From Kiritimatiellia bacterium (GTDB taxonomy: Bacteria > Verrucomicrobiota > Kiritimatiellia > RFP12 > UBA1067): DNA of 64,000 nucleotides. Made by a program: the position numbers and the translations under genes. Positions within the stretch are counted from its first letter, which is position 1. The number at the start of each line of letters is the position of its first letter. The stretch spans positions 62,001 through 126,000 of the forward strand of contig JAQIBS010000167.1 of assembly GCA_027858965.1 (NCBI GenBank), read 5' to 3'. Below are positions 1 through 64,000 of this stretch, in pieces. The notes beneath the pieces were generated by a model that was not told where the DNA came from, did no database searches, and worked only from the letters and a program-made list of their open reading frames with translations.

Positions 1-2
1 CT

Positions 3-1688
3 CCCTGTGTCAACGCTGGCTCTATGGAGTATTTGAACGGCACTCTCGATTTTTACGGTGAACCTCGTACCAACGGTGTTGTGGATGTGGGGTGTGACGA
101 GCTTTGGGCAGACGGCCTGACCGGAGATCTGGAGATGGCTATTGACATGCCTTGCGGCACGAATGGAGTAATGGGAATTCCGATTGAATTCAGGGTGATG
201 ATTTTTGGTCAGCCATCCATGTACTTTCTTGATTTCGATGATGGGACTGCGACAACGAATCTGTGTTTTGTGTCGCATGTATTTACTAATCCCGGTAGTT
301 ATACAGTAACTCTCACTGCTTCGAATTCAACGGGCATGGTATCGACCGATATTGTGGTTATTGTTGACGATGGTTGTCGTTATGTAAGTACGGATGGGGA
401 TGATGCCAACAGTGGTCTGAGCTGGACAGAGGCCAAAGCGACAATCCAGGCAGGTGTAGATTCTGCAATCAACGGATGTGTGGTATGGGTGGATGATGGC
501 ATTTACTCTCTCTCTTCGCAAGTAACATTAGTAACGGATGGGATTACGGTCAGTTCTGCCAATGGTCCTGAGAAGACTGTCATTGATTGCGGTAGAGTCT
601 GTCGTGGATTCTGTCTGGAATGTCCGGAAGATTGTTTTTTTGCTATTAGTGGATTTACAATTACAAATGGTTATACAACTTCTGGAGGTGGAGGAGTTTA
701 CTGCGTAAATATGAATCCGGTTATTTCGGATTGTGTGATATCCGGGTGTTATAGCGGGTATGGAGGAGGAGCTTGTTATGGCACGCTGAATAACTGTACA
801 ATATCAGGTAATGTCTCTGGTGGGAGAGGAGGAGGATCTTGTTACGCAACTCTGAATAACTGTACAATATCCGGTAATACTGCTAATAGCGAAGGAGGAG
901 GATCTTGTAACGGAACGCTGAATAACTGTGCAATATCCGGTAATACTGCTAATAGCTATGGTGGCGGATCTTATTACGGAACGCTGAATAACTGTACAAT
1001 TATTGGGAATAAGTCTTCGAAAGGTGGCGGTTCTTGTGGAGGTACTCTGAAAAACAGTATCGTATATTACAACATGGCCCCGTCCAATCCGAACTTTTAT
1101 AATGGTAGTTTCTATTATTCCTGCTCAACGCCACTACCCTCCGGTTCCGGTAATTTCAATGCCCCGCCGCAGTTTGAAGGAACAAGCAACTGGCATCTTC
1201 TTCCTGGGTCTCCCTGTGTCGATGCCGGTTCAATGGAGTATCTGCAGGGGGCTCTCGATCTTGATGGTGAACCCCGTGCCAACGGTGTTGCGGACGTGGG
1301 GTGTGATGAGTTGTGGTATAGCTTTGATCATTGGATGGGTATTAATGGATTAACAGGTTTTCCTGAAGATGTTTTTGTTGAGGACCGGAACGATGATGGA
1401 ATAATCAACGGCTTTGATTATGTGTTTGGCGACAACTTGTCTTCTGGAGAAAAAATGCTCGATATCGACATGGTTAACAAAATTCCTGTTGTAATAGTTC
1501 CTGTACAGGATGCAGCCACTATTCCTTATGTTGATGTTAATGTTTTAGGAAGTACTAATTTAACAGATTGGAATTTGTCTGTTATTCCAATGCTTGATCC
1601 TGTTGGAAAACCAGCGAACAGAAGTTGGCTCCAGACGGAAGATGAATATGACAAGGCCTTTTTTAAACTGAAAGCCATACTTAAATGA
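3..1688 (+). CDS. Secreted PKD / parallel beta-helix protein, 5' end outside window
   Basis: The reading frame is open to the left edge: the codons before the first ATG (24) read PCVNAGS, and nearly the same words (PCVDAGS) recur around codon 396, so this is the 3' part of a longer gene. Counting from that ATG, residues about 40-116 look like a PKD domain (FDFDDGT-like core followed by GSYTVTLTASN). Residues about 117-395 form a right-handed parallel beta-helix with a string of GGGSCxGTLNNCTISGN rungs. Around 452-468 there is a single dockerin-like calcium loop (DRNDDGIINGFD), and a beta-rich tail closes the protein. Proteins of this build are extracellular and often adhesive or polysaccharide-binding; no enzyme motif is visible. 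No membrane anchor or sorting tail is seen at the C-terminus. The N-terminal signal peptide expected for export would lie outside the window. Function is otherwise unknown. Confidence 0.8.
   Translation, partial: PCVNAGSMEYLNGTLDFYGEPRTNGVVDVGCDELWADGLTGDLEMAIDMPCGTNGVMGIPIEFRVMIFGQPSMYFLDFDDGTATTNLCFVSHVFTNPGSYTVTLTASNSTGMVSTDIVVIVDDGCRYVSTDGDDANSGLSWTEAKATIQAGVDSAINGCVVWVDDGIYSLSSQVTLVTDGITVSSANGPEKTVIDCGRVCRGFCLECPEDCFFAISGFTITNGYTTSGGGGVYCVNMNPVISDCVISGCYSGYGGGACYGTLNNCTISGNVSGGRGGGSCYATLNNCTISGNTANSEGGGSCNGTLNNCAISGNTANSYGGGSYYGTLNNCTIIGNKSSKGGGSCGGTLKNSIVYYNMAPSNPNFYNGSFYYSCSTPLPSGSGNFNAPPQFEGTSNWHLLPGSPCVDAGSMEYLQGALDLDGEPRANGVADVGCDELWYSFDHWMGINGLTGFPEDVFVEDRNDDGIINGFDYVFGDNLSSGEKMLDIDMVNKIPVVIVPVQDAATIPYVDVNVLGSTNLTDWNLSVIPMLDPVGKPANRSWLQTEDEYDKAFFKLKAILK
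762..1085 (+). repeat. 66-bp tandem repeat coding beta-helix rungs
   Basis: GGAGGAGGA/GGTGGCGGA blocks begin at 762, 828, 894, 960 and 1023, giving a period of 66, 66, 66 and 63 bp. Each unit codes for 22 residues starting GGGSC and containing LNNCTISGN. The units are very similar at DNA level, so recent duplication and copy-number change by slippage are likely. Confidence 0.85.
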
Positions 1689-1758
1689 CGTACACATTTG
1701 ATTAGCAGGCATGATCACTTAGTGACTATTTTAAGCGGGCATCAGGGGCTTGCTTGCC

Positions 1759-2736
1759 TTAGGATGCGAAAGGATCATCATGCCAGACGAATGGTTCGTG
1801 CGGAAGCAGACTCATATCAAAGCGCAGGAGCAGGTCAGAGAGAGAGAGCTCTTCATTTTCTTCAGCCCAGCCACAGGAGGCGGCCAGGGCTCCGATAATT
1901 TTTTCAGGAGAGACACCTGCCTCCCGGAAGAAAGAGACCCGCGTATCGCCATGGCGTTTAGCCAGCCTGCGTCCATCAGGCCCTACCACCAGCGGAAGAT
2001 GAATGTACTCAGGCAATTCAAGACCCAGCGCTCGGTAAATCAGTATCTGACGCGGTGTGGCACTCAACAAATCATCACCGCGCACAATCTGATTGATGCC
2101 CATAAGCGCGTCATCCACTACCACCGCCAGCATATAGCCGGCACCGAATTCATGACGAGCCAGCACAAAATCACCGCTCACATCTGATGGAATCTGAGAA
2201 TACTTACCACAAAAGCTATCGATAAAACTTATACTCTCCCCCTCTGGAACTTTAAAACGCCAAGCAGGAATGCGTCCATCAGGCAATACTGCCTGCGCAC
2301 TTGCAAAATCCAGATATTTTGTTCGACAGGTTCCACTGTAAAGCAGACACTCATCGCTATGCGGAGCAGATAGCCCCGCCTCAACATCCTTGCGGGAACA
2401 GGTGCAGGGATAAATCAGATTTTGCGCTTTCAGCTTTTCCAGGGCCTCGGCATAGAGCTCAATTCTGCGACTCTGAATATACTCTTCATCATTGCCTCCA
2501 GAACCATAACCCTCATCCCAGTCAAAACCGAGCCAACGCAGATCATCGATCATTCCAACAACCGCACCCGGCTTATTTTTGGGATGATCCAGATCCTCAA
2601 TGCGCATCACCAGCTCCCCGCCCCGGCTGCGTGCCAGCAGACAGGTAATCATAAAGGTGCGGATGTTGCCAAGATGGAGCGCCCCAGTGGGACTGGGCGC
2701 AAGTCGTCCTCGTAGTTTCAGTGGAGTATTTTTCAT
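1759..2736 (-). CDS. gluQ: Glutamyl-Q tRNA(Asp) synthetase
   Basis: A 325-residue paralogue of the catalytic core of glutamyl-tRNA synthetase. It would charge glutamate onto the queuosine base of tRNA(Asp), in the cytoplasm. The class I signature is HLGN at 21-24 (in PSPTGALHLGN), and the KMSKS counterpart is RLAKR near 257-261. The zinc-site pattern that marks GluQRS is present: C111-x-C113 followed by Y133-x3-C137. The length and the absence of an anticodon-binding domain fit GluQRS rather than GltX. It reads away from the fic gene and shares with it a region of operator-like palindromes (2762-2822). The start is the ATG at 2736, which begins the conserved RGRLAPSPTG block after only 8 residues. 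Confidence 0.92.
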   Translation of the reverse strand: MKNTPLKLRGRLAPSPTGALHLGNIRTFMITCLLARSRGGELVMRIEDLDHPKNKPGAVVGMIDDLRWLGFDWDEGYGSGGNDEEYIQSRRIELYAEALEKLKAQNLIYPCTCSRKDVEAGLSAPHSDECLLYSGTCRTKYLDFASAQAVLPDGRIPAWRFKVPEGESISFIDSFCGKYSQIPSDVSGDFVLARHEFGAGYMLAVVVDDALMGINQIVRGDDLLSATPRQILIYRALGLELPEYIHLPLVVGPDGRRLAKRHGDTRVSFFREAGVSPEKIIGALAASCGWAEENEELSLSDLLLRFDMSLLPHEPFVWHDDPFAS

Positions 2737-2761
2737 AAATTAAACATAATTTAATTTCGCC

Positions 2762-2822
2762 AATATGTTTATCCGATAAACATATTTTTTTTAAGTGTCG
2801 ATAAAACAGAAAAATATCGACA
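2762..2822. promoter_or_regulatory. Two palindromes between gluQ and fic (operator candidates)
   Basis: First palindrome: arms AATATGTTTAT (2762-2772) and ATAAACATATT (2776-2786) around CCG, perfect over 11 bp. Second: TGTCGATA (2796-2803) and TATCGACA (2815-2822), perfect 8-bp arms separated by 11 bp. The second has an equivalent with identical spacing in front of fic (4056-4082). The sites sit just upstream of the gluQ start and downstream of the fic stop. A T-run follows the first palindrome on the + strand, so it could also terminate transcription, but no + strand gene precedes it closely. Confidence 0.55.
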
Positions 2823-2856
2823 TATGTCAAAAACTCATTTATTGCAAAAAAAGCCA

Positions 2857-3942
2857 TTACTCAGATAGAATCTCAAGCAAAGCCGGATTCTTATAAACTT
2901 TGTCTCGTCCTACTTTCTCACCCTCAAGCACTCCTATCTGTTCAAGTTTTTGCAGATAGGAAGATGCTGCCTGACGCTTTGCTAAACCGGCCTCAACAAC
3001 AAAATTTATCTTGCAGTAGGGCTGACGAAAGATCAAATCAATCAACTCGCGGGAATAAACTTTAGGAATATCATTACGACACTTTTCTATTGTTTCCCGT
3101 TGCAGATCTTCTATTGCACGAATACGATTACAAGTCCATAGTGCGGTTTTCTCTACCCCCTCAAGCATGTAAAGCAACCAGGGCTCCCAGTCGCCATATT
3201 CCGTGACACCTCTTAGAAGCCGGTAATAAGCTGACTTATTCTTGATGATGAAACGGCTCAGATACAAAACAGGAATATCCAGCAAACCGGAGTGAACCAG
3301 CTGCAAAATATTGAGGATTCGCCCTGTACGGCCATTACCATCTAAAAATGGATGAATGGCTTCAAACTGATAGTGAGTAATGGCCATCTTCACTAGAGGA
3401 TCAATACCATTCTTAGTCTGCATAAATTTTTCAAGATTGCGCAACTTTGTTTGCAACTTCTGCCCACCTGACGGCGGTGTATATATCACATTTCGGCTAA
3501 AAGCATTACCAATTACCACTTTCTCGTTTTTTGACCGGAAATCAAGCTCCGGCACTCCCCTTAAAATGCGACAAATATTGAGAATTAGATCAACCGACAA
3601 GGATTGCTTCTGAATTATATCACAACCGGCTTTAAGAGCAGTCCTGTAACGGAACACCTCCTTTGTTGCCGGATCAGAGATCCCTGATTCATCGAGAGCG
3701 GCACGAAACAACTCATCTTGAGTTGTAACAATATTTTCAATCTCAGAGCTAAACTGAGCTTCCTGTAACGGAATTGAGTTTATTAGGATTGACTGATCAG
3801 GAATCAAACTCCCAACACCCTTCAATTCAGCCAGCGCCCGGGTTGCAGCCAAGCACTGCTTTAACACAACCTTTGACTCAACATCCATTGAAGGGGGAAG
3901 TATAGGAAGATTGTCATACGGAACATCAGGTTTAAACTCCAT
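2857..3942 (-). CDS. Fic family AMP-transferase with N-terminal inhibitory helix and C-terminal winged helix
   Basis: A 361-residue Fic protein. The catalytic motif HPFLDGNGRTGR lies at 197-208 (H197 catalytic; DGNGR binds the nucleotide), so transfer of AMP from ATP to a protein hydroxyl is expected. Upstream, SSEIEN at 65-70 matches the class II inhibitory motif [ST]xxxE[GN], which holds the enzyme off. The last ~70 residues look like a winged helix (KRQAASSYLQKLEQIGVLEGEKVGR, here split by eye), so the protein may bind DNA. I chose the ATG at 3942, not the upstream codon at 3972, because AGAGGTGA precedes it at good spacing. Fic proteins of this two-domain build are common in anaerobes, and their targets are mostly unknown. 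The 8-11-8 inverted repeats on both sides suggest autoregulation. Confidence 0.9.
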   Translation of the reverse strand: MEFKPDVPYDNLPILPPSMDVESKVVLKQCLAATRALAELKGVGSLIPDQSILINSIPLQEAQFSSEIENIVTTQDELFRAALDESGISDPATKEVFRYRTALKAGCDIIQKQSLSVDLILNICRILRGVPELDFRSKNEKVVIGNAFSRNVIYTPPSGGQKLQTKLRNLEKFMQTKNGIDPLVKMAITHYQFEAIHPFLDGNGRTGRILNILQLVHSGLLDIPVLYLSRFIIKNKSAYYRLLRGVTEYGDWEPWLLYMLEGVEKTALWTCNRIRAIEDLQRETIEKCRNDIPKVYSRELIDLIFRQPYCKINFVVEAGLAKRQAASSYLQKLEQIGVLEGEKVGRDKVYKNPALLEILSE

Positions 3943-4027
3943 TTTATCACCTCTTATTACTGCACTCTTCACCCGGCGACGAATGTTTTTTGACTCGGAC
4001 TGAAATCTGTATTATACACCCACAAAC

Positions 4028-4082
4028 TATCGACGCAAAACATATTTGTCAGACGTGTCGAAAAAACAGAGAAATATCGACG
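4028..4082. promoter_or_regulatory. Operator-like TATCGACG / TGTCGA sites upstream of fic
   Basis: TATCGACG at 4028-4035, TGTCGAAA at 4056-4063 and TATCGACG at 4075-4082. The last pair has the same 11-bp spacing as the pair at 2796-2822. The blocks 2778-2827 and 4038-4087 align without gaps at roughly 80 percent by eye, including an AAACATATTT word 15 bp before the TGTCGA box. The position, just upstream of the fic start on the minus strand, fits an operator. Confidence 0.6.
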
Positions 4083-4196
4083 TATTTCTATTCGTAGAAC
4101 TTCAAATGTTTATGCACAAGCTACCCGCAAATGTGATATTATTCTGCCAATAATTGTCCAAGCCCTAGTAAACTAACTTTATTGTAGGTGAGAGAA

Positions 4197-5570
4197 ATGA
4201 AAAGACGTGATTTTTTAGCACTTAGCGGTGTGGTCGCTGTTTCCCCGACATTGATCAAAAGCAGCACTGGCACCGCCTTGACGGCTACAGGAGCAACCGT
4301 GCGTGAACCGGCAAAAGATCTTCCAATTAAAGGCAGCTATGATGTTGTAGTGAGTGGCGGCGGTCCCGCTGGCGCAATGGCTGCTATTGCAGCGGGTCGC
4401 AAAGGAGCCAAAACCCTGTTGATTGAACAACACGGATGTCTGGGCGGAATATGGACATCAGGGCTGCTGGCATACATTCTCGATTATCAGAACAAAGCAG
4501 GGCTGATGAAAGAGTTCATAACCACCCTTAGAGAACGCAATGCCCATGTTAAGAATGACAAAGGAGGCTACACCTCTGTCTGCGACATTGAAGCTTGTAA
4601 AATACTACTTGAAGAGATGTGTGCCGAAGCCGGGGTGGAAATTGCCTATCATACCCGCACAACTGCAACTCTCAAATCCGGACGTAAAATCTCACATATC
4701 CTGACAGAATCAAAGTCAGGACGTGAAGCTGTGACAGCCTCCAACTTTATCGACACCACTGGTGATGGAGATCTTGGTTTTTATGCAGGTTGCAACTATG
4801 ATTTCGGTCATCCTGAATCCAAGCTGACCCAACCGATGAGCCTGATCTGCCTGGTGGCGGGTATAAACGCCAAAGATGTGCAGGACTTCTACCGTGATGG
4901 CAGCAGAGGTTTATCCTGGAGCTTACCAAAAAGTAATCTCCGAAAGGCAATGGAGGCAGGCGGAGTATCCCCCTCCTATGGCAGTCCCAGTCTCTTCCGT
5001 ATGCGTGATGATCTTTTTCTTCTGATGTCCAACCATGAATATAAGGTTATGGGAACGAAAGCCGAGGATGTGACCACCGCAACTCTGCGAGCCCGCAAGG
5101 AACTCAATGCTCAGATCAATGCACTGAGAAGTACCGGCGGGGTCTGGGAAAACATTATGCTGGTGGCCACAGCCGAGCAGATAGGTGTGCGCGAAGGCCG
5201 CCGGCTCAAAGGGCTCTACACTGTCAGCGATGATGATATCAGAACTGGCAGAAGATTTGAAGATGGCATATGTCCGGTGACATTCGGCATTGATGTACAC
5301 TCACTTGATCCGGATAAAACCAAAAGTATTGAAGGAAAGAAGTGGCACTCCAAACCGTATGACATTCCGATGCGTTCTCTGATTGCAGCCGATGTTGACA
5401 ATCTGCTCTTTGCAGGTCGCTGTATCAGCGGCGGATTCCTGCCACATTCAAGCTATCGTGTCACCGGAAATGCCGCAGCCATGGGTGAAGCCGCCGGAAA
5501 AGCAGCGGCAATTGCGGCAGCCAAAGGGATTGCACCCGCGAAAGTGCCATTTAAAGAAGTTAAAGGATAA
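4197..5570 (+). CDS. Tat-exported FAD-dependent oxidoreductase
   Basis: A 457-residue protein beginning MKRRDFLALSG, a twin-arginine signal, followed by an FAD-binding fold: YDVVVSGGGPAGAM at about 48-61 (GxGxxG-type loop) and LLIEQHGCLGG at 74-84. The C-terminal block has the second nucleotide-contacting stretch, NLLFAGRCISGGF. The overall pattern (GCLGG early, then a long substrate region and an AGRCIS motif) matches the FAD_oxidored family often found with secreted glycosidases in PVC and Bacteroidetes genomes; its substrates are mostly unknown. The ATG at 4197 is preferred to the GTG at 4188 because TAGGTGAG is placed correctly for it. It is followed 134 bp later by an MFS transporter on the same strand, which may import the product. 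Confidence 0.82.
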   Translation: MKRRDFLALSGVVAVSPTLIKSSTGTALTATGATVREPAKDLPIKGSYDVVVSGGGPAGAMAAIAAGRKGAKTLLIEQHGCLGGIWTSGLLAYILDYQNKAGLMKEFITTLRERNAHVKNDKGGYTSVCDIEACKILLEEMCAEAGVEIAYHTRTTATLKSGRKISHILTESKSGREAVTASNFIDTTGDGDLGFYAGCNYDFGHPESKLTQPMSLICLVAGINAKDVQDFYRDGSRGLSWSLPKSNLRKAMEAGGVSPSYGSPSLFRMRDDLFLLMSNHEYKVMGTKAEDVTTATLRARKELNAQINALRSTGGVWENIMLVATAEQIGVREGRRLKGLYTVSDDDIRTGRRFEDGICPVTFGIDVHSLDPDKTKSIEGKKWHSKPYDIPMRSLIAADVDNLLFAGRCISGGFLPHSSYRVTGNAAAMGEAAGKAAAIAAAKGIAPAKVPFKEVKG

Positions 5571-5649
5571 GTTTATTGCACCATGCAAGGGTACCCGGCC
5601 TACAATGGAGCCCAAAGCTTTGATTTCAAGGTTTTTGATTATCAACATT

Positions 5650-5698
5650 CAGAACTTTAGAACTCGCGCACTTTAGAACTTTAGAACTTTAGAACTTC
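5650..5698. repeat. (TTTAGAACT)n intergenic repeat
   Basis: Four to five copies of AGAACTTT/TTTAGAACT, interrupted once by CGCGCAC, lie directly before the MFS start. The same words, with the CCCGCAC interruption, recur at 31170-31239. The spacing is irregular and there are no conserved spacers, so this is not a CRISPR array. Confidence 0.75.
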
Positions 5699-5703
5699 CC
5701 CAT

Positions 5704-6882
5704 ATGACTATCAAAAACCAACAATGGAAACAACTTGCGGCACTGACCTTTGCGCATGCCGTGGCCGACACCTACGTGGGCATAATTGCGCCAGTGCTGG
5801 TGCCAATGCAGGAACACTACAAGGTCTCCTTGTCGCTGTTAGTTATTGTAGCATCGATGATGGGATTCTGCTCGAATGTTTTCCAGGTGCCTATCGGTCA
5901 TGTCAGGGCAACCTGGAAAACTCCGGTCTTTATTGCCATGGGCGTTATGCTGGCAGGCACATCGGTATTTATTCCGAATCTGCCGGCCATGGGCAACCTC
6001 TCTCTCATATGCATGGTTGCCATAGCAGCAGTTGCCGGATTTGGTGTTGCAACAGTTCATCCGGAGGGATTAAGGGCGGTGCATGGTCTGGACAAACTGC
6101 CGCCATCTCTGGCAACAGCGATCTTTATGGTCACAGGATTCTGCGGTTTTGCCAGCGGCGCCTATCTTTCATCATCGCTGACGCAGCACTTCGGGCTGAA
6201 CAGTATTATGTGGCTATATCTGGCAGCACCCGTCTCAATTATTCCCCTGCTACTATGCAAAGTCAAACTGCATGTAGACACACGAAAAGCCGATGACAAA
6301 CCGGAGACCAGTGATGAAATTCCCTCAGTCCCCTTCGTGCCTATCTTCATAATGGCCACAGTACTGGCGACATGTTCCTTTATGCAGGCAACTCTCCTGC
6401 CGACATTCCTGCATAAAGAGGCGGGATATGAGCTCTCTTTCAGCGGACTTTCCTTCACCCTCTTCGGAGTGGGCGGAGTTGTCGGAGCCATCACATGGGG
6501 AGCATTGGCACCACGCATAGGGCATCTGAAGGTTTTAATCATAGGAACCCTGCTGGGCGCACCACTCACAGCACTCTACCTATGGCTGGCGCCACAGAGC
6601 AAGTGGGCAGCCATTCTGCTTATTTTTACCGCATTTATTGTCTACACCGGCTTTCCGCTCTGCGTCACGCTGGCGCGATATGCCAAATCATCACTTCATT
6701 TCAGTCAGCGTATAGGATTAATCAGCGGTGGCACATGGGGAACAGCGGCAGTAGTTATCTGGATATTGAGTCCGATCACAGAGCACACAGGTTTCGGCCC
6801 CCTGTTGCATCTGGTCTGGATCGGGTATCTGATCGCCTGTGGCATTGCGATATATATTTTAAGAAAGATGAAACAGCAATAA
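5704..6882 (+). CDS. MFS transporter, 12 membrane segments
   Basis: A 392-residue integral membrane protein with about twelve hydrophobic segments split by a charged central loop (DTRKADDKPETSDE, near 195-208), the usual 6+6 arrangement of the major facilitator superfamily. The first segment, ALTFAHAVADTYVGIIAPVLVPM, and the short loop after it recall the Fsr (fosmidomycin-resistance-type) branch, but I cannot fix the substrate. It follows the Tat-exported FAD oxidoreductase on the same strand and may carry the product of that enzyme. No clear ribosome binding site is seen before the ATG; the TTTAGAACT repeat occupies that place. Confidence 0.8.
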   Translation: MTIKNQQWKQLAALTFAHAVADTYVGIIAPVLVPMQEHYKVSLSLLVIVASMMGFCSNVFQVPIGHVRATWKTPVFIAMGVMLAGTSVFIPNLPAMGNLSLICMVAIAAVAGFGVATVHPEGLRAVHGLDKLPPSLATAIFMVTGFCGFASGAYLSSSLTQHFGLNSIMWLYLAAPVSIIPLLLCKVKLHVDTRKADDKPETSDEIPSVPFVPIFIMATVLATCSFMQATLLPTFLHKEAGYELSFSGLSFTLFGVGGVVGAITWGALAPRIGHLKVLIIGTLLGAPLTALYLWLAPQSKWAAILLIFTAFIVYTGFPLCVTLARYAKSSLHFSQRIGLISGGTWGTAAVVIWILSPITEHTGFGPLLHLVWIGYLIACGIAIYILRKMKQQ

Positions 6883-6902
6883 AATTGATCACGAATCTTT
6901 TT

Positions 6903-7011
6903 TACTTCGCTGTTAATTTTATCCACAACCAGCCGTCGCCTCCGGCTATGGCGGTCACAGAAGAGCGCATAGAACTCAAAGAAAGAGTAGGCTTTTTCAG
7001 TGCTTCGCTGG
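6903..7011. repeat. Intergenic repeat shared with 9395-9498
   Basis: The words CTTCGCTGTTAATTT-ATCCACAA, then AGAGCGCATAGAACTCAAAG and AAAGAGTAGGCTTTTTCAGTGCTTC, recur in the same order at 9395-9460. Both copies also carry a TCCGGCTATGGCGG / TCCGCCAAGGC type element. It looks like decayed dispersed repeat DNA. This fills most of the 342-bp gap before the next gene. Confidence 0.6.
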
Positions 7012-7107
7012 ATTAAACTCCACCTTCCTATTTATCGCTACCCTTTCGCGTGATTGCTGAAATTAATGATCAAATTTTCTGAAGTTTCAAAAATTACAAC
7101 TTTACGG

Positions 7108-7141
7108 TTGACTTATTTTTCATATCCTGTTAAGTGTTAAC
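7108..7141 (+). promoter_or_regulatory. Possible promoter with GTTAA-GTG-TTAAC palindrome
   Basis: TTGACT (7108-7113) could be a -35 box. A perfect palindrome, GTTAA (7129-7133) GTG TTAAC (7137-7141), covers the place where its -10 would lie. A TATAAT at about 7195-7200 has no good -35 partner. Which of these drives the gene at 7225 cannot be told by eye. Confidence 0.3.
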
Positions 7142-7224
7142 AAAGTTGAAAGTGTTTCCGGTAATCCCTGCGAGTTATCAGCGTGGTGTATAGTTTATAA
7201 TAAAACATTAAATAGGAGTATGAA

Positions 7225-9144
7225 ATGAGTAAAGTAATCAGCAGATTATTAAGTGTTGCATTAATTGTGGCATTAACTTTTGTTTTATCATCAGAAGTTC
7301 AGGCGGCAGAACTTTTCTATAAAATTCCAGTCGGTACAACTAGCAGCTGGTTTACCGTGGAAAATTGGAACACAGCGTACAATGGCACTGGCGACAATTA
7401 TCTTCCCGCACCTACTAATGATACAACTCTTAGTGGAGGTGTATGTGTTATTGATGGTGGATCAAACGCTGAGGTAACCAGAGTAAGTAATATGGCTCGT
7501 TGGATGGGTGGCACAGGATTTACATTGGATATTGAATCAGGAGCAACTTTATCTATCAGTAATTATCTTGTCCTTGGCAACGAATTTGTGGATGCGACAA
7601 TGAATGTCAGGGGACAGCTTAATGTAATAAATGCACCAAACAATGGTTTTTCACTTGGAGGTTACAGGGCTGGATTAACAAACAATATTGGCCTTCTTAA
7701 TATTGATGGTGGAACTGTGATATATGGAACTGGTGAGGGCACATCGCCAATTATTTTGGGCGGGGCATCAACTGGTCGTGTGGAAATCACCAATGGCGGG
7801 ATATTTATTAATAATAATTCATGTAATATTGGACCTGGTGCTGATTCTCAATCAGATGGCACTGTGATCATCCAGGATGGTTCATGGACTAATTTCGGTG
7901 GTATATCTGTAGGTAACAATGGTGGAACTGGCAGGATTATTGTAAATGGTGGCGGCGTATATTCTATGAGTATCGGAGGTCCTATGTCAGTTGGAAACGG
8001 CGGTGCAACTGGATATTTCGAAATAAATGGCGGAGAGTTTATTGGGCGGCATGGATACAATGATATAGCTTCCAGTGCAAATCGCTCTTTGATTACTGTG
8101 GGTTCAGGAACCGGGAGTACAGGTAAATTCATTCAGAATGGCGGTGTTGTTGAAGCTGTTGGACTGTCTTTAGGAAATGGTGGTTCAGCACATGCAATCA
8201 TCAGCAATGGCCTTTTCAAGGCAATGTCCAACAATGGTTCATGGCCATGTTTTTTTATATATGATGATGCTACATTGACTATTGCCGGTGGAGAATTCTC
8301 CTGCTATACGAATGGAGCAGCAAGCACTATCAGAGACGGCGGAACATTAGAATTTATCTCCGGTAAATTTACGGCTCGTTACGCCGGTGCAACACTGTAC
8401 ACCTATTCTAATACAACTATCAGAGTTATTGGTCCCAAATGTGATATTGATGTTGGCTGGTGGCGACACACTTCTCCATATGATGGCAAGGGAGCGGCAA
8501 GTTCTACTTTGGAACTTATTTTGACTCAGGATGCAGGTCATTTGAGTACATTTAAGTCTCCACGTACGGATCAAGATACGGCACTGGCAGGAACAATGGA
8601 TGTTGCGTTTGATGGGGGGGCATGTCTGTTAGCAACTAACAAGCTGATTTGTATGAGAGCCGGCAGGTATCTTTCAACAACTTTTGTAGATCCTTCTAAT
8701 TACGGATTAGAGCTTTGGGATACCGGCCGAACAGGAACATATGGTAATGATGAACTTTATATTACTCTCAAGGATGGTGCTTCTCTTGGAAGTGTTTCTA
8801 TACCGAATGCAAAGTATGCCAGTTTTGCACCGCAGGCTTACGGATATGTAGATGTTGAAAATCTTGATTTAGGCACACTACCTGAATTAACCGTTGAGAT
8901 GACAATGACCGCTGGCGATAAGACTCTTGATCAGGTTGTGACAGATCTTCAGAGAGCGGGATACACTAACTCGGTTATGAAAGATGCAGAGACCATTGTA
9001 ATGATAGTGCCAGCAGATAAGATTGTATCTACTACTGGATATTTCGCATGGGATTTCCGCGAATTTGATGGTTCGGTAAATGCAACAGTTAGCGCTGTTT
9101 CATTTCAGCCTGGTTTAAAAGGTACAATTTTATTGATTCAGTAG
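7225..9144 (+). CDS. Secreted beta-helix surface protein with GTILLIQ tail
   Basis: A 639-residue protein with a clear signal peptide (MSKVISRLLSV, hydrophobic core, cut near VQAAE at 26-30). Residues about 30-450 are a repetitive parallel beta-helix of the autotransporter-associated type, with recurring words such as NGGxF, GNGGxTG and GGEFxG. The last part is a separate beta domain ending FQPGLKGTILLIQ. The end GT-[IL]-[IL]-x-[VIL]-Q is shared with the two giant proteins at 18213 and 24674, which points to a common C-terminal fold. No catalytic motif is seen. AGGAG lies well placed before the ATG. A run of seven G at 8614-8620 lies inside the coding region. Its base composition is more AT-rich than the 18-29 kb cluster. 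Confidence 0.75.
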   Translation: MSKVISRLLSVALIVALTFVLSSEVQAAELFYKIPVGTTSSWFTVENWNTAYNGTGDNYLPAPTNDTTLSGGVCVIDGGSNAEVTRVSNMARWMGGTGFTLDIESGATLSISNYLVLGNEFVDATMNVRGQLNVINAPNNGFSLGGYRAGLTNNIGLLNIDGGTVIYGTGEGTSPIILGGASTGRVEITNGGIFINNNSCNIGPGADSQSDGTVIIQDGSWTNFGGISVGNNGGTGRIIVNGGGVYSMSIGGPMSVGNGGATGYFEINGGEFIGRHGYNDIASSANRSLITVGSGTGSTGKFIQNGGVVEAVGLSLGNGGSAHAIISNGLFKAMSNNGSWPCFFIYDDATLTIAGGEFSCYTNGAASTIRDGGTLEFISGKFTARYAGATLYTYSNTTIRVIGPKCDIDVGWWRHTSPYDGKGAASSTLELILTQDAGHLSTFKSPRTDQDTALAGTMDVAFDGGACLLATNKLICMRAGRYLSTTFVDPSNYGLELWDTGRTGTYGNDELYITLKDGASLGSVSIPNAKYASFAPQAYGYVDVENLDLGTLPELTVEMTMTAGDKTLDQVVTDLQRAGYTNSVMKDAETIVMIVPADKIVSTTGYFAWDFREFDGSVNATVSAVSFQPGLKGTILLIQ

Positions 9145-9147
9145 TTA

Positions 9148-9287
9148 CGAATTAAGTAACTTCTCAATAATCGGTCAGAGAACTAATACACCCTAAAGGG
9201 TGAACAACAAACGGGGATTGGTACACCTGTTTGTTGTCCAGGCTTTAGCCTGTCTCAAAGCGGGTTATTGAGAAGTTACCGAATTAA
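9148..9287. mobile_element. 124-bp MITE with 8-bp target duplication (IS66-type ends)
   Basis: The element runs 9156-9279. Its ends are perfect 15-bp inverted repeats, GTAACTTCTCAATAA (9156-9170) and TTATTGAGAAGTTAC (9265-9279). It is flanked by a direct repeat CGAATTAA at 9148-9155 and 9280-9287. Known IS66-family elements start with GTAA and duplicate 8 bp, which fits. The interior has no gene but holds three smaller hairpins (ACACCCTAAAGGGTG; ACAACAAAC with GTTTGTTGT; CAGGCTTTAGCCTG). No transposase is in the window. Confidence 0.8.
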
Positions 9288-9294
9288 GACTAAA

Positions 9295-9335
9295 AAAATA
9301 CGCTCTGAATTGATAGTCAATTCTGAGCGTATTTT
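9295..9335. terminator. Bidirectional intrinsic terminator
   Basis: Arms of 19 bp (9295-9313 and 9317-9335) pair with one mismatch around the loop TAG. The stem contains ACGCTC/GAGCGT and is bordered by A-runs on the left and TTTT on the right, so it can work in either direction. It serves the surface protein gene ending at 9144; the MITE has landed between gene and terminator. Confidence 0.85.
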
Positions 9336-9394
9336 ATTGGCACTTTGTTAGAGGGCGAGTGCTGTTGGTTATCCATATCGAGAATCTCGTAGTT

Positions 9395-9498
9395 GCTTCG
9401 CTGTTAATTTATCCACAAAGAGCATAGAACACAAAGAAAGAGCAAGCTTTTATAGTGCTTCCTCCTCCGCCAAGGCTTCGACGGGACAAGACGGCGGA
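9395..9498. repeat. Dispersed intergenic repeat, second copy
   Basis: Companion of 6903-7011. It ends with CCTCCTCCGCCAAGGCTTCG followed by ACGGGACAAGACGGCGG, a version of the TTGTCCCGCC-TAGCCTTGGCG element also present at 47294 and 48867. From 9499 to 9721 I see nothing else. Confidence 0.6.
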
Positions 9499-9721
9499 CA
9501 TACTGAAAAATGTAAAATATTGTATTTCATACACTTAACTCAACCACTGATCGCACGTAATTAAATCCTGTTACGCGATACAGATATGATTCACTAGCAT
9601 GTGACAGAACAGAAATCACACACAACTTGATCACACGCTTTTTCATACACCGAAGAAATACTTCCACCCTCATTATCGCAAAAAACTAGAGCTTCGAATC
9701 AGCAGAAATTATCAAGTTCCA

Positions 9722-9940
9722 TCAAGAAGCCCAGGTCAGATCTAATTTCCGATGCTCTGTGACACAGTCCTGCAGATACAAATTAATCAGCGTTTGATAC
9801 GGAACTCCTGATTCCTCAGACATGTTCTTGAAATAATCAATCACATCCGGTCTTACCCGTATGGTCAGTTGCTTCTTTAATGCCTTCGCATATGGATTCC
9901 TGCGGGATTGCATTGTTGACAAATCATACTCTTTTTTCAT
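9722..9940 (-). CDS. brnA: BrnA-type antitoxin
   Basis: A 72-residue protein in which KKQLTIRVRPDVIDYFKNMS and SGVPYQTLINLYLQDCV form the ribbon-helix-helix typical of BrnA. It neutralises the BrnT RNase encoded just upstream and, in known cases, represses the operon. GTG at 9949 and ATG at 9946 are possible, but AGAGG sits about 8 bases before the ATG at 9940, which I prefer. In the known brnTA operon the toxin comes first, as here. Confidence 0.82.
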   Translation of the reverse strand: MKKEYDLSTMQSRRNPYAKALKKQLTIRVRPDVIDYFKNMSEESGVPYQTLINLYLQDCVTEHRKLDLTWAS

Positions 9941-9945
9941 TATCA

Positions 9946-10230
9946 TCACCTCTTATATTGCTTAGCTTCATTTTTTGTCGCTTTTCGAGCGGATATAATT
10001 CTTAAAACATCACCCGTTTCTCTCAGACAATGACAAACCAGTATTAACCTCAAAGCTGAACTCAACCCGAGTAATAAGAAACGGTCTTCCATTTCCGAAT
10101 TATTTGTATCAAAAAACTCTATAGCAAACTCATCATAGAAAGCTGAAGCTGCCTCTTCAAAAGAAACACCGTGCTTTCTAAGGTTAATCGTCGCCTTACG
10201 AGAGTCCCATTCAAATCTGTATTTTTTCAT
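9946..10230 (-). CDS. brnT: BrnT-type toxin (RNase)
   Basis: A 94-residue protein starting MKKYRFEWDSRKATIN and continuing LRKHGVSFEEAASAF, the hallmark of BrnT (WD..KA..N..KHGVSFEEA), a RelE-fold ribonuclease. The C-terminal IISARKATKNEAKQY is also typical. The longer frame from 10272 would put 14 residues before the conserved start and is unlikely. The stop at 9946-9948 lies within the Shine-Dalgarno region of brnA, so the two are translationally coupled. A TATAAT box lies 12 bases before the ATG, implying a very short leader. Confidence 0.85.
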   Translation of the reverse strand: MKKYRFEWDSRKATINLRKHGVSFEEAASAFYDEFAIEFFDTNNSEMEDRFLLLGLSSALRLILVCHCLRETGDVLRIISARKATKNEAKQYKR

Positions 10231-10235
10231 ATGCG

Positions 10236-10253
10236 TAACTACATTATAACTAC
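10236..10253 (-). promoter_or_regulatory. brnTA -10 box flanked by direct repeats
   Basis: On the minus strand GTAGTTA-TAAT-GTAGTTA: the 7-bp word occurs at 10253-10247 and 10242-10236, 11 bp apart, one helical turn. TATAAT (10248-10243) lies across the pair. A possible -35 TTGCAA is about 18 bp upstream. The layout fits an operator for BrnA covering the -10 region. Confidence 0.5.
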
Positions 10254-10279
10254 AAAGTAATTGATTTTGCAATCAAACT

Positions 10280-11444
10280 TTAATCTTTATTGTCCCATCC
10301 TTTAAAACCTTTATCCGGATAAGTGCGGCTGTTCATAGCATCACCGAGGCCATCCCACTTCGGATCAGGTTTTATGTAAGCAGGAGCTTTTGCATCGCCC
10401 CCCTTCTCAACCACAATGCACTCTTTAAAAACAGCCGTTCCCTTGCTGCTATGATGTGTTGTTTTCTCGGCACCTGAGATCAGGCAAGCTGTCAAAGTAA
10501 GCGGAAAAGAAGCACGGTCATCCGTCTCTACAGCCGCACCTGTAAGATTGCAGAACGTCGAATGATTAACATCCACTGGTCCACCATTATTCCAGATGCC
10601 GGTCTTTCCTCCAGTCGCTATGTAGTTATCCAGAGTACCTGTATTCCAGATACGGAAGTTGCGAGTGTTACGCAAAGCGACACAATCCTTAAGCTTCACA
10701 TCCGGCACTTTGAGGTCAAAGCCACCATCCTGATTATTAATAGCCCGACAACGCAGAAAAGTGACATCGTAAGCATTACCTTCAACCACAAACCCATCAC
10801 CGTTTTTATAATGCGTGGTCTGCAACGGCATCAGGTTGTTGACAGCAAGACAATCCTCAAAGCAAACATCCGTACAGCCATCTCCCTTATTGTTCAGAAT
10901 ATACCCAAATGGAAAGAGCTCGGTTTTAGTCTCCCACTCGGCATCGTCTCCGGTGCAATCGGCCACACATCGAAGGATCTGAACATTGCTGCAACCCGCA
11001 TCAAGGCGGAAGCCATGCTTGGTATAGTGCTTCAATATGCAATCCTCTATCTGTAAATTATGGCAGTCGGATAGATAAAATCCGTATCGGCAATTATTTA
11101 TTGATATATTCTTTAAAGCCAGTTCTACCCTGAGGGCTTTACCCTTTGTAACACGGGCTTGAATTCCAAAGACATATCCATCCATACGCAAACCGGATAT
11201 TTCAAGATGCGATACGCCTGCATCGATACTTATGGCCGTTGCTCCTTTATCAGGAGTATCAACAGACCACGCCCCTTTTAAGAGGGGCAAACCCTCACCA
11301 TCGTCAACGCCCATGATGCACTTAGGCTTTCCTTTTAAGTCCCCCTTGGCTGATCTGCAGTGAAAACTCCTTATAAACACCGGAACCAAGCAACAGCCGG
11401 TCTTCGCCCTCTGGGCTACGCCCCGACACGGCAGGATGCTTGCA
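10280..11444 (-). pseudogene. Pectate-lyase-like parallel beta-helix protein, 5'-truncated and frameshifted
   Basis: The long frame (to about 11389) codes for a parallel beta-helix resembling PL9-type lyases: NGDGFVVEGNAYDVTFLRC and NNQDGGFDLKVPDVKLKDC give the expected ladder, with NNKGDGCTDVCFEDC before it. Its first ~15 residues (VPVFIRSFHC...) make no sense for this family. In the other frame the DNA reads GEDRLLLGSGVYKEFSLQIS, the usual entry of such helices, and this frame joins the main one if one A is removed from the AAAA at 11336-11333 (TTAAAAGGA). Further upstream, no start or signal peptide is found before the stop at 11447. The gene therefore seems to have lost its 5' end as well as its frame, unless both are assembly errors. 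Confidence 0.65.
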
Positions 11445-11500
11445 CTACTTTAATTACTTAAAAAGATGTTCAACGGAACATAACAGGAGATGCACCATAA

Positions 11501-12682
11501 TTATCTCTGCATCCGTCGGTTAGCTTCCGAAACCGTTTTCAACATATAGGCCCGTTGATTGTTAAATGTCACATTCCAATCTTTATTCTGACCGGAGTGA
11601 TCAAAAACCCAGAGAGCGGAAAGCGGAACTTCACTTGTTTCAATAGCTGAAATCAATTGAGAGAACTTCTTTTTTTCGCCCGGTTCTCCTAAAGCCAAAG
11701 AAGCACCAAACTCACCAATAAAAAGTGGTTTCTTTGAGTCTCCGGCGATTTTATGCACGCCATCAATCAGCTCAGGCAACGATATAAACCCACCAGGATA
11801 TTTATTGTTATCACGTGGATAGATGTGAACACAGAGCATAGAAAAGGGATCAGGATTATCACGCTGCAGCACCTCGGCAAACTGATCTCGTGAATCCAGA
11901 GTCCAGCTTTTCTCTTTTGAGTTATGCCACGCATGTGGACGGGGAATAGAATTACCGGTAATTAAAATACGGTGTTTATCATAGCGACGAACAACCCTGG
12001 CAAACTCAGCATAGGCGCTCAGCATCATTTCCGCTGAAATATCATCACGTTCTGAACGGGATAAAGCGGTTTTCAACTTTGGCCAGACCTTAGGACGATG
12101 CGATGCTGCATTCGGCAGATCCACATGCAGATTATACTCATTGCCGAACTCCCAAGCCCAGATGGCAGGCGAATTTTTATAACGCAGAACAAGCTCTGCG
12201 GTATACTGCCGAATAAATGCAATCGTTCTGCTATCCTGATTACCCAGCTGATCCATGGGTTCACCAACAATATCAGGCACTGTTGCCATATTCCAGAACA
12301 GGGAGGGAATTAAGCCAATCTTATTTTTTTCAGCACAGCGCACCACATCATCAAGCTGCTTGAAGTATTTCTCTTTGTCAGTCAGATAAAGCTCCCAGTC
12401 AGAGGGCCAGAATCCACAGGCCATAAAACGGACAAAGGGAATACCGGCCTCTGAAAGGCTCTTTAATCCCTCCTGATAAGAGCTATCAGAGTTGTCCTTT
12501 AATGTCCTGTAGAAAAGACTGAAGTAATTCACTCCCATTCCGCGGTAGGGCTTGCCTTTGAGGCAGAGCTGTCCCGCTACCAGAGTCAATCCAGCGGATG
12601 ATTCAGATTGTTCCTTTGCAGCATTGCTGTATGGACAGAGAGCGAGTAATCCAAGAACAAACACATAATTCAAAATTTTCAA
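11501..12682 (-). CDS. Secreted glycoside hydrolase, GH5-like
   Basis: A 393-residue enzyme with a signal peptide (hydrophobic 5-19, cut near SNAA at 19-22) and a (beta/alpha)8 barrel of clan GH-A. The acid/base is E182 in WEFGNEYN (177-184) and the nucleophile E324 in FIGEFGAS (321-328). FVRFMACGFWP and HIYPRDNN match the other barrel strands of GH5. Endo-mannanase or a related activity is possible, but specificity cannot be read. The start is a TTG whose bases overlap the TGA of the toxin gene before it (TTGA). GAGGAG, located within the toxin gene, serves as its ribosome binding site, so its translation is probably coupled to a toxin-antitoxin operon. Confidence 0.82.
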   Translation of the reverse strand: MKILNYVFVLGLLALCPYSNAAKEQSESSAGLTLVAGQLCLKGKPYRGMGVNYFSLFYRTLKDNSDSSYQEGLKSLSEAGIPFVRFMACGFWPSDWELYLTDKEKYFKQLDDVVRCAEKNKIGLIPSLFWNMATVPDIVGEPMDQLGNQDSRTIAFIRQYTAELVLRYKNSPAIWAWEFGNEYNLHVDLPNAASHRPKVWPKLKTALSRSERDDISAEMMLSAYAEFARVVRRYDKHRILITGNSIPRPHAWHNSKEKSWTLDSRDQFAEVLQRDNPDPFSMLCVHIYPRDNNKYPGGFISLPELIDGVHKIAGDSKKPLFIGEFGASLALGEPGEKKKFSQLISAIETSEVPLSALWVFDHSGQNKDWNVTFNNQRAYMLKTVSEANRRMQR

Positions 12683-13002
12683 GCAACATTCTCCTCTATT
12701 GAAAGCAGAGCGAGGTAATCGCGTCTCGCATACAAGACACGGATTATAGAGACAAGGTTTTCATCCGTTCTGTAAAACACAAGATAGTTTTTGATAATCA
12801 GGAAACGATAGTTTTGAAGAGAGGAAATCTCACTCTGTATCTGTGTGCCGGTCTGCGGGAAATTCTCCAGTATATTTATTTTTTCAAAAATTTGTGTGAT
12901 CTGCGTTGCGGCAGCCTGAGGGTTTAACAGATGGTCAGCTATGTAGCTTCTGATCTCTTCCATATCTGTGAGTGATTGCGGTGTAAACCGTATGTCGAAC
13001 AT
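12679..13002 (-). CDS. RelE/ParE-family toxin
   Basis: A 107-residue protein starting MFDIRFTPQSLTDMEEI, the ParE/RelE-type opening, and ending with a core of hydrophobic beta strands (YRFLIIKNYLVFYRTDEN, then VSIIRVLYARRDYLALL). The terminal RVLYARRDY block is the most conserved part of ParE-like toxins. The longer frame to 13041 adds 13 residues that overlap the antitoxin gene and lack family support. It lies one base after the antitoxin stop. Whether it hits gyrase (ParE) or mRNA (RelE) cannot be told. Confidence 0.85.
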   Translation of the reverse strand: MFDIRFTPQSLTDMEEIRSYIADHLLNPQAAATQITQIFEKINILENFPQTGTQIQSEISSLQNYRFLIIKNYLVFYRTDENLVSIIRVLYARRDYLALLSIEENVA

Positions 13003-13003
13003 T

Positions 13004-13252
13004 TTACACTCCGAGTCTTTTCTTGGCGGAATCCATGTCAACCCAACCGCTTTCTCTAACCGATGCTTCCCCTTTAGCCAATGCTGACATTAAATCCAAC
13101 TCTGAACGCAGTTTTTCATAACCGTTTAAATCCACAATAGCGTAACGGCCGTGTCCGTTCTTGGTTAGAAAAACGGGTGTTTCCGGGGTAACTTCCCGCA
13201 GCACAGTGTTATAGTTTCTCAATTCAGAGACAGGTTTTATTATAGTCGGCAT
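13004..13252 (-). CDS. Phd/YefM-family antitoxin
   Basis: An 82-residue protein: MPTIIKPVSELRNYNTVLRE, then TPVFLTKNGHGRYAIVDLNG and YEKLRSELDL. This is the DNA-binding and dimer part of Phd/YefM antitoxins, followed by an acidic toxin-binding tail. AAGGAG stands before the ATG at 13252; the TTG at 13273 is less likely. First gene of a three-gene unit antitoxin-toxin-GH5. Confidence 0.85.
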   Translation of the reverse strand: MPTIIKPVSELRNYNTVLREVTPETPVFLTKNGHGRYAIVDLNGYEKLRSELDLMSALAKGEASVRESGWVDMDSAKKRLGV

Positions 13253-13431
13253 CGTCAATTTCTCCTTAATCAACTTAAATGTAGCAGAATCTTACGAAAG
13301 AAACAACAGCAGATATCTTTCATGGCTTTTTCCCAGTCAACGAATTCATCTTTGCCTTCGCGAACATTCAACTCCCGTTGTTTTTAAGAACTCGCCATGA
13401 CACTGAGGAAAACTGATATCCGGTGCATAAT

Positions 13432-16400
13432 TTAAGGCTTTGTTGCAACAGGCTTCACAAATGGTTCATGGGTAATCCCGATGCAGAGCTCACTCGGCTC
13501 GCTTCTATGTCCATCCTTATCCACAGCCAACACACGATAGAAATATGTTGTATGTGGCTTCAACCCTTTATCTTCGTATGGAACAGTCGCATAGGGTCCT
13601 GGCTCAACTTTTGCAACAAATGTTTTCTCATCCAATTCAAACTCAGGGGTTTCGGCTCTGAAAAGCTCATAATGCGACAGATCAGATTCCTGATTCTGCC
13701 CCCACTGAAGATAGAGCAGATCAGATTCAACACCACGCCAGGCACGAGGATCAGAGATAAGGCCCGTATAATGAGATCCCACTTTTGCCGGGGGCGAATC
13801 GCCTTTATCGAGAGTCAGCCCTTTAATTTCCGGTGAACACTCGCCCTGATGAGTTGCGGCATCCACAGCTGCAACTCGATAGTAATACGCTGAACCGGAT
13901 ATTAATCCTGAATCGGTCAAACACGGCTCGCATGTTGTTGTCAGCAGATGGTAGGCATCAGCAGTAAAACCGGCCCGATCGCCTCTGTACACATTGTATT
14001 GTACGACACTCTTAACAGGCTCCCAACGCAATGCAACCGACTCATCAGTCGCCTCAAAAAGGGTTACATTGGGCACCGAAGTCAATCCACCCTGCTCCTC
14101 CATCCGAAGCGTTGCATAGCCAAATGGCGAAAGAGAGACCACAGAGTCTTTCAACAGATTGCCATCATGCTCTGTCACAGAACATTTGGTCAGACGCAGG
14201 TCGCGCCCCCACCCCACTTTAACCTTCACCTTATCAAGCTCTTGACCATCATTTTCATGAAAGCGGGCAATAATGCCGGCACCGGGTCTTTCACTCAATT
14301 TAAGGGCAAGCAGATTTACGCCGGGCTGATCGGTTGAAAGGAAACTGTGGGACGTTGAAGGCAGAGAGCCTTTCTGAGCCTGAGGAATCACTGCTGTTAA
14401 GAGGGGCGTACATACCCGCTCTGCCAACTGCTCCACCCCTGACTCGGCAAAACTGCAGGGATGGCTGACAATCACATAGCGGTAACGCAGATTGATATGA
14501 GATGGTCCTGTGACATAGGCATGTGAGAAAAGCCAGTCATTGAAAATGTAGGAATACAGATGTGAGCTCTCAGGTTTATCCCCAGTTGTATTCTTCTGTT
14601 TATGAATACTGCCACACTCAATCAGCATGCTGTCCAGCTGCACCAGCGACACCCCGAACTCACCATTCCCCACATACGACCAGTCCCGTGCGGCATGATA
14701 GGTATCCGTGCCATGGTCTGTCTGATCTTTGAGGGCATCAGCATTGCAACCATTGAGACCTACCCGGAACTTGCCCTGAGGCACATTGAAAGGAAATGCA
14801 TAATAGCCGAAAGAGTTGTAGCGTTTTCCATCCGCCAGATCCATTACATGCTTAAGGCGATTATCGATATCAATGCGCTTCTCATAAGATGGAAGCGTGA
14901 CGCGCTGAACAATCTCGGCTCGCGTGGCAGGATCATTAAGCGTAACTGTCACCGTTGTTTCCAAAGCAGATCTCTCCACTTCAAACATGGCCTTAGAAGG
15001 TGTCGTAAACGTTGCATTGCAATCAGCTGAATAGACCAGCTGGTTGCAGCGATAAGGGGCCTTTGCATCAATAAGCTCACGTTCCAGCTCCTTATCAAAG
15101 ATAGATGTAACAGCTCCATCCGCATCGAACATTACACGGTAGAATTTATTCTCCAGCACCGGAGGTCCCTGTACGGATTGTTTGCTGACGCTCCCGCCAT
15201 CACCTTCCAAAAGATCAAAGCGGGTATAGCCCATGGATGGGATCTCCGATGTAGCGAATCTCAGTCTGCCATCAGAGACCACCCCTGAGATTGTACTCCC
15301 CTGCGGTGTACGGATAAGGTAATGCTCAGCAGTTACGGCTGTCAGATCAACTTCAGCAATTCCTGATCGTGGTTGAAGAGTAGGGTTGAAAACCAGAACC
15401 GCCAGCCCATCGCTACTTACCTGTGCCGCCAGAGATTTCAATGCACGGGAACACTCTGTTTCAGCTGTTTCATGTGAGCGGGCAATCCAATCTTTTTTCT
15501 GCATCCAGGTATCAAAGACCTTTCGCCCTTTGTAACTGCTGACTCCATAGCCATGTTCATCGTTACAGATCAGAGCATCCCAGGCCAGCCGGAGAGCCAA
15601 TGTGGGATACACAAATCCGGGGTTGGTCAAGCGTGCCACCGTCGCCAGTTTTTCCGCAACCGGAAGAAGGCGGTCAACCTCACGTTTTGCTGCCAATATC
15701 GAGGGGGTGGAGACCGGATGCTGCGCCCAGCCTGCGGTAATCATACCACTCAGAACCGGAATCTGATCACCGAAGCGGGCCTCCACTGCGTGAAACGGCA
15801 CAGAGAGGTCACCAACAGTCCGAACCTCCGGCCAGCGCCAGCGGGCATTCCATTTCTTTGCAAACGTGGGTATCGACAAATTGGGAGATTCATCGTCTTT
15901 ATAAAACGGAAGAAGCCAGATGTCATAGGGATACTTTTTTTCCAGTTTGGCAAACTGCCTTGCCATTTTATTTTCAGCAATGCTCTGAACCGAGTCACTG
16001 AGGCCGAATTCATACCCACCACTGGTATAGGTAGGAGCCGTCCAGACCAGCAGACGGCTCTTTTTATCGGCACCCTGCCAGTAAAAGAGATGAGGTAGTT
16101 CAGAATCCCAGCCCACATCAATGCGGCTGCCACCTCCATCGCCTCCTGCTCCGAAATGATCACGTGTGGCATCCTTCCCCCAACCCAGAACCGCCTTTGT
16201 AATACCCGGGTTCCATGCATTTGCAAAAAACCCGGCATATTTGATTCCGGCATCCGCATATGCCGTTACCAATGGCCAGGTCAACCCGTTATTATCGACC
16301 ATCATCATGGTATCCATAGGAAGGTTCCAACGATCCCTTGCCTGCTGAACACAATAGGTGCTGCGGCACAGCTCCTCTGTGCTATACACCTCTGTACGAT

Positions 16401-17040
16401 TACCTGAATGAGAGGCGCCAATCCCAAAGACACCTGATTGGCAATATCGTTCTACGATCTGATCACTTTGATCTTCCGGACGATCCTGCACATAGTTCAG
16501 CCACCACCAGAGTCCTTCAATCACATAACGGAAACGGGATGGTTCCGGCCAGGATGAGGTTTTTTCAGCTAACTTGACGGCATTATCGATATGCCCGTTA
16601 GCCATGTAACGCTGTTTGAACTGAGAATCATGCAGACCGATATCCACATGCGATGATTTAATCACATAGAGCTGCCAGTGTCGCGGAGGATTCCAGGTTA
16701 CGGTTTGTTCAGCCATTATTTTATTGTCATTCAGAAGTTCCCAACGGGTTTGCATGGTTTTTTGAGGTTCAGGCAGAAGAACTTCAACCTGATTGGTCCC
16801 CGCGCGCAATTCCCCCAGCGCCTTCTCTGCCAGAAGTTTATCCCCCACCCAGACTTTCAGCAGGCTCTTATCCAGCGCATCCGTACCCAGAATATCCATA
16901 TCAATATTCTGAAGCGCAGGAATATCGCGTGTGACCAATGCCGAAGGCTTGATCTCCCATTTTAAGATCTCCGCATGCACAACGCCGGAAAGCGTCAGTA
17001 AAAGAGCCAGTCCATAGATTTTCAATTTCATAATCATCAT
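13432..17040 (-). CDS. Secreted GH38-type alpha-mannosidase with two fibronectin III domains
   Basis: A 1202-residue exported protein (signal peptide 1-23, cut near VHA). Residues about 120-450 carry the GH38 catalytic core: HVDIGLHD at 131-138 is the metal-binding strand, and MMMVDNNGLTWPL contains D249, in the position of the aspartate nucleophile. The middle region (about 530-960) has the large beta domains of the GH38 C-terminal half. Two fibronectin type III repeats follow (about 1000-1095 and 1100-1195), each with the Y-YRV-AVD pattern. It would remove alpha-linked mannose or a related sugar outside the cytoplasm. No close same-strand partner: the toxin-antitoxin operon starts 180 bp downstream, and a tRNA-like or terminator structure is absent. 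Confidence 0.82.
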   Translation of the reverse strand: MMIMKLKIYGLALLLTLSGVVHAEILKWEIKPSALVTRDIPALQNIDMDILGTDALDKSLLKVWVGDKLLAEKALGELRAGTNQVEVLLPEPQKTMQTRWELLNDNKIMAEQTVTWNPPRHWQLYVIKSSHVDIGLHDSQFKQRYMANGHIDNAVKLAEKTSSWPEPSRFRYVIEGLWWWLNYVQDRPEDQSDQIVERYCQSGVFGIGASHSGNRTEVYSTEELCRSTYCVQQARDRWNLPMDTMMMVDNNGLTWPLVTAYADAGIKYAGFFANAWNPGITKAVLGWGKDATRDHFGAGGDGGGSRIDVGWDSELPHLFYWQGADKKSRLLVWTAPTYTSGGYEFGLSDSVQSIAENKMARQFAKLEKKYPYDIWLLPFYKDDESPNLSIPTFAKKWNARWRWPEVRTVGDLSVPFHAVEARFGDQIPVLSGMITAGWAQHPVSTPSILAAKREVDRLLPVAEKLATVARLTNPGFVYPTLALRLAWDALICNDEHGYGVSSYKGRKVFDTWMQKKDWIARSHETAETECSRALKSLAAQVSSDGLAVLVFNPTLQPRSGIAEVDLTAVTAEHYLIRTPQGSTISGVVSDGRLRFATSEIPSMGYTRFDLLEGDGGSVSKQSVQGPPVLENKFYRVMFDADGAVTSIFDKELERELIDAKAPYRCNQLVYSADCNATFTTPSKAMFEVERSALETTVTVTLNDPATRAEIVQRVTLPSYEKRIDIDNRLKHVMDLADGKRYNSFGYYAFPFNVPQGKFRVGLNGCNADALKDQTDHGTDTYHAARDWSYVGNGEFGVSLVQLDSMLIECGSIHKQKNTTGDKPESSHLYSYIFNDWLFSHAYVTGPSHINLRYRYVIVSHPCSFAESGVEQLAERVCTPLLTAVIPQAQKGSLPSTSHSFLSTDQPGVNLLALKLSERPGAGIIARFHENDGQELDKVKVKVGWGRDLRLTKCSVTEHDGNLLKDSVVSLSPFGYATLRMEEQGGLTSVPNVTLFEATDESVALRWEPVKSVVQYNVYRGDRAGFTADAYHLLTTTCEPCLTDSGLISGSAYYYRVAAVDAATHQGECSPEIKGLTLDKGDSPPAKVGSHYTGLISDPRAWRGVESDLLYLQWGQNQESDLSHYELFRAETPEFELDEKTFVAKVEPGPYATVPYEDKGLKPHTTYFYRVLAVDKDGHRSEPSELCIGITHEPFVKPVATKP

Positions 17041-17056
17041 TTCTGCTTTTAAAGAT

Positions 17057-17095
17057 TGTAGCTCCTAGTTTGCTTTGCTACCAACTACCAGCTAA
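17057..17095. repeat. TAGCTxxTAG-type intergenic repeat
   Basis: TGTAGCTCCTAGTTTGCTTT followed by GCTACCAACTACCAGCTAA. The same words occur at 35010-35101, including TAGTTTGCTTTGCTA, and in freer form at 58588-58666. Confidence 0.7.
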
Positions 17096-17131
17096 ACTCC
17101 TGCATCCTAACGGGATGCTAGCAACTCTTTT

Positions 17132-18058
17132 TCATGGTCCTTGCCAATTTTTTTTCACATCAGGCAGACCTCTCAATTTACGCCAGACACCCGGTGCGGA
17201 ACCCGTGCGACGCTTAAAAAACCTGGTGAAATAGAAAACCGAAGAAAATCCCGTTTCCGATGCAATCTGAGTGATCGTCATATCGGTCTGCTGTAACAAA
17301 GCCTTGGCGCGGTTAACTCTGATTTCAAGCATATAGGCATGCGGCGCATAACCGGTCTCCTCCTTGAACGCTTTACGAAACGCCGAATATCCCATTCCAA
17401 CCACCTCACAGATGCGTTGCATCTCAACCTCTTCAAAGGCATGCTCTGAGAGCCAGTTGCGGGCCAGAGCAATTTTCGACAGACTGGCCTGTTCCCGAAG
17501 TGGTGCTTTTTTTCTAACAAAGAGCACCAGCCGGGATATGAGAGTAATAATATCCGCGGCCAGCAGCGGTGCGGCATCAGAAGATGCCTCTTTATACCTT
17601 TTGACAATGCCCTGCATGAGCCGATTGATCTGCGGAGTTGCAGCACCCCGCAGAACAGGAGAGTGCGGTAAAAAGAATGCATGCATCAGATGTTTGGCAT
17701 AGTCTCCGTCAAATCCCACCCAACACTCATTCCAGCCGCAATCGTAGTCGGGCCTAAACCGGTGCCACTCCCCTGGGAATAAAACAAAAATATCACCCGT
17801 TTCCAACTCCAGGAGTCCGGCCGATGCGGTTTCAATCGAACCACGACCATGCGTCACAGCTAAAAACTGATACTCTGAGAAAATCCGTCCCCGCTCCCAT
17901 GTAAACAGATAGGAGTCCGGGTGATGTTGAGGCGGATACTCCGTTTTAGGAGGAATGACCGTATACCCCACATCAATTGCACGCACCCCCCAAACCCGCG
18001 CATTCTTATCCGGGGGGTGATACAGTGCGAGGTATCGCTTCAATCCCAACTTTTTCAT
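17132..18058 (-). CDS. AraC-family transcriptional regulator
   Basis: A 308-residue regulator: an N-terminal cupin-like sensing domain (about 25-110, with GDIFVLFPGEWHRFRPDYD) and a C-terminal pair of helix-turn-helix motifs (about 205-295), the second being ITQIASETGFSSVFYFTRFF. The ATG at 18058 is favoured over the upstream codon at 18097, which would add a hydrophobic leader unlike the family. It is transcribed divergently from the giant surface protein at 18213, and the rhamnosidases follow that gene, so it probably senses a sugar (perhaps rhamnose) and controls the cluster. The shared intergenic region is about 155 bp. Confidence 0.9.
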   Translation of the reverse strand: MKKLGLKRYLALYHPPDKNARVWGVRAIDVGYTVIPPKTEYPPQHHPDSYLFTWERGRIFSEYQFLAVTHGRGSIETASAGLLELETGDIFVLFPGEWHRFRPDYDCGWNECWVGFDGDYAKHLMHAFFLPHSPVLRGAATPQINRLMQGIVKRYKEASSDAAPLLAADIITLISRLVLFVRKKAPLREQASLSKIALARNWLSEHAFEEVEMQRICEVVGMGYSAFRKAFKEETGYAPHAYMLEIRVNRAKALLQQTDMTITQIASETGFSSVFYFTRFFKRRTGSAPGVWRKLRGLPDVKKNWQGP

Positions 18059-18212
18059 GGATAAAAGTATAAATAGACCAACCACATAAGGCGACAATAA
18101 AAATCAAAAAGTGCAAAATAAATATCAAAGCGTGTATGGTGTTTTAATAGAAAACATGGTTAAATAAAGATAATTCAAACAGTGGCTATGAAACAAATGA
18201 CAGGATGTTAAA

Positions 18213-21200
18213 ATGAAAAAAAATAATGAATCCAACGTGTATAGGTGTAAATTGCGTGTTTTGACGGCAATCACTCTGATATCGTCCTTCACCGGGCTGC
18301 TGCCAGCAGAAGCCGGCGTACCGGTCGGGCAGTCAACGCTCATTGACACGCCGGATTACAGCGACACCTTTACCGTCAATACGGCCAGCCGGCCCGGGAT
18401 TTCCTACTACAAGAACCCGGATGCCATAGATCCCTACTACAACGTCGAAAGCGGAACACCCACCGTGCAGTGGCACCCGACCCAGAACTTCAGCTTCAAT
18501 ACCGATGCAAATGTCGAAGCGCCATATCCGGGCAATACCGGCAACACCGGTGCTGCCACCGGCATGGCCCAGACCGGCGGCTTCAACGCCAACTTCGCTT
18601 ACGGCGTGCGGGACACCTTTGTTGTCCAGATGGATGCAACTTTCGTGGGAACAGATCATATTAAGCTCGGCACCTACGCCAGCGTAGGCGATCAGAGCGG
18701 AGCGGCCGGCAGTCTGGTCGCCTATTTCCGACGCGGGACAATCGGTCTGGTCTCCATTGTCGAGACGTCAACCGGCATTAGCACCGGAATTGATGCTGCC
18801 GACACCTCCTGGCACAATCTTGCGGTCGAATTCAACAAAGCCGACAATACCGTCTCTTTCTTCGTTGATGAAGTGCTGAAAGGCACCCTTGACCTGACAA
18901 CCTTTGCGGGCGGAGCCTACCTCAACTACTCCAACGGCGCTGTCGGCGCGGGAGTAAGCGGATATGTGGGCTGGTTCGACAATTTCCAGGTCGGCAAGCC
19001 GAAGGGGTTTGTCGACGGCACTCTGATAAATGGTCACCGTACCGAGCAAACAAGCGTGAGCGGTAACGATTCGATCACAACACTGGTTGATGCCGGCCGG
19101 CTGATCAAGCAGGGCGCAGGTACCCTGAGCATCACCAATGCCCACATATATAATGGCACCATAGAGGTCGCGGATGGCACACTGGACATTGGAACCGGCA
19201 CAAGCGATCTTCCTTCAGCTCTGAGATCCGGCCTTGCTTTCTGGGTGGATGCCAACCGCAATGTCGAAGTCAACGGCGGTGAAGTGACCTGCTGGTATGA
19301 TGTGCGTGAAGATTCCGGCGGCGTGACCTATCCCATGGCGCGCCGGTTTGTGTCAACCAATGCGGTCGTCGACCCAGGCCCGACATGGGTGCAGGGCGGC
19401 GATGACGTATCCGGCCTCAAGCTCGTTGATTTCGGTGCCTATGGCAGCGGAAAGTGGCTGCAGTGGCAGGATGCGGAAAGCAACCGTCTGAGCATCGCGA
19501 ATATCCGCACGGTCTTCATGGTCGTCTCCTGCACCAACGGCTACGGCTTCCTGCTGGGAGACTGGGATGACGCCATCGCGAACACCAACGCCGGCACCGG
19601 CGACTTCCACACGGGCGGCAACACAGGAGACGGCAATCCGGCAGGTGTGGCGCTTAAGGGGGCCAGCTGGTGGAACGGAAGCGCCTCTCCCTATGTGTAC
19701 AGGGGGCAGACCTTCATTAATGGAGATTACGTGAATGGTGTGGGACAGACGGTATCCTCCATCGGCGAGCTGATGTCGTTGGCGGCGACCGGCAACACAC
19801 AGGCTTCGAACTTCGGCAACAACCGCAACTTCAAGGCGAGCGACGGTCTCCCGGGCGTCAATATCGACCGACAGGGCGGCGGACGGATCGGCGAGGTTTT
19901 GATCTACTCATCGGCGCTAACGATCAGCCAGCGACTCCAGATTGAGTCGTACCTGATGAAAAAATGGTTTGGCCAGGGTCTCGGCTCACTCCGTATAGAC
20001 GAAGGCGCGGTAGCGACACTGCATGCCGACGGCACAAACAACCTGTCAAACGCAACCATCTCCGGTATCGGCACACTGAATATGCAAGGATCCGGCACCC
20101 TGCAGGTCTCTGATATGGCCGATCCCCTCCTTCCGCCGGTACGCCTCAACGCAGGTGCGGGTATTGACAGCGGCACCCTGTACCAGCGGACAGACCAGCC
20201 CTATATGCTGGAAGGCGGTTCCCTCTACAGCGTCTCCAACGGTCTCTCCTCACGGCAGTCATTGGAGGACGGAACTCGCATTGAAAAAAGCGGTGACGGC
20301 GTGCTGACCGCCGCGTCAATCGAAGCCGGCGTCCAGCGAGTGGAGGTCAAAGCCGGCACCCTGCGTCTGGCCCCTCCGCTGCCCGGCACGGCTGCTTTAA
20401 CCAATGCTCTGGAAAACGCCAGTTTCGAAACCTTCACATCTGTGGGCACAGGCGGAGACGCCAACTGGGGCTACACCCCCACGGGCACAGGCTGGACCAT
20501 CACAGAAGACCTCTCCTCCGGCAACTCATTAGAATGGTCCGGAGCAGGACTGGCTAGATGCTCAGCAGGCACACCCTGGTGTGCAGCCCAAATCGCACCT
20601 GAAGGCGACTGGTGCATCTTCCTGAAACGTGCCGGGGAAATTAAACGCACTTTTGAAGTGCCGGTTTCCGGCCGCTATGAGATCTCTTTCTACACCTCCG
20701 CCCGACCAAACTGGAACAACCATCTCTACCAGGTTCTGGTCGACACGACCAATGTCATCGGAAGTGTACGAACCAAAAAAACAACGTTCGGACTTATTAC
20801 CTGCACCACGCCCCCACTTTCAGCCGGCACCCATACGCTCTGCTTCAAGGGAATTTATGGGACCAGCGACGGGGCATCAAATATTGATGCCATCGAAATC
20901 AAGCTGTTCAACGGAATGGATTATGTGAAAGTTCCTAACGCTGACTTCGAAGAACCGGATGTCCCTGTTGTAAATCTTGCAGGGAACGATTACTATTTTG
21001 CATACAACCCCTCCGGTGCGAGCTGGAATTTTATTCCCGCCCCGGCAGTCACCAACAGCGGCATCACAAGCGGCAACAATGTCTGGTACTACACCCAGAT
21101 GAAAAATGGCGGTCAAGCGGCATTTTTGCGCCAGACAGGAGGGATGTCCACCTCGATCACCTTCCCGACAACAGGGGTCTACCGGCTTTCGTTTCGAGCC

Positions 21201-22154
21201 GCCGCACGGGTTGGAGACTGGGGAGATCTTTTCAGCTGGTACAACGGTCATGACTTGGAGATCTCGCTTGGCGGCACGCTGACAGCCCGCATGACAACGT
21301 GGAAGCCGGATTTCGAAACGGTCTCATACGTCCTGCCGGTCATCGAAGAGGGGGATCCGCTGACGCAGACCCTGACCTTCACCGGTTTGAACTCCGCAGG
21401 GGGCGACCGGGCAACGCTCATCGACGAAGTCAGCATCTGTCGCATGCCTACCTTTGCCAACCCAGGTTTTGAAAGCTCCGCCACGCTGGCAAACGGGACC
21501 TGGGAGGCTGGCATCGAGAATGCGGGATGGTCGTTCGATCTCGGAGCGGGAGCAACGAGCCAAAGCGGCATTGCACAGACCGGTTCTGATTGGGGCAACA
21601 CCGCGCCGGACGGGGGATGCAATGCCTTCCTGCAGATGATCGCCCAAATCAGTCAGACAATCACATTTGATGAGGCCGGCACCTATGAAATCTCTTTTCT
21701 AGCCGCAGGCCGGCCTCAGAACCAAAATTATCTGAACCACGACTTCCAGGTAACCTTCGACGGCATGAAAGTGGGGTATGTCCGCACAGTGGACGGCACC
21801 TTTCGCCGGTACACGTTCCGTCTACCCTTCGTGAAAGCGAATGTTCCTTACGTTCTGGCCTTCGAGGGCATCAACCACGGCGACACCACGGACCGCGCCT
21901 CCTTTATTGACTCAGTTATACTCACAAAAATCGAGGAACCCACATTCGATCCCGCCGCCTTTGCCAAAACTGAAATCGCCCTCTCGGCTGGAACCACATT
22001 GGAGCTCGACTACGATGGTCTCCTCACAATGGAACGCATCATCTACAGCGGACGTTCATACTCCGGCATGATGACAGCCGAAAACACACCCTTTATTCAA
22101 GGCACCGGATCGCTCTATGCAACCCCTCAAGGAACTATAATCATTCTACAATAA
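18213..22154 (+). CDS. Giant secreted lectin-like surface protein with shared C-terminal module
   Basis: A 1313-residue protein with a signal peptide (hydrophobic near 12-30, cut near PAEA). Domains by eye: a concanavalin-A-like jelly roll (about 40-270), an autotransporter-associated beta-strand repeat (294-330, LIKQGAGTLSITNAHIYNG), and a second LamG-like domain (331-586). Short beta repeats follow, then three similar jelly rolls beginning NASFE, NADFE and NPGFE (about 730, 907 and 1078), and a 70-residue tail from PTFDPAAFAKTE to GTIIILQ. The last 407 residues align with the end of the rhamnosidase at 24674. No catalytic motif is seen, so binding or cell-surface display is more likely than catalysis. 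AGGA precedes the ATG. Higher GC than the genes around 7-13 kb. Divergent AraC regulator upstream. Confidence 0.8.
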   Translation: MKKNNESNVYRCKLRVLTAITLISSFTGLLPAEAGVPVGQSTLIDTPDYSDTFTVNTASRPGISYYKNPDAIDPYYNVESGTPTVQWHPTQNFSFNTDANVEAPYPGNTGNTGAATGMAQTGGFNANFAYGVRDTFVVQMDATFVGTDHIKLGTYASVGDQSGAAGSLVAYFRRGTIGLVSIVETSTGISTGIDAADTSWHNLAVEFNKADNTVSFFVDEVLKGTLDLTTFAGGAYLNYSNGAVGAGVSGYVGWFDNFQVGKPKGFVDGTLINGHRTEQTSVSGNDSITTLVDAGRLIKQGAGTLSITNAHIYNGTIEVADGTLDIGTGTSDLPSALRSGLAFWVDANRNVEVNGGEVTCWYDVREDSGGVTYPMARRFVSTNAVVDPGPTWVQGGDDVSGLKLVDFGAYGSGKWLQWQDAESNRLSIANIRTVFMVVSCTNGYGFLLGDWDDAIANTNAGTGDFHTGGNTGDGNPAGVALKGASWWNGSASPYVYRGQTFINGDYVNGVGQTVSSIGELMSLAATGNTQASNFGNNRNFKASDGLPGVNIDRQGGGRIGEVLIYSSALTISQRLQIESYLMKKWFGQGLGSLRIDEGAVATLHADGTNNLSNATISGIGTLNMQGSGTLQVSDMADPLLPPVRLNAGAGIDSGTLYQRTDQPYMLEGGSLYSVSNGLSSRQSLEDGTRIEKSGDGVLTAASIEAGVQRVEVKAGTLRLAPPLPGTAALTNALENASFETFTSVGTGGDANWGYTPTGTGWTITEDLSSGNSLEWSGAGLARCSAGTPWCAAQIAPEGDWCIFLKRAGEIKRTFEVPVSGRYEISFYTSARPNWNNHLYQVLVDTTNVIGSVRTKKTTFGLITCTTPPLSAGTHTLCFKGIYGTSDGASNIDAIEIKLFNGMDYVKVPNADFEEPDVPVVNLAGNDYYFAYNPSGASWNFIPAPAVTNSGITSGNNVWYYTQMKNGGQAAFLRQTGGMSTSITFPTTGVYRLSFRAAARVGDWGDLFSWYNGHDLEISLGGTLTARMTTWKPDFETVSYVLPVIEEGDPLTQTLTFTGLNSAGGDRATLIDEVSICRMPTFANPGFESSATLANGTWEAGIENAGWSFDLGAGATSQSGIAQTGSDWGNTAPDGGCNAFLQMIAQISQTITFDEAGTYEISFLAAGRPQNQNYLNHDFQVTFDGMKVGYVRTVDGTFRRYTFRLPFVKANVPYVLAFEGINHGDTTDRASFIDSVILTKIEEPTFDPAAFAKTEIALSAGTTLELDYDGLLTMERIIYSGRSYSGMMTAENTPFIQGTGSLYATPQGTIIILQ
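20932..22154 (+). repeat. Shared C-terminal module, copy 1 (coding)
   Basis: Codes for the last ~407 residues of the surface protein: two jelly rolls and a tail. Collinear with 27969-29185. Identical stretches include EGDPLTQTL, NPGFES, LANGTWEAGI and FDPAAFAKT. The similarity is at protein level, with DNA diverged. Confidence 0.85.
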
Positions 22155-22183
22155 AGTAACAACGTTAAAACTTACGTATGCCG

Positions 22184-22214
22184 CAAGCTGTCTGACTCTC
22201 AGTCAGAGAGCTTG
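22184..22214 (+). terminator. Likely intrinsic terminator after the surface protein gene
   Basis: CAAGCTGTCTGACT (22184-22197), loop CTC, AGTCAGAGAGCTTG (22201-22214): 13 of 14 positions pair, followed by TTTATTACT. The T-run is short, so partial read-through into the rhamnosidase genes is possible. Confidence 0.65.
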
Positions 22215-22285
22215 TTTATTACTCGATGACATATCTGATAACTGACCTATAACCCGATTAACTCTAAATACTTTCACGACTAATA

Positions 22286-24601
22286 ATGAAAACTTCGCTC
22301 CTCAGTTTATTTGCACTTCTGATCACTCTCCCATTTACAGCAATAGCTCAGACGGCTTTTCAAGGTGCGCAATGGTTACGCGATCCACGCTTTAAGAACG
22401 AACCGACACTGGGCATCTTCGACGTGCATCGCAAGAAGAGCCAAGAAGCCCGGCTTAAAAACATTCACACCTATTTTCGCAAATCATTCAATCTGCAGAC
22501 ACTCCCGCAACGGGCTGTCCTGCGATTTACGGCGGACGACTATGCAAAGCTGTATATCAACGGAACTTTTGTCATTCAGGGACCTGAACCCGCCTATCCT
22601 TTTGCTCATCCATACTATGATGTCGATGTAACAAAATATCTGTGCACCGGTGAAAACGTACTGGCGGCGCACACCTACTATCACGGTTTAGCAACACGAG
22701 CGTTCAACTCTGCTGACAACCGCAGCGGTTTGATTGCGCAACTAGTCTTAACCACAGAGGGCCTTCCTGAACAACGCATTGTAACTGACAAATCATGGCG
22801 CTGTTTCGCCTCCCGGACATTCTCTTCTGACAAGGTGTTTGGTTATGAAACGCAGTTTAATGAGAATATGGATCTTAATCTTGAACCGATCAACTGGCGA
22901 AAGCCAGGCTTTGCTGACACCACATGGAGCGCACCATTAACCGGCTTTCAGGATCACACTTTTATCGCTGCAATCACAGCCCCGCTGCAACACACAAACG
23001 CCTTTCCCATCGCTTTAAAGCAGACAGAGACAAATCGCTGGTTCGCAGATATGGGCACCGAAGTAGTTGGCCACACGCGCATTCGTGTCAAGGGATACCC
23101 CGGCCAGATCATCACAGTCTGGCACGGAGAAGAACTCTCAGCACCCAATGTTGTCCGTCATAAAATGCGCTGTAACTGCGATTATGTCGATCAGATCACT
23201 TTGACTGAAGGTAACAACCTGATCGAGTTTTTCGACTACCGCGCCTTTCGTTACGTCGAAATAATTGGAACAACCAATACGCCCGACATTCAGGTGGATG
23301 TCCGACACTATCCTTTTGAATGGACAGCCAGTAGCTGCCAATCGTCCGATACAGCTCTGAACAGGATCTGGGAAATATCCAAACGCGGAGTACAGATGGG
23401 CAGTCAGGGCATATTCGTCGACTGCCCCTCACGGGAGAAGGGGCAATATACCGGCGACACCTACATGACAGTTCTCTCACAGCTCCTTCTGACTGGTGAT
23501 CCGTCTCTAACCCGCAAGGCACTTATTGATTTCCAACAGACCCAACGGTTTGATCCCGGCATGTTATGTGTGGCACCCGGCGGATTCTGGCAGGAGTTGG
23601 CGGAGTGGTCTTTGCTGTGGCCGCAGATGGTTGTTTATTACTATCGAGTGACAGGAGACAAAGCCCTCGTTAAAACCTTAGTTGAAGCGGGTGCGACTGA
23701 AAAACTGATGAGGTATTTCTCAAAACTGGAACGTGAAGACGGCCTGTTGAGTGGAGTGGACCGGCACAAGTGGGTTCTGGTCGATTGGCCCTCCAACCTG
23801 CGGGGCGGCTACGACTACGACAAAACTAAAAACGGTGTGAATACTGTGATCAACGCCTTCTATTATGGATCTTTGCTAGCCGTTGCAGAGATGATGCGTA
23901 TTGCTGACCGTCCTGATCTGGAATACACCAACAAAGCCGAACGACTCGAAAAAGCCTTTAACAAATCTTTGCTGGACCCAGCCAGCGGCTTGTATATTGA
24001 CGGCATCCATGAAGATGATACCCGTTCATCGAAAACAAGCCTCCATGCAAACGGGTTTCCGCTCTATTTCGGATTGGTGCCCGAAACAAATCAAACAGCG
24101 GTTGTCAACTTGATCCGGCAGCAACGTCTCAACTGCGGAATCTACGGTGGACCTTATTTTATTGCCGCCCTGTTTAAGAACGGCCACTCCGACCTCGCCT
24201 ACGATCTGCTGACCAGCAAAGATACCCACTCATGGAACCAGATGCTCAAAGAGGGAGCAACGACCACATTCGAAGCATGGGGCGCAGATCAGAAGTGGAA
24301 TACAAGCCTCTGTCACCCGGCAGCAGGAATGCCGGTCTGGATTATCATCGAACATCTGATGGGACTGACACCTGCTGAACCGGGTTTCAAAACAGTGCGG
24401 GTTGCGCCGCGTATCCCCGCTGCCCTCACCTCCATTGAAGTCAGATTTCCGACCGTGTCCGGCACCATCTCGGCCCTCTATAAAAAGGACAAAGGCTATT
24501 TTTTATCCGTTCCTGAAAACACCCCTGTCATCGACGATACCCCACAGCACATTAAGTTAAAACTCGTTAATACCCTCCCGCCTGAAGAAAGTGTAAAATA
24601 G
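22286..24601 (+). CDS. Secreted alpha-L-rhamnosidase (GH78), compact form
   Basis: A 771-residue exported enzyme (signal peptide 1-21, ending AIAQ). The N-terminal part has the beta-sandwich sugar-binding domains of GH78 (LRFTADDYAKLYINGTFV near 80-97). The (alpha/alpha)6 barrel follows, with the signature VDCPSREKGQYTGD near 377-390, the variant seen in one GH78 branch, and GATTTFEAWG near 655. It would release terminal L-rhamnose from plant or algal polysaccharides or glycosides in the periplasm or outside the cell. It lies between the surface protein and the larger rhamnosidase on the same strand, 72 bp before the latter. It lacks the C-terminal module of its two neighbours. Confidence 0.88.
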   Translation: MKTSLLSLFALLITLPFTAIAQTAFQGAQWLRDPRFKNEPTLGIFDVHRKKSQEARLKNIHTYFRKSFNLQTLPQRAVLRFTADDYAKLYINGTFVIQGPEPAYPFAHPYYDVDVTKYLCTGENVLAAHTYYHGLATRAFNSADNRSGLIAQLVLTTEGLPEQRIVTDKSWRCFASRTFSSDKVFGYETQFNENMDLNLEPINWRKPGFADTTWSAPLTGFQDHTFIAAITAPLQHTNAFPIALKQTETNRWFADMGTEVVGHTRIRVKGYPGQIITVWHGEELSAPNVVRHKMRCNCDYVDQITLTEGNNLIEFFDYRAFRYVEIIGTTNTPDIQVDVRHYPFEWTASSCQSSDTALNRIWEISKRGVQMGSQGIFVDCPSREKGQYTGDTYMTVLSQLLLTGDPSLTRKALIDFQQTQRFDPGMLCVAPGGFWQELAEWSLLWPQMVVYYYRVTGDKALVKTLVEAGATEKLMRYFSKLEREDGLLSGVDRHKWVLVDWPSNLRGGYDYDKTKNGVNTVINAFYYGSLLAVAEMMRIADRPDLEYTNKAERLEKAFNKSLLDPASGLYIDGIHEDDTRSSKTSLHANGFPLYFGLVPETNQTAVVNLIRQQRLNCGIYGGPYFIAALFKNGHSDLAYDLLTSKDTHSWNQMLKEGATTTFEAWGADQKWNTSLCHPAAGMPVWIIIEHLMGLTPAEPGFKTVRVAPRIPAALTSIEVRFPTVSGTISALYKKDKGYFLSVPENTPVIDDTPQHIKLKLVNTLPPEESVK

Positions 24602-24673
24602 ACAACCTCATTTAATTCTTTACCCACCTTATCGAATCCGAATTCAGAATTTTATTCAAACCGAAAGGCATTC

Positions 24674-27600
24674 ATGATCTCATTCAAATCATCCTATTCC
24701 CTGCTTCTCCTATTTTTTATGCTCATTTCAATCGCTAATGGCCTGAGTGTTGATAATCTGCGTTGCGAGTATCTTGAAAATCCCATCGGTATTGATATTG
24801 CATCACCCCGTCTCTCATGGATACTGCAGTCGAACGAACGCGGACAGAGGCAGACCGCCTATCAGGTGATCGTGTCCAGCACACCGGAGTTACTGGCTAC
24901 GGAACAGGGCGATCTGTGGGACAGCGGCAAAGTTGTCTCTGATCGGACTCTTCATATTGTCTATGCCGGTTCTGCTCTGACAGCCCGGCAGCAGTGTCAC
25001 TGGAAAGTCCGCACATGGGACAAAAACAACCAGCCCTCGCCCTGGAGTCCCCCAGCGAGATGGAGTATGGGTCTGCTGCAGCTCTCCGACTGGGGTGGCG
25101 CAGACTGGATCGCCTTCACCTCCCCTACGGCAACATCCAACGCCCACAACGGCTATCACTGCATCATGACAAACACCGCCGATGTTTCCAAATGGGTAGC
25201 CGTTGATCTGGGTACCGCACAGTCAGTCGAGGCTGTACGCCTCCACCCCACCCGTCCTTACGACTGGCCAACGGATACCCCCGGATTTCTCTTCCCCGTC
25301 CGCTTCAAAATTGAAACTGCGCTGAATGCCGATTTCTCTGATGCCGTCACCGTGGTTGACCAGACAGCCGCCGATGTACCCAATCCCGGTACCAACGCAC
25401 CACTCTATGCCTTTACAGCACGCTCAGCCCGGTACATACGTCTGAACGTCACCAGATTGGCTCTGCGCGATCCCGGCAACTACGCCTTCACCCTGGCCGA
25501 ACTGCAAACCCTCTCGGGTGGCACCAATGTGGCGCAGGGTGCCGCGGTCTCAGCACTCGACAGCATCGAATTGGGTGGCTGGTCAAAAACAAAACTGACC
25601 GACGGACGCCTGCTGCCCGACCCAGGGACGCCTGTTGCGAGCCCACCGGCCACCATGCTGCGTAAGGAGTTTACACTGAGCAGTCCCGCAAAACGTGCGG
25701 TCGTATCAGTCACAGGACTCGGCCTTTACGAGCTGTGGATCAACGGGCAGCGGGTCGGCGACCACCTGCTGGCTCCCGAGTGGACCTGCTACAAAAAACG
25801 GATTCAGTACCAGACATATGATGTCACATCACTCCTGCAGGAGGGTGCTAATGTTATCGGGGCCCAACTCTGCGGTGGCTGGTGGTCCGGTCCCCTTATG
25901 ACCATGCCCGCGGTAACAGCACCTCAATACTGCCTGTTGCTTCGGATGGACACTGAACTGAACGATGACACAACGCAAACCCTTGTAAGTGATGGTTCGT
26001 GGCAGGCGACCGATGCAGGTCCGATCCGCCGTTCGGAGATCTATTACGGTGAAATCTATGATGCCACCAAAGAGCAACCGGGATGGAACCAGACCGGATT
26101 TGACGCCACTGGCTGGATTCCGACCGTTACCCTGACAGCCCCAGCAGGATCAGAAAACACACCGCTCGTGGCACAGCCAAGTGAACCCATCCGTGTCACA
26201 GAGGAGCTGACACCTGTAAACATCACTCAACCCACACCCGGCACCTATGTCTTTGATATGGGACAGAACATGGTCGGCTGGTGCCGGTTGCATACGGATG
26301 CCCCCGCCGGTACGCAGATCTCCATGCGCTTCGGCGAGGCACTGAACGAGGATGGCACCGTCTATCTGGCCAACCTCCGAGGAGCAACCCAAGTCAATAC
26401 CTACACCTGGCGGGGCGGAGAGGCCACACTCGAACCGCATTTTACCTATTTCGGCTTCCGTTACGTTCAGGTCACGGGACTGACCACACCGCCGAACACT
26501 GGCACCCTGCTCGGCCGGGTCTTTCACTCCAGCGCTCCGGAAACAGGAACCTTCTCCAGCTCCAATGAACTGCTCAATTCCATCATGCGCTGCGTCGACT
26601 GGGTTCAACGTGCTAATATGCACAGCGCCCCCACCGACTGTCCTCAGCGGGATGAACGACTAGGCTGGATGGGGGATATTCTCTCTTTCTCACAGACCGC
26701 CATCTTCAACCGGAACATGGCCGGATTCTTCACCAAGTGGATTCCTGATATTCGCGATTCGCAGGCCGATGACGGACGTTATCCGGATTTTGCACCGCAT
26801 CTCGGCGATCCCAATGGTAATTTCAACAGTGTCCCCGGATGGGGCGATGCCGGCACTGTTGTGCCATGGCGCATGTATCAGAACTATGCTGATACCCGCA
26901 TTCTGGAACAGCACTTCGATTCAGCTAAACGATGGGTAGATTTCATCCATAACGCCAACCCCAACCTCCTCTGGCAGAACAGCCGCGGCAATGACTATAA
27001 CGACTGGCTCAACGGCGATACGCTTATTCTTGACGGTTACCCACGCGGCATCAGTGAAATTCCAAAGGAGATATTCGCCACCGCCTTCTTTGCTCGCTCA
27101 ACCGAGATCGTGGCAAAAATGGCCAAGACTCTGGGACGCACCGAGGATGCCGCCACCTATACTACTCTTCACAACTCAATCAAAGCCGCATTCAACGCCG
27201 CTTACGTCACACCGGAAGGCCGCATCAACGGCGAAACACAGGCTGGCTATGCGCTGGCGCTGAACTTCAATCTGCTTGACCCCAATCTGCGGCCTCAAGC
27301 CGCAAGTCACCTGCTGGAGTCCATTGCCGCCTACAAGTCCCATCCCTCAACCGGCATCCACGCAACCCACCGCATGCTGTTGGAGCTCTCTGCCAACGGA
27401 CAGCACGAAGAGGCCTGCCGCCTCGTCAATCTCCGTACCGTCCCCTCCTGGGGTTATATGATTGATATGGGGGCGACAACCATCTGGGAACGATGGGACG
27501 GCTATGTTGAAGGACGCGGCTTTCAGAACCCCGGCATGAACTCGATGAACCACTGGGCCTTCGGTTCAGTCGGCGAATGGGTCTGGCGGACACTGGTCGG

Positions 27601-29185
27601 CATCAATCCCGATGAGTCGCAGCCGGGTTTCAAACACATCATCTTTCATCCGCGTCCCGGCGGTGGCCTCACCTGGGCCAAAGGCCGCTACGAATCCATC
27701 CGCGGACCGATCGTCAGCGAGTGGGCCATCCAGGCCAACACCCTCTCGATGCACATCGAAATCCCGCCCAATACATCTGCAACCGTTTTTATTCCCACCG
27801 CGAATGCCGCTGCCATTACCGAAGGCGGCACATCGGCTGCCCAAACTAGCGGACTGACATTCCTGCGTATGGAGGAGGAGTGCGCTGTTTATGAGGCTGA
27901 ACCGGGCAGCTACTCCTTTGAAGGGCCCGCCCCGGCAACCAGCGCAGCGGACCGTACCGAGGTTCATGTATCCAATCCGGGCTTTGAAATACCGACCGAA
28001 CTGGCGACCTCAACAAACGACTCCTACTATGAGTACAATCCGTCCGGAGCAGGCTGGACCTTTATTGATAATCCGGCGGTCACCAACAGCGGAATCACGG
28101 AAGGTAACGGGGTCTGGTACTACACCCACATGGCTGAAGGGAACCATGCCGCCTTCCTGCGCCAGACAGGTCAGGTGTCAACACCGGTCACCTTTCCGGC
28201 GGCAGGTGTCTACCGTCTGACCTTTCAGAGTGCCGCACGCGTAGCCGACTGGGGGATTTCATTCCAATGGTACAACGGCCATGATTTCGATATCCAGCTC
28301 AACGGCAGGCAGGTTGCCCGTCTGCAGACATGGGATGCCAAATTTGCAAAACGTTCGTTTGTTCTGCCAGTCATTAAGGAGGGAGATCCGCTGACCCAGA
28401 CGCTGAGCTTCACGGGAGTGAACTCACAGGGCGATGACAGGACCTCACTCATCGATGATATCGGCATCACCCGGATGCCGACTTTCGGCAATCCCGGTTT
28501 CGAAAGCGATGCAACCCTGGCAAACGGCACATGGGAGGCGGGTATCACAAATGCTGGCTGGGAATTTTGTGCAGGTGAAAATCAAACCTCCCAAAGCGGC
28601 ATTGCCCTAGCGGATTCCGACTGGGGCAATACCGTTCCGGAAGGACTCTCCTGCGCCTTTCTGCAGATGACAGCCACCATCCGACAGACGATCACCTTCG
28701 AGACCGGCGGAACCTACGCGCTTTCATTTCTCACCGCTGCCCGCAGTCAACAGAGCCGATACATGAACCACGATTTCAATGTACTCTTCAACGGTATGGT
28801 CGTGGGATATGTCCGCACTGCCGAAGCCGCATACCGGCGTTACTCCTTCAGACTGCCGCTGGTCAAAGCGGGAGTCCCTTATGTCCTCTCCTTTGAAGGC
28901 ATCAACCAGGGTGATGCCACTGACCGCGCCTCGTTTCTCGACTCAGTCATGATTGTCAAAACAGATGATCCCGCTTTCGACCCTGCCGCCTTTGCTAAAA
29001 CATCTCTGAATCTGTCGCCCGGAACCATGCTGGAACTGGACTACGACGGTCTGCTCAGGATGGACCAAATCGCTTATGACGGGCACTCATTGACCGGTCT
29101 GCTGAACGCGGACAACACACCTTTCATTCAAGGATCCGGTTACATCTATGCCGCTGTCGTAGGGACTTTGATCAACGTTCAGTAA
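24674..29185 (+). CDS. Giant alpha-L-rhamnosidase (GH78) with F5/8-type and shared C-terminal modules
   Basis: A 1503-residue exported enzyme (signal peptide 1-23). After the N-terminal fibronectin-like domain (SVDNLRCEYLENPIGID, about 24-120), an F5/8 type C-like sugar-binding domain is inserted (about 150-290, with KWVAVDLGTAQSVEAVRLH and ARYIRLNVTRL). The GH78 N-terminal domain and barrel follow, with the signature APTDCPQRDERLGWMGD near 650-668 and WERWDGY near 938. From about 1099 to the end come two jelly rolls and a tail ending GTLINVQ, collinear with the C-terminus of the surface protein at 18213. Typical GH78 enzymes end near residue 1090, so the last 405 residues are an added module, perhaps for attachment or secretion. 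AAAGG precedes the ATG. Confidence 0.9.
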   Translation: MISFKSSYSLLLLFFMLISIANGLSVDNLRCEYLENPIGIDIASPRLSWILQSNERGQRQTAYQVIVSSTPELLATEQGDLWDSGKVVSDRTLHIVYAGSALTARQQCHWKVRTWDKNNQPSPWSPPARWSMGLLQLSDWGGADWIAFTSPTATSNAHNGYHCIMTNTADVSKWVAVDLGTAQSVEAVRLHPTRPYDWPTDTPGFLFPVRFKIETALNADFSDAVTVVDQTAADVPNPGTNAPLYAFTARSARYIRLNVTRLALRDPGNYAFTLAELQTLSGGTNVAQGAAVSALDSIELGGWSKTKLTDGRLLPDPGTPVASPPATMLRKEFTLSSPAKRAVVSVTGLGLYELWINGQRVGDHLLAPEWTCYKKRIQYQTYDVTSLLQEGANVIGAQLCGGWWSGPLMTMPAVTAPQYCLLLRMDTELNDDTTQTLVSDGSWQATDAGPIRRSEIYYGEIYDATKEQPGWNQTGFDATGWIPTVTLTAPAGSENTPLVAQPSEPIRVTEELTPVNITQPTPGTYVFDMGQNMVGWCRLHTDAPAGTQISMRFGEALNEDGTVYLANLRGATQVNTYTWRGGEATLEPHFTYFGFRYVQVTGLTTPPNTGTLLGRVFHSSAPETGTFSSSNELLNSIMRCVDWVQRANMHSAPTDCPQRDERLGWMGDILSFSQTAIFNRNMAGFFTKWIPDIRDSQADDGRYPDFAPHLGDPNGNFNSVPGWGDAGTVVPWRMYQNYADTRILEQHFDSAKRWVDFIHNANPNLLWQNSRGNDYNDWLNGDTLILDGYPRGISEIPKEIFATAFFARSTEIVAKMAKTLGRTEDAATYTTLHNSIKAAFNAAYVTPEGRINGETQAGYALALNFNLLDPNLRPQAASHLLESIAAYKSHPSTGIHATHRMLLELSANGQHEEACRLVNLRTVPSWGYMIDMGATTIWERWDGYVEGRGFQNPGMNSMNHWAFGSVGEWVWRTLVGINPDESQPGFKHIIFHPRPGGGLTWAKGRYESIRGPIVSEWAIQANTLSMHIEIPPNTSATVFIPTANAAAITEGGTSAAQTSGLTFLRMEEECAVYEAEPGSYSFEGPAPATSAADRTEVHVSNPGFEIPTELATSTNDSYYEYNPSGAGWTFIDNPAVTNSGITEGNGVWYYTHMAEGNHAAFLRQTGQVSTPVTFPAAGVYRLTFQSAARVADWGISFQWYNGHDFDIQLNGRQVARLQTWDAKFAKRSFVLPVIKEGDPLTQTLSFTGVNSQGDDRTSLIDDIGITRMPTFGNPGFESDATLANGTWEAGITNAGWEFCAGENQTSQSGIALADSDWGNTVPEGLSCAFLQMTATIRQTITFETGGTYALSFLTAARSQQSRYMNHDFNVLFNGMVVGYVRTAEAAYRRYSFRLPLVKAGVPYVLSFEGINQGDATDRASFLDSVMIVKTDDPAFDPAAFAKTSLNLSPGTMLELDYDGLLRMDQIAYDGHSLTGLLNADNTPFIQGSGYIYAAVVGTLINVQ
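27969..29185 (+). repeat. Shared C-terminal module, copy 2 (coding)
   Basis: Codes for the last ~405 residues of the giant rhamnosidase; partner of 20932-22154. The order NPGFE jelly roll, NPGFES jelly roll, FDPAAFAKT tail is the same. Confidence 0.85.
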
Positions 29186-29199
29186 ACGTCAACCCGTTT

Positions 29200-29222
29200 G
29201 GAGAGCGGGACGCCTGCTCTCC
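29200..29222. terminator. Hairpin after the giant rhamnosidase
   Basis: GGAGAGC (29200-29206) and GCTCTCC (29216-29222) pair perfectly around a 9-base loop, 15 bp after the stop. There is no T-run, so it may be a repeat-derived hairpin rather than a true intrinsic terminator. The rest of the gap to 29442 shows nothing recognisable. Confidence 0.4.
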
Positions 29223-29442
29223 AGACACTGGGGTACTGTCAAAAGTTTATAATTGTTATGAAAACAAGGACGCGGGTGGACGATGATGGGCGACGATGCT
29301 GGATTCCGATTGGGATTACGACGGGAATCGTCAACCTCCATCGTCGCCGTTGTCGTCAACCGAATGTTGAGCCGTGCCTCTTGGCAACCTCCGGCCAACC
29401 TTTATTATGACCTCAGGACACAAGCACGTTAACCTGTCCCGC

Positions 29443-30963
29443 TCAGAACAGCCCGGCACGCGTAACAAATGAAATTCCGTCCAGGTAGAGCTGCGCGGTT
29501 TTAGGTGGTTTCTGAAGGGTCACATCACCGTTTTTATGGACGAGAAGAACCACTAACTCGTCACGCGCAACTCCTCCGATACAGGAGACGGTGGTCACCT
29601 CATTGAAGGGGCGATAGCCTTCCGGTAACGTGAACAGCAAGGTGCCGGGGGCCAGCGCGCCACCGGACAGATTGCCCTGAAAGTAGACAACCTCGTCCCG
29701 TTTCACCATGCGGGCTCCCCCGTCACTGGCACCATCGATCCAGTCATTCTGGAACTGAGGCGACAGGAAGGCAACGGGAGTCTTGCCGCTTTTGCCGCTG
29801 TCAGAAGTCCACGTTCCCCATCCCGTACCAGCTGCATTCCCGGTGCGGATGGACAATTGAGATTCGTTACCCTCCCTCGAGGTCAGATATTGCACGGCCA
29901 TTCCGTCTGGCGAGCGGACCGTCATGACCATGCCGTCCAGCGGCCATGAGCCAGCCACGCCCGCACTCCGGCTGACCGTAATACCATACGGATAAGCCGC
30001 CGGCGATTCAGTGCTGCCGCGTGGATTCAAAGAACCCAGGTTCTGAACATTGTTGAACGCAAAATTCCGTACCCCCGGCACCGCCAGAGCGTCGGCCAAT
30101 CGGCCCCAGATCCAGGAGTTGGCAAGCTCCAAAGGATGAACGGTGTTGCCAAAGCTCAGCGGATCGTGGAAGTTGGGATCGGTACGGAAAGGGTCATCCA
30201 TCCAGCCGGGCGTGATAGGGACTGATGGATTGAGGGTGTCATTCCACGTCCCGCTGGCCCCGTTCCGTGCGTCGGCCAGATATCCTGCAGTGTCGAAATA
30301 AAAGCATTGGTAATCGCGGGCGGCCTTCCGCAGGGCTTGGCGTTGCGGCCAGGCTTGGGTTTCATCGCGCTTGTGGGTAGTGTCTCCCACCGCATTTGAG
30401 ACCTTGATGATCACTGCGGTCTGCAGGTAAGAGCGCAGCAACCGGATGTGCGCCAGCTTGGCCCGGTAGCGCTTGACAAACTCGTCAACAGGCTCGGTAT
30501 CATTGATTCCGAAGCTAATGATGATGCACTGAGCCGAGTTGATGTTCGCGTCCGACAGGTGAAACTGGGCGATGGTTGCACCGCTTACCGCCAGATTGGT
30601 GATTTTGGCGTCAAATCCCCGCAGCCGCAACTGGGTCAGAAGAATGTTGTGCGGCAGATAGGCCCCGTCGGCAATGTAGGCACCGATAATGGTCGAGTCA
30701 CCATCCAGAAAGATGACTGGCGGCTGTGCGACATCCTGCCGGCGCCAGCACTGGTGCAGCGCATACAGGTATTCCTCCCCGAATGTCCGCTGATACCGAT
30801 CCGTCTCCGGCATAACATCAAGATAACTGCCCCGCGCGGGCATTTGGGGGTCAACGGGACGCATTCGCAGAGCAGACCCGGTTCCATCACCAGTGACTGA
30901 CGGGATGATTCCCCCCATGATTACCGCTGACCAAAGAGCCGCAATAAGTGTTTTATGTAACAT
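29443..30963 (-). CDS. Exported SGNH hydrolase fused to phage-tail-like C-terminal domains
   Basis: A 506-residue protein with a signal peptide (MLHKTLIAALWSAV, then hydrophobic to about 25). The SGNH/GDSL esterase fold covers about 80-300: block I FLDGDSTIIG (Ser in GDS), block II VSGAT, block III ISFGINDTEP (GxND) and block V NTVHPLE (His). The last ~190 residues resemble phage tail-fibre ends: YPYGITVSRSAGVAGSW with TGWGTW recalls a pyocin-knob fold, and GTLLFTLPEGYRPFNEVTTV followed by NGDVTL recalls a receptor-binding tip. It would deacylate a carbohydrate outside the cytoplasm, with the tail binding the substrate. The ATG at 30963 is chosen because the longer frame adds an arginine-rich leader. 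Confidence 0.78.
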   Translation of the reverse strand: MLHKTLIAALWSAVIMGGIIPSVTGDGTGSALRMRPVDPQMPARGSYLDVMPETDRYQRTFGEEYLYALHQCWRRQDVAQPPVIFLDGDSTIIGAYIADGAYLPHNILLTQLRLRGFDAKITNLAVSGATIAQFHLSDANINSAQCIIISFGINDTEPVDEFVKRYRAKLAHIRLLRSYLQTAVIIKVSNAVGDTTHKRDETQAWPQRQALRKAARDYQCFYFDTAGYLADARNGASGTWNDTLNPSVPITPGWMDDPFRTDPNFHDPLSFGNTVHPLELANSWIWGRLADALAVPGVRNFAFNNVQNLGSLNPRGSTESPAAYPYGITVSRSAGVAGSWPLDGMVMTVRSPDGMAVQYLTSREGNESQLSIRTGNAAGTGWGTWTSDSGKSGKTPVAFLSPQFQNDWIDGASDGGARMVKRDEVVYFQGNLSGGALAPGTLLFTLPEGYRPFNEVTTVSCIGGVARDELVVLLVHKNGDVTLQKPPKTAQLYLDGISFVTRAGLF

Positions 30964-31169
30964 GATTTTTATTGTACGCGGACGAGGTCTGGCGGTCAAC
31001 CGATTACTGTGATTTTTTCGGCTTTTTCAAAAAGGCCCATCAAGTGGGCTCGGCATCAACGACCCGCGGGACCAGCCTCAGAGACTACCGCTGAAAAGCG
31101 CCAGCCTTCCAAATACATACAGTTAGGTCTTTCCCAGTTTCCCGTTTCAATTTTCCAGCGTCCATCCCA

Positions 31170-31239
31170 ACTCCCGCACTCTCTCACTTTAGAACTCCCG
31201 CACTTTAGAACTTCAGAACTCCCGCACTTTAGAACTTCT
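31170..31239. repeat. (TTTAGAACT)n intergenic repeat, second array
   Basis: CACTTTAGAACTCCCG units, partly degenerate (CTTCAGAACTCCCGCAC), four to five copies just beyond the stop of the XylR-type gene. Same family as 5650-5698. Confidence 0.75.
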
Positions 31240-31241
31240 TC

Positions 31242-32411
31242 TCACCTGTTCCGTCGGTACTCGCGCATAGTCATGCCGAACTTCTTTTTGAAGAGTCGCT
31301 TGAGATAAGACTCTGTATGATATCCGCAACGTTCACCGATCTCTCCGATAGATAGCGGTGTTTCACGCAAAAGAGTGCAGAGGCGTTCCAAGCGGCGCGT
31401 TTGAATCTCTTCAAGAATCGAATGACCCAACGCCTTTCTAAAGGTCTTCTCAGCAAAGCTACGTGAAACATGCAGATGATGGGCAACATCAGGAACTGTA
31501 ATCCCTTCACAGGCATTCAATCGGATAAACTCCGCAGCAGCTGTGGCACACCAGTTTTTTTCAGAGATAAACTGTGAAGACTGGCGATGTATAATTCCGT
31601 TAAAACCGTATGAAAGAGTAACCGACTTGCGAATCTTGCCTCTCATAAGCTGATCCAGCAATTCCGCTGCCATAAACCCTCCATCTGCATAATTGGACTG
31701 AACACTGGAAAGAGTCGGGATGGTGTTTTCGCAGATCATTTCGTCATCATCAGCACCAATTACCGCCACTTCCTCCGGCACACGTATACCTGCACTGAGG
31801 CATGTATCCAGCACCTGCTTTGCCTGAGAATCAAAAGCTGCAAAAAGCCCGCAAGGTTTAGGAAGCGACAGCAACCATTCCGACATATCTTGCTGCTCGG
31901 CCCCCCAGTCTTTAGTGGTCTTGGGCGCATAGATTTCACACTCGTAACCACCCTCCTTCAACCGTCGTGCGAAAGCCTCGCCCCGCATTGACGACCAAAA
32001 AGGCTGTGGTTCTGATGCAGAGGCTACATAAGTGAAATGCCGCAGTCTCTTCTGTTTCATATAGTAATCGGCTACAGCCTCGCTGGCCTTGCTGACATCG
32101 TGTTGAACCCTCATCCGACGACTGGAACTTAGAGGATCAGCATCAAAAAAAACAGTGGGCGTTTTTTCCACTCTCGGGATATGTGAGGCAAGCACCTTGG
32201 GAGTTTCGCGGGTAATAATGCCATCCGGCTGCCATTTATTGAATGCCTCAAGCTTAGAGATAAAAGAGCGGTCATCCAGAATCTGCACCTCCCAGGGTCC
32301 ATGAAGACGCGCATATCTCAGAATGCCCTGCGCTTTCTCTCGCAGAACCTTCTGGGAGGTAGGAGTCACCATAACCAGGACACGTGGAACTTTTTTTAGA
32401 AATTTTGACAT
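31242..32411 (-). CDS. XylR-type regulator (sugar-binding domain plus AraC DNA-binding domain)
   Basis: A 389-residue regulator. Residues about 1-270 have the periplasmic-binding-protein fold used by LacI/XylR sensors (VAVIGADDDEMICE near 218-231, TLSSVQSNYADGG next). The C-terminal ~100 residues are an AraC helix-turn-helix pair (VPDVAHHLHVSRSFAEKTFR and IGEIGERCGYHTESYLKRLF). This is the XylR (E. coli) architecture, which activates sugar catabolic genes after binding a pentose or similar sugar. The ATG at 32411 starts the sensing domain; the extension to 32459 lacks family support. It diverges from the Gfo/Idh-DJ-1-isomerase genes and is the natural candidate regulator for them. Confidence 0.9.
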   Translation of the reverse strand: MSKFLKKVPRVLVMVTPTSQKVLREKAQGILRYARLHGPWEVQILDDRSFISKLEAFNKWQPDGIITRETPKVLASHIPRVEKTPTVFFDADPLSSSRRMRVQHDVSKASEAVADYYMKQKRLRHFTYVASASEPQPFWSSMRGEAFARRLKEGGYECEIYAPKTTKDWGAEQQDMSEWLLSLPKPCGLFAAFDSQAKQVLDTCLSAGIRVPEEVAVIGADDDEMICENTIPTLSSVQSNYADGGFMAAELLDQLMRGKIRKSVTLSYGFNGIIHRQSSQFISEKNWCATAAAEFIRLNACEGITVPDVAHHLHVSRSFAEKTFRKALGHSILEEIQTRRLERLCTLLRETPLSIGEIGERCGYHTESYLKRLFKKKFGMTMREYRRNR

Positions 32412-32736
32412 AATAAAATACTTAACCACTAAAACACAGTGCGTCAGAGTCGCAGACAAGTTAGTGCGCGAGTTCTAAAATGCGAGAGTGCTCGAGTTTG
32501 AAAGGTAGCGCTCCGCGCAGTCTAAAATTTTTAATACACAAATCGTGCATAGCAACAGCTACGTACTTCAAGTGAAATATTAAACTAAATAACAGCACCT
32601 GACAAGAGAGTAGTGCTCAAAAAGTCATGTTTTCTGTACGTGATTGTATGTGGTCCAAAATTGATATGAGTGCTACACTTATATAAACATTGTAAAAGAA
32701 TTGGGTACTGATAAATCAAACAACAGGGAAAACAGG
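32412..32736. other. Divergent intergenic region, XylR-type gene and Gfo/Idh gene
   Basis: 325 bp between divergent starts. GCGCGAGTTCTAAAATGCG at about 32464-32482 is a decayed, inverted form of the TTTAGAACT repeat. No clean -35/-10 pair or operator stands out by eye. No small gene is seen. Confidence 0.5.
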
Positions 32737-34269
32737 ATGAGCAACAGACAATCGGGAAAAGGCATATCAAGACGCAATGCATTGCAAATGGGAGCAGGCA
32801 CAGCGGCGTCACTGGCTATAGGAGGTTGCGGCAACATGGGAAAAGGATCTTTGAGCTCGCAGCGCAAGGTCCCCCGTTTACGCAAACCCGGGGAAAAGCT
32901 TAATATCGGCGTGGTCGGCGTCGGCGGCAAAGGATGGTCTAACTGGGAACCGATGTTCAATATGGGTGAAAATATCGTGGCCTTGTGTGATGTTGATAGC
33001 AATCCGGTTGAACGGGCTTTGTCAATTGTCCGGGAGCGTAACAAAGACGTAAAAGGCTACAGTGATTATCGCAGAATGCTGGATGATTGCAAAAACCTGG
33101 ATGTGGTTCTAGTTTCAACGCCGGATCATACCCATGCACGGGCAGCGATTGATGCCATGAAGCTGGGCTGTCACGTGTATGTCGAAAAGCCGCTGGTCCG
33201 CACGATCTGGGAGGCGCGTTATTTCGACAAAGTCGCCAGGGAATGCAAGGTGATTACTCAAATGGGTAATCAAGGCAGCGGGGATAATGGACTTCGGCGT
33301 AACGTTGAAATACTGCACTCAGGCATTCTCGGGAAAATCTCAGAGGTGCATGTCTGGGTACGTTCCCCTTTTATCAATGGAAAGGTCTATTGGCCCCAAG
33401 GAGTTACCCGGCCTCAAGGTTCTGATCCGGTTCCAGCCTCGCTTAATTGGGACAGCTGGCTGGGAACAGCACCGGTACGTCCCTATAAGGAGGGTGCCTA
33501 TCATCCTTTTAACTGGCGGGGCTGTCTGGATTTCGGAGGAGGTGCTTTTGGTGATATGGGATGTCATACCATGAATATGCCTTTCCGTGGCCTGAAACTT
33601 GGAGCGGTGATGGAAGCGGAGTGCCTGCGGGCGGATGATAAAAATAAAGATACCTTTCCTTCCCGCAGTTCGGTGCGCTTAAAGTATGCTGCTCGCAAAG
33701 GCATGCCTGCGGTGGATCTGTTCTGGTATGACGGCGGGGTTCTGCCTTCTCCTGAAATCATGCCTCAGGTGATTGCAACTTTAGGTGAGGTTCCCAAGAG
33801 CGGTTCGCTGATGATCGGCGAAAAGGGAATTATGATCAGTACCGGCGATTATGGTGAAACCGCCTATGTGGCACTTACAGGCGAAAAAAAGATCAAGTCT
33901 GTCACCAAGCATGAAGCGGTTGTCAACCTGCCACAAACTGTTAAACGTTGCAAAGAGGAACAACGCAAGGATCTCTGCATAGAGAGACGCTTTTTGAAAC
34001 GAGATGGCGAGTGGAAGATGATCAGCATGGGCAGTTCCCTTTCACGTGCCAGTCACCGGGGAGAATTTGTAGCCGCATGTAAAGGAGAGGGAAGCTGTTA
34101 TTCCGATGTGGGAGTTTCCGTTCCTATGGTGGAGGGGGTGCTCATCGGTTGCATTGCGCAACAGGTTCCCGGTATTCTGACATGGGATAGCGGCAAACAG
34201 GCCTTCGAGGGTAACGACGCGGCCAATGCCTTGGTCCGCCCCTACATCCGCAAAGGTTGGGAATTTTAA
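32737..34269 (+). CDS. Tat-exported Gfo/Idh/MocA-family oxidoreductase
   Basis: A 510-residue protein starting MSNRQSGKGISRRNALQMG. The twin arginines and the following hydrophobic stretch ending SLAIGGCG suggest Tat export, and IGGC could act as a lipobox. Then comes the NAD(P)-binding fold (LNIGVVGVGGKGWSN, GxGxxG) and the catalytic-site signature VEKPLVRT near 163-170. It would interconvert a sugar hydroxyl and ketone with a bound nicotinamide cofactor. I prefer the ATG at 32737 to the TTG at 32701. DJ-1/PfpI and TIM-barrel isomerase genes follow on the same strand, both with Tat signals, so the three probably work together on a periplasmic sugar. Confidence 0.88.
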   Translation: MSNRQSGKGISRRNALQMGAGTAASLAIGGCGNMGKGSLSSQRKVPRLRKPGEKLNIGVVGVGGKGWSNWEPMFNMGENIVALCDVDSNPVERALSIVRERNKDVKGYSDYRRMLDDCKNLDVVLVSTPDHTHARAAIDAMKLGCHVYVEKPLVRTIWEARYFDKVARECKVITQMGNQGSGDNGLRRNVEILHSGILGKISEVHVWVRSPFINGKVYWPQGVTRPQGSDPVPASLNWDSWLGTAPVRPYKEGAYHPFNWRGCLDFGGGAFGDMGCHTMNMPFRGLKLGAVMEAECLRADDKNKDTFPSRSSVRLKYAARKGMPAVDLFWYDGGVLPSPEIMPQVIATLGEVPKSGSLMIGEKGIMISTGDYGETAYVALTGEKKIKSVTKHEAVVNLPQTVKRCKEEQRKDLCIERRFLKRDGEWKMISMGSSLSRASHRGEFVAACKGEGSCYSDVGVSVPMVEGVLIGCIAQQVPGILTWDSGKQAFEGNDAANALVRPYIRKGWEF

Positions 34270-34307
34270 ACAATTGCAAAATCAGGATAATTACAAAGGA
34301 TAACAAA

Positions 34308-35009
34308 ATGAACAGAAGAGAATGGTGCAAAAGCATGGTGGTCTTTCCGGCCGCTTTGGCTCTGACAAAAGCATTTCCCGCAATGGGTGCTGAAACAACG
34401 GCCGGAGGAAAATCGAAATCAAAGGGCAAGATACTGATGCCTGTGGGTGATGCAACCGAAGTGGTGGATACGCTTTATCCATTTTTCAGATTACAGGAAG
34501 AGGGCTATGAGGTCGTCGTTGCCGGCATCGAAGCGAGGAAGTATCACATGGTCACCCATGAAATTCCCCCCGGCGCCGTTATTGGCTGGGATATTACTCA
34601 AGAGGGGCCGGGGTATCATATTCAGGCAAACATCGCCTTTCGCGATGTAAAACCGGAGGAGTACGCGGGTTTGTTTCTCTCTGGTGGCCGCGCACCCGAG
34701 TATCTCCGCTACGACAAAGACCTGATGCGCTCCGTGCGCCATTTCTTCACCGCCGGAAAACCCATAGCCTCCGTCTGTCACGGCGCGGAACTGGCAGCGG
34801 CGGCCGGCATGATCAAGGGACGCAAAATGACAACCGTGGCCAAATGTGAATTAGATCTCACGCAGGTCGGCGGTGAATACCTCAATCAGCCGCTGGTTAT
34901 CGACGGCAACCTCATCAGCTGCCGCACCTGGCACGATTATGGAACCCCCTTTATGAAAACGTTTATTAAGCAGCTTAATGCGAGCTTTGCCCGCAAACCC
35001 AGCCTTTAG
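34308..35009 (+). CDS. Tat-exported DJ-1/PfpI family protein
   Basis: A 233-residue protein with an MNRREWCKSMVV start (twin arginine, short hydrophobic segment to about residue 27) and a DJ-1/PfpI fold: KILMPVGDATE near 41-51 and the nucleophile elbow ASVCHGAELAAAAG with C157-H158. DJ-1/PfpI proteins include peptidases, glyoxalases and deglycases, and the activity here cannot be read. AAAGGAT precedes the ATG at 34308. The gene follows the Gfo/Idh gene after 38 bp and is probably co-transcribed. An export signal on a DJ-1 protein is unusual. Confidence 0.82.
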   Translation: MNRREWCKSMVVFPAALALTKAFPAMGAETTAGGKSKSKGKILMPVGDATEVVDTLYPFFRLQEEGYEVVVAGIEARKYHMVTHEIPPGAVIGWDITQEGPGYHIQANIAFRDVKPEEYAGLFLSGGRAPEYLRYDKDLMRSVRHFFTAGKPIASVCHGAELAAAAGMIKGRKMTTVAKCELDLTQVGGEYLNQPLVIDGNLISCRTWHDYGTPFMKTFIKQLNASFARKPSL

Positions 35010-35101
35010 CTTGTAGCCAGTAGCTCGTAGTTTGCTTTGCTATGTCCACTACTAACTACAGGCTACAATTCACAATTCACCAGCTACCAGCTACCAGCTA
35101 A
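35010..35101. repeat. TAGCTxxTAG-type intergenic repeat
   Basis: Starts CTTGTAGCCAGTAGCTCGTAG immediately after the DJ-1 gene, with TTTGCTTTGCTA in the middle, then ACTACTAACTACAGGCTAC and three CAGCTAC words. It shares TAGTTTGCTTTGCTA with 17057-17095. The two halves are roughly inverted, so it can fold. Confidence 0.7.
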
Positions 35102-35162
35102 TTCTTGTTTTTCATAGCAGAAGTTGAAGTTATAGCAATTAATGCATCAAAAGGATAATTGT

Positions 35163-36092
35163 ATGTCAAAAACACGTAGAGAATTTCTTGCATCAGCAGC
35201 GGTCGCATCCGGCGGATTGTTTACTGCCGGAATCCCGCAGGTCCAAGCCGCGGAAAAACCCGGTTTCAAACTGAAATATATTGTTGGTTCCTGCATGTAC
35301 GGATACATGGATCTGGCCACAATTGTACCGGAGGTGGCCAAAACAGGTGCCACCGCCCTTGACATCTGGCCCAAAGTGCATGGCAACCAGCGCGAACAGC
35401 TTGCAGAGATGGGTGAAGAAAAATTTGCAGCCCTGCTCGAACAACACGACACACAGCTCGGATGCATAACACAGTACAAGTTGGGTCCTTTCAATCTTAA
35501 GGACGAAATGAGAATGGCAGCACGCCTCGGCTGCCACACGATGGTGACCGGAGGCAAGGGCCCCCGGGGGCTGACCGGCCCGGCACTGAAAGCGGCGGTG
35601 AAAGAGTTTATCGAAAAAATGAAACCGCAACTCGATGTGGCCGCCGAGACGGGCATCACCATTGCCATCGAGAACCACGGCAACAACCTGATTGAATCGG
35701 CCGACTCTCTGAAGTGGCTGGCTGACCTGCGACCCTCCAAACATCTGGGCGTGGCTCTGGCCCCTTATCACCTGCCGCAGGATGCAAAGCAGCTCGCGAA
35801 CCTGATCAGGACACTGGGCGACGGCTTAACGGTGTTCTACGCATGGCAACACGGTGAAGGTTGCATGACCAAGATGCCCAAGGAGAAGGAGCTGCTTCAG
35901 ATGCCGGGACGGGGCTCACTCGACTTTGCTCCCCTGCTGGCTGCTCTGCGTAAGATTAATTACAACGGATGGACAGAGATCTTCATGCACCCCACACCGC
36001 GCGGCGTACCAATTCTTGATACAGCCGGTGCGGTAACCGCCGAAATTAATCGTGCGCGGGATTATCTGGAGAAAAAACTGCTGACGATTTGA
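35163..36092 (+). CDS. Tat-exported sugar isomerase/epimerase (xylose-isomerase-like TIM barrel)
   Basis: A 309-residue protein with a textbook Tat signal (MSKTRREFLASAAVASGG, cut near VQAAE). The mature part is an AP-endonuclease-2/xylose-isomerase-like barrel: ITIAIENHGNNLIE near 164-177 and WTEIFMHPTPRG near 275-286 supply the metal-binding Glu and His residues. Members isomerise or epimerise sugars or cleave keto-glycosides. AAGGAT stands before the ATG at 35163. It is the third Tat-exported sugar enzyme in a row, after the Gfo/Idh and DJ-1 genes. Confidence 0.87.
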   Translation: MSKTRREFLASAAVASGGLFTAGIPQVQAAEKPGFKLKYIVGSCMYGYMDLATIVPEVAKTGATALDIWPKVHGNQREQLAEMGEEKFAALLEQHDTQLGCITQYKLGPFNLKDEMRMAARLGCHTMVTGGKGPRGLTGPALKAAVKEFIEKMKPQLDVAAETGITIAIENHGNNLIESADSLKWLADLRPSKHLGVALAPYHLPQDAKQLANLIRTLGDGLTVFYAWQHGEGCMTKMPKEKELLQMPGRGSLDFAPLLAALRKINYNGWTEIFMHPTPRGVPILDTAGAVTAEINRARDYLEKKLLTI

Positions 36093-36149
36093 GAGTTCTT
36101 CGCAATTTTTTAAAAAAAGACGAAACAAAGCTGACAGGTAAACATTTAC

Positions 36150-37715
36150 ATGAGAACTACATTCACTTTAACCGTAATAACTCTGTTATCTATACTGGTC
36201 AGCTTTGGTGCAGGTGCATCCACAAAAGAGCCCTTTCACCCGACATCAGAAACCGTGGATTACAAATGCATATTCAATCATGAGCTGTTGATCATTTGCC
36301 ACAACAAAACAAACAGCGCCGCCTACATCAAGTCCTTTATTGAAAAGCTGAAGGATACGGATGTGGATGCAATCATGTGCTGTCCCACCGCATGGCGCAC
36401 CAACCTGTTTCCATCGGAGGTGGACCCCACCTGGGAAAAATACCGGCCGGGCCAACCGCTGAGCAAGTTCCGCTCATACGATTACATCATGCGCTATCTA
36501 CACACCGGTGGCGATCCGGTAAAGGAGACGCTCGAAGCCTGCCGTAATAGCGGCAAAGACTTCTTCATTTCCTACCGCATGAACGATCATCACTATGTGG
36601 ATGACCTGGAGTGGCCCTGCCACAACGATTTCTGGCGTGACCACCCCGAGTACTGGCTGGGCGATTCCAACACATCGCCATATACGAAGAAGGACAACAT
36701 CCGGCTTTTCAACTATATGCTTCCACAGGTGCGGGATCACTATTTTGCCATTATTCAGGAACTGTGTACAAACTATGATGTGGATGGTGTCGAACTCGAT
36801 TTCCAGCGCTTCCCCAAGTTCTTTCTGCAAAAGGATCTTAAGCAGGGCACGGCAGTAATGACCGCCTTCGTGAAACGTATCAGGGACCTGCTGGATCAAC
36901 TGGGCCGGAAGCGAAACAAAACGTTGCGGCTCTGCATCCGGGTGCCCGAAACACTGGCAAAATGCCGGAAGGCCGGATTGGACGTGCCCGGTTGGGATGT
37001 TGCGAAGCTGATAGACATGATCAATGTCTCCTCCTTTTATTTCCACACAATGGAGCTGGATATTGAAGACTTTCAGGCAAACACAAAACATGCCAAAATC
37101 TATGGCGAGATGAACTACGTGACCTACCAGCGCAAACGTCCGGGGCCCAAATTCCCGTTCGCCCGACGTTATACCACCCTCCCCATCTATTATGCATCCG
37201 CCCTGAATCTTTTTGCCCGCGGCGCGGATGGACTAAGCCTGTTCAACTTCGATTACATTCCTCGGAAACAACGTCTTCCTATGGCAGAAGGGCTCAAGCG
37301 GATTACCGATGTTGAGTACCTCAAGACACAGTCGAAAGACTATGTCATCACCCGCAACTTTGGCAGCTTCCCGGCCCATAACGAAAAAACAGTTCATTTG
37401 ATTATTCCCGACGACACAAAAAAAATCACTTTTAAACGGGCCCTGCTACGCGTTGAGACCAAAGCAGATTGCACGAAAGTGCGGCTTGGCGTCTGGCTGA
37501 ACGGAAACCAGCTTAAACCCTGCACCCCAAAAACCACAACACTATTTCCGCCTCTGGCAAAGAACAAAGCCTATGTCGGCCCTGAAATGCTCCAATTTTA
37601 TACCGTTCCGCTGGATGCGTTGATAGCGGGCGAGAATGAGGTGAAGATTTCAAACCCTGACCCAAAGAAAAACGGGTGCACCCTTTACGGAATGGAACTC
37701 GCACTTTACCGATGA
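36150..37715 (+). CDS. Secreted glycosidase-like TIM-barrel protein
   Basis: A 521-residue exported protein (signal peptide 1-23, ending GAGAS). The body resembles the GHL10-type family of putative glycosidases: YIKSFIEKLKDTDVDAIMCC (strand 1), YDVDGVELDFQRFP near 208-221 (the acidic strand-4 motif) and IRVPETLAKC. The final ~120 residues are beta-rich and probably a substrate-binding sandwich. DVDGVELDF holds the likely catalytic acids, but neither family nor substrate can be fixed. It follows the isomerase after 57 bp on the same strand, making a fourth exported sugar enzyme in the group. Confidence 0.72.
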   Translation: MRTTFTLTVITLLSILVSFGAGASTKEPFHPTSETVDYKCIFNHELLIICHNKTNSAAYIKSFIEKLKDTDVDAIMCCPTAWRTNLFPSEVDPTWEKYRPGQPLSKFRSYDYIMRYLHTGGDPVKETLEACRNSGKDFFISYRMNDHHYVDDLEWPCHNDFWRDHPEYWLGDSNTSPYTKKDNIRLFNYMLPQVRDHYFAIIQELCTNYDVDGVELDFQRFPKFFLQKDLKQGTAVMTAFVKRIRDLLDQLGRKRNKTLRLCIRVPETLAKCRKAGLDVPGWDVAKLIDMINVSSFYFHTMELDIEDFQANTKHAKIYGEMNYVTYQRKRPGPKFPFARRYTTLPIYYASALNLFARGADGLSLFNFDYIPRKQRLPMAEGLKRITDVEYLKTQSKDYVITRNFGSFPAHNEKTVHLIIPDDTKKITFKRALLRVETKADCTKVRLGVWLNGNQLKPCTPKTTTLFPPLAKNKAYVGPEMLQFYTVPLDALIAGENEVKISNPDPKKNGCTLYGMELALYR

Positions 37716-37831
37716 GTAAAGGCCAAAGAATCAGAACAGTTATTCAGAGCGTTGAACGAATGAGATGCCCAGGATACATCTCAATCTAAAATCCAGCTAC
37801 AAAATAGTGATTTATCTGCTATAATAAAGCC

Positions 37832-39376
37832 ATGAAACCTTTAAGTACCAGTATCAGCACCTTCTCCGATCTGATTGAAGAAGGGTGTCTTTATGTCGAT
37901 AAAACCGAATATCTATATAATCTGATTAACGCACCTAAAGGACAGTACTTTCTCTCCCGTCCAAGAAGATTCGGTAAGTCGCTGACCATATCCACTCTTA
38001 AAGCGGTATTCCAAGGAAGACGGGAGCTGTTTAAAGGGCTGACAATTGAGAAAATGGATTATTGCTGGAAGACGCACCCGATAATCCATCTTAATATGGG
38101 TTCAACAGCCAAAGAGACCGTAGCAGAGTTATCCGCCTCCCTCCACCTTATGATTAACTCCATAGCCAGTGATTATGGAATCACTTTGCAGGAGGGTGAT
38201 GCGTCAGACTGCTTCCAATATTTAGTAAAAGCTCTCTATGAGCGCGACGATAAAGTTGTAATACTGGTCGATGAATATGACAAGCCTCTGCTGAATCATC
38301 TTGGCAAAGAGAGCGTTAAGGAGATTCAGAGTGTCCTGAAGTCCTTCTACAGCGTCATCAAGACAACAGAGGAGTACCAGCGCTTCGCGTTTATTACGGG
38401 AGTCAGTAAGTTCTCAAAGGTCTCGATCTTCTCTGATCTGAATAACCTGACAGACCTTACCATGACCGCCCCCGAGGCCACCATGCTGGGATACACTCAA
38501 GAGGAGCTGGAAAATAATTTTGATGGATATATAGATGCACTCGCTGAAAACCTTGGTCTTTCAAAGGATCAGTGCCTGACAAAATTAAAAGAGTGGTATA
38601 ACGGCTATCGATTTGAAGAGAACGCTTTAACCATCTACAATCCTGTATCGGTGATGAAGTGCTTTCAGAATAATAAAATCAGCAACTACTGGTTTGAAAC
38701 AGGAACACCGACATTTCTCATCGAGTTATACAAAAAAAGCACTGTTGATCTTACCCACTTGAAAATGTTTCAGGAGGACTTCTCTGTTTACGAACCCTCA
38801 GAGATTGCGCTTCTTCCCCTGCTGGTTCAGACAGGATACCTGACAATCAAAAGCGCGGTTGACAACGGAATGGGTGTTGAATACGAACTCGGCTATCCCA
38901 ACCGCGAAGTATCCTTTTCTCTCAGCCGTGCAATGGCAAAGAGTCTCTCGCATATCGGCCCTGATGAATTCGCGCCGACAACAAGAAAAATATATCAATC
39001 ACTGCTTAAGGGGAATACGGACAAATTATTTAATAATATGCGTATTCTGTTCAGTCATATTCCCTATGATATAACTGTTCCCCGCGAAAAATACTACCAG
39101 TCTCTCATATTTTTTATCCTGAAAATGATGGGAGTCGGTGTTGAGGCTGAAGTGCGTAACCATATCGGACGCTGTGACTGCGTTGTGAAAACATCTGAAC
39201 ATATTTACATAATCGAATTCAAGCTTAACGGTACAGCGGAAGAGGCACTGCAACAGATTGAAGATAAGCAATACGCCCTGCCCTACACTAACGATTCCCG
39301 CAAACTACATAAAATCGGCGTAGAATTTAGCAAAGAAAGCCGCAATATTGAGCGCTGGCTTGTGCAAACGAGGTGA
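37832..39376 (+). CDS. AAA-ATPase-like / PD-(D/E)XK nuclease-like protein
   Basis: A 514-residue protein of the AAA-ATPase_like plus PDDEXK_9 type. It opens TSISTFSDLIEEGCLYVDKT, followed by FLSRPRRFGKSLTISTL, the Walker A region (RRFGKS variant) typical of the family; VVILVDEYDKPLL is Walker B. The C-terminal ~90 residues carry the nuclease-like core (IGRCDCVVKTSEHIYIIEFKLNG, split by eye into strand and E-x-K). The family is very numerous in anaerobes, often in many copies per genome; its role is uncertain (mobile-element or defence functions have been suggested). It stands alone between the sugar genes and GntP. Confidence 0.9.
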   Translation: MKPLSTSISTFSDLIEEGCLYVDKTEYLYNLINAPKGQYFLSRPRRFGKSLTISTLKAVFQGRRELFKGLTIEKMDYCWKTHPIIHLNMGSTAKETVAELSASLHLMINSIASDYGITLQEGDASDCFQYLVKALYERDDKVVILVDEYDKPLLNHLGKESVKEIQSVLKSFYSVIKTTEEYQRFAFITGVSKFSKVSIFSDLNNLTDLTMTAPEATMLGYTQEELENNFDGYIDALAENLGLSKDQCLTKLKEWYNGYRFEENALTIYNPVSVMKCFQNNKISNYWFETGTPTFLIELYKKSTVDLTHLKMFQEDFSVYEPSEIALLPLLVQTGYLTIKSAVDNGMGVEYELGYPNREVSFSLSRAMAKSLSHIGPDEFAPTTRKIYQSLLKGNTDKLFNNMRILFSHIPYDITVPREKYYQSLIFFILKMMGVGVEAEVRNHIGRCDCVVKTSEHIYIIEFKLNGTAEEALQQIEDKQYALPYTNDSRKLHKIGVEFSKESRNIERWLVQTR

Positions 39377-39399
39377 AAATCAGCCTCAGCATATCACAA

Positions 39400-39490
39400 G
39401 GGTTAAGTTCCTCCTTCGTCCCGCAAGCGGGACTACGGCGCAACAAGTTGGTTGCCTTGTCTGCGTGCAACGCACAGGCAGGCGGCTAGG
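39400..39490. repeat. Dispersed repeat before gntP-like gene
   Basis: Contains TCCTTCGTCCCGCAAGCGGG-ACTACGGCG and GCCTTGTCTGCGTGCAACGC-ACAGGCAGGCGG, each able to fold (CCCGCAAGCGGG; CCTGTGCG pairs). Belongs to the same GC-rich dispersed class as 47294 and 48867, in another arrangement. Confidence 0.5.
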
Positions 39491-39540
39491 TTGCATTAGG
39501 ATAATTTGACAAAACCGCAATTTTTTGGGATAACTTCTAA

Positions 39541-40887
39541 ATGTTTGGATCACCTGTTTATCTTGCCTCTGTCGTTATTGCTGCAGTTGTTATTCTGCTT
39601 TTTCTGATAATCAAGTGGAAGATGCAGCCCTTTATTGCCCTGTTGCTGGTGAGCATGATCACCGCTCTGGCGGCCGGAATGCCCCCCGGCACAGTGATGA
39701 AATGCATTGAAAAGGGAATGGGCGGCACTCTGGGTTTTATTGCGGTTGTCGTTGGATTGGGTGCAATGTTCGGCCAGCTACTGGAGGTCTCCGGCGGCGC
39801 AGAGCGGCTGACCCTGACCCTCCTGCAGATCTTCGGCAAAAAACGGGCCACCTGGGCGATGACCCTGGCCGGTTTTCTGGTGGCAATACCGGTATTCTTT
39901 GATGTCGGATTTATTATCCTTGTTCCTCTAGTCTACTCGCTCTCCCGCGAAACCAGAAAATCGCTGCTCCACTACGGCATTCCCCTGTTAGCAGGTCTGG
40001 CAGTCACCCACGCATTTGTTCCCCCGACACCGGGTCCCATAGCAGTTGCCCAATTGGTGGGTGCTGATCTGGGACGCGTGATTCTATTCGGTTCTATCAT
40101 TGGACTGCCCTGCGCCATACTTGCCGGGCCGGTATTCGGACCCTGGATTGCCAAGCGTATCCATGCAACGGTCCCCGATTATATGGAGAGTGAAGAGGCC
40201 AAAAAGTGCTGGGCTGAAAAAGATCTTCCTGGATTCGGGATGGTCTTCGGCATGGTTCTGCTGCCACTTTTTCTAATTGTCCTCAACACCGTCTCAACCG
40301 CATTTCTGCCGGAGGAGAGTGCTGCCCGAATGGTCTTTTCCTTTATCGGTCACCCCTTCTTTGCACTGACCGTTGCGACACTTCTTGCATTCACGCTGCT
40401 GGGCACCTGCCGCGGACTTACACGGGAGCGTGTTAATGAGGTGGCCACATCGGCTCTGGCTCCGGCGGGTATTATTATTCTGGTGACCGGTGCCGGAGGC
40501 GTTTTCAAACAGGTGCTCATCGACAGCGGTGCTGGACATGCATTGGCACAGGGACTTGCAGATACCGGCTTACATCCAGTGTGGGCGGCCTTCCTGATAG
40601 CTCTGGTGGTACGCGCAGTGGCTGGTTCTGCAACCGTGGCCATGCTCACAGCCGGCGGCATCATTGCCCCTCTGCTGACGCAGGTTCAAATAGAACCGGC
40701 GTTGCTGGTGATTGCAATAGCCTCGGGTGCCACAGCGGTCTCACATGTTAACGACAGCGGATTCTGGCTGGTCAACCGCTACTTCGGACTGACCACCAAA
40801 CAGACCCTGCAATCCTGGACCGTCATGGAATCCATTATCGGAGTCACCGGGGCAACTCTGGCGTGGCTGATCAGCATGGCTATTTGA
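39541..40887 (+). CDS. GntP-family gluconate/organic acid:H+ symporter
   Basis: A 448-residue inner membrane permease with about 12-14 hydrophobic segments. Signature stretches are MGGTLGFIAVVVGLGAMFG near 60-78, IPVFFDVGFIILVPL near 119-133, HAFVPPTPGPIAVAQLVGA near 159-177 and VNDSGFWLVNRYFGLT near 401-416, all characteristic of GntP carriers (gluconate, ketogluconate, glycerate). It may import an aldonic acid released by the nearby exported oxidoreductases. The start codon follows GGGATAACTTCTAA, a weak ribosome binding site. Confidence 0.93.
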   Translation: MFGSPVYLASVVIAAVVILLFLIIKWKMQPFIALLLVSMITALAAGMPPGTVMKCIEKGMGGTLGFIAVVVGLGAMFGQLLEVSGGAERLTLTLLQIFGKKRATWAMTLAGFLVAIPVFFDVGFIILVPLVYSLSRETRKSLLHYGIPLLAGLAVTHAFVPPTPGPIAVAQLVGADLGRVILFGSIIGLPCAILAGPVFGPWIAKRIHATVPDYMESEEAKKCWAEKDLPGFGMVFGMVLLPLFLIVLNTVSTAFLPEESAARMVFSFIGHPFFALTVATLLAFTLLGTCRGLTRERVNEVATSALAPAGIIILVTGAGGVFKQVLIDSGAGHALAQGLADTGLHPVWAAFLIALVVRAVAGSATVAMLTAGGIIAPLLTQVQIEPALLVIAIASGATAVSHVNDSGFWLVNRYFGLTTKQTLQSWTVMESIIGVTGATLAWLISMAI

Positions 40888-41593
40888 AGAGTTCAGTTAA
40901 AAGATGGGAAAAACCTGGGAGCGCCGAGCACTGGCTCGGCATTTATAAGCAGTCAGGCGAAAAACCCTTCGTTCTTCTACTTCGGCAATGACCGAAGGGC
41001 GTGGCAATCATTTTTGACAGAATCATTTTTGTCAGAATCATTGGATGCGCTTCGTTGTTCTTTAGGTAAAAAAATTGAAGGCAGAAACGAAACGAAGTGT
41101 AGTAGGGCCTGCGAATGCAGGCAACGACTGAAGGGAATGACAAAAATGAGTTGCGGAGAGAGGTTAACGGGGTTTAAAAGGTTTAGCCGCTTATGCGGCC
41201 CGAAAAAACAATTAATTGTTATTTTCAAAAAGTTGTTTGTTTGCTCTGTAACCGGCCTCTAGGCTAACGCGGGCTCCGCCCGCAACCCCTAAGAGATTTG
41301 CGTGTACGAGTATGTGTACGAGTATGTGGGTAGCAACACTCGACCAATGCTCTTTCTTCCGGACTCTTACACTTACTCGTACACTCCTCTCCCTCCTGAC
41401 TTGTCCACATCTCACATCCATATGGGGTAAACACCTTATTGTTTCTTTACACAGATGTGCTCTAACATAGTACGTATCGGGAGAGAGTGTCGGCTGGATC
41501 CGTTTCTTTTTTCCGTCTTTTTGCGGTCAGTTTATGGGTACCATAAAATTGAATCGTTTAAAGAATATAAATAATCACAAAAGGATAACGATC
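40888..41593. other. 706-bp gene-free region rich in dispersed repeats
   Basis: Contains GAGCGCCGAGC-ACTGGCTCGGC (40920 area), a 15-bp tandem repeat (41006-41044), a GCGGGCTCCGCCCGC hairpin near 41267-41281 and two copies of GTGTACGAGTAT (41302-41325) with inverted counterparts near 41370-41385. I see no convincing gene on either strand; the open frames here overlap the repeats and lack ribosome binding sites. Confidence 0.6.
41006..41044. repeat. 15-bp tandem repeat AATCATTTTTGxCAG
   Basis: AATCATTTTTGACAG (41006-41020), AATCATTTTTGTCAG (41021-41035), then AATCATTGG. Two full copies and a partial one. Confidence 0.9.
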
Positions 41594-42106
41594 ATGAAAC
41601 ATTCTAGCATTCTGTTACTGTTGATGGGATTCATCGCATGCGCACCGTGCTTTGGCGAAACAGCGGCGGAGACGACGCCATCGACCGACGAAGGTCACAG
41701 CGCAATCCACAAGATCGCAATGTACATCCCTAACGTCGTTCTCGATCTCTTTGATGTTGTGCGCCTTCGTGCACGTGTTGGACCAGGCATCGCCGCGGAT
41801 GTCCGTGCGACCAAATTGGCTTCTGTGTTCGTAGGGTCCTACGATTCGGTATATGCGGGCCTGCCCGGGCCACGTAACAGACCAAAGCCCAAACTGCCCA
41901 TTGGACTCGAGAGCCGTAACGGCGTTCAGGTCAGCGTAATCGATGCCACTGAAGAAGGTAACACCGGTCCAGATTACGGTCCGGCGGAAATCGGCCTCGG
42001 AGTACACGTTCTCATTATCGGCGTGGATGTCGGCGTTGAACCCTTGGAACTGCTTGACTTTGTGACCGGCATCTTCTTCATCGACCTGCGAGATGATGAC
42101 CTGTAA
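41594..42106 (+). CDS. Small exported protein of unknown function
   Basis: A 170-residue protein with a signal peptide (MKHSSILLLLMGFIACAPCFG; CAPC gives a possible lipoprotein cysteine at 16 or a cut after FGE). The mature part has YIPNVVLDLFDVVRLRARVG, then GPGIAADVRATKLASVFVGS, then a Pro-rich turn, and ends VGVEPLELLDFVTGIFFIDL. It resembles a group of exported proteins I have met in PVC and delta-proteobacterial genomes but cannot name. AAAAGGAT sets the ATG at 41594. It stands alone after a long repeat-filled gap. A lipid-anchored or outer-membrane role is possible; no catalytic motif is seen. Confidence 0.7.
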   Translation: MKHSSILLLLMGFIACAPCFGETAAETTPSTDEGHSAIHKIAMYIPNVVLDLFDVVRLRARVGPGIAADVRATKLASVFVGSYDSVYAGLPGPRNRPKPKLPIGLESRNGVQVSVIDATEEGNTGPDYGPAEIGLGVHVLIIGVDVGVEPLELLDFVTGIFFIDLRDDDL

Positions 42107-42545
42107 AATGATGTAAGCGCGAATGCGAACCCTTCGCGGTCAGTAGCGTCCCATAGGACGAAAGGCTGTTAGGTTTTAGGCTGTAGGCTATTAGGTAAAG
42201 AGGAGATGGACCGTCTTAAAAGTTATCAAACGACTTTTCTTAAAATTCACATCCGTGCTATTTGTGTCTTGACCTCAGATTCTAAGTCACGGTCTTCGCG
42301 CCTGATCCCGGCGCGCCCCAGATTTTGCATATAAGAAGCACTTCTCCACAATCACAACACTCTCATCGGTGTCGTCTTTGTTTACTTCCTGAGAACGCTG
42401 AGCACCAGCCGTGTCAGGACGTAGCTTTTAAGCGAAGACTGGCTAAACATACGAAGCGTACTCAAGCACTCGCCTGCCCTGAGCTCCTGATATGAGCTTG
42501 TCGAATGTTGTCGAATGGGCGCATTTCTCCACCTCTTCACCGGTT
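42107..42545. other. 439-bp gene-free region
   Basis: AGGCTGTTAGGTTTTAGGCTG-TAGGCTATTAGG (about 42163-42196) belongs to the TAGGCTG word family. At about 42470-42519, CGCCTGCCCTGAGCTCC and GAGCTTGTCGAATG, with TTGTCGAATG duplicated, form another dispersed-repeat type. No gene is seen. Confidence 0.55.
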
Positions 42546-42944
42546 TTACTTCGACCAATTCTCGATGTTCAGGCCTGGTATCATTTTAAAATGCTTTTCG
42601 TTGTTTGTGACCAGGCAGTAGTTGTAGGAAATTGCCGTTGCTGCAATAACCAGATCGAAGTCATCGACTGTCTTACCCTTTGAGCCAAGTTCTGCTTTCA
42701 GTTCACCGAACACATCCATGACCGCGCGGGAAATTTCTATGACCGGGAATATCTCCGCGATACGACGAACAACGGCAAGATTCTTAGTCGGATTAGCGGA
42801 TTTTTTTGCGCCGTATACCAGTTCCCCATATGAAACAACTGATATTGATTTCGGTGCTTCGGATTTTGCCCGATAATTATCAATAACCTTTGGGATTTTG
42901 TTCAGTCCATAGATGAGTATATCCGTATCAAGCAAATACATCAT
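42546..42944 (-). CDS. vapC: VapC toxin (PIN-domain RNase)
   Basis: A 132-residue PIN protein starting MMYLLDTDILIYGLN (first catalytic Asp in LDTD), with SVVSYGELVYGA (Glu) near 36-47 and TVDDFDLVIAATAISYNYCL near 91-110 (further Asp residues) and VTNNEKHF. It cleaves RNA unless bound by the antitoxin, whose gene overlaps it by 17 bp. Either of two ATG codons (42944, 42941) could be used. Confidence 0.9.
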   Translation of the reverse strand: MMYLLDTDILIYGLNKIPKVIDNYRAKSEAPKSISVVSYGELVYGAKKSANPTKNLAVVRRIAEIFPVIEISRAVMDVFGELKAELGSKGKTVDDFDLVIAATAISYNYCLVTNNEKHFKMIPGLNIENWSK

Positions 42945-43206
42945 TGTCTCCCTGGAAACGCTTGCTGTTACGGCGACTCTTTCTCAAATCATCCGATATT
43001 TCCTTTGCTGAACGGTTGTCTTTCCAGGAGCCCGCCAAGTCCAGAAATGCGTCAGTGCTCTGCTTGTCTAAGGTCTTGGCGCTGGACAAGTATGACTGAA
43101 TAATGGTTATCACTTCCTGGCTGATGGAACGATTCTCACGGGTCGCCAGTGCGCCCAATGCACTGTAAAGCTGGTCATCGATACCCCGAACCTGTAAAAC
43201 TGCCAT
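42928..43206 (-). CDS. vapB: VapB/FitA-type antitoxin
   Basis: A 92-residue protein starting MAVLQVRGIDDQLYSALGAL, with ATRENRSISQEVITIIQSYL as ribbon-helix-helix of the FitA/Arc type. The C-terminal tail (NSKRFQGDNDVFA) binds the PIN toxin. GGGAGGT lies before the ATG. First gene of the vapBC pair; a good promoter with an internal palindrome is visible upstream (43245-43273). Confidence 0.85.
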   Translation of the reverse strand: MAVLQVRGIDDQLYSALGALATRENRSISQEVITIIQSYLSSAKTLDKQSTDAFLDLAGSWKDNRSAKEISDDLRKSRRNSKRFQGDNDVFA

Positions 43207-43244
43207 ATCATACCTCCCTTTCTCTATTCTCTAGTTTACCACCC

Positions 43245-43273
43245 ATAAAAACAAATCATGCATGAATTGTCAA
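43245..43273 (-). promoter_or_regulatory. vapBC promoter with TCATGCATGA palindrome
   Basis: Minus strand: TTGACA (43273-43268), 17 bp, TTTTAT (43250-43245). The spacer holds TCATGCATGA (43256-43265), a perfect palindrome, and a further half word TCATGCA lies upstream. The arrangement fits autorepression by VapB. Confidence 0.65.
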
Positions 43274-43483
43274 GCAGTTTTCATGCAAGCTGAACTTAAT
43301 ATTTAAACCCTCATTGACCGTTTCGTTTTCGGAAGTAAGAGTCCGGTTGGCCTCAGGGTCATCCCTGAATGGCACGAAGTAAGGTGTTTTGGGAAACTTT
43401 ATCACGTATCTTGTCAGCAAGGACGTAAGCAGATGCTAAATAATGTGATCGCCTCGCATTATCGGATTTGGGCTGCGCCGATG

Positions 43484-43513
43484 CGCGCCCTCCCGCATTC
43501 GCGGGAGGGCGCG
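43484..43513. repeat. GC-rich 13-bp perfect hairpin
   Basis: CGCGCCCTCCCGC (43484-43496), loop ATTC, GCGGGAGGGCGCG (43501-43513). It follows the decayed relE on its strand and could terminate it, but no T-run is present. The rest of 43207-43535 shows no gene. Confidence 0.7.
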
Positions 43514-43535
43514 TATAATATTCAAGGGTCTTCTC

Positions 43536-43643
43536 TTATGATTTTCTTATGAGACGATTATATTCGGCATGTGATCCGATCCAGATCCACATAATGCCTT
43601 TTGGCTTGCCCGCTGTATCCATGCCTAATGCTCGGTAATGCAT
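43536..43643 (-). pseudogene. RelE-family toxin, C-terminal remnant
   Basis: A 35-codon frame reads MHYRALGMDTAGKPKG then IMWIWIGSHAEYNRLIRK. The words HYRALG and WIWIGSHAEYNRLI are the C-terminal third of a common RelE-type toxin; the first ~55 residues are absent. It overlaps the last codons of the preceding antitoxin gene, as if a deletion joined the end of the antitoxin to the end of the toxin. Confidence 0.7.
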
Positions 43644-43834
43644 TCCCGCTCTGACTGACCACAGATCACCAATGCTTCTTCCATGAGATCGCGAAGAGGA
43701 CCAGACTTCTGATCGTTTTCAATCTGCCTGTCCCAATGCTCTTCTCCAAATTTATCAAACCAAGTGGAAAATGAGCTGAAGTCTTTCTCCGGTAAAGCTT
43801 TAACAGCATTTTTTATATCAGCTACCGTTGTCAT
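43625..43834 (-). CDS. Orphan antitoxin of a decayed RelE-type pair
   Basis: A 69-residue acidic protein: MTTVADIKNAVKALPEKDFS, then STWFDKFGEEHWDRQIENDQ and SGPLRDLMEEALV. This matches small antitoxin-like proteins found beside RelE toxins (LPxxxFxxxxxW...WDRQIExD..G.L..L..EAL). GGGAG precedes the ATG. Its usual partner survives only as the 35-codon remnant that overlaps its 3' end, so the pair is inactive; the antitoxin could still bind other toxins. Confidence 0.72.
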   Translation of the reverse strand: MTTVADIKNAVKALPEKDFSSFSTWFDKFGEEHWDRQIENDQKSGPLRDLMEEALVICGQSERECITEH

Positions 43835-43890
43835 TATTTATCTCCCATTTGATGTATAACTTATTCTTTTATTGGGATTTTGTCAATCTA

Positions 43891-43941
43891 GAGCTTATTT
43901 GTGGACACGCGCTTGAAACACGCATGTCCACAAATAAGCTC
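43891..43941. repeat. Perfect 17-bp inverted repeat
   Basis: GAGCTTATTTGTGGACA (43891-43907) and TGTCCACAAATAAGCTC (43925-43941). The stem extends inward (GCG/CGC) after one mismatch. It lies between the unknown gene (stop at 43965) and the orphan antitoxin start (43834). No flanking direct repeat and no T-run are seen. Confidence 0.9.
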
Positions 43942-43964
43942 CGAAGTATTGTTCGCCCCTCTGG

Positions 43965-44267
43965 TCATTTCGAATACGCCCTCTGGTATTCGTTCTTGAG
44001 CTTCGTATACAGATTCTTGAGTGATGCCCATCTGGGACTCTCTTGTGAAGGATACTCATCCTTATCGTCAAGGGCCATGCTTATCACATCGATCAAGCAA
44101 TCCATATCCCATTGGTACAACCCGATGGGGCGTGTTCCCTTATACTCTTCAATACGGGAATCTAAGCCGAAGGCTTCCACCATTTGCCACGAACGGCGCT
44201 GCAGCTCAGCGAGCTCAACGCCGGTGATCAAGATGTGGACTTTGACGTCGCGTGTTCCAGGTTTCAT
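43965..44267 (-). CDS. Uncharacterised 100-residue protein
   Basis: I do not recognise a named family. The protein reads MKPGTRDVKVHILITGVELA, with WQMVEAFGLDSRIEEYKGTR and YQWDMDCLIDVISMALDD following, and a basic, helical end (LYTKLKNEYQRAYSK). No signal peptide or membrane segment is present, so it is probably cytoplasmic. The ATG at 44267 is preferred to the one at 44288, because the conserved-looking part starts there. A strong promoter (44372-44400) with an overlapping palindrome lies upstream. Its position between a decayed toxin pair and the HicBA cassette suggests accessory DNA. Confidence 0.6.
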   Translation of the reverse strand: MKPGTRDVKVHILITGVELAELQRRSWQMVEAFGLDSRIEEYKGTRPIGLYQWDMDCLIDVISMALDDKDEYPSQESPRWASLKNLYTKLKNEYQRAYSK

Positions 44268-44371
44268 ATTTTTATTAGTATAAGGCAAAATTGCCTGCTA
44301 ACCGTATATTGAGGTGAGAAACGGCAGAAATACTTGTTCCACAAATCAACACCAACTTATTTAAAACATTT

Positions 44372-44400
44372 ATAATAATCAGAATTAACACCTAAGTCAA
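44372..44400 (-). promoter_or_regulatory. Promoter TTGACT-17-TATTAT for the uncharacterised gene
   Basis: Minus strand: TTGACT (44400-44395), 17 bp, TATTAT (44377-44372). The -35 is partly covered by an inverted repeat, ACCTAAGT (44390-44397) and ACTTAGGT (44407-44414), which could be an operator. Transcription would start near 44365, about 100 bases before the coding region. Confidence 0.6.
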
Positions 44401-44426
44401 GTTACCACTTAGGTTTTTACCAGCTC

Positions 44427-44483
44427 CTAAAACACCGGCGGGATCGCCTTACACACAAATTGCTGTGCCAGAGTTCTAATCAT
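44427..44483 (-). CDS. Possible 18-codon peptide gene
   Basis: MIRTLAQQFVCKAIPPVF, ending TAG, preceded by AAGGAGAGTGACC at ideal spacing. It lies directly downstream of the HicBA cassette end. The ribosome binding site is the main support; function is unknown, and it may be only the relic of a longer cassette gene. Confidence 0.3.
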   Translation of the reverse strand: MIRTLAQQFVCKAIPPVF

Positions 44484-44533
44484 GGTCACTCTCCTTCTGT
44501 TTGTTTGTGTTGAGTTGGAGTGTAAGGTCAGGC

Positions 44534-44605
44534 GCTTAACGTTTGAGTTCACCTGCATTTAAAAGGCGTAGCCTCTAAAAGTCAGTGTGCAACGACTTGT
44601 TCGTC
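44534..44605 (-). repeat. attC-like recombination site
   Basis: Minus strand, 72 bases: R'' box GACGAAC (44605-44599), a long imperfect hairpin centred on GAGGC-TAC-GCCTT, then the stretch GAACTCAAAC and R' box GTTAAGC (44540-44534), matching GTTRRRY. It begins 6 bases after the hicA stop, as attC sites do. The R'' box is fully complementary to GTTCGTC at 45036-45030, the upstream end of the same module. Confidence 0.7.
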
Positions 44606-44611
44606 AGTCAG

Positions 44612-44791
44612 TCAGTCATTTCTCAATCTTGAAATGATGCGCCTAGCCAAGATTTCGTTGATTTCACGATGCCTAGGAACTGGTTCAGAATTACCAGTGT
44701 TTGGATTATGGTAGATATCATGCCTTCCACCATGCCTTAAAAGAACACATCCCGTTTTGCTAAGGTGTTGCACTAGGTCTGCCCGCTTCAT
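44612..44791 (-). CDS. hicA: HicA toxin (59 codons)
   Basis: A 59-residue HicA mRNA interferase: MKRADLVQHLSKTGCVLLRH, then GGRHDIYHNPNTGNSEPVPR and HREINEILARRIISRL. The dsRBD-like fold and the catalytic His in GGRHDIY are as in known HicA proteins. The start overlaps the hicB stop as ATGA. The TGA at 44614-44612 is immediately followed by the attC-like site. Confidence 0.88.
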   Translation of the reverse strand: MKRADLVQHLSKTGCVLLRHGGRHDIYHNPNTGNSEPVPRHREINEILARRIISRLRND

Positions 44792-44979
44792 GAGTATTCC
44801 AGCTCTCCAACCTTGCGGATTCCGGGTATTTCTTCAGACCCGAACGTGACCAACAAGTCCCGCAAGTGTTCTTTCAGATCTACTAAATCTGTTCCTTGAG
44901 TCCAATGGTCGGGATAATCATTTAGAAATCCGAGATACATTCCATCTGCTTCTTTCCAAAATGTATATTGTGCTTTCAT
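44788..44979 (-). CDS. hicB: HicB-like antitoxin, short form
   Basis: A 63-residue protein: MKAQYTFWKEADGMYLGFLN, DYPDHWTQGTDLVDLKEHLR and DLLVTFGSEEIPGIRKVGEL. It matches the HicB partial-RNase-H-like domain (Y-F-xxxDGxYxGxxxDxPxxxTxGxxxxELxxxL) but lacks the C-terminal DNA-binding domain of longer HicB proteins. It stands before hicA, an order found in some HicBA systems. Whether it can still repress its own promoter is doubtful without the DNA-binding part. Confidence 0.82.
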   Translation of the reverse strand: MKAQYTFWKEADGMYLGFLNDYPDHWTQGTDLVDLKEHLRDLLVTFGSEEIPGIRKVGELEYS

Positions 44980-45141
44980 GCTGATAGTTTCTCACTTCGG
45001 TATTGGTTTTGCAAGTATCATTATTTTTTGACGAACGTTATGATTAATGCGCTAGGTCCACGCTAGGTGCGGAGTGTCGTAGGACGATCCTCCCGGGCCG
45101 TCTTCCCGCAGTCTGGGCGGCGGCGCTGCGCACTGCATTAC

Positions 45142-45195
45142 GGGCGCTGAGGCCAGCGCCCCTCCAGGTTTAAAACTGAGGCCAGCGCCCTCCCC
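45142..45195. repeat. GGGCGCTG hairpin plus CCCTCCAGGTTT repeat
   Basis: GGGCGCTG (45142-45149) and CAGCGCCC (45154-45161) form a perfect hairpin; CCCTCCAGGTTT follows, then a partial second copy (CTGAGGCCAGCGCCC). The CCCTCCAGGTTT word after a hairpin recurs at 57326-57338. It lies at the 3' end of the polyamine genes and may help to terminate transcription. Confidence 0.7.
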
Positions 45196-45203
45196 ATAAA
45201 AAG

Positions 45204-46349
45204 CTACGAAAGCCGGCCTTTGTAGTCAGCAAAGGTGAATTCGCGGATAACATTAATTTCCCCCTCATCCATGAGGGCAATGGAGGGTAGGTTGACACCG
45301 TTGAACATGTTGTTCTTGACCATGGTGTAATGCGCCATATCGGTGAAAATCAGTTTGTCGCCAGGCTCAAGCGGCTGGTCAAAGGAGTAGTCCCCCACCA
45401 CGTCTCCAGCCAGGCAGGTCATACCACCCAAACGATAGGTGTGCGCTTTCTCCCCGGCCTTGCCTGATCCGATAATGTGCGGACGATAGGGCATTTCGAG
45501 CACATCCGGCATGTGACAGGCCGCTGATGAATCAATGATGGCAAGCTGCATCCCGTTCTCAATCACATCCAGCACCGATGTCACCAGAAAACCGCAATTC
45601 AGCGCCACAGCCTCACCTGGTTCCAGATAAACCATAACATCGTATTTCTGCATGATATGTTTGATCAAACCTATCAGTCGTTCCACATCATAATCATCGC
45701 GGGTGATGTGGTGGCCGCCCCCAAAATTGATCCACTTCATCTGATGCATATATTTACCGAATTTTTGTTCCACCACCTCAAGAGTCCGTTCCAGAGTGTC
45801 GGAATTCTGTTCGCACATTGTATGAAAGTGAAGCCCATCAAGTCCCTCCAGATCGGATGCTGTAATGCGACTCGCAACAGTTCCCATACGTGAGTTCTTA
45901 GCACAGGGATCATAGATCTCAACTTTCTGTTCCGAATACTCCGGATTGAGGCGCAACGCACACTCGATGGATTTATCACACGCTTTGACCCGCTCTTTAA
46001 ATTTTCTATATTGCGCTGGGGAATTAAAGACAATGTGATTGCAGTACTGCATGATCTGATCAAACTCATCATCGCGATAGGCCGGGGCATAGATATGCAC
46101 CTCTTTGCCCATCGACTCCGCACCCAGGCGTGCTTCAAAAAGAGAGCTGGCGGTGATACCTGAAAGGTACTCGCCAACCAGAGGAAAAACAGAGTGCATC
46201 GAAAACCCTTTAAGTGCCAGCAGTATCTTACAGCCGGTCTCATTCTGCACCCGCTTAAGGGTAATCAAATTCTGGCGTAGCAGTCGCTGATCAACCACAT
46301 AGGCAGGAGTTTTAATACTTTTAATAAGTTTAATATCTGCTTCAGTCAT
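45204..46349 (-). CDS. nspC: Carboxynorspermidine/carboxyspermidine decarboxylase
   Basis: A 381-residue PLP enzyme of the alanine-racemase fold. K47 in LLALKGFSMHS binds the cofactor; LDGLHFHTMCEQNSD, WINFGGGHHITR and VYLEPGEAVAL (PLP phosphate and substrate contacts) and IDSSAACHMPDVLE follow the NspC pattern. It decarboxylates carboxyspermidine (or carboxynorspermidine) to spermidine (norspermidine) in the cytoplasm. It is the last step of the pathway whose earlier enzymes are encoded upstream on the same strand (speA, speB, dehydrogenase). A GxxExxY gene separates it from the dehydrogenase. Confidence 0.93.
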   Translation of the reverse strand: MTEADIKLIKSIKTPAYVVDQRLLRQNLITLKRVQNETGCKILLALKGFSMHSVFPLVGEYLSGITASSLFEARLGAESMGKEVHIYAPAYRDDEFDQIMQYCNHIVFNSPAQYRKFKERVKACDKSIECALRLNPEYSEQKVEIYDPCAKNSRMGTVASRITASDLEGLDGLHFHTMCEQNSDTLERTLEVVEQKFGKYMHQMKWINFGGGHHITRDDYDVERLIGLIKHIMQKYDVMVYLEPGEAVALNCGFLVTSVLDVIENGMQLAIIDSSAACHMPDVLEMPYRPHIIGSGKAGEKAHTYRLGGMTCLAGDVVGDYSFDQPLEPGDKLIFTDMAHYTMVKNNMFNGVNLPSIALMDEGEINVIREFTFADYKGRLS

Positions 46350-46413
46350 AACTCTCCAAAAAAAATAAAACGTAAGAAAATCTAGGGTAATAAAATATTA
46401 CGAATATAAAAAA

Positions 46414-46440
46414 TGAGGTAGAAAAATAGAGGGGTAGAAA
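46414..46440. repeat. 27-bp inverted repeat flanking the GxxExxY gene, left copy
   Basis: Perfect reverse complement of 47343-47369; both are built of TTTTTCTACCTC-like words. It lies just after the stop of the GxxExxY gene. Confidence 0.9.
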
Positions 46441-46444
46441 AATT

Positions 46445-47230
46445 TTAAATCATTGTTAAAAAGGTTACTTGCTTACGAGAAATATTTATCCATTGAATAA
46501 TATCAAGTGCGGAGCTATCAAGAAATCTGCAAATATCTCTGCGATACCCATCAGCATCATGCTCTAATGTCGTAAGGCATATTGCAATTCGCTCTGCGCA
46601 TACATTAACGGTTTGCTTTCCTACAACTTGATGCCCGAAACAAACATCGACTTCAGAGAGCACTTTTTCAGGACCTCCAAAGAAATGGACAAGAATCTCC
46701 TCATACAACATTCTTGATAACCCTGTACCCCAATCCCTCAACATCTCCACTATTAACAATTTTTCAGTTTTTCCAAAGCCACCGGTAGACTGCCACTCAG
46801 AATCGTTAATACTGAAATTAGTAAGATCAGCATGCGTGAGAGTTACATTAACAAATTTATGTTCAACTTGCACAGGACGGAAATTTATTAATTTTCCATG
46901 TTGTAATCCAGTCAACAATAAATAGTTCTGCAACTGTCCATGATGACAACTAGTTAAACGATCAACCGCTTTCAGTTCAAACACAGCCCCATAAGAAACA
47001 ACCAAGTCGATAAAGTACGATTTACAGAAGTCTTGAAAAATAACATCTATCCTGACTTCCTTTTGGCAATTCTCTATGCGAGCCATAAGTGCATTCTGAT
47101 AGACCTTCTCATTGAACAATGGGCCAAGTTCACGCTGCACTTGAAATGCTTCATTCATGACATCATAGGCTACCGCAGCAAACCGTTCCTGCGACATACA
47201 TACAAGTTCTGCATCAACCACAACAGGCAT
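46445..47230 (-). CDS. GxxExxY-family protein, extended form
   Basis: A 261-residue protein. The N-terminal ~125 residues match the GxxExxY group (PD-(D/E)XK nuclease-like): VAYDVMNEAFQVQRELGPLF, then NEKVYQNALMARI, YFIDLVVSYGAVFELKAVDR (D-x-x and E-x-K of the nuclease core) and LQNYLLLTGLQHGKLINF. The signature is altered here to GPLFNEKVY. The C-terminal ~135 residues (from about VTLTHADL) are an extra, mostly helical part found in only some members. The ATG at 47230 is chosen because the longer frame to 47275 adds a cysteine/lysine leader. The gene interrupts the polyamine operon and is bracketed by 27-bp inverted repeats, which suggests insertion. Its biological role is unknown. Confidence 0.75.
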   Translation of the reverse strand: MPVVVDAELVCMSQERFAAVAYDVMNEAFQVQRELGPLFNEKVYQNALMARIENCQKEVRIDVIFQDFCKSYFIDLVVSYGAVFELKAVDRLTSCHHGQLQNYLLLTGLQHGKLINFRPVQVEHKFVNVTLTHADLTNFSINDSEWQSTGGFGKTEKLLIVEMLRDWGTGLSRMLYEEILVHFFGGPEKVLSEVDVCFGHQVVGKQTVNVCAERIAICLTTLEHDADGYRRDICRFLDSSALDIIQWINISRKQVTFLTMI

Positions 47231-47293
47231 CGTACACCTCACTTTTTTATCAACACATTCATTTTTTACCAGCAATGTTTTACCTAATAAAAT

Positions 47294-47335
47294 CTACGAC
47301 TTGTCCCGCCATAGCCTTGGCGTAGGAGGAAGCGC
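47294..47335. repeat. TTGTCCCGCC-TAGCCTTGGCG repeat
   Basis: CTACGACTTGTCCCGCC, ATAGCCTTGGCGTAGGAGGA. Nearly identical to 48867-48908; a looser inverted version is at 9463-9498. Followed by TTTCTACCCC/TTTTTACCT words to 47448. Confidence 0.85.
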
Positions 47336-47342
47336 TTTCATC

Positions 47343-47369
47343 TTTCTACCCCTCTATTTTTCTACCTCA
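47343..47369. repeat. 27-bp inverted repeat flanking the GxxExxY gene, right copy
   Basis: Perfect reverse complement of 46414-46440. It lies about 110 bp upstream of the GxxExxY start, within a tract of TTTTxACCT words; a degenerate direct copy is at about 48824-48850. Confidence 0.9.
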
Positions 47370-47448
47370 AATCTCTTACCAAAGAAACCACGAAGCGCAC
47401 CTATCTTTTACCTGAACATTTTTTACCTAAAATCTTTTACCCTAAACG

Positions 47449-48648
47449 CTACTCCACCAAATCTGGGTCAAAATTTTCTTTCCATGGCAGCCCCTGCTTA
47501 TTGAGCTCAGCCATAAATGGATCGGGATCAAACTCCTCAACATTGTAGACACCCGGTTTTTTCCATTTGCCCTCTAAAAACAGCTTGGCACCAATCATCG
47601 CCGGCACTCCGGTGGTATAGGAGATGGCCTGTGAACCAACCTCTTTGTAACAGGATTGATGATCACAGACATTATAGACGTAATAACTGACAGCCTTGCC
47701 ATCTTTAACACCTCTGCAAATGCAACCGATATTCGTTTTTCCTTTGGTGCGGGGACCCAATGATGCGGGATCGGGCAGGACCGCTTTCAAAAAATGCAGC
47801 GGCTGAATCTGTTTACCCTCATACTCAATCGGCACAATGGAGGTCATGCCCACATTCTGAAGCACATTCAGATGGGTGATATATTGCTGCCCGAAGGTCA
47901 TAAAGAAACGGATACGCTTAATCCCTGTAATATTAAGCGCCAGCGACTCCAGCTCTTCGTGATAGAGCAGGTAGGCATCTTTTTCGCCAATCTCATCGAA
48001 ATCAAAGACCCGCTTAATTTCGAGTGGCTCGGTTTCAATCCATTTTCCCTCTTCCCAGTAGCGTCCATTGGCGGTGATCTCGCGGATATTGATCTCCGGA
48101 TTAAAATTGGTGGCAAAGGGATAGCCATGATCGCCACCATTGGCATCCAGAATATCGATGGTGTGAATCTCATCAAAGTAATGCTTCAAAGCGTACGCAC
48201 TGAACACACCGGTAACTCCAGGATCAAAGCCACAGCCCAGTATTGCGGTGAGCCCTGCTTTTTCAAAGCGTTCTTTATAAGCCCACTGCCATTTGTACTC
48301 AAACTTGGGGATGTCGGGCGGCTCATAATTAGCGGTATCGAGATAGTGGGTACCGGTGGCAAGACAGGCATCCATAATCGTCAGATCCTGATACGGCAGT
48401 GCCACATTGATTACGATCTCAGGCTTGAAATCGTTGATCAATGCAATCAGTTCCTCGGTATTATCCGCATTCACCTGTGCAGAGTGTACTACCGTGCGCC
48501 CCCCATCCAGCTGCGCCTTGAGGGCATCACACTTTGAAACAGTGCGACTGGCAATCATCAGCTCTTCAAACACATCAGGGTTCTGACAGCACTTGTGTGC
48601 CACAACGCCGGCAACACCGCCGGCCCCAATCATCAATACTTTTCTCAT
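47449..48648 (-). CDS. Carboxynorspermidine/carboxyspermidine dehydrogenase (saccharopine-dehydrogenase family)
   Basis: A 399-residue NADPH-dependent enzyme starting MRKVLMIGAGGVAGVVAHKC (dinucleotide-binding GAGGVA). YLDTANYEPPD, ILGCGFDPGVTGVFSAY and NGGDHGYPFATNFNPEINI are typical of the carboxy(nor)spermidine branch of the saccharopine-dehydrogenase family. It condenses aspartate semialdehyde with putrescine (or diaminopropane) to carboxyspermidine (carboxynorspermidine). With speA and speB upstream making putrescine, carboxyspermidine is the likely product, decarboxylated by NspC. Spacing to its neighbours is 300 bp of repeats on the speB side and about 220 bp on the other. Confidence 0.92.
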   Translation of the reverse strand: MRKVLMIGAGGVAGVVAHKCCQNPDVFEELMIASRTVSKCDALKAQLDGGRTVVHSAQVNADNTEELIALINDFKPEIVINVALPYQDLTIMDACLATGTHYLDTANYEPPDIPKFEYKWQWAYKERFEKAGLTAILGCGFDPGVTGVFSAYALKHYFDEIHTIDILDANGGDHGYPFATNFNPEINIREITANGRYWEEGKWIETEPLEIKRVFDFDEIGEKDAYLLYHEELESLALNITGIKRIRFFMTFGQQYITHLNVLQNVGMTSIVPIEYEGKQIQPLHFLKAVLPDPASLGPRTKGKTNIGCICRGVKDGKAVSYYVYNVCDHQSCYKEVGSQAISYTTGVPAMIGAKLFLEGKWKKPGVYNVEEFDPDPFMAELNKQGLPWKENFDPDLVE

Positions 48649-48676
48649 ATCAGTTCTCCTTTAAAAAAATCTCTCT

Positions 48677-48908
48677 CACAGAGTCACAGAGGCCACAGAG
48701 TTTTTAGAGAAATAATGTAACTTAAATATCATTGCACTCATCACTCACCCCTAATCCTTAGAAAAGCACACATATTTCACCTCTAAAATCTTTCACCTCA
48801 AAAACAACGAAGCGTATTCATATTTCTACCCCCCAATTTTTCTGCCTCAACTTTTTACAAAAAACTCTACGACTTGTCCCGCCGTAGCCTTGGCGTAGGA
48901 GGAACGCG
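48677..48908. repeat. Repeat tract between speB and the dehydrogenase gene
   Basis: CACAGAGTCACAGAGGCCACAGAG (48677-48700, shown in part: CACAGAGTCACAGAGG) is a tandem-like word repeat. It is followed by CACCTCTAAAATCTTTCACC words and by a second TTGTCCCGCC-TAGCCTTGGCG element (48867-48908). No gene is present in the 304-bp gap. Confidence 0.75.
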
Positions 48909-48952
48909 CACCATCTTCTTACCTTCAATTTTTTCACCTTCTAACCCTGCAT

Positions 48953-49807
48953 TTACCCGACCATAATCAGGACCATTTCACGCAGCACCTTGCAGGCCAC
49001 CGCGGTTGATACTCCACTCTGATCATAGTGCGGCGAAAGCTCGACCATATCACCGCCAACAATATTCAGCCCGGTCATTTGCTGTAATGCAACCATCAGT
49101 TCTTTAAATGTCACACCGCCTGGTTCAGGGGTACCGGTTCCGCTGAAGATAGAGGGGTCAAGCACATCCAGATCAATCGAAAGGTAAACGGGCTGATCTC
49201 CGATAACCCCTATGACTTCATCAATGCAACCCAGATCAAATTTCTGCATGACTGTATTCTCTGCGGCAAAGGCAAATTCCTCTTTTGTTCCAGAGCGTAT
49301 CCCAAACTGCCAGATCTTACCTGTGCCTAAATCATCAAAGACACGCCTCATTACAGTTGCATGCGAAAGTTTTTCTCCCAGATAGTCATCCCGCAGATCA
49401 GCATGGGCATCTAAATGAACAATATGCAAATCCGGATATTTTTCAAGATACGCTTTGATAAGAGGGTATGAGACTAGGTGTTCACCACCGACCGCCAGCG
49501 TTTTCTTCCCATCAGCAACACAGCTTTGAGCTTCGCACTCTATCAGATCCATCACCTTGCCTGTATTACCCAAAGGCAAGGAGATATCGCCCAGATCACA
49601 AAGCTTATAATCAGCCAGGTCTCTATCGAGATAAGGGCTGTAGGTTTCGAGACCATCCAATTCCTGACGTACAGCCTGCGGACCAAAACGGGTTCCCGGT
49701 TTAAAAGAGACGGTTCCATCGAACGGAATTCCAAATATAACAAGATCACTCTCAGCATATCCACTAAGAATGCCTTCATGTATCACGGGTGTATTATCTT
49801 TTAACAT
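48953..49807 (-). CDS. speB: Agmatinase
   Basis: A 284-residue ureohydrolase that cleaves agmatine to putrescine and urea with two Mn ions. The metal ligands are visible: H110 in GGEHL, D133/H135/D137 in HLDAHAD, and D212/D214 in SIDLDVLDP. EPGGVTFKEL and GGDMVELSP are also characteristic of agmatinase rather than arginase. It follows speA (139 bp gap) on the same strand and feeds putrescine to the carboxyspermidine dehydrogenase. Confidence 0.95.
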   Translation of the reverse strand: MLKDNTPVIHEGILSGYAESDLVIFGIPFDGTVSFKPGTRFGPQAVRQELDGLETYSPYLDRDLADYKLCDLGDISLPLGNTGKVMDLIECEAQSCVADGKKTLAVGGEHLVSYPLIKAYLEKYPDLHIVHLDAHADLRDDYLGEKLSHATVMRRVFDDLGTGKIWQFGIRSGTKEEFAFAAENTVMQKFDLGCIDEVIGVIGDQPVYLSIDLDVLDPSIFSGTGTPEPGGVTFKELMVALQQMTGLNIVGGDMVELSPHYDQSGVSTAVACKVLREMVLIMVG

Positions 49808-49946
49808 AGCTCTCTCCTCAAATTTACGGCCAAAACCACAAATGTTTTATGACTCATGACCAACGACCCTATGACGCACATCAATTAATCTATGTCAACA
49901 CAACAGATATTCCGCGCAGCGGAATTGAGTAATCCGGTGCGCCGGA

Positions 49947-51863
49947 TTACCGTTCGTAATAGGTGTAACCGCGGAGTCCATTCTCATAGGAGCTCATGAT
50001 CTCGCGACGCTCTTTAGCGGTAATCAACCCCTTCTTAACCGCATCTTCCGCAGTCTTCCTATAGTTAGTCCGCATCTCGTTTGTGTCATACTCCACATAG
50101 CCAAGTACGTCATCAACGCTGTCTCCATGAATCTCATTAATTATATCATGAGATCCATCTTTATTCAGCCGAATACTAACGACATTTGTATCACCAAACA
50201 GGTTATGCAGGTCACCCAAAGTCTCCTGATAAGCGCCCACCAGAAAGATCCCAAGGTAGTAGTCTTTCTTCTCCAGAAGCGGATGCAGCGGAAGCGTGTT
50301 TTTAACGTCACTCCTATCAATAAACTTATTAATTTTGCCATCGCAGTCACAAGTGATATCCGCAATCACGCTATTGCGCGAGGGAAGCTCTAACAGACGG
50401 TGAATCGGCATTACAGGAAAAAGCTGATCAATAGCCCAACAATCAGGAATGGACTGGAAAACCGAGAAATTGCAGTAGTAAATATCAGCGATAACATTCT
50501 CAAGATCCACAAGTTCACTGGGTACAAACTTCAACTTTCTTTTTTTCTGAACAATCTGATAGATCGTATTCCAGAATATTTTTTCAGCCAGAGCCTTGTC
50601 CCTCAGAGAGATATGCCCATGATTAAACATGTCTCGAATATTATCCCGGTAATAGAGCGCATCGTTGTAACACTCCTGCAAATTCCGAGTTGTAATATTT
50701 TTGTTCACCTCGTGCAAACTGTGAATGGGTTCGGCCAGTTCCTGACCAAGAGTCTCCGGAACCTCATGCTCTTCAAAGGTAGCAACATCCAGAACATTGA
50801 AAAGGAGAACGGAATAATAGGCGACCAAAGCCCGGCCTGACTCAGTAATAATGACAGGATGCTCAATTTCTCCATCATCCATGACACTCATAACCGCCTC
50901 AACCACATCCGAGCAATACTCCTCAACGCTGTAGTTGCTGCTGTTGGTGTAGTTGGTGTTTGATCCATCGTAATCCACGGCAAGTCCACCGCCAAGGTCC
51001 AGATACCCCATGGGCGCACCCTCCTTGATTAGCTCAGCATAAACCCGGGCCGCCTCACGCACTGCAGTTCGAATATCCCGGATATTAGGCACCTGTGATC
51101 CTAGGTGATAATGCATTAACTTGAGCGTATCGAGCATGCCCCGCTTTTTCAGAATGTCAACAATCTCAATAGTCTGCGACATATTGAGGCCAAAGATGCT
51201 TCTATCGCCTCCGGACTCTGTCCAGTGTCCACCAGCCTTTGAAGAGAGCTTAATCCTGATCCCAATGTTAGGGGTCACATTAAGAGCTTTCGCTCTCTCT
51301 AGAATAAGGTCGAGTTCACCGGGTATCTCAATTACAAAGAAACACTTGAAGCCCATCTTGATGGCATACATGCCGATATCGATAAACTCTTCATCCTTAT
51401 AACCATTGCATATCAGACAGGATTCTTTATCCTTCATCTCAGAGAGCGCCGCAATCAACTCAGGTTTACTGCCAACCTCAAGTCCATGATGATAGCGCTG
51501 ACCAAACTTGGCAACCTCATGCACCACCTGCTGCTGCTGATTGACCTTGATGGGATAGACCCCCTGATAACTGCCTTTGTAACCCAGCGTTTGAATCGCA
51601 CTATTAAAAGAGTCATTCAGGTAGGCAATCTGAGCATCCAGAACATTTTCAAAACGTAGCAGGACAGGCATATCAATACCCCGGTCCTTTACCCCATTGG
51701 TAATCTCCATCAGACTGACAGCGGATTCACTCTCCTTATAAGGATTAATCATAACCTCGCCCTGGTCAGATATTGAAAAATATCTTCCACCCCAGCTCTT
51801 GATCCCGTAGAGATCCTCTGATTTTTCTTTAGTCCAACGATCAAGTAGTTCCACTTTATTCAT
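49947..51863 (-). CDS. speA: Biosynthetic arginine decarboxylase
   Basis: A 638-residue PLP enzyme of the SpeA type, converting arginine to agmatine in the cytoplasm. The PLP lysine is K106 in GVYPIKVNQQQ. LDLGGGLAVDYDGS is the glycine-rich phosphate-binding loop, and HYHLGSQVPNIRDI and LPLHPLLEKKDYYLGIFLVGAYQE (given in two overlapping parts by eye) belong to the conserved barrel and C-terminal domains. Full length for the family. First gene of the polyamine group. Confidence 0.95.
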   Translation of the reverse strand: MNKVELLDRWTKEKSEDLYGIKSWGGRYFSISDQGEVMINPYKESESAVSLMEITNGVKDRGIDMPVLLRFENVLDAQIAYLNDSFNSAIQTLGYKGSYQGVYPIKVNQQQQVVHEVAKFGQRYHHGLEVGSKPELIAALSEMKDKESCLICNGYKDEEFIDIGMYAIKMGFKCFFVIEIPGELDLILERAKALNVTPNIGIRIKLSSKAGGHWTESGGDRSIFGLNMSQTIEIVDILKKRGMLDTLKLMHYHLGSQVPNIRDIRTAVREAARVYAELIKEGAPMGYLDLGGGLAVDYDGSNTNYTNSSNYSVEEYCSDVVEAVMSVMDDGEIEHPVIITESGRALVAYYSVLLFNVLDVATFEEHEVPETLGQELAEPIHSLHEVNKNITTRNLQECYNDALYYRDNIRDMFNHGHISLRDKALAEKIFWNTIYQIVQKKRKLKFVPSELVDLENVIADIYYCNFSVFQSIPDCWAIDQLFPVMPIHRLLELPSRNSVIADITCDCDGKINKFIDRSDVKNTLPLHPLLEKKDYYLGIFLVGAYQETLGDLHNLFGDTNVVSIRLNKDGSHDIINEIHGDSVDDVLGYVEYDTNEMRTNYRKTAEDAVKKGLITAKERREIMSSYENGLRGYTYYER

Positions 51864-52027
51864 ATCAACAAACCCTATATTTATTTACAGCGGATACTTT
51901 CCCGCAAAATCAATATTCACCTTAACAAAGGCAGTTAAAATCGTTCAAGACGTTGAAATCAGGGCCAAAAATAAGCAGTTAAACTACCGCATGTAGGTTT
52001 ACTCCCGCACCTGCGGAAGTCATACAA

Positions 52028-53030
52028 TCACTCAGCCATCTCAATACGCATCACACTGCCATTCACAACGTGGTAAATCTCCGTATGTTTACCTCGCACC
52101 GCAAGAGACACCTCAGTTGCCCCGCACTTCACCTTCAACTCTGTTTTTTCAATATCCGCCTGCCAGGGATTCGATGCCAGCACCAGCCACTCGGACTCGC
52201 TCACACGCAACTTTCTCACAAGCGGTTTTTTCGCTTTCCAAAGCACATGGACCGGCTCATCATTCATCGGCTGTGCTCTGCCGATCTTCTCCGAAAATTT
52301 CTCCACACGCTTAAGGCTGTTCATAAACAACGGCAACTTATGATAGTATAGCCCAGTTCCCTTGGGCTCCCACCCCCACAGAACCACACCCTGTGCTCCG
52401 CAGAAATATGGCAGGACTGCCATCGCCTCCACCAGATAGTCATCCAGCTCGGCGCACTTCAACTTCTTGTTGCTGTTATGATACCGCATCCAGAGATAGG
52501 CATACAATGGCTTATTTCCCTGTCCAGACAAGCGACGAAAGTTCTCCTCAACATTGGAAGCCATATAATAAATAGATCCGGGATTATCATAAAAACAGTA
52601 GATACTCGCAATAACAAAATCCACTGAGGGGTTAATATATTTCCATAGATCCGCATCGGTCTTATGCGTGCCGTCAATCTGCTGCGCATTTTTGCCTGCC
52701 ACGCCCCAGTAATCGCGTTTAAAAGGCTGTGGTCCATAGATACCGATCGGTGTCTTCGGATAAGCCTCTTTGGCCCATTGACAAGGGAGCGCATACCAAC
52801 TACCCCACTCGCGATAATAGGCATCCTTAAACTCTGCCCGATTCTTCACACCGGAAAGCTTTCGAATCTCAGGATCAGCCCATAACTTATCCAGATCCTC
52901 CTTTTAAATTAACACTCTCAATTGAATCCCACTCAGGAAGCAGCTGAACTTCTTCTGCTGCACCGCACATTACAGCCGACAATGCCAGCAAAACCATACA
53001 ACAAAATAATATCGCTAATTTTTTATTCAT
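52028..53030 (-). pseudogene. Exported protein with one-base frameshift (possible glycosidase-like barrel)
   Basis: The ATG at 53030, preceded by GAGAGGAATAGG, starts a signal peptide (MNKKLAILFCCMVLLALSAV), but the frame stops after GGSG. The main frame (DLDKLWADPEIRKLSGVKNR and onward, to 52028) has no good start of its own. Removing one A from AAAA at 52905-52902 (TTAAAAGGA) joins the two as VNLKEDLDKLW, giving about 333 residues. The body has YALPCQWAKEAYPKTPIGIY, VDFVIASIYCFYDNPGSIYY and GVVLWGWEPKGTGLYYHKLP, suggesting a barrel that acts on carbohydrate, but I cannot name the family. It follows the 1340-residue lipoprotein gene by 72 bp on the same strand. Confidence 0.7.
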
Positions 53031-53102
53031 CCTATTCCTCTCCTAAAATAAATATCATTATAGCAACTAATGCTACAGCAAAGGTAGAAGGGTCGTTCGC
53101 TA

Positions 53103-56100
53103 TTACTCAGACAGAATCATCAACGGCCACAAATGCGGTTTGTAATCGCAGTGAGATCCGGGCTCGGTTGCCAGCGATAAACCCTTTACGCCGGGCGGAA
53201 CGGTGGCATCATCACGATCATGCAGAAACAATCCGAACCCGGCGTTGACTCCCTTCCTTAAAACGATTGGTTCAATATAGCGTTGGCCAAAGGTGATTGT
53301 ATAAACATAACCTTTTCCGGTCCGTTCAAAATCACACTTGATCTTTTCAGCGGCTTCCTGCTTTGAGGCCATATTAACACCATCGGCAAGCTGATGATAC
53401 ACTTCACGCAACCGGTAAACCATTCCGGCTCCGGACCTTCCGAATCGACCTATTGAAAAATCGTAGCGATAGTCATTGTTGTCATAAGTTTTCGCATCAT
53501 TCACTCTGCCATCAGCACCGGTATCAAAATAAACCTCCAGACATCCATCATGCATATAAAGCACCTGACCTGCATTTCCCTTTTTCCAGAGTTCAGGAAA
53601 AACCAGAAATTGATTATCCTCCACTTCGACACGTAAATAAAGATTATCTTTATCCCAGGCCATCTTAAAGCTTGCTTCAAGATCACCGGGCGCACCAACT
53701 TTAATATTCATCTTTTTTCGTCCGCAATCAGCACTCTTCCCCATGTATGTTCCCCCAAAACGGTTTAACAGAGGTATGGACGGGATCTTTTCCCACTCGG
53801 GCACTCCCTTGACTTCGGGCACATAAAAATAATCCATGTTCCACTCAACATTAAACGGATCACTTGTGGCTGGTTCAATCTGGAGAATTTCATTCCAGCG
53901 ATACATTACTCCAAAATCATTTCCTGCACTCTCCGAGACAATCAGATTTTGAGCAGCATCGGGTTTAAGAGCGTAAGTCAATGATTCGCCTGCCACCGAG
54001 ATTGTACCGCTCTGCTCACCTCCAGTCAGGTTTTTCACAGAGGCGATCAGATGCCCATCCAATTCAGCCTGCACCGCAATCTGCACGGGAGCGTAACTGT
54101 CATTAGCCTGCGCACTCTGAAACGTTTCACTTAACTGCACAATATCATTCGCTTTCATCAGAAGCGGTGCCGGCGTCAGCTGAATTTTCGTGACTCCTTT
54201 GCGAGGTGCTCCGGCAAAGCGCTGATGGCCCATCAAATCAATAAACTCAACCGGCTGCCGTAATTTAACATCCAGCACAGGCCCCCTTTTGAGTCCATTT
54301 TCCACATCATGGTTCACGCACCAGATGGCCGCAATGCCTGATCCATCCTTCAGTTTAAATGCATAGCCACGCACTCCGGCCATTGGTTTAATATCGGCTA
54401 CATACTCGACATCACCCAAATGAGTGCCAAGGGTGTTAACCGCTTTGCAGAGTATTATGGGAGTAATATTTTGATCCATATACGGACTCGAAACCCAGAT
54501 ATTGGATGATTGAACATGCGGCCAATATTTAAGCATAATGATAAAAGCGCGGGCCGCTGAGCAAGCATGAATAAATTCACGATTACCAAAATCATAACTG
54601 ACTTTACCCGATTGATAAGCGTCGTATGACGTATCAGCACCCCATGCAGGGATATAGGTTTCTGGCTTATTGAACATCTCCGAGTAGTGAATTGGTGTTT
54701 CTTCGCCATATCCGTAACGCTTCATTTGTGCGATTAAACGGGAGGACTCTTCATCCAGATCATTCCTCCCCAACGTCCCCTTATCAATATTGCCATAAGG
54801 ATGTACAGCGATGGCATCATATTTAAAGTTGTGTTTACGGGCCGTCTTAAGGTATCCCTCAATAGCATCATAGCCACGCAGAAGAGAGTACCCGGAAGTT
54901 CCATGAGTCGGTAATATACAAGCCTTGGAATTGGCTCTTTTAACTCCTTTTGCAGTTGCATACTGCGCTTTAAAGTACTCATCAAATTTTTGATCACGGA
55001 TAAGAGCGGAACCCTCCTCTTCATTACCAAAAGCCCATCCGGTGTAAAGTTCCGGATACCATTGACCCGCTTTAAAGGCAACTTCTTCAATGTGCTTCTC
55101 CATCTCAGGTGTAATGGACGTCCACTCTCTCGACTTGCGCAAATCAGGATCCTGGCCAGCCACCGAATTGACCGTATTGGCAATACCATATTTAATTTCC
55201 ATCTCCGGTTTAACCGTTTCCCGATCCACCTGGCAACCCCAGCTCGTTGATCCGAAACCCCATGCCACCATCTTTTGCGCCAGCTCTTCGCCTCGGGAAA
55301 TGCGGGCATACCCTCCCAGCGTTCCGAATATTTTCCGGGTGGCATGGCTATTGGTCAGCGGAGTCATGATAAACAGACGGTAGTAATCGGAGTAAGGTTC
55401 AAATCCAGGAACTTCACACTCGGTCCTGAAAACAAATATTCCTTCGCCGAATTTCACCGCATCCAGAGGCAGGGGAATTTTCTGAGTGCCGTCAGCCCCT
55501 AATGTCACCGCAAAGCTCTCTGCATACACAACCTCCCGGTAGGCATTTTTAGCCGTGATACACACAGTCCCTTTTGTCCCGGGCACACCGGTGAAGGTAA
55601 AGGCGGCATTGATCGGCACTCCTTTGACAATCGAATTATCCTTATCGGAGGTAGATAACATTCCATCCAGAGGCACGCACACAAACGGAGATGGCTGACT
55701 ACCCTCCTCAATCTGAATCCCATCAATCAGGGTATCATTACCACCGGATACAACCAGCGACAAACCGCCTGCATCCATCGTAAAGGTGCGGGAGTAACGC
55801 TCCCATTCTGTTGTGATCTTAAACTTACAATCCGGGTTGTCATTATCGCCGAACAGAGTTCCATATTTACCTCTGAATTTTCCGCCACTGGCCGCACTCG
55901 CCAATGCGATACTCAGATGGCTCTCCTGAGGCGCTTTGGCATAAAAAGAGAGAGTATAGACTTTGCCTTTATCCAGCGACATCGGAAAACTCCGCATCGA
56001 AGGCGCGCCCTGCTGGGTATTGCGCAGGATCAGGGCATTTTTTCCGAACTTACCCTGAGGCACAATATCATAACGGGGCAGAGGATCAGGTGTATATCGG

Positions 56101-57125
56101 GCACCGCCACCACACCAGCGCCAATAGCGCAATCCCTGCTCAAAGCTGGGGTTCGGCATCAGGTTGCCTATGCTCGGGAGAGGCACATGAAGCCCATCTG
56201 TTTTCCAGAAATCAATGCCGCCCACCGACGGCGGCGCATTGTGCTGCGGCAGCTCCGCCTCACCCAGATCAATAACGACCCGGCCTGAGACCCGCCGTCC
56301 GGGGTAACTTGTGCGATAAAGCAAGTTGTACCGCTCTTTACCGGCCACCTTCGGAACATAGATGCTCTCGGTAAATCCACCCGTCAGATCACCCATATCA
56401 AGGGTATAGCCCTTTAACGGGTCTAAGGTGTTGTATGCAATATTTCCAGAGCCGGATGTATGCACCCCTTTAGAGTCAATCAGCTCTTCACGGGTGGCCT
56501 CTTTAAAAGCCTTGTCACCGCAGACCAGCTTCTTTCCTTTATGCAGCATGGGGGCAAACCACAACTGCGCCGAAAAATTGACAGTGGAACTATCCAGTTC
56601 TTTTTGAGGCACCCCCAGATTCCAGAGCAGCTCCACCTTGCTCTGCTTCAATGATTTCAGGGTATAACTAAAAACTGCACGTTTGCCAGCCGGGGTCAGA
56701 TAGGGCTTATGATAACTTACGATATGAGTTGCCTCATCAATTTTCAGAGTTGCGGGATCACCATCGATCTCCTTAAAGGGATAACCAAATCCGCCATCTT
56801 TAAACGACCCCCACCACATGAACCTCCCCACTTGTTTATTATCGATATAAATCGCAACTGACTGATCCTGGTCCGGTCGATTGACTCCCCCGACCCGGCG
56901 CACCTCAACCGATTTGTTTCCGACGATAAAAGCAGGCTGTTCATAAAGACTCTCCTTCCATGTGAAGCTGTTAACCAGCAATACAGGATCCTGACGGGCA
57001 GCCCCCTGACTTTCCAGAAACGGTTCAGGATTTGGCAACAACGCATATGGAGGCAGCTCTTTAACATCACACCCACAGAACAGCAAACATAACGGCACTA
57101 AAATAAGTAAATTTTTCTTTTGCAC
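53103..57125 (-). CDS. Multidomain lipoprotein, glycosidase candidate of clan GH-A type
   Basis: A 1340-residue protein with a lipoprotein signal (LVPLCLLFCGC, Cys19). An N-terminal beta region (about 50-300) precedes a CBM4/9-like jelly roll opening MPNPSFEQGLRYWRW near 320. Residues about 600-930 look like a TIM barrel: YTGWAFGNEEEG near 695-706 gives an Asn-Glu acid/base pair and IHYSEMFNKPETYIP near 811-825 a candidate nucleophile. Immunoglobulin-like strands and a CBM9-like domain (AWDKDNLYLRVEVEDNQF near 1205-1222) end the protein. It would sit on the outer membrane facing outward or the periplasm and cut a polysaccharide. No named GH family is recognised with certainty. The frameshifted gene at 52028 follows it. 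Confidence 0.75.
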   Translation of the reverse strand: MQKKNLLILVPLCLLFCGCDVKELPPYALLPNPEPFLESQGAARQDPVLLVNSFTWKESLYEQPAFIVGNKSVEVRRVGGVNRPDQDQSVAIYIDNKQVGRFMWWGSFKDGGFGYPFKEIDGDPATLKIDEATHIVSYHKPYLTPAGKRAVFSYTLKSLKQSKVELLWNLGVPQKELDSSTVNFSAQLWFAPMLHKGKKLVCGDKAFKEATREELIDSKGVHTSGSGNIAYNTLDPLKGYTLDMGDLTGGFTESIYVPKVAGKERYNLLYRTSYPGRRVSGRVVIDLGEAELPQHNAPPSVGGIDFWKTDGLHVPLPSIGNLMPNPSFEQGLRYWRWCGGGARYTPDPLPRYDIVPQGKFGKNALILRNTQQGAPSMRSFPMSLDKGKVYTLSFYAKAPQESHLSIALASAASGGKFRGKYGTLFGDNDNPDCKFKITTEWERYSRTFTMDAGGLSLVVSGGNDTLIDGIQIEEGSQPSPFVCVPLDGMLSTSDKDNSIVKGVPINAAFTFTGVPGTKGTVCITAKNAYREVVYAESFAVTLGADGTQKIPLPLDAVKFGEGIFVFRTECEVPGFEPYSDYYRLFIMTPLTNSHATRKIFGTLGGYARISRGEELAQKMVAWGFGSTSWGCQVDRETVKPEMEIKYGIANTVNSVAGQDPDLRKSREWTSITPEMEKHIEEVAFKAGQWYPELYTGWAFGNEEEGSALIRDQKFDEYFKAQYATAKGVKRANSKACILPTHGTSGYSLLRGYDAIEGYLKTARKHNFKYDAIAVHPYGNIDKGTLGRNDLDEESSRLIAQMKRYGYGEETPIHYSEMFNKPETYIPAWGADTSYDAYQSGKVSYDFGNREFIHACSAARAFIIMLKYWPHVQSSNIWVSSPYMDQNITPIILCKAVNTLGTHLGDVEYVADIKPMAGVRGYAFKLKDGSGIAAIWCVNHDVENGLKRGPVLDVKLRQPVEFIDLMGHQRFAGAPRKGVTKIQLTPAPLLMKANDIVQLSETFQSAQANDSYAPVQIAVQAELDGHLIASVKNLTGGEQSGTISVAGESLTYALKPDAAQNLIVSESAGNDFGVMYRWNEILQIEPATSDPFNVEWNMDYFYVPEVKGVPEWEKIPSIPLLNRFGGTYMGKSADCGRKKMNIKVGAPGDLEASFKMAWDKDNLYLRVEVEDNQFLVFPELWKKGNAGQVLYMHDGCLEVYFDTGADGRVNDAKTYDNNDYRYDFSIGRFGRSGAGMVYRLREVYHQLADGVNMASKQEAAEKIKCDFERTGKGYVYTITFGQRYIEPIVLRKGVNAGFGLFLHDRDDATVPPGVKGLSLATEPGSHCDYKPHLWPLMILSE

Positions 57126-57439
57126 TCAATCTCCTGATTTATGATTCAACCTTACTTCATTTTACTCCCATACCCTCTTTTAGTCCACCTCTACTTAGCC
57201 ATAACATTGACCTCATAACTTATGCGGAATAAAAACTCTTGGTTACAGAATATAAAAATAACCAACACATCCCGCACCTGTTATGGAGGGTCCCAGGCCC
57301 TGAAACCGGCGGACGGTGAGCCACCGTCCCTCCAGGTTTGCCATGAAAAAAGCAGTTGAAATATAAGTTACTCACTTTACACAAAAAAACTCAGCTGAAA
57401 ATTCCAGCTGAGTTTTTTTTCTTATGCAGTTTAACTGCA
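57126..57439. other. Intergenic region with hairpin repeat
   Basis: 314 bp. GGAGGGTCCCAGGCCC then GGACGGTG-AGC-CACCGTCC (57311-57329, perfect 8-bp arms) and CCCTCCAGGTTT belong to the repeat also seen at 45142. A terminator is at 57383-57419. No gene is seen. Confidence 0.65.
57383..57419. terminator. Bidirectional intrinsic terminator
   Basis: AAAAAAACTCAGCTG (57383-57397), loop AAAATTC, CAGCTGAGTTTTTTT (57405-57419): perfect 15-bp arms with A- and T-runs. On the minus strand it terminates the SMP-30-like gene that ends at 57440. Confidence 0.92.
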
Positions 57440-58513
57440 TCAGTCGAGTTCAATCACCGAAATCGTATAAGTATCGTCGGCAGTGTTGGGGCCGAAGGTG
57501 AGATCGATGTTGGAGACATAAACCTTGTTGCCGAATTTAATGCACTCAGAAGGAGCATCCAGCTCACCATTCACGCCGTCACATGCGGCATTTTTTGCAA
57601 CCAGCATCGATTTTCCCCTCTTAACGCAAACTTTAACGACAGCACAGCCGATAAAGTCAGCAAGCCAGATAAAGCCTTCGCCATCATAATGCATGCCGTC
57701 AATACTCTCAGCGCAATCAACCTTGGCAAAGAGCTTGCCAGCCTGCACCTTGCCGGCCTCACAGAAGCAGACTTTCCAGATCTCTTTGTCGCCAAAGTTG
57801 GCCACATACATGTTGCCCTCACCATCAAAGCAGAGTCCATTAGCTCCTACAGGATACTTGCCCTCGGTCTCCATGGTGAAAATCACATGGGGATCTTTAG
57901 CACTGCCATCAACCTTAACCGGGGCATCCGCTTTCAACTCAGCCAACTTAAACTGATACGTTCCACTGACCAAAGGAACGGCCTCGCCAAAAGTAGTTTC
58001 ATTCACAAAAATACTGTCGCCCTTGGCAGCGATACCATTAGCGGCATGCAAACCAGTTGCAACCACCTCAACGCCTGTGGCTTTGCCGTCTTTCATTACA
58101 ACGCGCAGTATGCGTGATTTACCATATCCCTGGCCACCCAGATTCTGATTGTCAGAAACGTACAGGTTGCCGTCAGAGGCGAATACCAGACCGAGAGCAC
58201 TGACAATCTTTGTCTCAGGACTTACAGGCAGATCTATGACCTTCTCAAGTTTATTATCAGCTGTGATCTTCACAATGCAGCTGGGAGCATCCTGTGCCAC
58301 GTTGTTGATAGTCAGCCAGATCTGTCCATCCTTAATAGTCATGCCATCAGGGTTTTTATATTCAGAGGGAAGTTTGACGGCAAGTTTCGGTGTCTTGAGA
58401 GCAACGCAAGCGCAACCGCTCGGGCAGCAGCTCTTTTGCTCGCCACCCTTGGGCTCACAACCAGAGATCGCGATAATGCCAACACCAATAAACACAGTTA
58501 ATATTTTATTCAT
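57440..58513 (-). CDS. SMP-30/gluconolactonase-like beta-propeller lipoprotein
   Basis: A 357-residue protein with a lipoprotein signal (MNKILTVFIGVGIIAISGC, Cys19). The mature part is a beta-propeller of the SMP-30/NHL type: NPDGMTIKDGQIWLTINN, VFASDGNLYVSDNQN, GLCFDGEGNMYVANFGD and GMHYDGEGFIWLADFIG are successive blades with the DGxxxVxD/N pattern. A cysteine-rich linker (KSCCPSGCACV) follows the anchor, and further cysteines (VCFCEAG, GCAVVKVCVK) are unusual for the family. It may hydrolyse a sugar lactone or only bind a ligand. Single gene with its own terminator downstream. Confidence 0.8.
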   Translation of the reverse strand: MNKILTVFIGVGIIAISGCEPKGGEQKSCCPSGCACVALKTPKLAVKLPSEYKNPDGMTIKDGQIWLTINNVAQDAPSCIVKITADNKLEKVIDLPVSPETKIVSALGLVFASDGNLYVSDNQNLGGQGYGKSRILRVVMKDGKATGVEVVATGLHAANGIAAKGDSIFVNETTFGEAVPLVSGTYQFKLAELKADAPVKVDGSAKDPHVIFTMETEGKYPVGANGLCFDGEGNMYVANFGDKEIWKVCFCEAGKVQAGKLFAKVDCAESIDGMHYDGEGFIWLADFIGCAVVKVCVKRGKSMLVAKNAACDGVNGELDAPSECIKFGNKVYVSNIDLTFGPNTADDTYTISVIELD

Positions 58514-58587
58514 TTTAATTTTCCTGTTAATTGCTTATTGCTCAACTTCTGTCATAAAAAAACAAGAAATTGAAAAATCAGCTATGT

Positions 58588-58666
58588 GCTTGTAGCGGGT
58601 AGTCTGTAGCTGGTAGCAAAAATTACAGAGCAACCTACAAGCTACGAGCCACAAGCTACAAGCTAG
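58588..58666. repeat. TAGCTGGTAG-type intergenic repeat
   Basis: TGCTTGTAGCGGGTAGTCTG and TAGCTGGTAGC, then the inverted words CTACAAGCTACGAGCC and ACAAGCTACAAGCTAG. Same family as 17057 and 35010; the halves can pair. Confidence 0.7.
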
Positions 58667-58740
58667 ATTGCGGGTAGATCCCGCTTTGGTTTTTTTTTGA
58701 TAAGGCCAGTTAATTTTTATGGCACGAAACACTCTTCGCA

Positions 58741-60657
58741 TCACTTCAGTTCAAGATTGTACGGAATTTCAATTCTATATTTCTGGTTGATTTTGAGCAT
58801 CTCGGCAAAAGTCTGCTGATGCGGTTTGATGGAGTACTCACCTACAAGATAAAACATCTTCTGTCTGGCCCAATGTTGCTTCAGAAGAGCTGAGCCCGGT
58901 TTTGCATACTGTTTTATGTTCAGTCTGAATATAGAGTCATACCCCTTACCAGCGGCAAGTCCACGCACCTGCAAAACAAGTTCCTCTGTCCCATCAGGAC
59001 AAATACCTGTTAATTCAAGCTGTTGATCTTTGTAGAGATTGCATGTGCTACGAGGATATATTTCACTGTGAGAGGCAGAGTCAAACACAACTGATATATC
59101 ACCCAAAACCGGATTACGAATGCCATTATAAACAGTTGCCATTGACTTAGGAATATCCCATCGGTTACCATTTAGAATATAGGCTTTACCACGGTTGCAA
59201 TATGTCAGCATATCCAACAGGTAATCGTTGGCCTTCTTATGTGTGCCATACATATAGACCGACATCAATCCGCTGTTCAACTCAGAAAAGGCACCAATGA
59301 TATTTGCGCTGCCGGTTAAACCAATGGTCGGTTTCCCATCGGTAACCACAAAGGCAATCATAGGACGCATAGGGTCGCGTTCAAGTTTCATTACGGAACT
59401 CAGAGAACCAAAGACATCAGTCTGGCCAAAGGAACGCATGTTAGAGATAAAACTCATTGCTTTCTTACAGTTCTCCGGCGTTACGGCAATCCACCCAGGA
59501 AAACATCTCTCAAATGTATCGCGGAAGCCAATAACATTAAAGCGGTCCGAAGAATTCATAGTTGATATGGCAGAGATCAGAGCCTTACGACAGAAGCTAA
59601 GACGCTCCTCAGTCATAGACCCGGAGACATCCTGAATCCAGAGAATATCCTTGGCAATAACCGAAACCGGTTTATCAGGCCGTGGTTGAATTCCAATCCG
59701 GAAATAAAGTTTACCTGGCTCCTTAGGATCACGATAAGTTTCCAGACCAATGGCCAACAGATCATCAATGGAACTATATTCAACATTCTGTTCGATAGCC
59801 TCAATTTTTTCACGCACTTTTTTTGTCAGTTTTTCTTCAACTGTAGCTGGAGGCAGAGAGGGCGCTGCGGCAGGAGGTTTCGGTTTAATAATTCCGGGTT
59901 TTCCCTTATCGGAACTAACGCGTTTATCACCGGGTTTATCTGCAAATTTATTCTTTGTTGCAGCTCCGGTAGCGCCTTCAGGAACTGAGGGGGCGGCAAT
60001 CGCAGGTTTAACAAAAGTTCCTTTAACAATCTCCGTATCAAAAACTTCCGCAGCTTTAAGCGGCTTCGGTGGTTCAAGATTTTTGCCGAATTTCCGTCCA
60101 GCCAGATCAATTGAAGGAACAATATCCGGTGCATCCTGAATACGCTCTATCATTGGGATTTCACGACGCGGAAGGGCGGCAACCTCATCCTGTACAGTAC
60201 GATCAAAGATCTGATTTATCTCCTGACGCGGCATCCAGGGAGTTGTGTCAACATTCTCAACACTGGTTTCATTCAAATCGGGAACCCCGGGAGAGAGAGC
60301 CTCACGCGGAATAGGAGGTGGTGCTGTTAAAGCAGGGCTGGCTTCCTGAAAGAGCGACTCAACCCGGTCACTGACCTCAATAGGGCCACGACTGGGAGTA
60401 TCGCGTTCACCGGGCACCTTATCCATAATACGCATAGGATCAGTACTGAGAGTGTCAACCCGCATCGGCGGCACTTTATCCGGCATCATCCACTCACGGG
60501 TCCTCTGCGTAACCCGCGTTAACCCGCCAAAGTTCCAGTCACCACAAAAATAAATAAACACCACATGAATACAAATGGAGAACAAAATTGCCATTCCCGC
60601 CAATGCCCAGTGATGGTCGCTCTGCTGGCGACGATAATCGAATCCATTTGGAATCAT
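58741..60657 (-). CDS. Membrane-anchored proline-rich vWA protein, TonB/TolA-like build
   Basis: A 638-residue protein. One membrane helix near the N-terminus (ALAGMAILFSICIHVVFIYF, 19-38) follows a short cytoplasmic stretch. A long Pro/Glu/Lys-rich region (about 60-275, with IKPKPPAAAPSLPPA) can span the periplasm, a coiled part (TVEEKLTKKVREKIEAIEQ) follows, and a von Willebrand A domain begins near 335 with the MIDAS motif DVSGSM (343-348). The C-terminus is a beta domain. It is the fourth gene in a run with exbB/tolQ, exbD/tolR and a TPR gene, where TonB or TolA would be expected. The topology agrees, but no TonB C-terminal domain is present; a vWA domain takes its place. It probably couples proton flow to a protein in the envelope. 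The 154-bp gap before it contains a C10 tract. Confidence 0.82.
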   Translation of the reverse strand: MIPNGFDYRRQQSDHHWALAGMAILFSICIHVVFIYFCGDWNFGGLTRVTQRTREWMMPDKVPPMRVDTLSTDPMRIMDKVPGERDTPSRGPIEVSDRVESLFQEASPALTAPPPIPREALSPGVPDLNETSVENVDTTPWMPRQEINQIFDRTVQDEVAALPRREIPMIERIQDAPDIVPSIDLAGRKFGKNLEPPKPLKAAEVFDTEIVKGTFVKPAIAAPSVPEGATGAATKNKFADKPGDKRVSSDKGKPGIIKPKPPAAAPSLPPATVEEKLTKKVREKIEAIEQNVEYSSIDDLLAIGLETYRDPKEPGKLYFRIGIQPRPDKPVSVIAKDILWIQDVSGSMTEERLSFCRKALISAISTMNSSDRFNVIGFRDTFERCFPGWIAVTPENCKKAMSFISNMRSFGQTDVFGSLSSVMKLERDPMRPMIAFVVTDGKPTIGLTGSANIIGAFSELNSGLMSVYMYGTHKKANDYLLDMLTYCNRGKAYILNGNRWDIPKSMATVYNGIRNPVLGDISVVFDSASHSEIYPRSTCNLYKDQQLELTGICPDGTEELVLQVRGLAAGKGYDSIFRLNIKQYAKPGSALLKQHWARQKMFYLVGEYSIKPHQQTFAEMLKINQKYRIEIPYNLELK

Positions 60658-60691
60658 ACGTTACCCATCCTCCCCAGTACAAAACCGAGGT

Positions 60692-60720
60692 TCAATATCC
60701 AATATTCAATATTCAAATCC
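60692..60720. repeat. AATATTCAATATT word repeat
   Basis: AATATCCAATATTCAATATTC with variants (TTCAAATCCAAAATTC), a low-complexity word repeat of 9-11 bp periodicity in the gap between the TPR and vWA genes. Confidence 0.7.
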
Positions 60721-60775
60721 AAAATTCCCATTCGGTTCAGAAAACCGATTTTAAAATAATTTCCATGGCACATTG

Positions 60776-60785
60776 CCCCCCCCCC
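60776..60785. repeat. Homopolymer C10
   Basis: Ten C on the + strand (ten G on the coding strand) 27 bp after the TPR gene stop and 119 bp before the vWA start. Such tracts are prone to slippage in replication and in sequencing. Confidence 0.9.
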
Positions 60786-60811
60786 ACACAATTCACAGCA
60801 ATGGTCAGGCC

Positions 60812-63139
60812 TCACGCAGCCATTTTCATCGCCCGCGCCGAGCTAGGATAACGTTGTTTCAACTCTTCACGCATCTTATCAGCCTCAGCTCCCCGCCCCT
60901 GTTTATCCAGTAGCTGCGCGGCCTTGCTGAGTGCTTCAGGCACAAGTTCTTTATGATCAAACAAAATTCCAACACTGATATAATAGCGAATTGCTGATTC
61001 CAGATCCCCCTTCAGCTCAGCGTTACGTGCAAGACCGGAGTAGGCTCTGGCACGCATGCCCAACATCTCCGGAGTAGAGGACCGGCTGGCGGCATCAATC
61101 AAACTTTTCTCAGCCTCATCATAACGACCGGAGTCGGTCAGCAGCTCCCCCAGACGCAAAGCTGCCTCAGCACCATACTCAGTGGTTGCACCAGTGGCAA
61201 CGGCCTGTTGAAAAGCATAGATAGCCGGATCACGTTCGCCTTTATCACGATGAACACGCCCTAAGATTGTCCAGGCGGTTTGCACCCACCCCTTATCCGG
61301 TTTCATTTTTATAAGAACATAAGAAGCTTTGGATGCTGACTCATACTGCTTGTTACGATGCTGGAATTCCGCCAGCCAGGCCAGCTTATCCTCACCCAGT
61401 TTTTCAGAGACATTTGAATCCAACAGTTTATTAAAGAGCTGAGCTGCCTCATCCCCTTTATTAATCGACTGCAGAAGCAAGCCCAGTTCAAGAGTACACT
61501 CCCGTTCAAACTCTTTTGATGGCTGCGCCGTCAGTGATGCCCTGAACATTTTCTCAGCCTCAACAACATCGTTCAACTCACGATAGATGGTTCCGCGCCA
61601 GTAAAAGATCTCGGCTTGATGCGAATCATCAGGAAAACGTTTGTACAATTCATTAAGCGTTGAACCGGCTGCTCTAGATTGTTTGGTACGAATCTCCTCC
61701 ATCGCCTTTTGATAAAGAGTTTCTGCGACCAGCTTGCTTTCAGGGTATTTTGTTAAAAGAGCGGTCCAGTCACGCAGAGCAGCCTCACTTTGATTCAAGC
61801 GGGTCAGGCAGACACCTGAGGCGTAAAGTGCCGTTGCCGCCAGCGGGTCAGCGGGGTAGGTTTTTGCCACCTTAAGGAACCAGGCCGAAGCCTCCTCCCA
61901 CGCATCCTGCTTTTGCAGCATCCAGCCCAGGCGATAAAGGGCATCTTTCGCCAGCGGACTCTTCGGATATTTTTCAACCAAAGTCCGACAGCTCTGAATA
62001 ACAGCCTCTGACTGATCTGTTTTCAGAGCAGCCTCCGCTTTCATCCATAAAACATTATCCATCAATTCATCACCAGGATTTACAAACGCGGCAATTGCAA
62101 CCAATGTCTCTTTATATTTTCCGGTACGATAAAGAGTTGTTAATTTTTCATAGTGCGCCTTTTGTGCCAGACGACCGTTAGGGGCAAGTTGAAGTTGCTG
62201 ATCATAAAATTGTACCGCGGCATCATTCTGGCTCAGCTCTCTGAGACAGTTTGCCTTTACATAGAGAACCTCTTCTCTCAACGGATGACTTTGATCGTCA
62301 ATGATCAAATCAAGAACTTCAGAGCCCTCCTGATATCGACCACTGTAAAAACAGGCCCATGCTGCAGTCAAGGCCCCCTCTTTAATACGGGCCGATGCAG
62401 GATACTTTGTGCGCAGCATTTTAAACAGATCAGCACTCTCCTCAAACTTCTCCGATATCAATGAGACCTGCGCAGCAAAATAACAGGCTTCCTCTGCAAC
62501 TTTACTATCCTTGGAGTCATAAGCCAGTTCAAGATAAACACCCAAAGCTCGACGTTTATCCTCCTTTTTATCACTCTGACTCAAGATCCAGGCAGAGCGT
62601 AATGCGGAGTAAACTCCATATTCCGTGTCTGCAAAATCTTTCCGCAGAATTTCATAGCAAAGCAATGCCTCGGTGGGTCTTTTAAGTTTTTCAAGGACCT
62701 CACCTTTATGATAGAGAGCAGCCGAACGCACCTCAGGTGCCTGTCCCGCTTTAGTAAGAGGGTCCAGAACTTTAACAGCCTCTTCAAGCGATGCACCGCC
62801 AAGCTCAATCAGAATCAAGGCTCGCTGCAATTGCGCCCGTGGAACCTGTGAACTATCGGGACAGATCTCAGTGAGTTTTTTATAGACTGCCTCAGCCTCA
62901 TTCTGCTTACCAAGCCTGCGGTAACACTCAGCTAAACGGAATAAAACCGAATCACGTTCCGTAACCTGCGGATTGGCAGCCAGAACCTGATACTCACGCG
63001 CAGCCAAATCAAACATGCTTCTTCTGAACAGACCGTCTGCAAGTTGCAACCTGTCATTAACTATAACAGGGTCAGCTTGCACACCCAGTGCTGCAGCCAT
63101 AAACAGGGCCACGCATAATATATTAACCGAACACCTCAT
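60812..63139 (-). CDS. Exported TPR-repeat protein of the ExbBD-linked operon
   Basis: A 775-residue periplasmic protein (signal peptide 1-22, ending VQADP) made almost entirely of tetratricopeptide-like helical pairs with A-x-Y-x-x-L words: FRRSMFDLAAREYQVLAANP, RLAECYRRLGKQNEAEAVYK and LYHKGEVLEKLKRPTEALLC are examples (about 16 or more repeats). Such scaffolds bind partner proteins or peptidoglycan; CpoB/YbgF of the Tol-Pal system is a much shorter relative in function. It starts at the base after the exbD stop, so translation is coupled, and it is followed by the vWA gene. A role as scaffold of the energised complex is likely. Confidence 0.85.
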   Translation of the reverse strand: MRCSVNILCVALFMAAALGVQADPVIVNDRLQLADGLFRRSMFDLAAREYQVLAANPQVTERDSVLFRLAECYRRLGKQNEAEAVYKKLTEICPDSSQVPRAQLQRALILIELGGASLEEAVKVLDPLTKAGQAPEVRSAALYHKGEVLEKLKRPTEALLCYEILRKDFADTEYGVYSALRSAWILSQSDKKEDKRRALGVYLELAYDSKDSKVAEEACYFAAQVSLISEKFEESADLFKMLRTKYPASARIKEGALTAAWACFYSGRYQEGSEVLDLIIDDQSHPLREEVLYVKANCLRELSQNDAAVQFYDQQLQLAPNGRLAQKAHYEKLTTLYRTGKYKETLVAIAAFVNPGDELMDNVLWMKAEAALKTDQSEAVIQSCRTLVEKYPKSPLAKDALYRLGWMLQKQDAWEEASAWFLKVAKTYPADPLAATALYASGVCLTRLNQSEAALRDWTALLTKYPESKLVAETLYQKAMEEIRTKQSRAAGSTLNELYKRFPDDSHQAEIFYWRGTIYRELNDVVEAEKMFRASLTAQPSKEFERECTLELGLLLQSINKGDEAAQLFNKLLDSNVSEKLGEDKLAWLAEFQHRNKQYESASKASYVLIKMKPDKGWVQTAWTILGRVHRDKGERDPAIYAFQQAVATGATTEYGAEAALRLGELLTDSGRYDEAEKSLIDAASRSSTPEMLGMRARAYSGLARNAELKGDLESAIRYYISVGILFDHKELVPEALSKAAQLLDKQGRGAEADKMREELKQRYPSSARAMKMAA

Positions 63140-63574
63140 CTACTCTCCGTTTTTGGCATCTTCTTTGACCTCACTTGTGGCCATTGAAAAATTCCAGATA
63201 TCGGCCTTGCGGCAGGTGTCAATAACCTTAATCAGATCCTCATACTGAGTTGCTTTGTCAGCACGAAGAACCACCGGCTGGCCAGGAAAATAACGAGCCA
63301 GACGATCAAGACGTCCCTTGAGCGCATCCAATGTTAAATCCTGTTGGTTGACAGAAACCCTGCCATCCTGAGAAATATTGATAATAATCTCACCCGGCAG
63401 ACGGTCTGGAACCTTACCACTCTCAGCTGAAGGCAGAGTGATATCAATCTCATATTCCCACTGCGAAAACACCGAAGTTGTGATGAAAAAGCAGAGTAGC
63501 AAAAAGACAATATCCATCATTGCCGTCATTTGGAAGGTGGGCAGGTCGCCTTTGTTATTCTTCCTGAAATTCAT
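63140..63574 (-). CDS. exbD: ExbD/TolR-family proton-channel subunit
   Basis: A 144-residue protein with one N-terminal membrane helix containing the conserved aspartate, D21 in MTAMMDIVFLLLCFF. The periplasmic domain follows with EIIINISQDGRVSVNQQDL and VVLRADKATQYEDLIKVIDT, the usual ExbD/TolR pattern. With ExbB/TolQ it forms the proton-driven motor of the inner membrane. The start overlaps the exbB stop (ATGA at 63571-63574) and the next gene begins immediately after its stop. Confidence 0.93.
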   Translation of the reverse strand: MNFRKNNKGDLPTFQMTAMMDIVFLLLCFFITTSVFSQWEYEIDITLPSAESGKVPDRLPGEIIINISQDGRVSVNQQDLTLDALKGRLDRLARYFPGQPVVLRADKATQYEDLIKVIDTCRKADIWNFSMATSEVKEDAKNGE

Positions 63575-64000
63575 GCTTCTTCTTCCTTCTCAGAGATATC
63601 CATTTGTGAATTCATGCCAATGATAGAGATCATAACCTCTGAAGTGGCCGCTTCCAGATTAGAGATCTGACGGCTTGCACGCCGACGGAACCAAGCGTAG
63701 AAGGCCATACAGGGAATTGCCACTATCAATCCAAAAATTGTTGTGACAATTGCCTGAGAAACACCGGCAGCCAAAACTACCGGTTTGGCACTGGCAACAT
63801 CACTGGCTACCGAGCTGAAGGCCTTCAGCATACCAAGAACTGTTCCCAGCAAACCCAGCAAAGGAGCAATAGTGGCAACATCCAGCAGCAGCTGGGTCTG
63901 TCCCTGAATAGACTCCGCCTGTCGCGCACCCTCAGCCTCAGCCGCACTGCGCAGCAGATGCACATCGCACTCCGGCACATTCCGCATGCAATCCAGTGAA
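63571..64000 (-). CDS. exbB: ExbB/TolQ-family motor subunit, 5' end outside window
   Basis: The frame is open to the right edge (codons before the ATG at 63987 read SLDC), so the N-terminus is missing. The visible part has the two C-terminal membrane helices: LLLDVATIAPLLGLLGTVLG, then MLKAFSSVA, and GVSQAIVTTIFGLIVAIPCM with AFYAWFRRR next. APLLGLLGTVLGM is the conserved TolQ/ExbB core. The partner ExbD follows with a 4-bp overlap. It is the first gene of the visible run. Confidence 0.92.
   Translation of the reverse strand, partial: SLDCMRNVPECDVHLLRSAAEAEGARQAESIQGQTQLLLDVATIAPLLGLLGTVLGMLKAFSSVASDVASAKPVVLAAGVSQAIVTTIFGLIVAIPCMAFYAWFRRRASRQISNLEAATSEVMISIIGMNSQMDISEKEEEA

What the first reader, a model, noticed from the sequence alone, without database searches (positions are those of the whole stretch)
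18213..29185. A ~405-residue C-terminal module shared by a surface protein and a rhamnosidase
The last 407 residues of the 1313-residue protein and the last 405 of the giant GH78 are collinear: two jelly rolls (NPGFE...) and a FDPAAFAKT tail ending GT[IL]I-x-[VL]Q. The compact GH78 between them lacks it. A third secreted protein (7225-9144) keeps only the tail ending GTILLIQ. The module could be a new surface-attachment or secretion signal, or a paired sugar-binding unit that brings enzyme and surface protein to the same polymer.
Basis: partly seen in the sequence, partly recalled or inferred. Interest (0 to 1): 0.7.

Follow-up and report, generated by a model that had tools for sequence, protein, structure and literature searches.

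The report
New C-terminal sorting tag, GT-CTERM
The shared protein tail in the window ends in a seven-residue C-terminal tag (Gly-Thr, four greasy residues, then Arg or Gln) that about 140 otherwise unrelated secreted proteins of this bacterium carry at their very last residues, so it is probably an undescribed address label for exporting proteins to, or holding them on, the cell surface.

Summary
Residues 905-1313 of the surface protein and 1097-1503 of the large GH78 are 63.6% identical, and the compact GH78 lacks the region. The module has three separable layers.

(1) Jelly rolls: DUF642/CBM-type sugar-binding sandwiches, three in the surface protein and two in the GH78.

(2) A ~55-residue beta "cap". 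It also occurs outside the class, where PEP-CTERM or another C-terminus follows it.

(3) The last seven residues, G-T-h-I-h-h-[RQ]-stop. These are all that the third protein shares.

A genome scan finds layer 3 at 144 stop codons against 5 for the reversed control. The proteins fall into about 37 families unrelated upstream of it, most with signal peptides, many lectin-like or autotransporter-repeat-like. Scores are high in several families of the same GTDB class and at chance in the rest of the phylum. Genomes rich in it have few PEP-CTERM proteins.

It resembles the terminal strand of type IX type B signals (G at -7, R at -1), but SprA and PorP/SprF are absent while positive controls ring. 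Best reading: an undescribed C-terminal sorting or anchoring signal with an unknown receptor, and the jelly rolls as sugar-binding cargo. Function is inferred; nothing was tested in the laboratory.

The parts
18213..22154 (+). 1313-aa secreted protein (PATR/autotransporter-type repeat ~297-326, three CBM-like jelly rolls, cap, GT-CTERM)
   Evidence: 34% identical to jelly roll 3 in the alignment; CBM_35 E 5e-4
20925..21452 (+). jelly roll 2 (residues 905-1080)
21453..21947 (+). jelly roll 3 (residues ~1081-1245)
   Evidence: DUF642 PF04862 E 6.5e-8; AF2 pLDDT 80-90 over most of the unit; CBM4-2 Z 13.8
21969..22124 (+). ~52-aa beta cap (residues 1253-1304)
   Evidence: alignments A2/A4; no Pfam or NCBIfam family
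22131..22151 (+). GT-CTERM heptapeptide GTIIILQ, followed directly by the stop codon
22286..24601 (+). compact GH78 alpha-L-rhamnosidase without jelly rolls, cap or GT-CTERM (internal negative)
24674..29185 (+). 1503-aa GH78 alpha-L-rhamnosidase with two jelly rolls, cap and GT-CTERM
27962..28489 (+). jelly roll 1 of the GH78 (residues 1097-1272)
   Evidence: DUF642 E 8.5e-8
28490..28978 (+). jelly roll 2 of the GH78 (residues ~1273-1435)
29000..29155 (+). beta cap of the GH78 (residues 1443-1494)
29162..29182 (+). GT-CTERM variant GTLINVQ, followed directly by the stop codon
7225..9144 (+). 639-aa secreted beta-rich protein with GT-CTERM only (no jelly roll, no cap detected)
9121..9141 (+). 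GT-CTERM heptapeptide GTILLIQ, followed directly by the stop codon

Best explanation
The functional core of the shared tail is its last seven residues, here called GT-CTERM: G-T-[LVI]-I-[LIM]-[VIL]-[RQ, less often YHNK]-COOH, often with a proline two or three residues before the G. It most likely acts as a C-terminal sorting signal. [quoted passage not shown] The free, hydrophobic, extended C-terminus is then bound, probably by adding itself as a beta-strand, by an envelope receptor or translocon not yet identified, which moves the protein to the cell surface or holds it there. The CBM-like jelly rolls in front of it are cargo that binds sugar polymers. The 55-residue cap closes the preceding beta structure and gives the terminal strand a short linker. 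In the window this would put the surface protein and the large rhamnosidase on the same surface with the same ligand, while the compact rhamnosidase stays periplasmic or soluble. Shown here: position, sequence, number, unrelatedness of the carriers, enrichment of signal peptides, class restriction, separability from cap and jelly rolls. Inferred: that it sorts proteins, the receptor, the final location.
For: 144 stop-adjacent matches in the 5.93-Mb genome against 5 for the reversed control pattern. At positions the pattern leaves open among hydrophobics, -4 is I in 77 of 94, and the last residue is R36 Q25 Y9 H8 N8 K7 W1 and never acidic. One internal copy in 65,518 residues of the same proteins. 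The 89 testable proteins fall into 37 single-linkage families by the 140 residues before the motif, so it is not one domain inherited with its C-terminus. 63 of 78 motif ORFs have a crude signal peptide, against 57 of 157 other ORFs. Cargo is surface-type: PATR 24 of 73, Laminin_G_3 16 of 73, T5SS/PEP-CTERM-associated repeats and choice-of-anchor domains. In class genomes the cap ends in GT-CTERM or a variant in most cases, while outside the class the same cap precedes PEP-CTERM, precedes another domain, or is internal. Counts are high in several families of the class and at control level in the rest of the phylum. In 14 genomes, GT-rich ones hold 0-8 PEP-CTERM proteins and GT-free ones 7-34 (Mann-Whitney p 0.005).
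Against: No localisation or secretion experiment, and no receptor found. The signal-peptide rule is a home-made one. The -7 G and -6 T are fixed by the search pattern in the set of 94. The largest linkage group (31 of 89) may share ancestry upstream. The PEP-CTERM contrast rests on 14 genomes that are not phylogenetically independent. Some class genomes show variants without the G, so the recognised feature is wider than GT.
Confidence: 0.68

Rival explanations
1. Purely structural: GTLIIIR is the closing strand of beta-helix, lectin and cap folds and has no sorting role.
For: Most carriers are beta-rich. The cap ends in a strand that runs into the motif.
Against: 37 families unrelated upstream share the same seven residues at the same distance (zero) from the stop. 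The same cap outside the class ends differently. The same repeat and LamG proteins occur widely without it, since counts elsewhere in the phylum are at chance.
Confidence: 0.15
2. A cryptic type IX-like system: GT-CTERM is recognised as the last strand of type B C-terminal domains is, by a diverged PorP/PorV-like barrel.
For: Type B C-termini of Bacteroidota have G at -7 in 20/20, R at -1 in 18/20, and hydrophobics at -5, -3 and -2. The strict DNA pattern, run over 84,980 species, hit one T9SS type B protein ending EKGTLMIIR. Type B proteins are Sec-exported, carry conserved C-terminal beta-strand motifs needed for secretion (PMC12618676) and are held by PorP-like barrels (PMC9143113).
Against: SprA and PorP/SprF are absent from 10 class genomes while both Bacteroidota controls ring. 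There is no Bac_Flav_CTERM domain in the four GT-rich genomes tested. Residue -4 is T/A/S in type B but I here, and no CHU_C-type domain precedes the heptapeptide.
Confidence: 0.2
3. GT-CTERM is a reduced PEP-CTERM handled by the exosortase that these genomes encode.
For: Exosortase homologues occur in all 14 genomes tested, two in G000. Cargo overlaps with T5SS/PEP-CTERM-associated repeats. There is a proline-rich stretch before G.
Against: No transmembrane helix: four or five hydrophobic residues only. Exosortase is equally present in GT-free genomes, which use ordinary PEP-CTERM. G000 itself has seven PEP-CTERM proteins.
Confidence: 0.08
4. The terminal strand acts as a beta-signal for the BAM/TAM insertion machinery, or is a docking peptide for a PDZ-type periplasmic factor.
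For: The C-terminal hydrophobic strand with a glycine six residues upstream resembles known beta-signals (established knowledge, not tested).
Against: The hydrophobics are consecutive rather than alternating, there is no terminal aromatic, and none of the 73 carriers has a Pfam barrel domain.
Confidence: 0.12

Closest known systems
PEP-CTERM / exosortase sorting signal (TIGR02595; Haft 2006, PMC1569441)
   Same: Many unrelated Sec-exported proteins per genome share only a short C-terminal signal; beta-rich surface cargo; found by genome statistics first.
   Different: No PEP motif, no transmembrane helix, no basic cluster; seven residues; exosortase is present with and without it.
T9SS type B C-terminal domain (TIGR04131 / PF13585 CHU_C)
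   Same: Ends in G-x-h-x-h-h-R-COOH in the same register; Sec-exported adhesins; held on the surface.
   Different: There it is the last strand of an ~85-aa conserved domain with SprA and PorP/SprF. Here no such domain and neither protein was found.
DUF642 (PF04862) and CBM4/16/22/35/36/61 galactose-binding-like modules
   Same: Fold and weak sequence match of the jelly rolls.
   Different: Ligand unknown; 1-3 copies stand in front of a C-terminal signal.
choice-of-anchor domains (TIGR04362 and relatives)
   Same: Domains found in front of interchangeable C-terminal anchors.
   Different: The matches are below the curated cut-offs where those are shown, and the anchor here is not a listed one.

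Membership tests
PEP-CTERM | PEP motif, transmembrane helix and basic cluster at the C-terminus | tested here: not met
   The last 24 residues show only P enrichment at -10/-9 and four or five hydrophobics; no NCBIfam hit on the tails.
PEP-CTERM | co-occurrence with exosortase | tested here: inconclusive
   Exosortase is present in all 14 genomes, GT-rich and GT-free.
T9SS type B substrate | Bac_Flav_CTERM / CHU_C domain | tested here: not met
   No match in G000, G230, G110, G192; 13-30 matches in four Bacteroidota.
T9SS type B substrate | SprA translocon and PorP/SprF shuttle in the genome | tested here: not met
   SprA 0 of 10 class genomes with two positive controls. PorP: one sub-cut-off match, in a GT-free genome, with two positive controls.
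T9SS type B substrate | terminal G(-7)...R(-1) strand | tested here: met
   G 20/20 and R 18/20 in type B. Here G by pattern, R 36 and K 7 of 94.
Autotransporter (T5SS) | C-terminal beta-barrel | tested here: not met
   PATR repeats in 24 of 73 carriers, but no barrel family among the 24 Pfam families found.
DUF642 / CBM-like jelly roll | family profile above cut-off and galactose-binding-like fold | tested here: met
   33.0 and 32.6 bits against cut-off 27; CBM4-2 Z 13.8, rmsd 2.6, 142 aligned.
DUF642 / CBM-like jelly roll | carbohydrate binding | not testable with these tools
   Needs a binding assay.
Type I secretion C-terminal signals | no N-terminal Sec signal peptide | tested here: not met
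   63 of 78 carriers have a crude signal peptide.

The most novel reading that the evidence does not exclude
One class of Verrucomicrobiota (probably Kiritimatiellae) has an undescribed outer-membrane export or anchoring machine that reads only a seven-residue C-terminal strand, G-T-h-I-h-h-[R/Q], on over a hundred unrelated surface proteins, in place of PEP-CTERM and convergent with the last strand of type IX type B signals.
Probability: 0.45. Interest if true: 0.9.

Novelty: new variant of a known kind. Interest (0 to 1): 0.77.

Why it matters
How PVC bacteria put hundreds of large adhesins and polysaccharide-degrading proteins on their surface is largely open. A C-terminal address label this short, with over a hundred carriers in one genome, would let one predict the surface proteome directly from sequence. 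It would point to a machine that can be found by phylogenetic profiling, and it would offer a minimal tag for surface display. The shared register with type IX type B signals raises the question whether two unrelated systems recognise the same kind of C-terminal strand.

Tried and rejected
Whole 405-aa block as one signal: rejected, because cap and jelly rolls occur internally and the third window protein has neither. Named relatives by the module: the search for related loci in genome contigs found none. Solved structures by sequence: none. AF2 of the whole 408-aa module with two sequences: pLDDT 49, not used. AF2 with five jelly-roll units: jelly roll good, cap and tail below 50, so no claim is made on the cap fold. 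First SprA search without a ringing control was set aside and repeated with Bacteroidota controls. Looser pattern T-h-h-x-h-R over the class: clear excess only in G000, G110, G084, G101 and a slight one in G107; elsewhere the background is too high to separate. Prepilin-like neighbours: 1 of 215 ORFs, no link. Literature: no description of such a motif found in three Pontiella papers or in searches for Kiritimatiellae with sorting terms; subscription papers were not searchable.

Full report
Check of the observation. The 1313-aa protein (18213-22154) and the 1503-aa GH78 (24674-29185) share residues 905-1313 and 1097-1503 at 63.6% identity, E 1e-169. The compact GH78 between them lacks the region. 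The 1313-aa protein also has a third jelly roll at ~730-904. The third protein, 7225-9144, shows no significant tail similarity by BLAST; only its last seven residues, GTILLIQ, match.

Layer 1, jelly rolls. They match DUF642 above Pfam's cut-off in both proteins. A model of one jelly roll, built from the five window copies, has pLDDT 80-90 over most of the unit. It aligns with CBM4-2 (Z 13.8, rmsd 2.6, 142 residues), gingipain cleaved-adhesin domains and several other CBMs. They are sugar-binding-type sandwiches; the ligand is unknown. In the genome, one to three copies stand before the cap in about a dozen proteins, and one copy is internal in a 2168-aa protein.

Layer 2, cap. About 55 residues, not in Pfam or NCBIfam. 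It occurs on more than 15 proteins of the genome and usually ends at the C-terminus. Outside the class the same cap is followed by a PEP-CTERM (L226), by a different ~120-150-aa domain (L223, L224, L240, L245), or is internal (L220, L235). In class genomes it is followed by 10-15 residues ending in the GT motif or a variant in most cases. Cap and terminal motif are therefore separable.

Layer 3, GT-CTERM. Proteins with unrelated pre-terminal sequence ended the same way, so I scanned the genome for G-T-h-h-h-h-polar-stop. There were 144 matches against 5 for the reversed pattern. I read 97 of the matching frames. The logo over 94 is G94 T94 [L42 V28 I19 M5] [I77 L14 V3] [L39 I27 M17 V8 F3] [V40 I24 L23 F5 M2] [R36 Q25 Y9 H8 N8 K7 W1], with P enriched at -10 and -9. 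G, T and hydrophobicity are fixed by the pattern; the isoleucine at -4 and the non-acidic last residue are not. Internally the motif occurs once in 65,518 residues, and 89 proteins form 37 single-linkage families by the 140 residues before it. A crude rule finds signal peptides in 63 of 78 carriers against 57 of 157 other ORFs. Carriers are PATR and autotransporter-repeat proteins, LamG lectin-like proteins, T5SS/PEP-CTERM-associated repeats and choice-of-anchor domains, without an autotransporter barrel.

Distribution. Across 288 genomes of the phylum, the motif exceeds its control strongly in the own family (36/0, 29/1, 17/2, 14/1), in part of the order (23/1) and in several other families of the class (31/1, 28/6). 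It is at chance in the rest of the phylum and in a small-genome family of the same order. A strict DNA version run over 84,980 species gave only 18 stretches. The plausible secreted long reading frames were in a Kiritimatiellae genome (L249), UBA1200 of Verrucomicrobia (L262), a PVC-group contig (L261, short) and one Chitinophagaceae (L255, a T9SS type B protein); the remaining hits were mostly tiny frames. The class of the window is therefore inferred, not shown, to be Kiritimatiellae.

Relation to known systems. Exosortase is present in all 14 genomes tested. PEP-CTERM counts are 0-8 in seven GT-rich genomes and 7-34 in seven GT-free ones (Spearman -0.67, Mann-Whitney p 0.005; genomes not independent). 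Type B type IX signals end in the same register, G at -7 in 20/20 and R at -1 in 18/20, but with T/A/S at -4. SprA and PorP/SprF are not found in ten class genomes while Bacteroidota controls ring. Published work shows that type B signals carry conserved terminal strand motifs needed for secretion (PMC12618676) and are held on the surface by PorP-like barrels (PMC9143113). That gives a precedent for recognition of a C-terminal strand, not membership.

Mechanism proposed. Sec export; binding of the exposed C-terminal strand by an unknown envelope receptor; surface delivery or retention. The jelly rolls bind glycans and the cap is a structural closure. Sorting, receptor and location are inferred. 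Main rival: a structural closing strand. Second rival: a diverged type IX-like system.

Limits. No localisation data; home-made signal-peptide rule; 100 of 144 places could be listed; genome in 256 contigs; the cap fold is unresolved; the motif's true width is broader than GT (variants ATVIMVR, GVLIIVR, GLIFILR, GMIILIQ; TVLTVR in a related family).

Noticed in passing
G000:C91:53586-54374 and G000:C221:8570-9331: Two exosortase homologues in a genome with only about seven PEP-CTERM proteins; every class genome tested has at least one.
   Followed up: partly
L223, L224, L236, L240, L245: In other Verrucomicrobiota the same cap is followed by a ~120-150-aa C-terminal domain with a DxDxDGxxN stretch, several ending in F[VFA]RL-type strands; possibly another unnamed C-terminal domain.
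   Followed up: no
L052:2521-9189 (G000 C241): A 2223-aa protein joining FAD-dependent oxidoreductase domains, a PATR repeat, one jelly roll, the cap and a GT-like end GLIFILR.
   Followed up: no
L306:5223-8330 and L306:1787-4711: Neighbouring paralogues, 61% identical over their first 266 residues, one with GT-CTERM and one without: a natural pair for a localisation test.
   Followed up: no
L312:2431-5742 and L311:11139-11513: Variant ends ATVIMVR and GTMILIF show the signal tolerates changes at -7 and -1.
   Followed up: no
G110 (same class): Here position -3 is often Q, W, T or Y (T-h-I-x-[IV]-R), closer to the type B pattern than in the window's genome.
   Followed up: no
window 53103-63139 (-): Cluster of a 1340-aa CBM4_9/CBM9 putative lipoprotein, a VWA protein and a 775-aa TPR protein, none with GT-CTERM.
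   Followed up: no

Follow-up and report, generated by a model that had tools for sequence, protein, structure and literature searches.

Does the hicBA toxin-antitoxin pair on the minus strand of the window (the whole 64,000-nucleotide stretch of a Kiritimatiellia genome analysed here) form an integron gene cassette and, if so, how did it come to stand by itself in the chromosome? A sequence-only reading of the region had described a 496-bp hicBA unit ending in an attC-like hairpin within 6 nt of hicA. Coordinates and box anatomy confirmed this description, and the sections below ask what the unit is, where its relatives lie and how it may have reached its present position.

A hicBA unit with the anatomy of an integron gene cassette

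Measured between both G|TT crossover points, the unit spans 496 bp (45035-44540) and its 5′ edge is common to the homologous cassettes of a genome of the same genus (G001; see below). Read along the minus strand from 45036 to 44534, the segment consists of the heptamer GTTCGTC (45030-45036), a 50-nt leader, hicB, hicA, 6 nt, and a 72-nt attC site (44534-44605). The R″ box of this site, GACGAAC (44599-44605), begins 6 nt after the hicA stop codon. It is followed by the L″ box CGTTGCAC (44587-44594), with an extra-helical G at 44590, and by the L′ box GTGAACT (44546-44552), which pairs with L″ at 6 of 7 positions. The R′ box GTTAAGC (44534-44540) makes up the 3′ end of the attC. Genes followed by one attC with R boxes, L boxes and an extra-helical base are what characterizes an integron gene cassette, and this is the arrangement observed.

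The heptamer at the 5′ end, which also precedes both complete hicBA cassettes of G001, is the exact 7-nt complement of R″. The sequence-only reading had drawn attention to this match, which indeed holds at 7/7 positions, as the once-circular form of a cassette requires. It follows from the way integron cassettes recombine that the TTAAGC portion of R′ is sequence of the insertion site and not of the cassette; of the 5′ heptamer, TTCGTC is the half of the R′ box that the cassette itself contributes. Rejoining the cassette ends gave bottom-strand R arms that were fully paired, with a folding energy of −11.7 kcal/mol versus −8.2 for the integrated form. When folded as single-stranded DNA, the integrated site had a z-score of −0.63, 51 of 200 shuffles being equally good; hence, folding energy alone is insufficient to reveal the attC.

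The two genes, hicB (44788-44979, 63 aa) and hicA (44612-44791, 59 aa), overlap by 4 nt. HicA belongs to the HicA toxin family (Pfam HicA_toxin PF07927; 36.2 bits, cut-off 27). The HicB-like antitoxin matched the UPF0150 profile below cut-off (14 bits against 27.3, E 0.049), and the same profile was matched by 3 of 6 HicB family members at E ≤ 0.05. An AlphaFold model of HicB (pLDDT 88.8, pTM 0.71) retrieved HicB structures in Foldseek at probabilities of 0.98-0.99 yet with E values of 0.09-0.17, none of the 259 matches reaching E ≤ 0.001. Neither protein was matched in NCBIfam and PADLOC searches; no PDB sequence matched HicA at E ≤ 1, and comparison of HicB with the sequences of solved structures produced no meaningful match. 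Upstream of hicB, a non-coding segment on the minus strand (44991-45015) is kept in both G001 cassettes and partly in the hicBA locus of another genome (G034), beside which no attC was found. Scanning the hicB upstream region for the sigma-70 consensus gave no match. The segment is possibly the operon's own promoter/operator; given the conservation of this part of the leader, the operon may bring its own promoter with it.

Detection of the attC site by a covariance model

Since an Rfam search of the window returned nothing at gathering thresholds, we built our own attC covariance model (R1) from ten attC sites of G001, leaving the window site out. The alignment input comprised 14 G001 sites. 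Their loops were masked with N, as the right arms had come out misaligned when MAFFT was given the complete attC sequences. Four of the 14 were then dropped: in three, the right-hand spacer was shifted or longer, and the fourth belonged to a set of three sites of contig C214 that closely resemble each other. Run over the whole window with filters off, R1 placed the attC at 25.8 bits (E 0.0011), 15 bits above the runner-up (10.7 bits); the best match on the rest of the 139-kb contig that carries the window (C1) scored 12.3 bits. This covariance-model search, a kind of check that had been suggested along with the sequence-only reading, showed the site to be more than a chance occurrence. No match at E ≤ 0.05 was listed for 34 of 41 genomes (own genome included, up to 150 best candidates scored per genome), which indicates a low background.

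Two of the ten training sites belong to the homologous G001 hicBA cassettes, so R1 is not wholly independent of the window site; they share R″ and some short motifs of the core with the window attC, but the loop is not shared. The window site reached about half the score of the best array sites (25.8 versus 53 and 50.6 bits). Given this and the pairing of its L boxes at 6/7, it may be decayed. The incomplete L pairing also made the site invisible to a strict scan (GTTRRRY, L boxes 7/7), which gave three plus-strand and no minus-strand matches in the window and none in contigs L014-L018. With relaxed settings, the scan detected sites in the G001 arrays. R1 itself is narrow (short loops, one genus); in other Verrucomicrobiota it overlooks attC-like sites that can be made out by eye.

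Homologous cassettes in the arrays of a same-genus genome

Comparison of positions 44200-46349 of the window with 41 genomes, own included, identified hicBA homologues in G001 on contigs C198 (80% identity) and C214 (79%), partial copies on C108 and C139 of the same genome, and weaker relatives in G034, G022 and G004. Both complete copies lie inside cassette arrays, R1 listing nine attC sites on 12 kb of C198 and seven on 6.9 kb of C214. Alignable sequence in the three hicBA cassettes starts at CGTTCGTC and extends to the end of hicA and R″; the sequence before CGTTCGTC and most of the attC beyond R″ differ among them. An integron integrase ORF is present on C198 (8634-9650), in the reading direction opposite to that of the array, and a homologous cassette with the same 5′ edge is therefore found in an array next to intI. 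This ORF scored 184.5 bits, below cut-off, and is incomplete, since only positions 3-181 of the 315-position profile were matched.

Complementarity between R″ and the preceding R′ was also examined along six arrays of G000 and G001. All four variable bases were complementary in 21 of 28 counted neighbouring attC pairs, whereas 2000 shuffles gave 1.8 such pairs on average and 7 at most. The other seven pairs lacked a full match, in some cases where intervening sites were unlisted. The test excluded the paired sites on L056 and L063 (two on each) as well as single-site contigs.

The window and G001 hicBA units have the genes, the 5′ end and R″ in common, and the rest of the attC (44534-44605 in the window) is not shared. 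The attC of a G001 hicBA cassette (L029 4157-4223) is, by eye, near-identical to that of an unrelated Gp49/HTH cassette of the window's own genome (L055 5409-5475). Judging from such sequence comparisons, attC cores may be exchanged between cassettes. In the C198 array (L029 6292-8529), a type II DNA methyltransferase gene and a restriction-enzyme-like gene are among the neighbours of the hicBA cassette.

Integron components elsewhere in the genome

The assembly that contains the window amounts to 5.93 Mb in 256 contigs, and its cassette arrays are on short contigs. On C1, no intI match was found at E ≤ 0.001. The sequence-only reading had likewise seen no integrase here, to which it can be added that the genome has intI elsewhere: contig C178 encodes an integron integrase of 472 aa (TIGR02249, 375.3 bits, cut-off 265), in which we recognized by eye what we take to be the tyrosine-recombinase motifs and the IntI-specific patch. 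Another intI gene, on C83 (L016 548-1516), scored 278.8 bits with profile positions 3-80 and 189-315 matched; its in-frame internal gap makes it likely inactive. Contig C81 holds an N-terminal intI remnant.

R1 detected at least 18 attC matches in this genome at E ≤ 0.0051, all on contigs other than C1. Those listed are on C21 (six), C48 (six), C81 (two), C46 (two), C206, C69, C232, C111 and C140, with a weak match of 15 bits on C30. These counts are lower bounds, because the best 150 of 1914 candidates were scored and the window's own site was not among the matches listed. The cassette in the window is a single attC without integrase (a CALIN of this size is also named SALIN), and the genome has present or former integrons at other places. 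Among the C21 cassette genes are a ParE-type toxin gene and a Gp49/HTH pair. The C21 array adjoins the start of a reverse-transcriptase-like ORF (L055 1-444, minus strand; RVT_1 E 0.008, below cut-off), possibly a group II intron; visual inspection raised the same suspicion for the left end of C83.

The insertion site and its surroundings

Once joined, the flanks of the cassette read ATAACG|TTAAGCG, and the cassette-free site would be ATAACGTTAAGCG. No such empty site was found in 96 genomes of the family (own included, drawn from a larger group). The only partial match outside the own genome, 28 nt long and inside an ORF of G101 that reads like a glycosyltransferase, was rejected as a chance occurrence: GAG replaces GTT at the crossover and no attC lies near.

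On one side of the cassette lies a pyridoxal-dependent decarboxylase gene (45204-46349, minus strand; Pfam PF00278), which we take to be carboxynorspermidine decarboxylase-like. G001 and G002 both retain this gene; in each, the match to the window stops at the gene or within it, and hicBA does not follow. The sequence beyond the gene is not conserved in either of these two same-genus genomes. On the left of the cassette, gene order matches that of G001 for about 5 kb. With no empty site found and the flank unconserved in G001 and G002, both the type of target and the direction of the event (insertion here, not deletion there) are what we infer from the locus.

The sequence-only reading had offered two options, a lone cassette inserted at a secondary site or part of an array without integrase. 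The lone cassette is favoured, as the 139 kb of C1 contain no other attC reaching 13 bits and no intI near the cassette, so that neither an integrase-less array nor a complete integron is seen at the locus. With no empty site found in the 96 genomes, insertion at a secondary site is probable rather than directly seen. Cassette insertion at attG sites has reportedly been described by Loot and colleagues in 2024.

Distribution of hicBA cassettes

A survey of a genome collection (84,980 species) with an alignment of six HicB proteins yielded 66 hicBA loci, mostly from Verrucomicrobiota, Kiritimatiellae and Lentisphaerae, with a few from other groups. Exact R′/R″ complementarity was present at 5 of 67 loci (the window, L073, L074, L095 and L107), compared to a mean of 1.4 and a maximum of 6 in 500 runs of a mispaired control; this test is weak by itself, one reason being that related loci have R boxes in common. 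An attC-like site with 7/7 L pairing followed hicA at five of 66 loci (L073, L074, L078, L084 and L091) versus 8 of 1320 shuffles, and 6/7 pairing was seen at 13 of 66 loci versus 110 of 1320. The shuffles used two-base blocks and are not true dinucleotide shuffles; of the 67 loci, one lacked the length needed for this test. By either test, seven of the 66 loci besides the window gave cassette evidence and the others gave none. Inspection of 26 loci by eye identified cassette-like 5′ ends at L079, L089, L109, L110 and L120, all outside the seven. Thus, hicBA is a recurrent yet not constant cassette in Verrucomicrobiota and their relatives.

Origin of the lone cassette

Together, these data make it very probable that the window contains a genuine lone chromosomal integron cassette, made up of hicBA, its upstream region and an attC, and inserted by IntI at a site outside any array. 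Support for the cassette reading comes from an attC model blind to the site, from the homologues in G001 arrays, and from the integrase genes and arrays of the own genome. The case for insertion outside an array appears good but not closed. In the mechanism that we propose, IntI would release the hicBA cassette from an array in circular form, or the cassette would be taken up from outside. IntI would recognize the folded bottom strand of attC and join the circular cassette to a non-attC chromosomal site, AAC-G|TTAAGC. HicA would be an mRNA-targeting toxin neutralized by HicB, and the pair would be expressed from the cassette's own promoter, in which case it would need no integron promoter.

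It is scarcely credible that the pair is an ordinary chromosomal operon whose hairpin and complementary ends arose by chance. Although most hicBA relatives come without cassette evidence (7 of 66 loci have it) and the integrated site does not surpass shuffles in folding energy, the R1 match stands 15 bits clear of the next, and hicBA units sharing the cassette's edge and R″ occur inside G001 arrays. Such findings largely refute this explanation. The draft state of the genome raises the question of whether a cassette from an array contig was wrongly joined to C1. The assembly is in 256 contigs with its arrays on short ones, and similar attC sites complicate assembly, according to passages of PMC9024848. 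We consider this improbable, however, as hicBA was found once in the own genome (best 7 of 61 candidates scored), its attC has no second copy, and the left-hand gene order is as in G001 over about 5 kb.

An old integron array could also have occupied the locus and lost, by deletion or decay, all but the hicBA cassette. Decayed integron parts do exist in this genome (the gapped intI of C83 and the intI remnant of C81), and the left flank reads CATAAC before GTT, exactly as in one true C214 site. Against this, the contig has no second attC, decayed or not, at or above 13 bits and no intI at E ≤ 0.001, and the partner R″ GCTTAAC is absent from the minus strand between 44540 and 41500, where GCTTAA occurs once, at 42433. 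Since neither the partner R″ for TTAAGC nor a second attC was seen, a remnant of this sort is less likely than IntI-mediated insertion of a lone cassette, and we regard it as unlikely overall. Going beyond the insertion itself, one may speculate, quite tentatively, that the hicBA family of Verrucomicrobiota and relatives shifts among three states (array cassette, lone cassette and plain chromosomal operon), and that the window copy left an array through IntI insertion at G|TTAAGC and was kept there, with R″ and the 5′ end retained and the L boxes and loop exchanged relative to its same-genus relatives.

Relation to known cassettes

HicAB has been published as an integron cassette for Treponema denticola (TDE1837-TDE1838) and oral metagenomes (PMC4909258, in part). 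There as here, a hicB-hicA pair is packaged as an integron cassette. The T. denticola pair, as given in the same excerpts, is the fourth cassette of an integron, whereas that of the window, from a Kiritimatiellae relative, is alone; the oral cassette hicB is listed with 405 nt, and the window HicB has 63 aa. These excerpts also mention the idea that toxin-antitoxin cassettes stabilize their array, a role that is impossible in place for the lone window cassette. Toxin-antitoxin cassettes of the Vibrio cholerae superintegron are said to carry their own promoters (portions of PMC11023631); like the window unit, they are toxin-antitoxin operons in cassettes, but they are located within an array.

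A single attC without integrase (CALIN of one attC) can be a true positive, as stated in sections of PMC9024848; the window site is of this kind and is additionally backed by same-genus array cassettes. Parts of PMC12901181 and PMC12444791 cite the insertion of cassettes at attG sites; the window cassette is comparable in that it lies in a chromosome at a position other than attC or attI, although no empty site was found for it. Verrucomicrobiota appear on a list of integron-bearing phyla in an extract of PMC8618304. A literature search for Kiritimatiell- together with integron returned papers naming both, with neither term in title or abstract. HicAB and other toxin-antitoxin cassettes, integrons in Verrucomicrobiota and stray attC sites are thus already known, and the window cassette is a clear, mostly ordinary example in a little-studied group. 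Its unit is a well-bounded natural integron cassette outside an array, in Kiritimatiellae. Since the hicBA family includes array cassettes, a lone cassette and copies with no recognizable attC, it could serve to study how a gene turns into a cassette and how a cassette becomes established in a chromosome.

Several other elements were noticed around the cassette. A FitA/PIN-type toxin-antitoxin pair (VapBC-like), without an attC match, lies near it at 42546-43206 (minus strand), and a long near-perfect inverted repeat (GAGCTTATTTGTGGACA...TGTCCACAAATAAGCTC) is found at 43891-43941 between two small ORFs. Positions 44275-44449 (minus strand) contain a promoter-like repeat, TTGACTTA...TTAATTCTGATTATTATAA, some copies of which add a downstream part resembling AATATACGG...GCAAATTTGCC. 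This repeat recurs in the own genome on C25 (two copies), C30, C81 and C85 (five copies). On C81 it lies beside the intI remnant and a DUF2188 gene that has an attC after it.

Follow-up and report, generated by a model that had tools for sequence, protein, structure and literature searches.

Gene organization of the locus

At the right end of the window (the whole 64,000-nucleotide stretch of DNA analyzed here) we identified four genes, all on the minus strand and transcribed in the order exbB, exbD, TPR, vWA. The source genome is available as a draft of 5.9 Mb with 92% completeness.

63571..64000, minus strand: exbB/tolQ-like proton-channel gene, C-terminal 142 aa (PF01618, E=5e-27 for the in-window part)
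63140..63574, minus strand: exbD/tolR-like gene, 144 aa, with a single transmembrane (TM) segment and an Asp21 of the proton-binding type (PF02472, E=8e-30)
60812..63139, minus strand: TPR solenoid gene, 775 aa (PF07719 and other TPR models)
58741..60657, minus strand: gene for a TonB-like transducer with a vWA tip, 638 aa (PF13768, VWA_3, E=9e-11)

The exbB gene passes the window end at position 64000. Followed beyond it, the ORF is complete at 262 aa (G000:C1:125571-126359, the same as L002:11572-12360), and the gene 5' of it is argH. A preliminary description of this DNA, made from the sequence alone, had the genes packed with overlaps or no gaps up to the TPR gene, which is exact: a 4-bp overlap joins exbB to exbD, the TPR gene follows exbD without any spacing, and only after the TPR gene is there a gap, of 154 bp. 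This last spacing measures 58 bp in a sister genome within the genus and is replaced by a 4-bp overlap in many relatives. A scan of the TPR-vWA region for promoters and terminators scored no better than shuffled sequences. No tonB or tolA gene, which would have spoken against the preliminary reading, adjoins the locus, including the region upstream of exbB beyond the window.

At least 20 relatives keep the four-gene order. Of the 60 nearest genomes, 56 have a match to the vWA protein (hereafter the arm), a few of these being weak, generic vWA matches. A chance arrangement is thus excluded. Those sequence relatives that carry names are metagenome-assembled genomes (MAGs) of Kiritimatiellae, Verrucomicrobia, and Lentisphaerae, the best of which has 77% identity across the entire vWA protein. 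Two public MAG records titled Akkermansia muciniphila (L127, L129) also hold a Kiritimatiellae-like vWA arm or operon, and their names are probably wrong.

The vWA arm

The AlphaFold2 model of the vWA protein consists of a TM helix (residues 15–38), a disordered stretch (58–268), and a folded region (approximately 270–638) made up of the vWA domain and a beta domain. This bears out the TonB/TolA layout that had been proposed for the protein. Three conserved features stand out along its length:

60565..60579, minus strand: codons of S27-I-C-I-H31, the S-x3-H pair in the TM helix (invariant in the 20-row alignment A1)
60103..60240, minus strand: linker block of about 45 residues, 140–185 (PWMPRQEI..LPRREIP..ER..APDIVPS..DL; invariant columns of A2)
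59338..59631, minus strand: codons 343–440, containing the MIDAS residues D343, S345, S347, T413, and D440 (invariant or nearly so in homologues)

An S/H pair in the TM helix is the docking pair used by TonB and TolA. In a regular-expression search, S-x3-H lies within a hydrophobic segment in 73 of 81 vWA-arm homologues. The eight exceptions comprise two over-extended starts in which the motif is visible, one frameshifted and one truncated sequence, one paralogue without the helix, one gene broken into two ORFs, of which the upstream one carries the motif, and two true variants, T-x3-Y and T-x3-H, both f45 arms. The pair is also kept in vWA arms encoded far from any motor gene, and the helix contains no Asp. 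The idea of a dedicated proton motor with a vWA arm holds, and S-x3-H gives it a support in sequence that the preliminary description lacked. Judging from sequence, we consider coupling between the arm and the ExbB/ExbD motor likely.

The linker block is predicted by AlphaFold2 to be disordered, though its D178 is invariant in A1. It is possibly a binding segment for the TPR protein, another partner, or the motor. Nearer the membrane, the conserved VPPMRVE (62–68) is a candidate motor-box strand in a region that is predicted, with low confidence, to be disordered.

The tip scores 42.5 bits against VWA_3 (cut-off 27), and the conserved residues listed above confirm that the domain is MIDAS-bearing, as had been claimed. 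The folded tip resembles the vWA region of ITIH1 (Foldseek E=4.5e-22) and also archaeal ArnB/VWA2; a profile search likewise points to inter-alpha-trypsin inhibitor (ITI) heavy chains (H4, 6e-24). We searched the genome collection for the arm with an 8-row alignment. Apparent in-frame stops in some Verrucomicrobiota vWA genes proved to be terminal stops inside the profile match, and these ORFs are whole. A comparison with PHROGs, looking for a phage origin, gave no match for the vWA protein.

The TPR protein and ExbD

By eye, the N-terminus of the TPR protein resembles a signal peptide, and the protein is predicted to be periplasmic. Its AlphaFold2 model is all-helical with a mean pLDDT of 90. 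We do not read its score of 182 bits against YbgF/CpoB as a sign of orthology: the match is not specific because any TPR chain scores against such models, and another TPR protein of the same genome reaches 153.

TPR and vWA domains are both protein-interaction modules, and vWA proteins are often chaperone-like or regulatory partners. The system might on these grounds be a sensor or regulator, in which a motor-coupled vWA protein reports the state of the envelope via the TPR protein and performs no mechanical work. However, the proton-binding Asp of ExbD (D21, invariant in 15/15 sequences) and the S-x3-H of the arm argue for energised coupling, and we regard a purely sensory role as unlikely.

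Co-inheritance of the arm and an ExbD subtype

There are five ExbB and six ExbD matches in the source genome. The ExbD of the operon belongs to a clade of its own, apart from the other ExbDs of the genome (support 89/92); this broad split is all that we take from the tree, given its long branches and few columns. We searched for this ExbD subtype with a profile (A5) made from the operon's ExbD. Nearly every arm-bearing genome has one clearly separate A5 match, even where the arm is encoded on its own; for 25 genomes, the top match lies between E 1e-39 and 1e-76 and the second is no stronger than 1e-26.

Among the Kiritimatiellia genomes listed, 73 have both the ExbD subtype and the vWA arm, 19 have neither, and four are discordant (one with the arm only and three with the ExbD subtype only), so that the vWA gene does co-occur with this exbBD type, the absence of which would have counted against the preliminary description. 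Fisher's test gives p=5e-16, a value that assumes independent genomes, an assumption that does not hold here; the 19 genomes with neither sit in six families (f7, f9, f11, f16, f17, and f23), and six is for this reason the fairer count. Beyond the class, families with the arm (E<=1e-58) also have the ExbD subtype, apart from isolated exceptions in incomplete genomes.

The four genes occur in three arrangements. In the first, exbB-exbD-TPR-vWA stand together, as in the family and order of the window and sporadically in other families. In the second, exbB-exbD are alone, sometimes still behind argH, with TPR-vWA elsewhere. In the third, exbB-exbD-TPR are together and vWA is elsewhere, in several examples behind coaE and rho-like genes. 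ExbDs from all three arrangements fall in one clade, and splitting maps as a repeated event. The four parts are inherited as a unit even through the splitting of the operon.

This adds to published knowledge. Split operons, ExbD-arm co-inheritance, and S-x3-H in motor-distant arms do not appear in the text of the study that described such arms (Williams-Jones et al. 2025, Mol Biol Evol msaf138, PMC12204202). Support in the literature has so far consisted only of synteny and structure prediction, and co-inheritance is genetic evidence independent of gene adjacency.

Two further observations concern the split loci. In other Kiritimatiellia families (L171, L173, L175) the lone vWA gene often lies behind coaE and an ORF that looks, by eye, like rho. 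In genera with exbBD and TPR-vWA at separate loci, a multihaem cytochrome-c-like protein of 724–879 aa (Cytochrome_C7, c3) follows exbD in place of the TPR protein (L220:7667-10306, L221:3848-6022, L223:4315-6504).

Arms with an OmpA-like tip

In genomes that have the ExbD subtype and lack the vWA arm, the TPR gene still adjoins exbBD. In seven genomes from two other Verrucomicrobiota families (G067, G098, G109, G126, G199, and G304; G131), exbB-exbD-TPR is followed directly by a different arm of 334–358 aa, consisting of a TM helix with S-x3-H, a Pro-rich linker, and an OmpA-like domain (PF00691, 1e-14). The ExbDs of these loci lie inside the clade of the operon's ExbD. The vWA arm is not listed for any of the seven in the arm profile scan, and none of the vWA-arm genomes tested has a full-length match to the OmpA-tipped arm. 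Other families have OmpA-domain proteins away from the motor, with the S-x3-H helix in six of the ORFs listed; since the others have A-x3-H or none, a link between these proteins and a motor of this ExbD subtype is only suggested.

The replacement of a vWA tip by an OmpA-like one is an addition to published knowledge: OmpA-tipped arms are not mentioned in the text of Williams-Jones et al. (2025), and further literature searches yielded none.

We think it rather likely that exbB-exbD-TPR of this subtype forms a chassis shared across the phylum Verrucomicrobiota and serves as a third force-transducing motor beside Ton and Tol-Pal. On its S-x3-H arm one tip would exclude the other, with a MIDAS vWA domain in Kiritimatiellia and some sister groups and an OmpA-like, peptidoglycan-binding domain in other families. 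If so, the vWA tip would do the job of the peptidoglycan-binding tip by other chemistry. Pal, OmpA, and MotB all use the OmpA-like domain as their standard module for binding peptidoglycan. Its presence on the same chassis in place of vWA gives the best clue at hand to the target, and the OmpA-tipped relatives suggest the peptidoglycan layer more than the cell surface.

This bears on a motility or surface adhesion device, in which a vWA tip like that of myxobacterial CglB would grip a surface or a surface protein and be dragged by the motor. A vWA domain with a MIDAS is a classic adhesion fold, and a gliding-like role was suggested by Williams-Jones et al. (2025). However, no outer-membrane platform or gliding genes adjoin the locus, and the tip should stay periplasmic because the arm has an inner-membrane anchor and about 200 disordered residues. 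With an OmpA-like peptidoglycan-binding tip in its place in relatives, a device of this kind seems improbable to us.

Ton and Tol genes elsewhere in the genome

A true exbB-exbD-tonB operon is present on contig C99 (TonB_C E=4e-20, the only PF03544 match in the genome), and two TonB-dependent receptor plug domains occur elsewhere. Contig C88 encodes TolB (1.6e-71) and two Pal-like lipoproteins in the order TolB-Pal-Pal, and TolQ/TolR-like genes lie at the end of contig C152. The vWA machine is additional to the Ton and Tol genes of the cell. The earlier proposal that it stands in place of TonB/TolA consequently applies to the operon and does not extend to the cell.

The ExbBD motor and the TonB-like TM helix and linker could also belong to an uptake system, that is, an alternative TonB energising an outer-membrane transporter, for example for polysaccharides. 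We consider this very improbable given that the arm has no TonB_C domain, that the genome has a true TonB with its own exbBD, and elsewhere two TonB-dependent receptor plugs, and that no receptor gene adjoins the operon.

Two other loci of the same genome resemble motor-driven systems. On the minus strand of contig C194 (L088:4808-12382, G000:C194:21807-29381) are genes for a TPR protein (1016 aa), a TPR-like protein (298 aa ORF), ExbB, two ExbDs, and a TM protein of 524 aa bearing squalene-cyclase-like repeats (PF13243, 1e-7); the last is another non-TonB candidate transducer, and the operon has no vWA gene. On the plus strand of contig C117 (L089:3499-9678 of G000), the order is TPR (831 aa), exbB, a divergent exbD, a 234-aa TM protein without a match in Pfam or NCBIfam, a BamB-like propeller, and an ABC ATPase. 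This operon looks like another motor-driven envelope system.

Proposed mechanism

The four genes probably encode a dedicated trans-envelope force machine whose likeliest job is work at the cell wall or outer membrane beside Ton and Tol-Pal. Gene order, domain layout, S-x3-H, the MIDAS, co-inheritance, and tip replacement are read directly from the sequences described above; docking, force, contact with the TPR protein, and a cell-wall role we infer from them. An ExbB/ExbD-type motor in the inner membrane would use proton flow. Like TonB and TolA, the vWA protein would dock on the ExbB-type subunit, using the face of its one TM helix that bears S-x3-H. The disordered, Pro-rich linker of about 200 residues would cross the periplasm, and the MIDAS vWA tip would grip a partner. 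This partner may be the TPR solenoid, or else a target that the solenoid holds at the peptidoglycan/outer-membrane layer. The contact between tip and partner would then be pulled on, or cycled, by proton flow. The job would be mechanical work at the interface of cell wall and outer membrane, in the manner of Tol-Pal and CpoB; this site is the likeliest because the same motor-TPR set bears an OmpA-like tip in other Verrucomicrobiota. That the machine works mechanically at the peptidoglycan/outer-membrane layer, with the TPR protein as partner or scaffold, is more speculative than coupling of the arm to the motor, and we see the chances as about even.

Should this proposal be right, Verrucomicrobiota have a third conserved proton-driven machine across the envelope, the job of which is now testable. 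One motor and scaffold naturally bear either an adhesion-type or a peptidoglycan-binding tip, a swap that would point to the cell-wall layer.

Comparison with known systems

Tichowtungia belongs to the Kiritimatiellota, the group of the window's source. It is the named case in a search for TolA/TonB-like proteins that found vWA force transducers in PVC bacteria (Williams-Jones et al. 2025, Fig. 4a-b). The published arm has a TM helix with an SHLS motif and a docking His, a Pro-rich linker, and a vWA C-terminal domain, and its gene adjoins genes for a TPR protein, a tolQ-like protein, and a pair of tolR-like proteins. Docking to the motor via the conserved His was modelled with AlphaFold 3, and the function was stated to be unknown. 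Our assignment of the window family to this kind rests on matching anatomy, synteny, and taxon: the TM-linker-vWA layout, the docking His, and the TPR and tolQ/tolR-like neighbours are the same. In contrast to the published pair of tolR-like genes, there is one exbD here and in all operons examined, and only the S and H of SHLS are conserved (both invariant in A1, unlike the L and last S positions). The gene set noted in the preliminary description is real and conserved; however, the kind of envelope machine proposed for it is not new, the predicted family having been published in 2025.

A second family in the same study, trans-pore-helix vWA proteins with tolQ and without tolR, likewise has a TM-anchored vWA domain and a tolQ-like motor. 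Here, however, there is an exbD with D21, and the vWA TM helix has S-x3-H rather than a proton-binding Asp. ITI heavy chains and marine sortase-target proteins (TIGR03788) share the vWA domain and the following beta-domain region. The arm reaches only 107 bits against the TIGR03788 cut-off of 552, has no VIT domain in Pfam, and is anchored by a TonB-like helix. Zorya defence was considered and rejected, since PADLOC gives a weak ZorA match for ExbB (2e-6) and none for the other three proteins.

The system is like TonB-ExbB-ExbD in its motor, its S-x3-H TM helix, and its disordered Pro-rich linker. It differs in having vWA instead of TonB_C (Pfam finds none in the vWA protein), in having no adjoining receptor gene, and in existing beside a separate, true Ton operon. 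Compared with Tol-Pal (TolQRA and CpoB), the operon is without the TolA C-terminal domain, TolB, and Pal, and homologues of TolB and Pal are encoded at another locus. The two are nonetheless alike in motor, TM arm, and periplasmic TPR partner, and the OmpA-like tip of the relatives recalls Pal.
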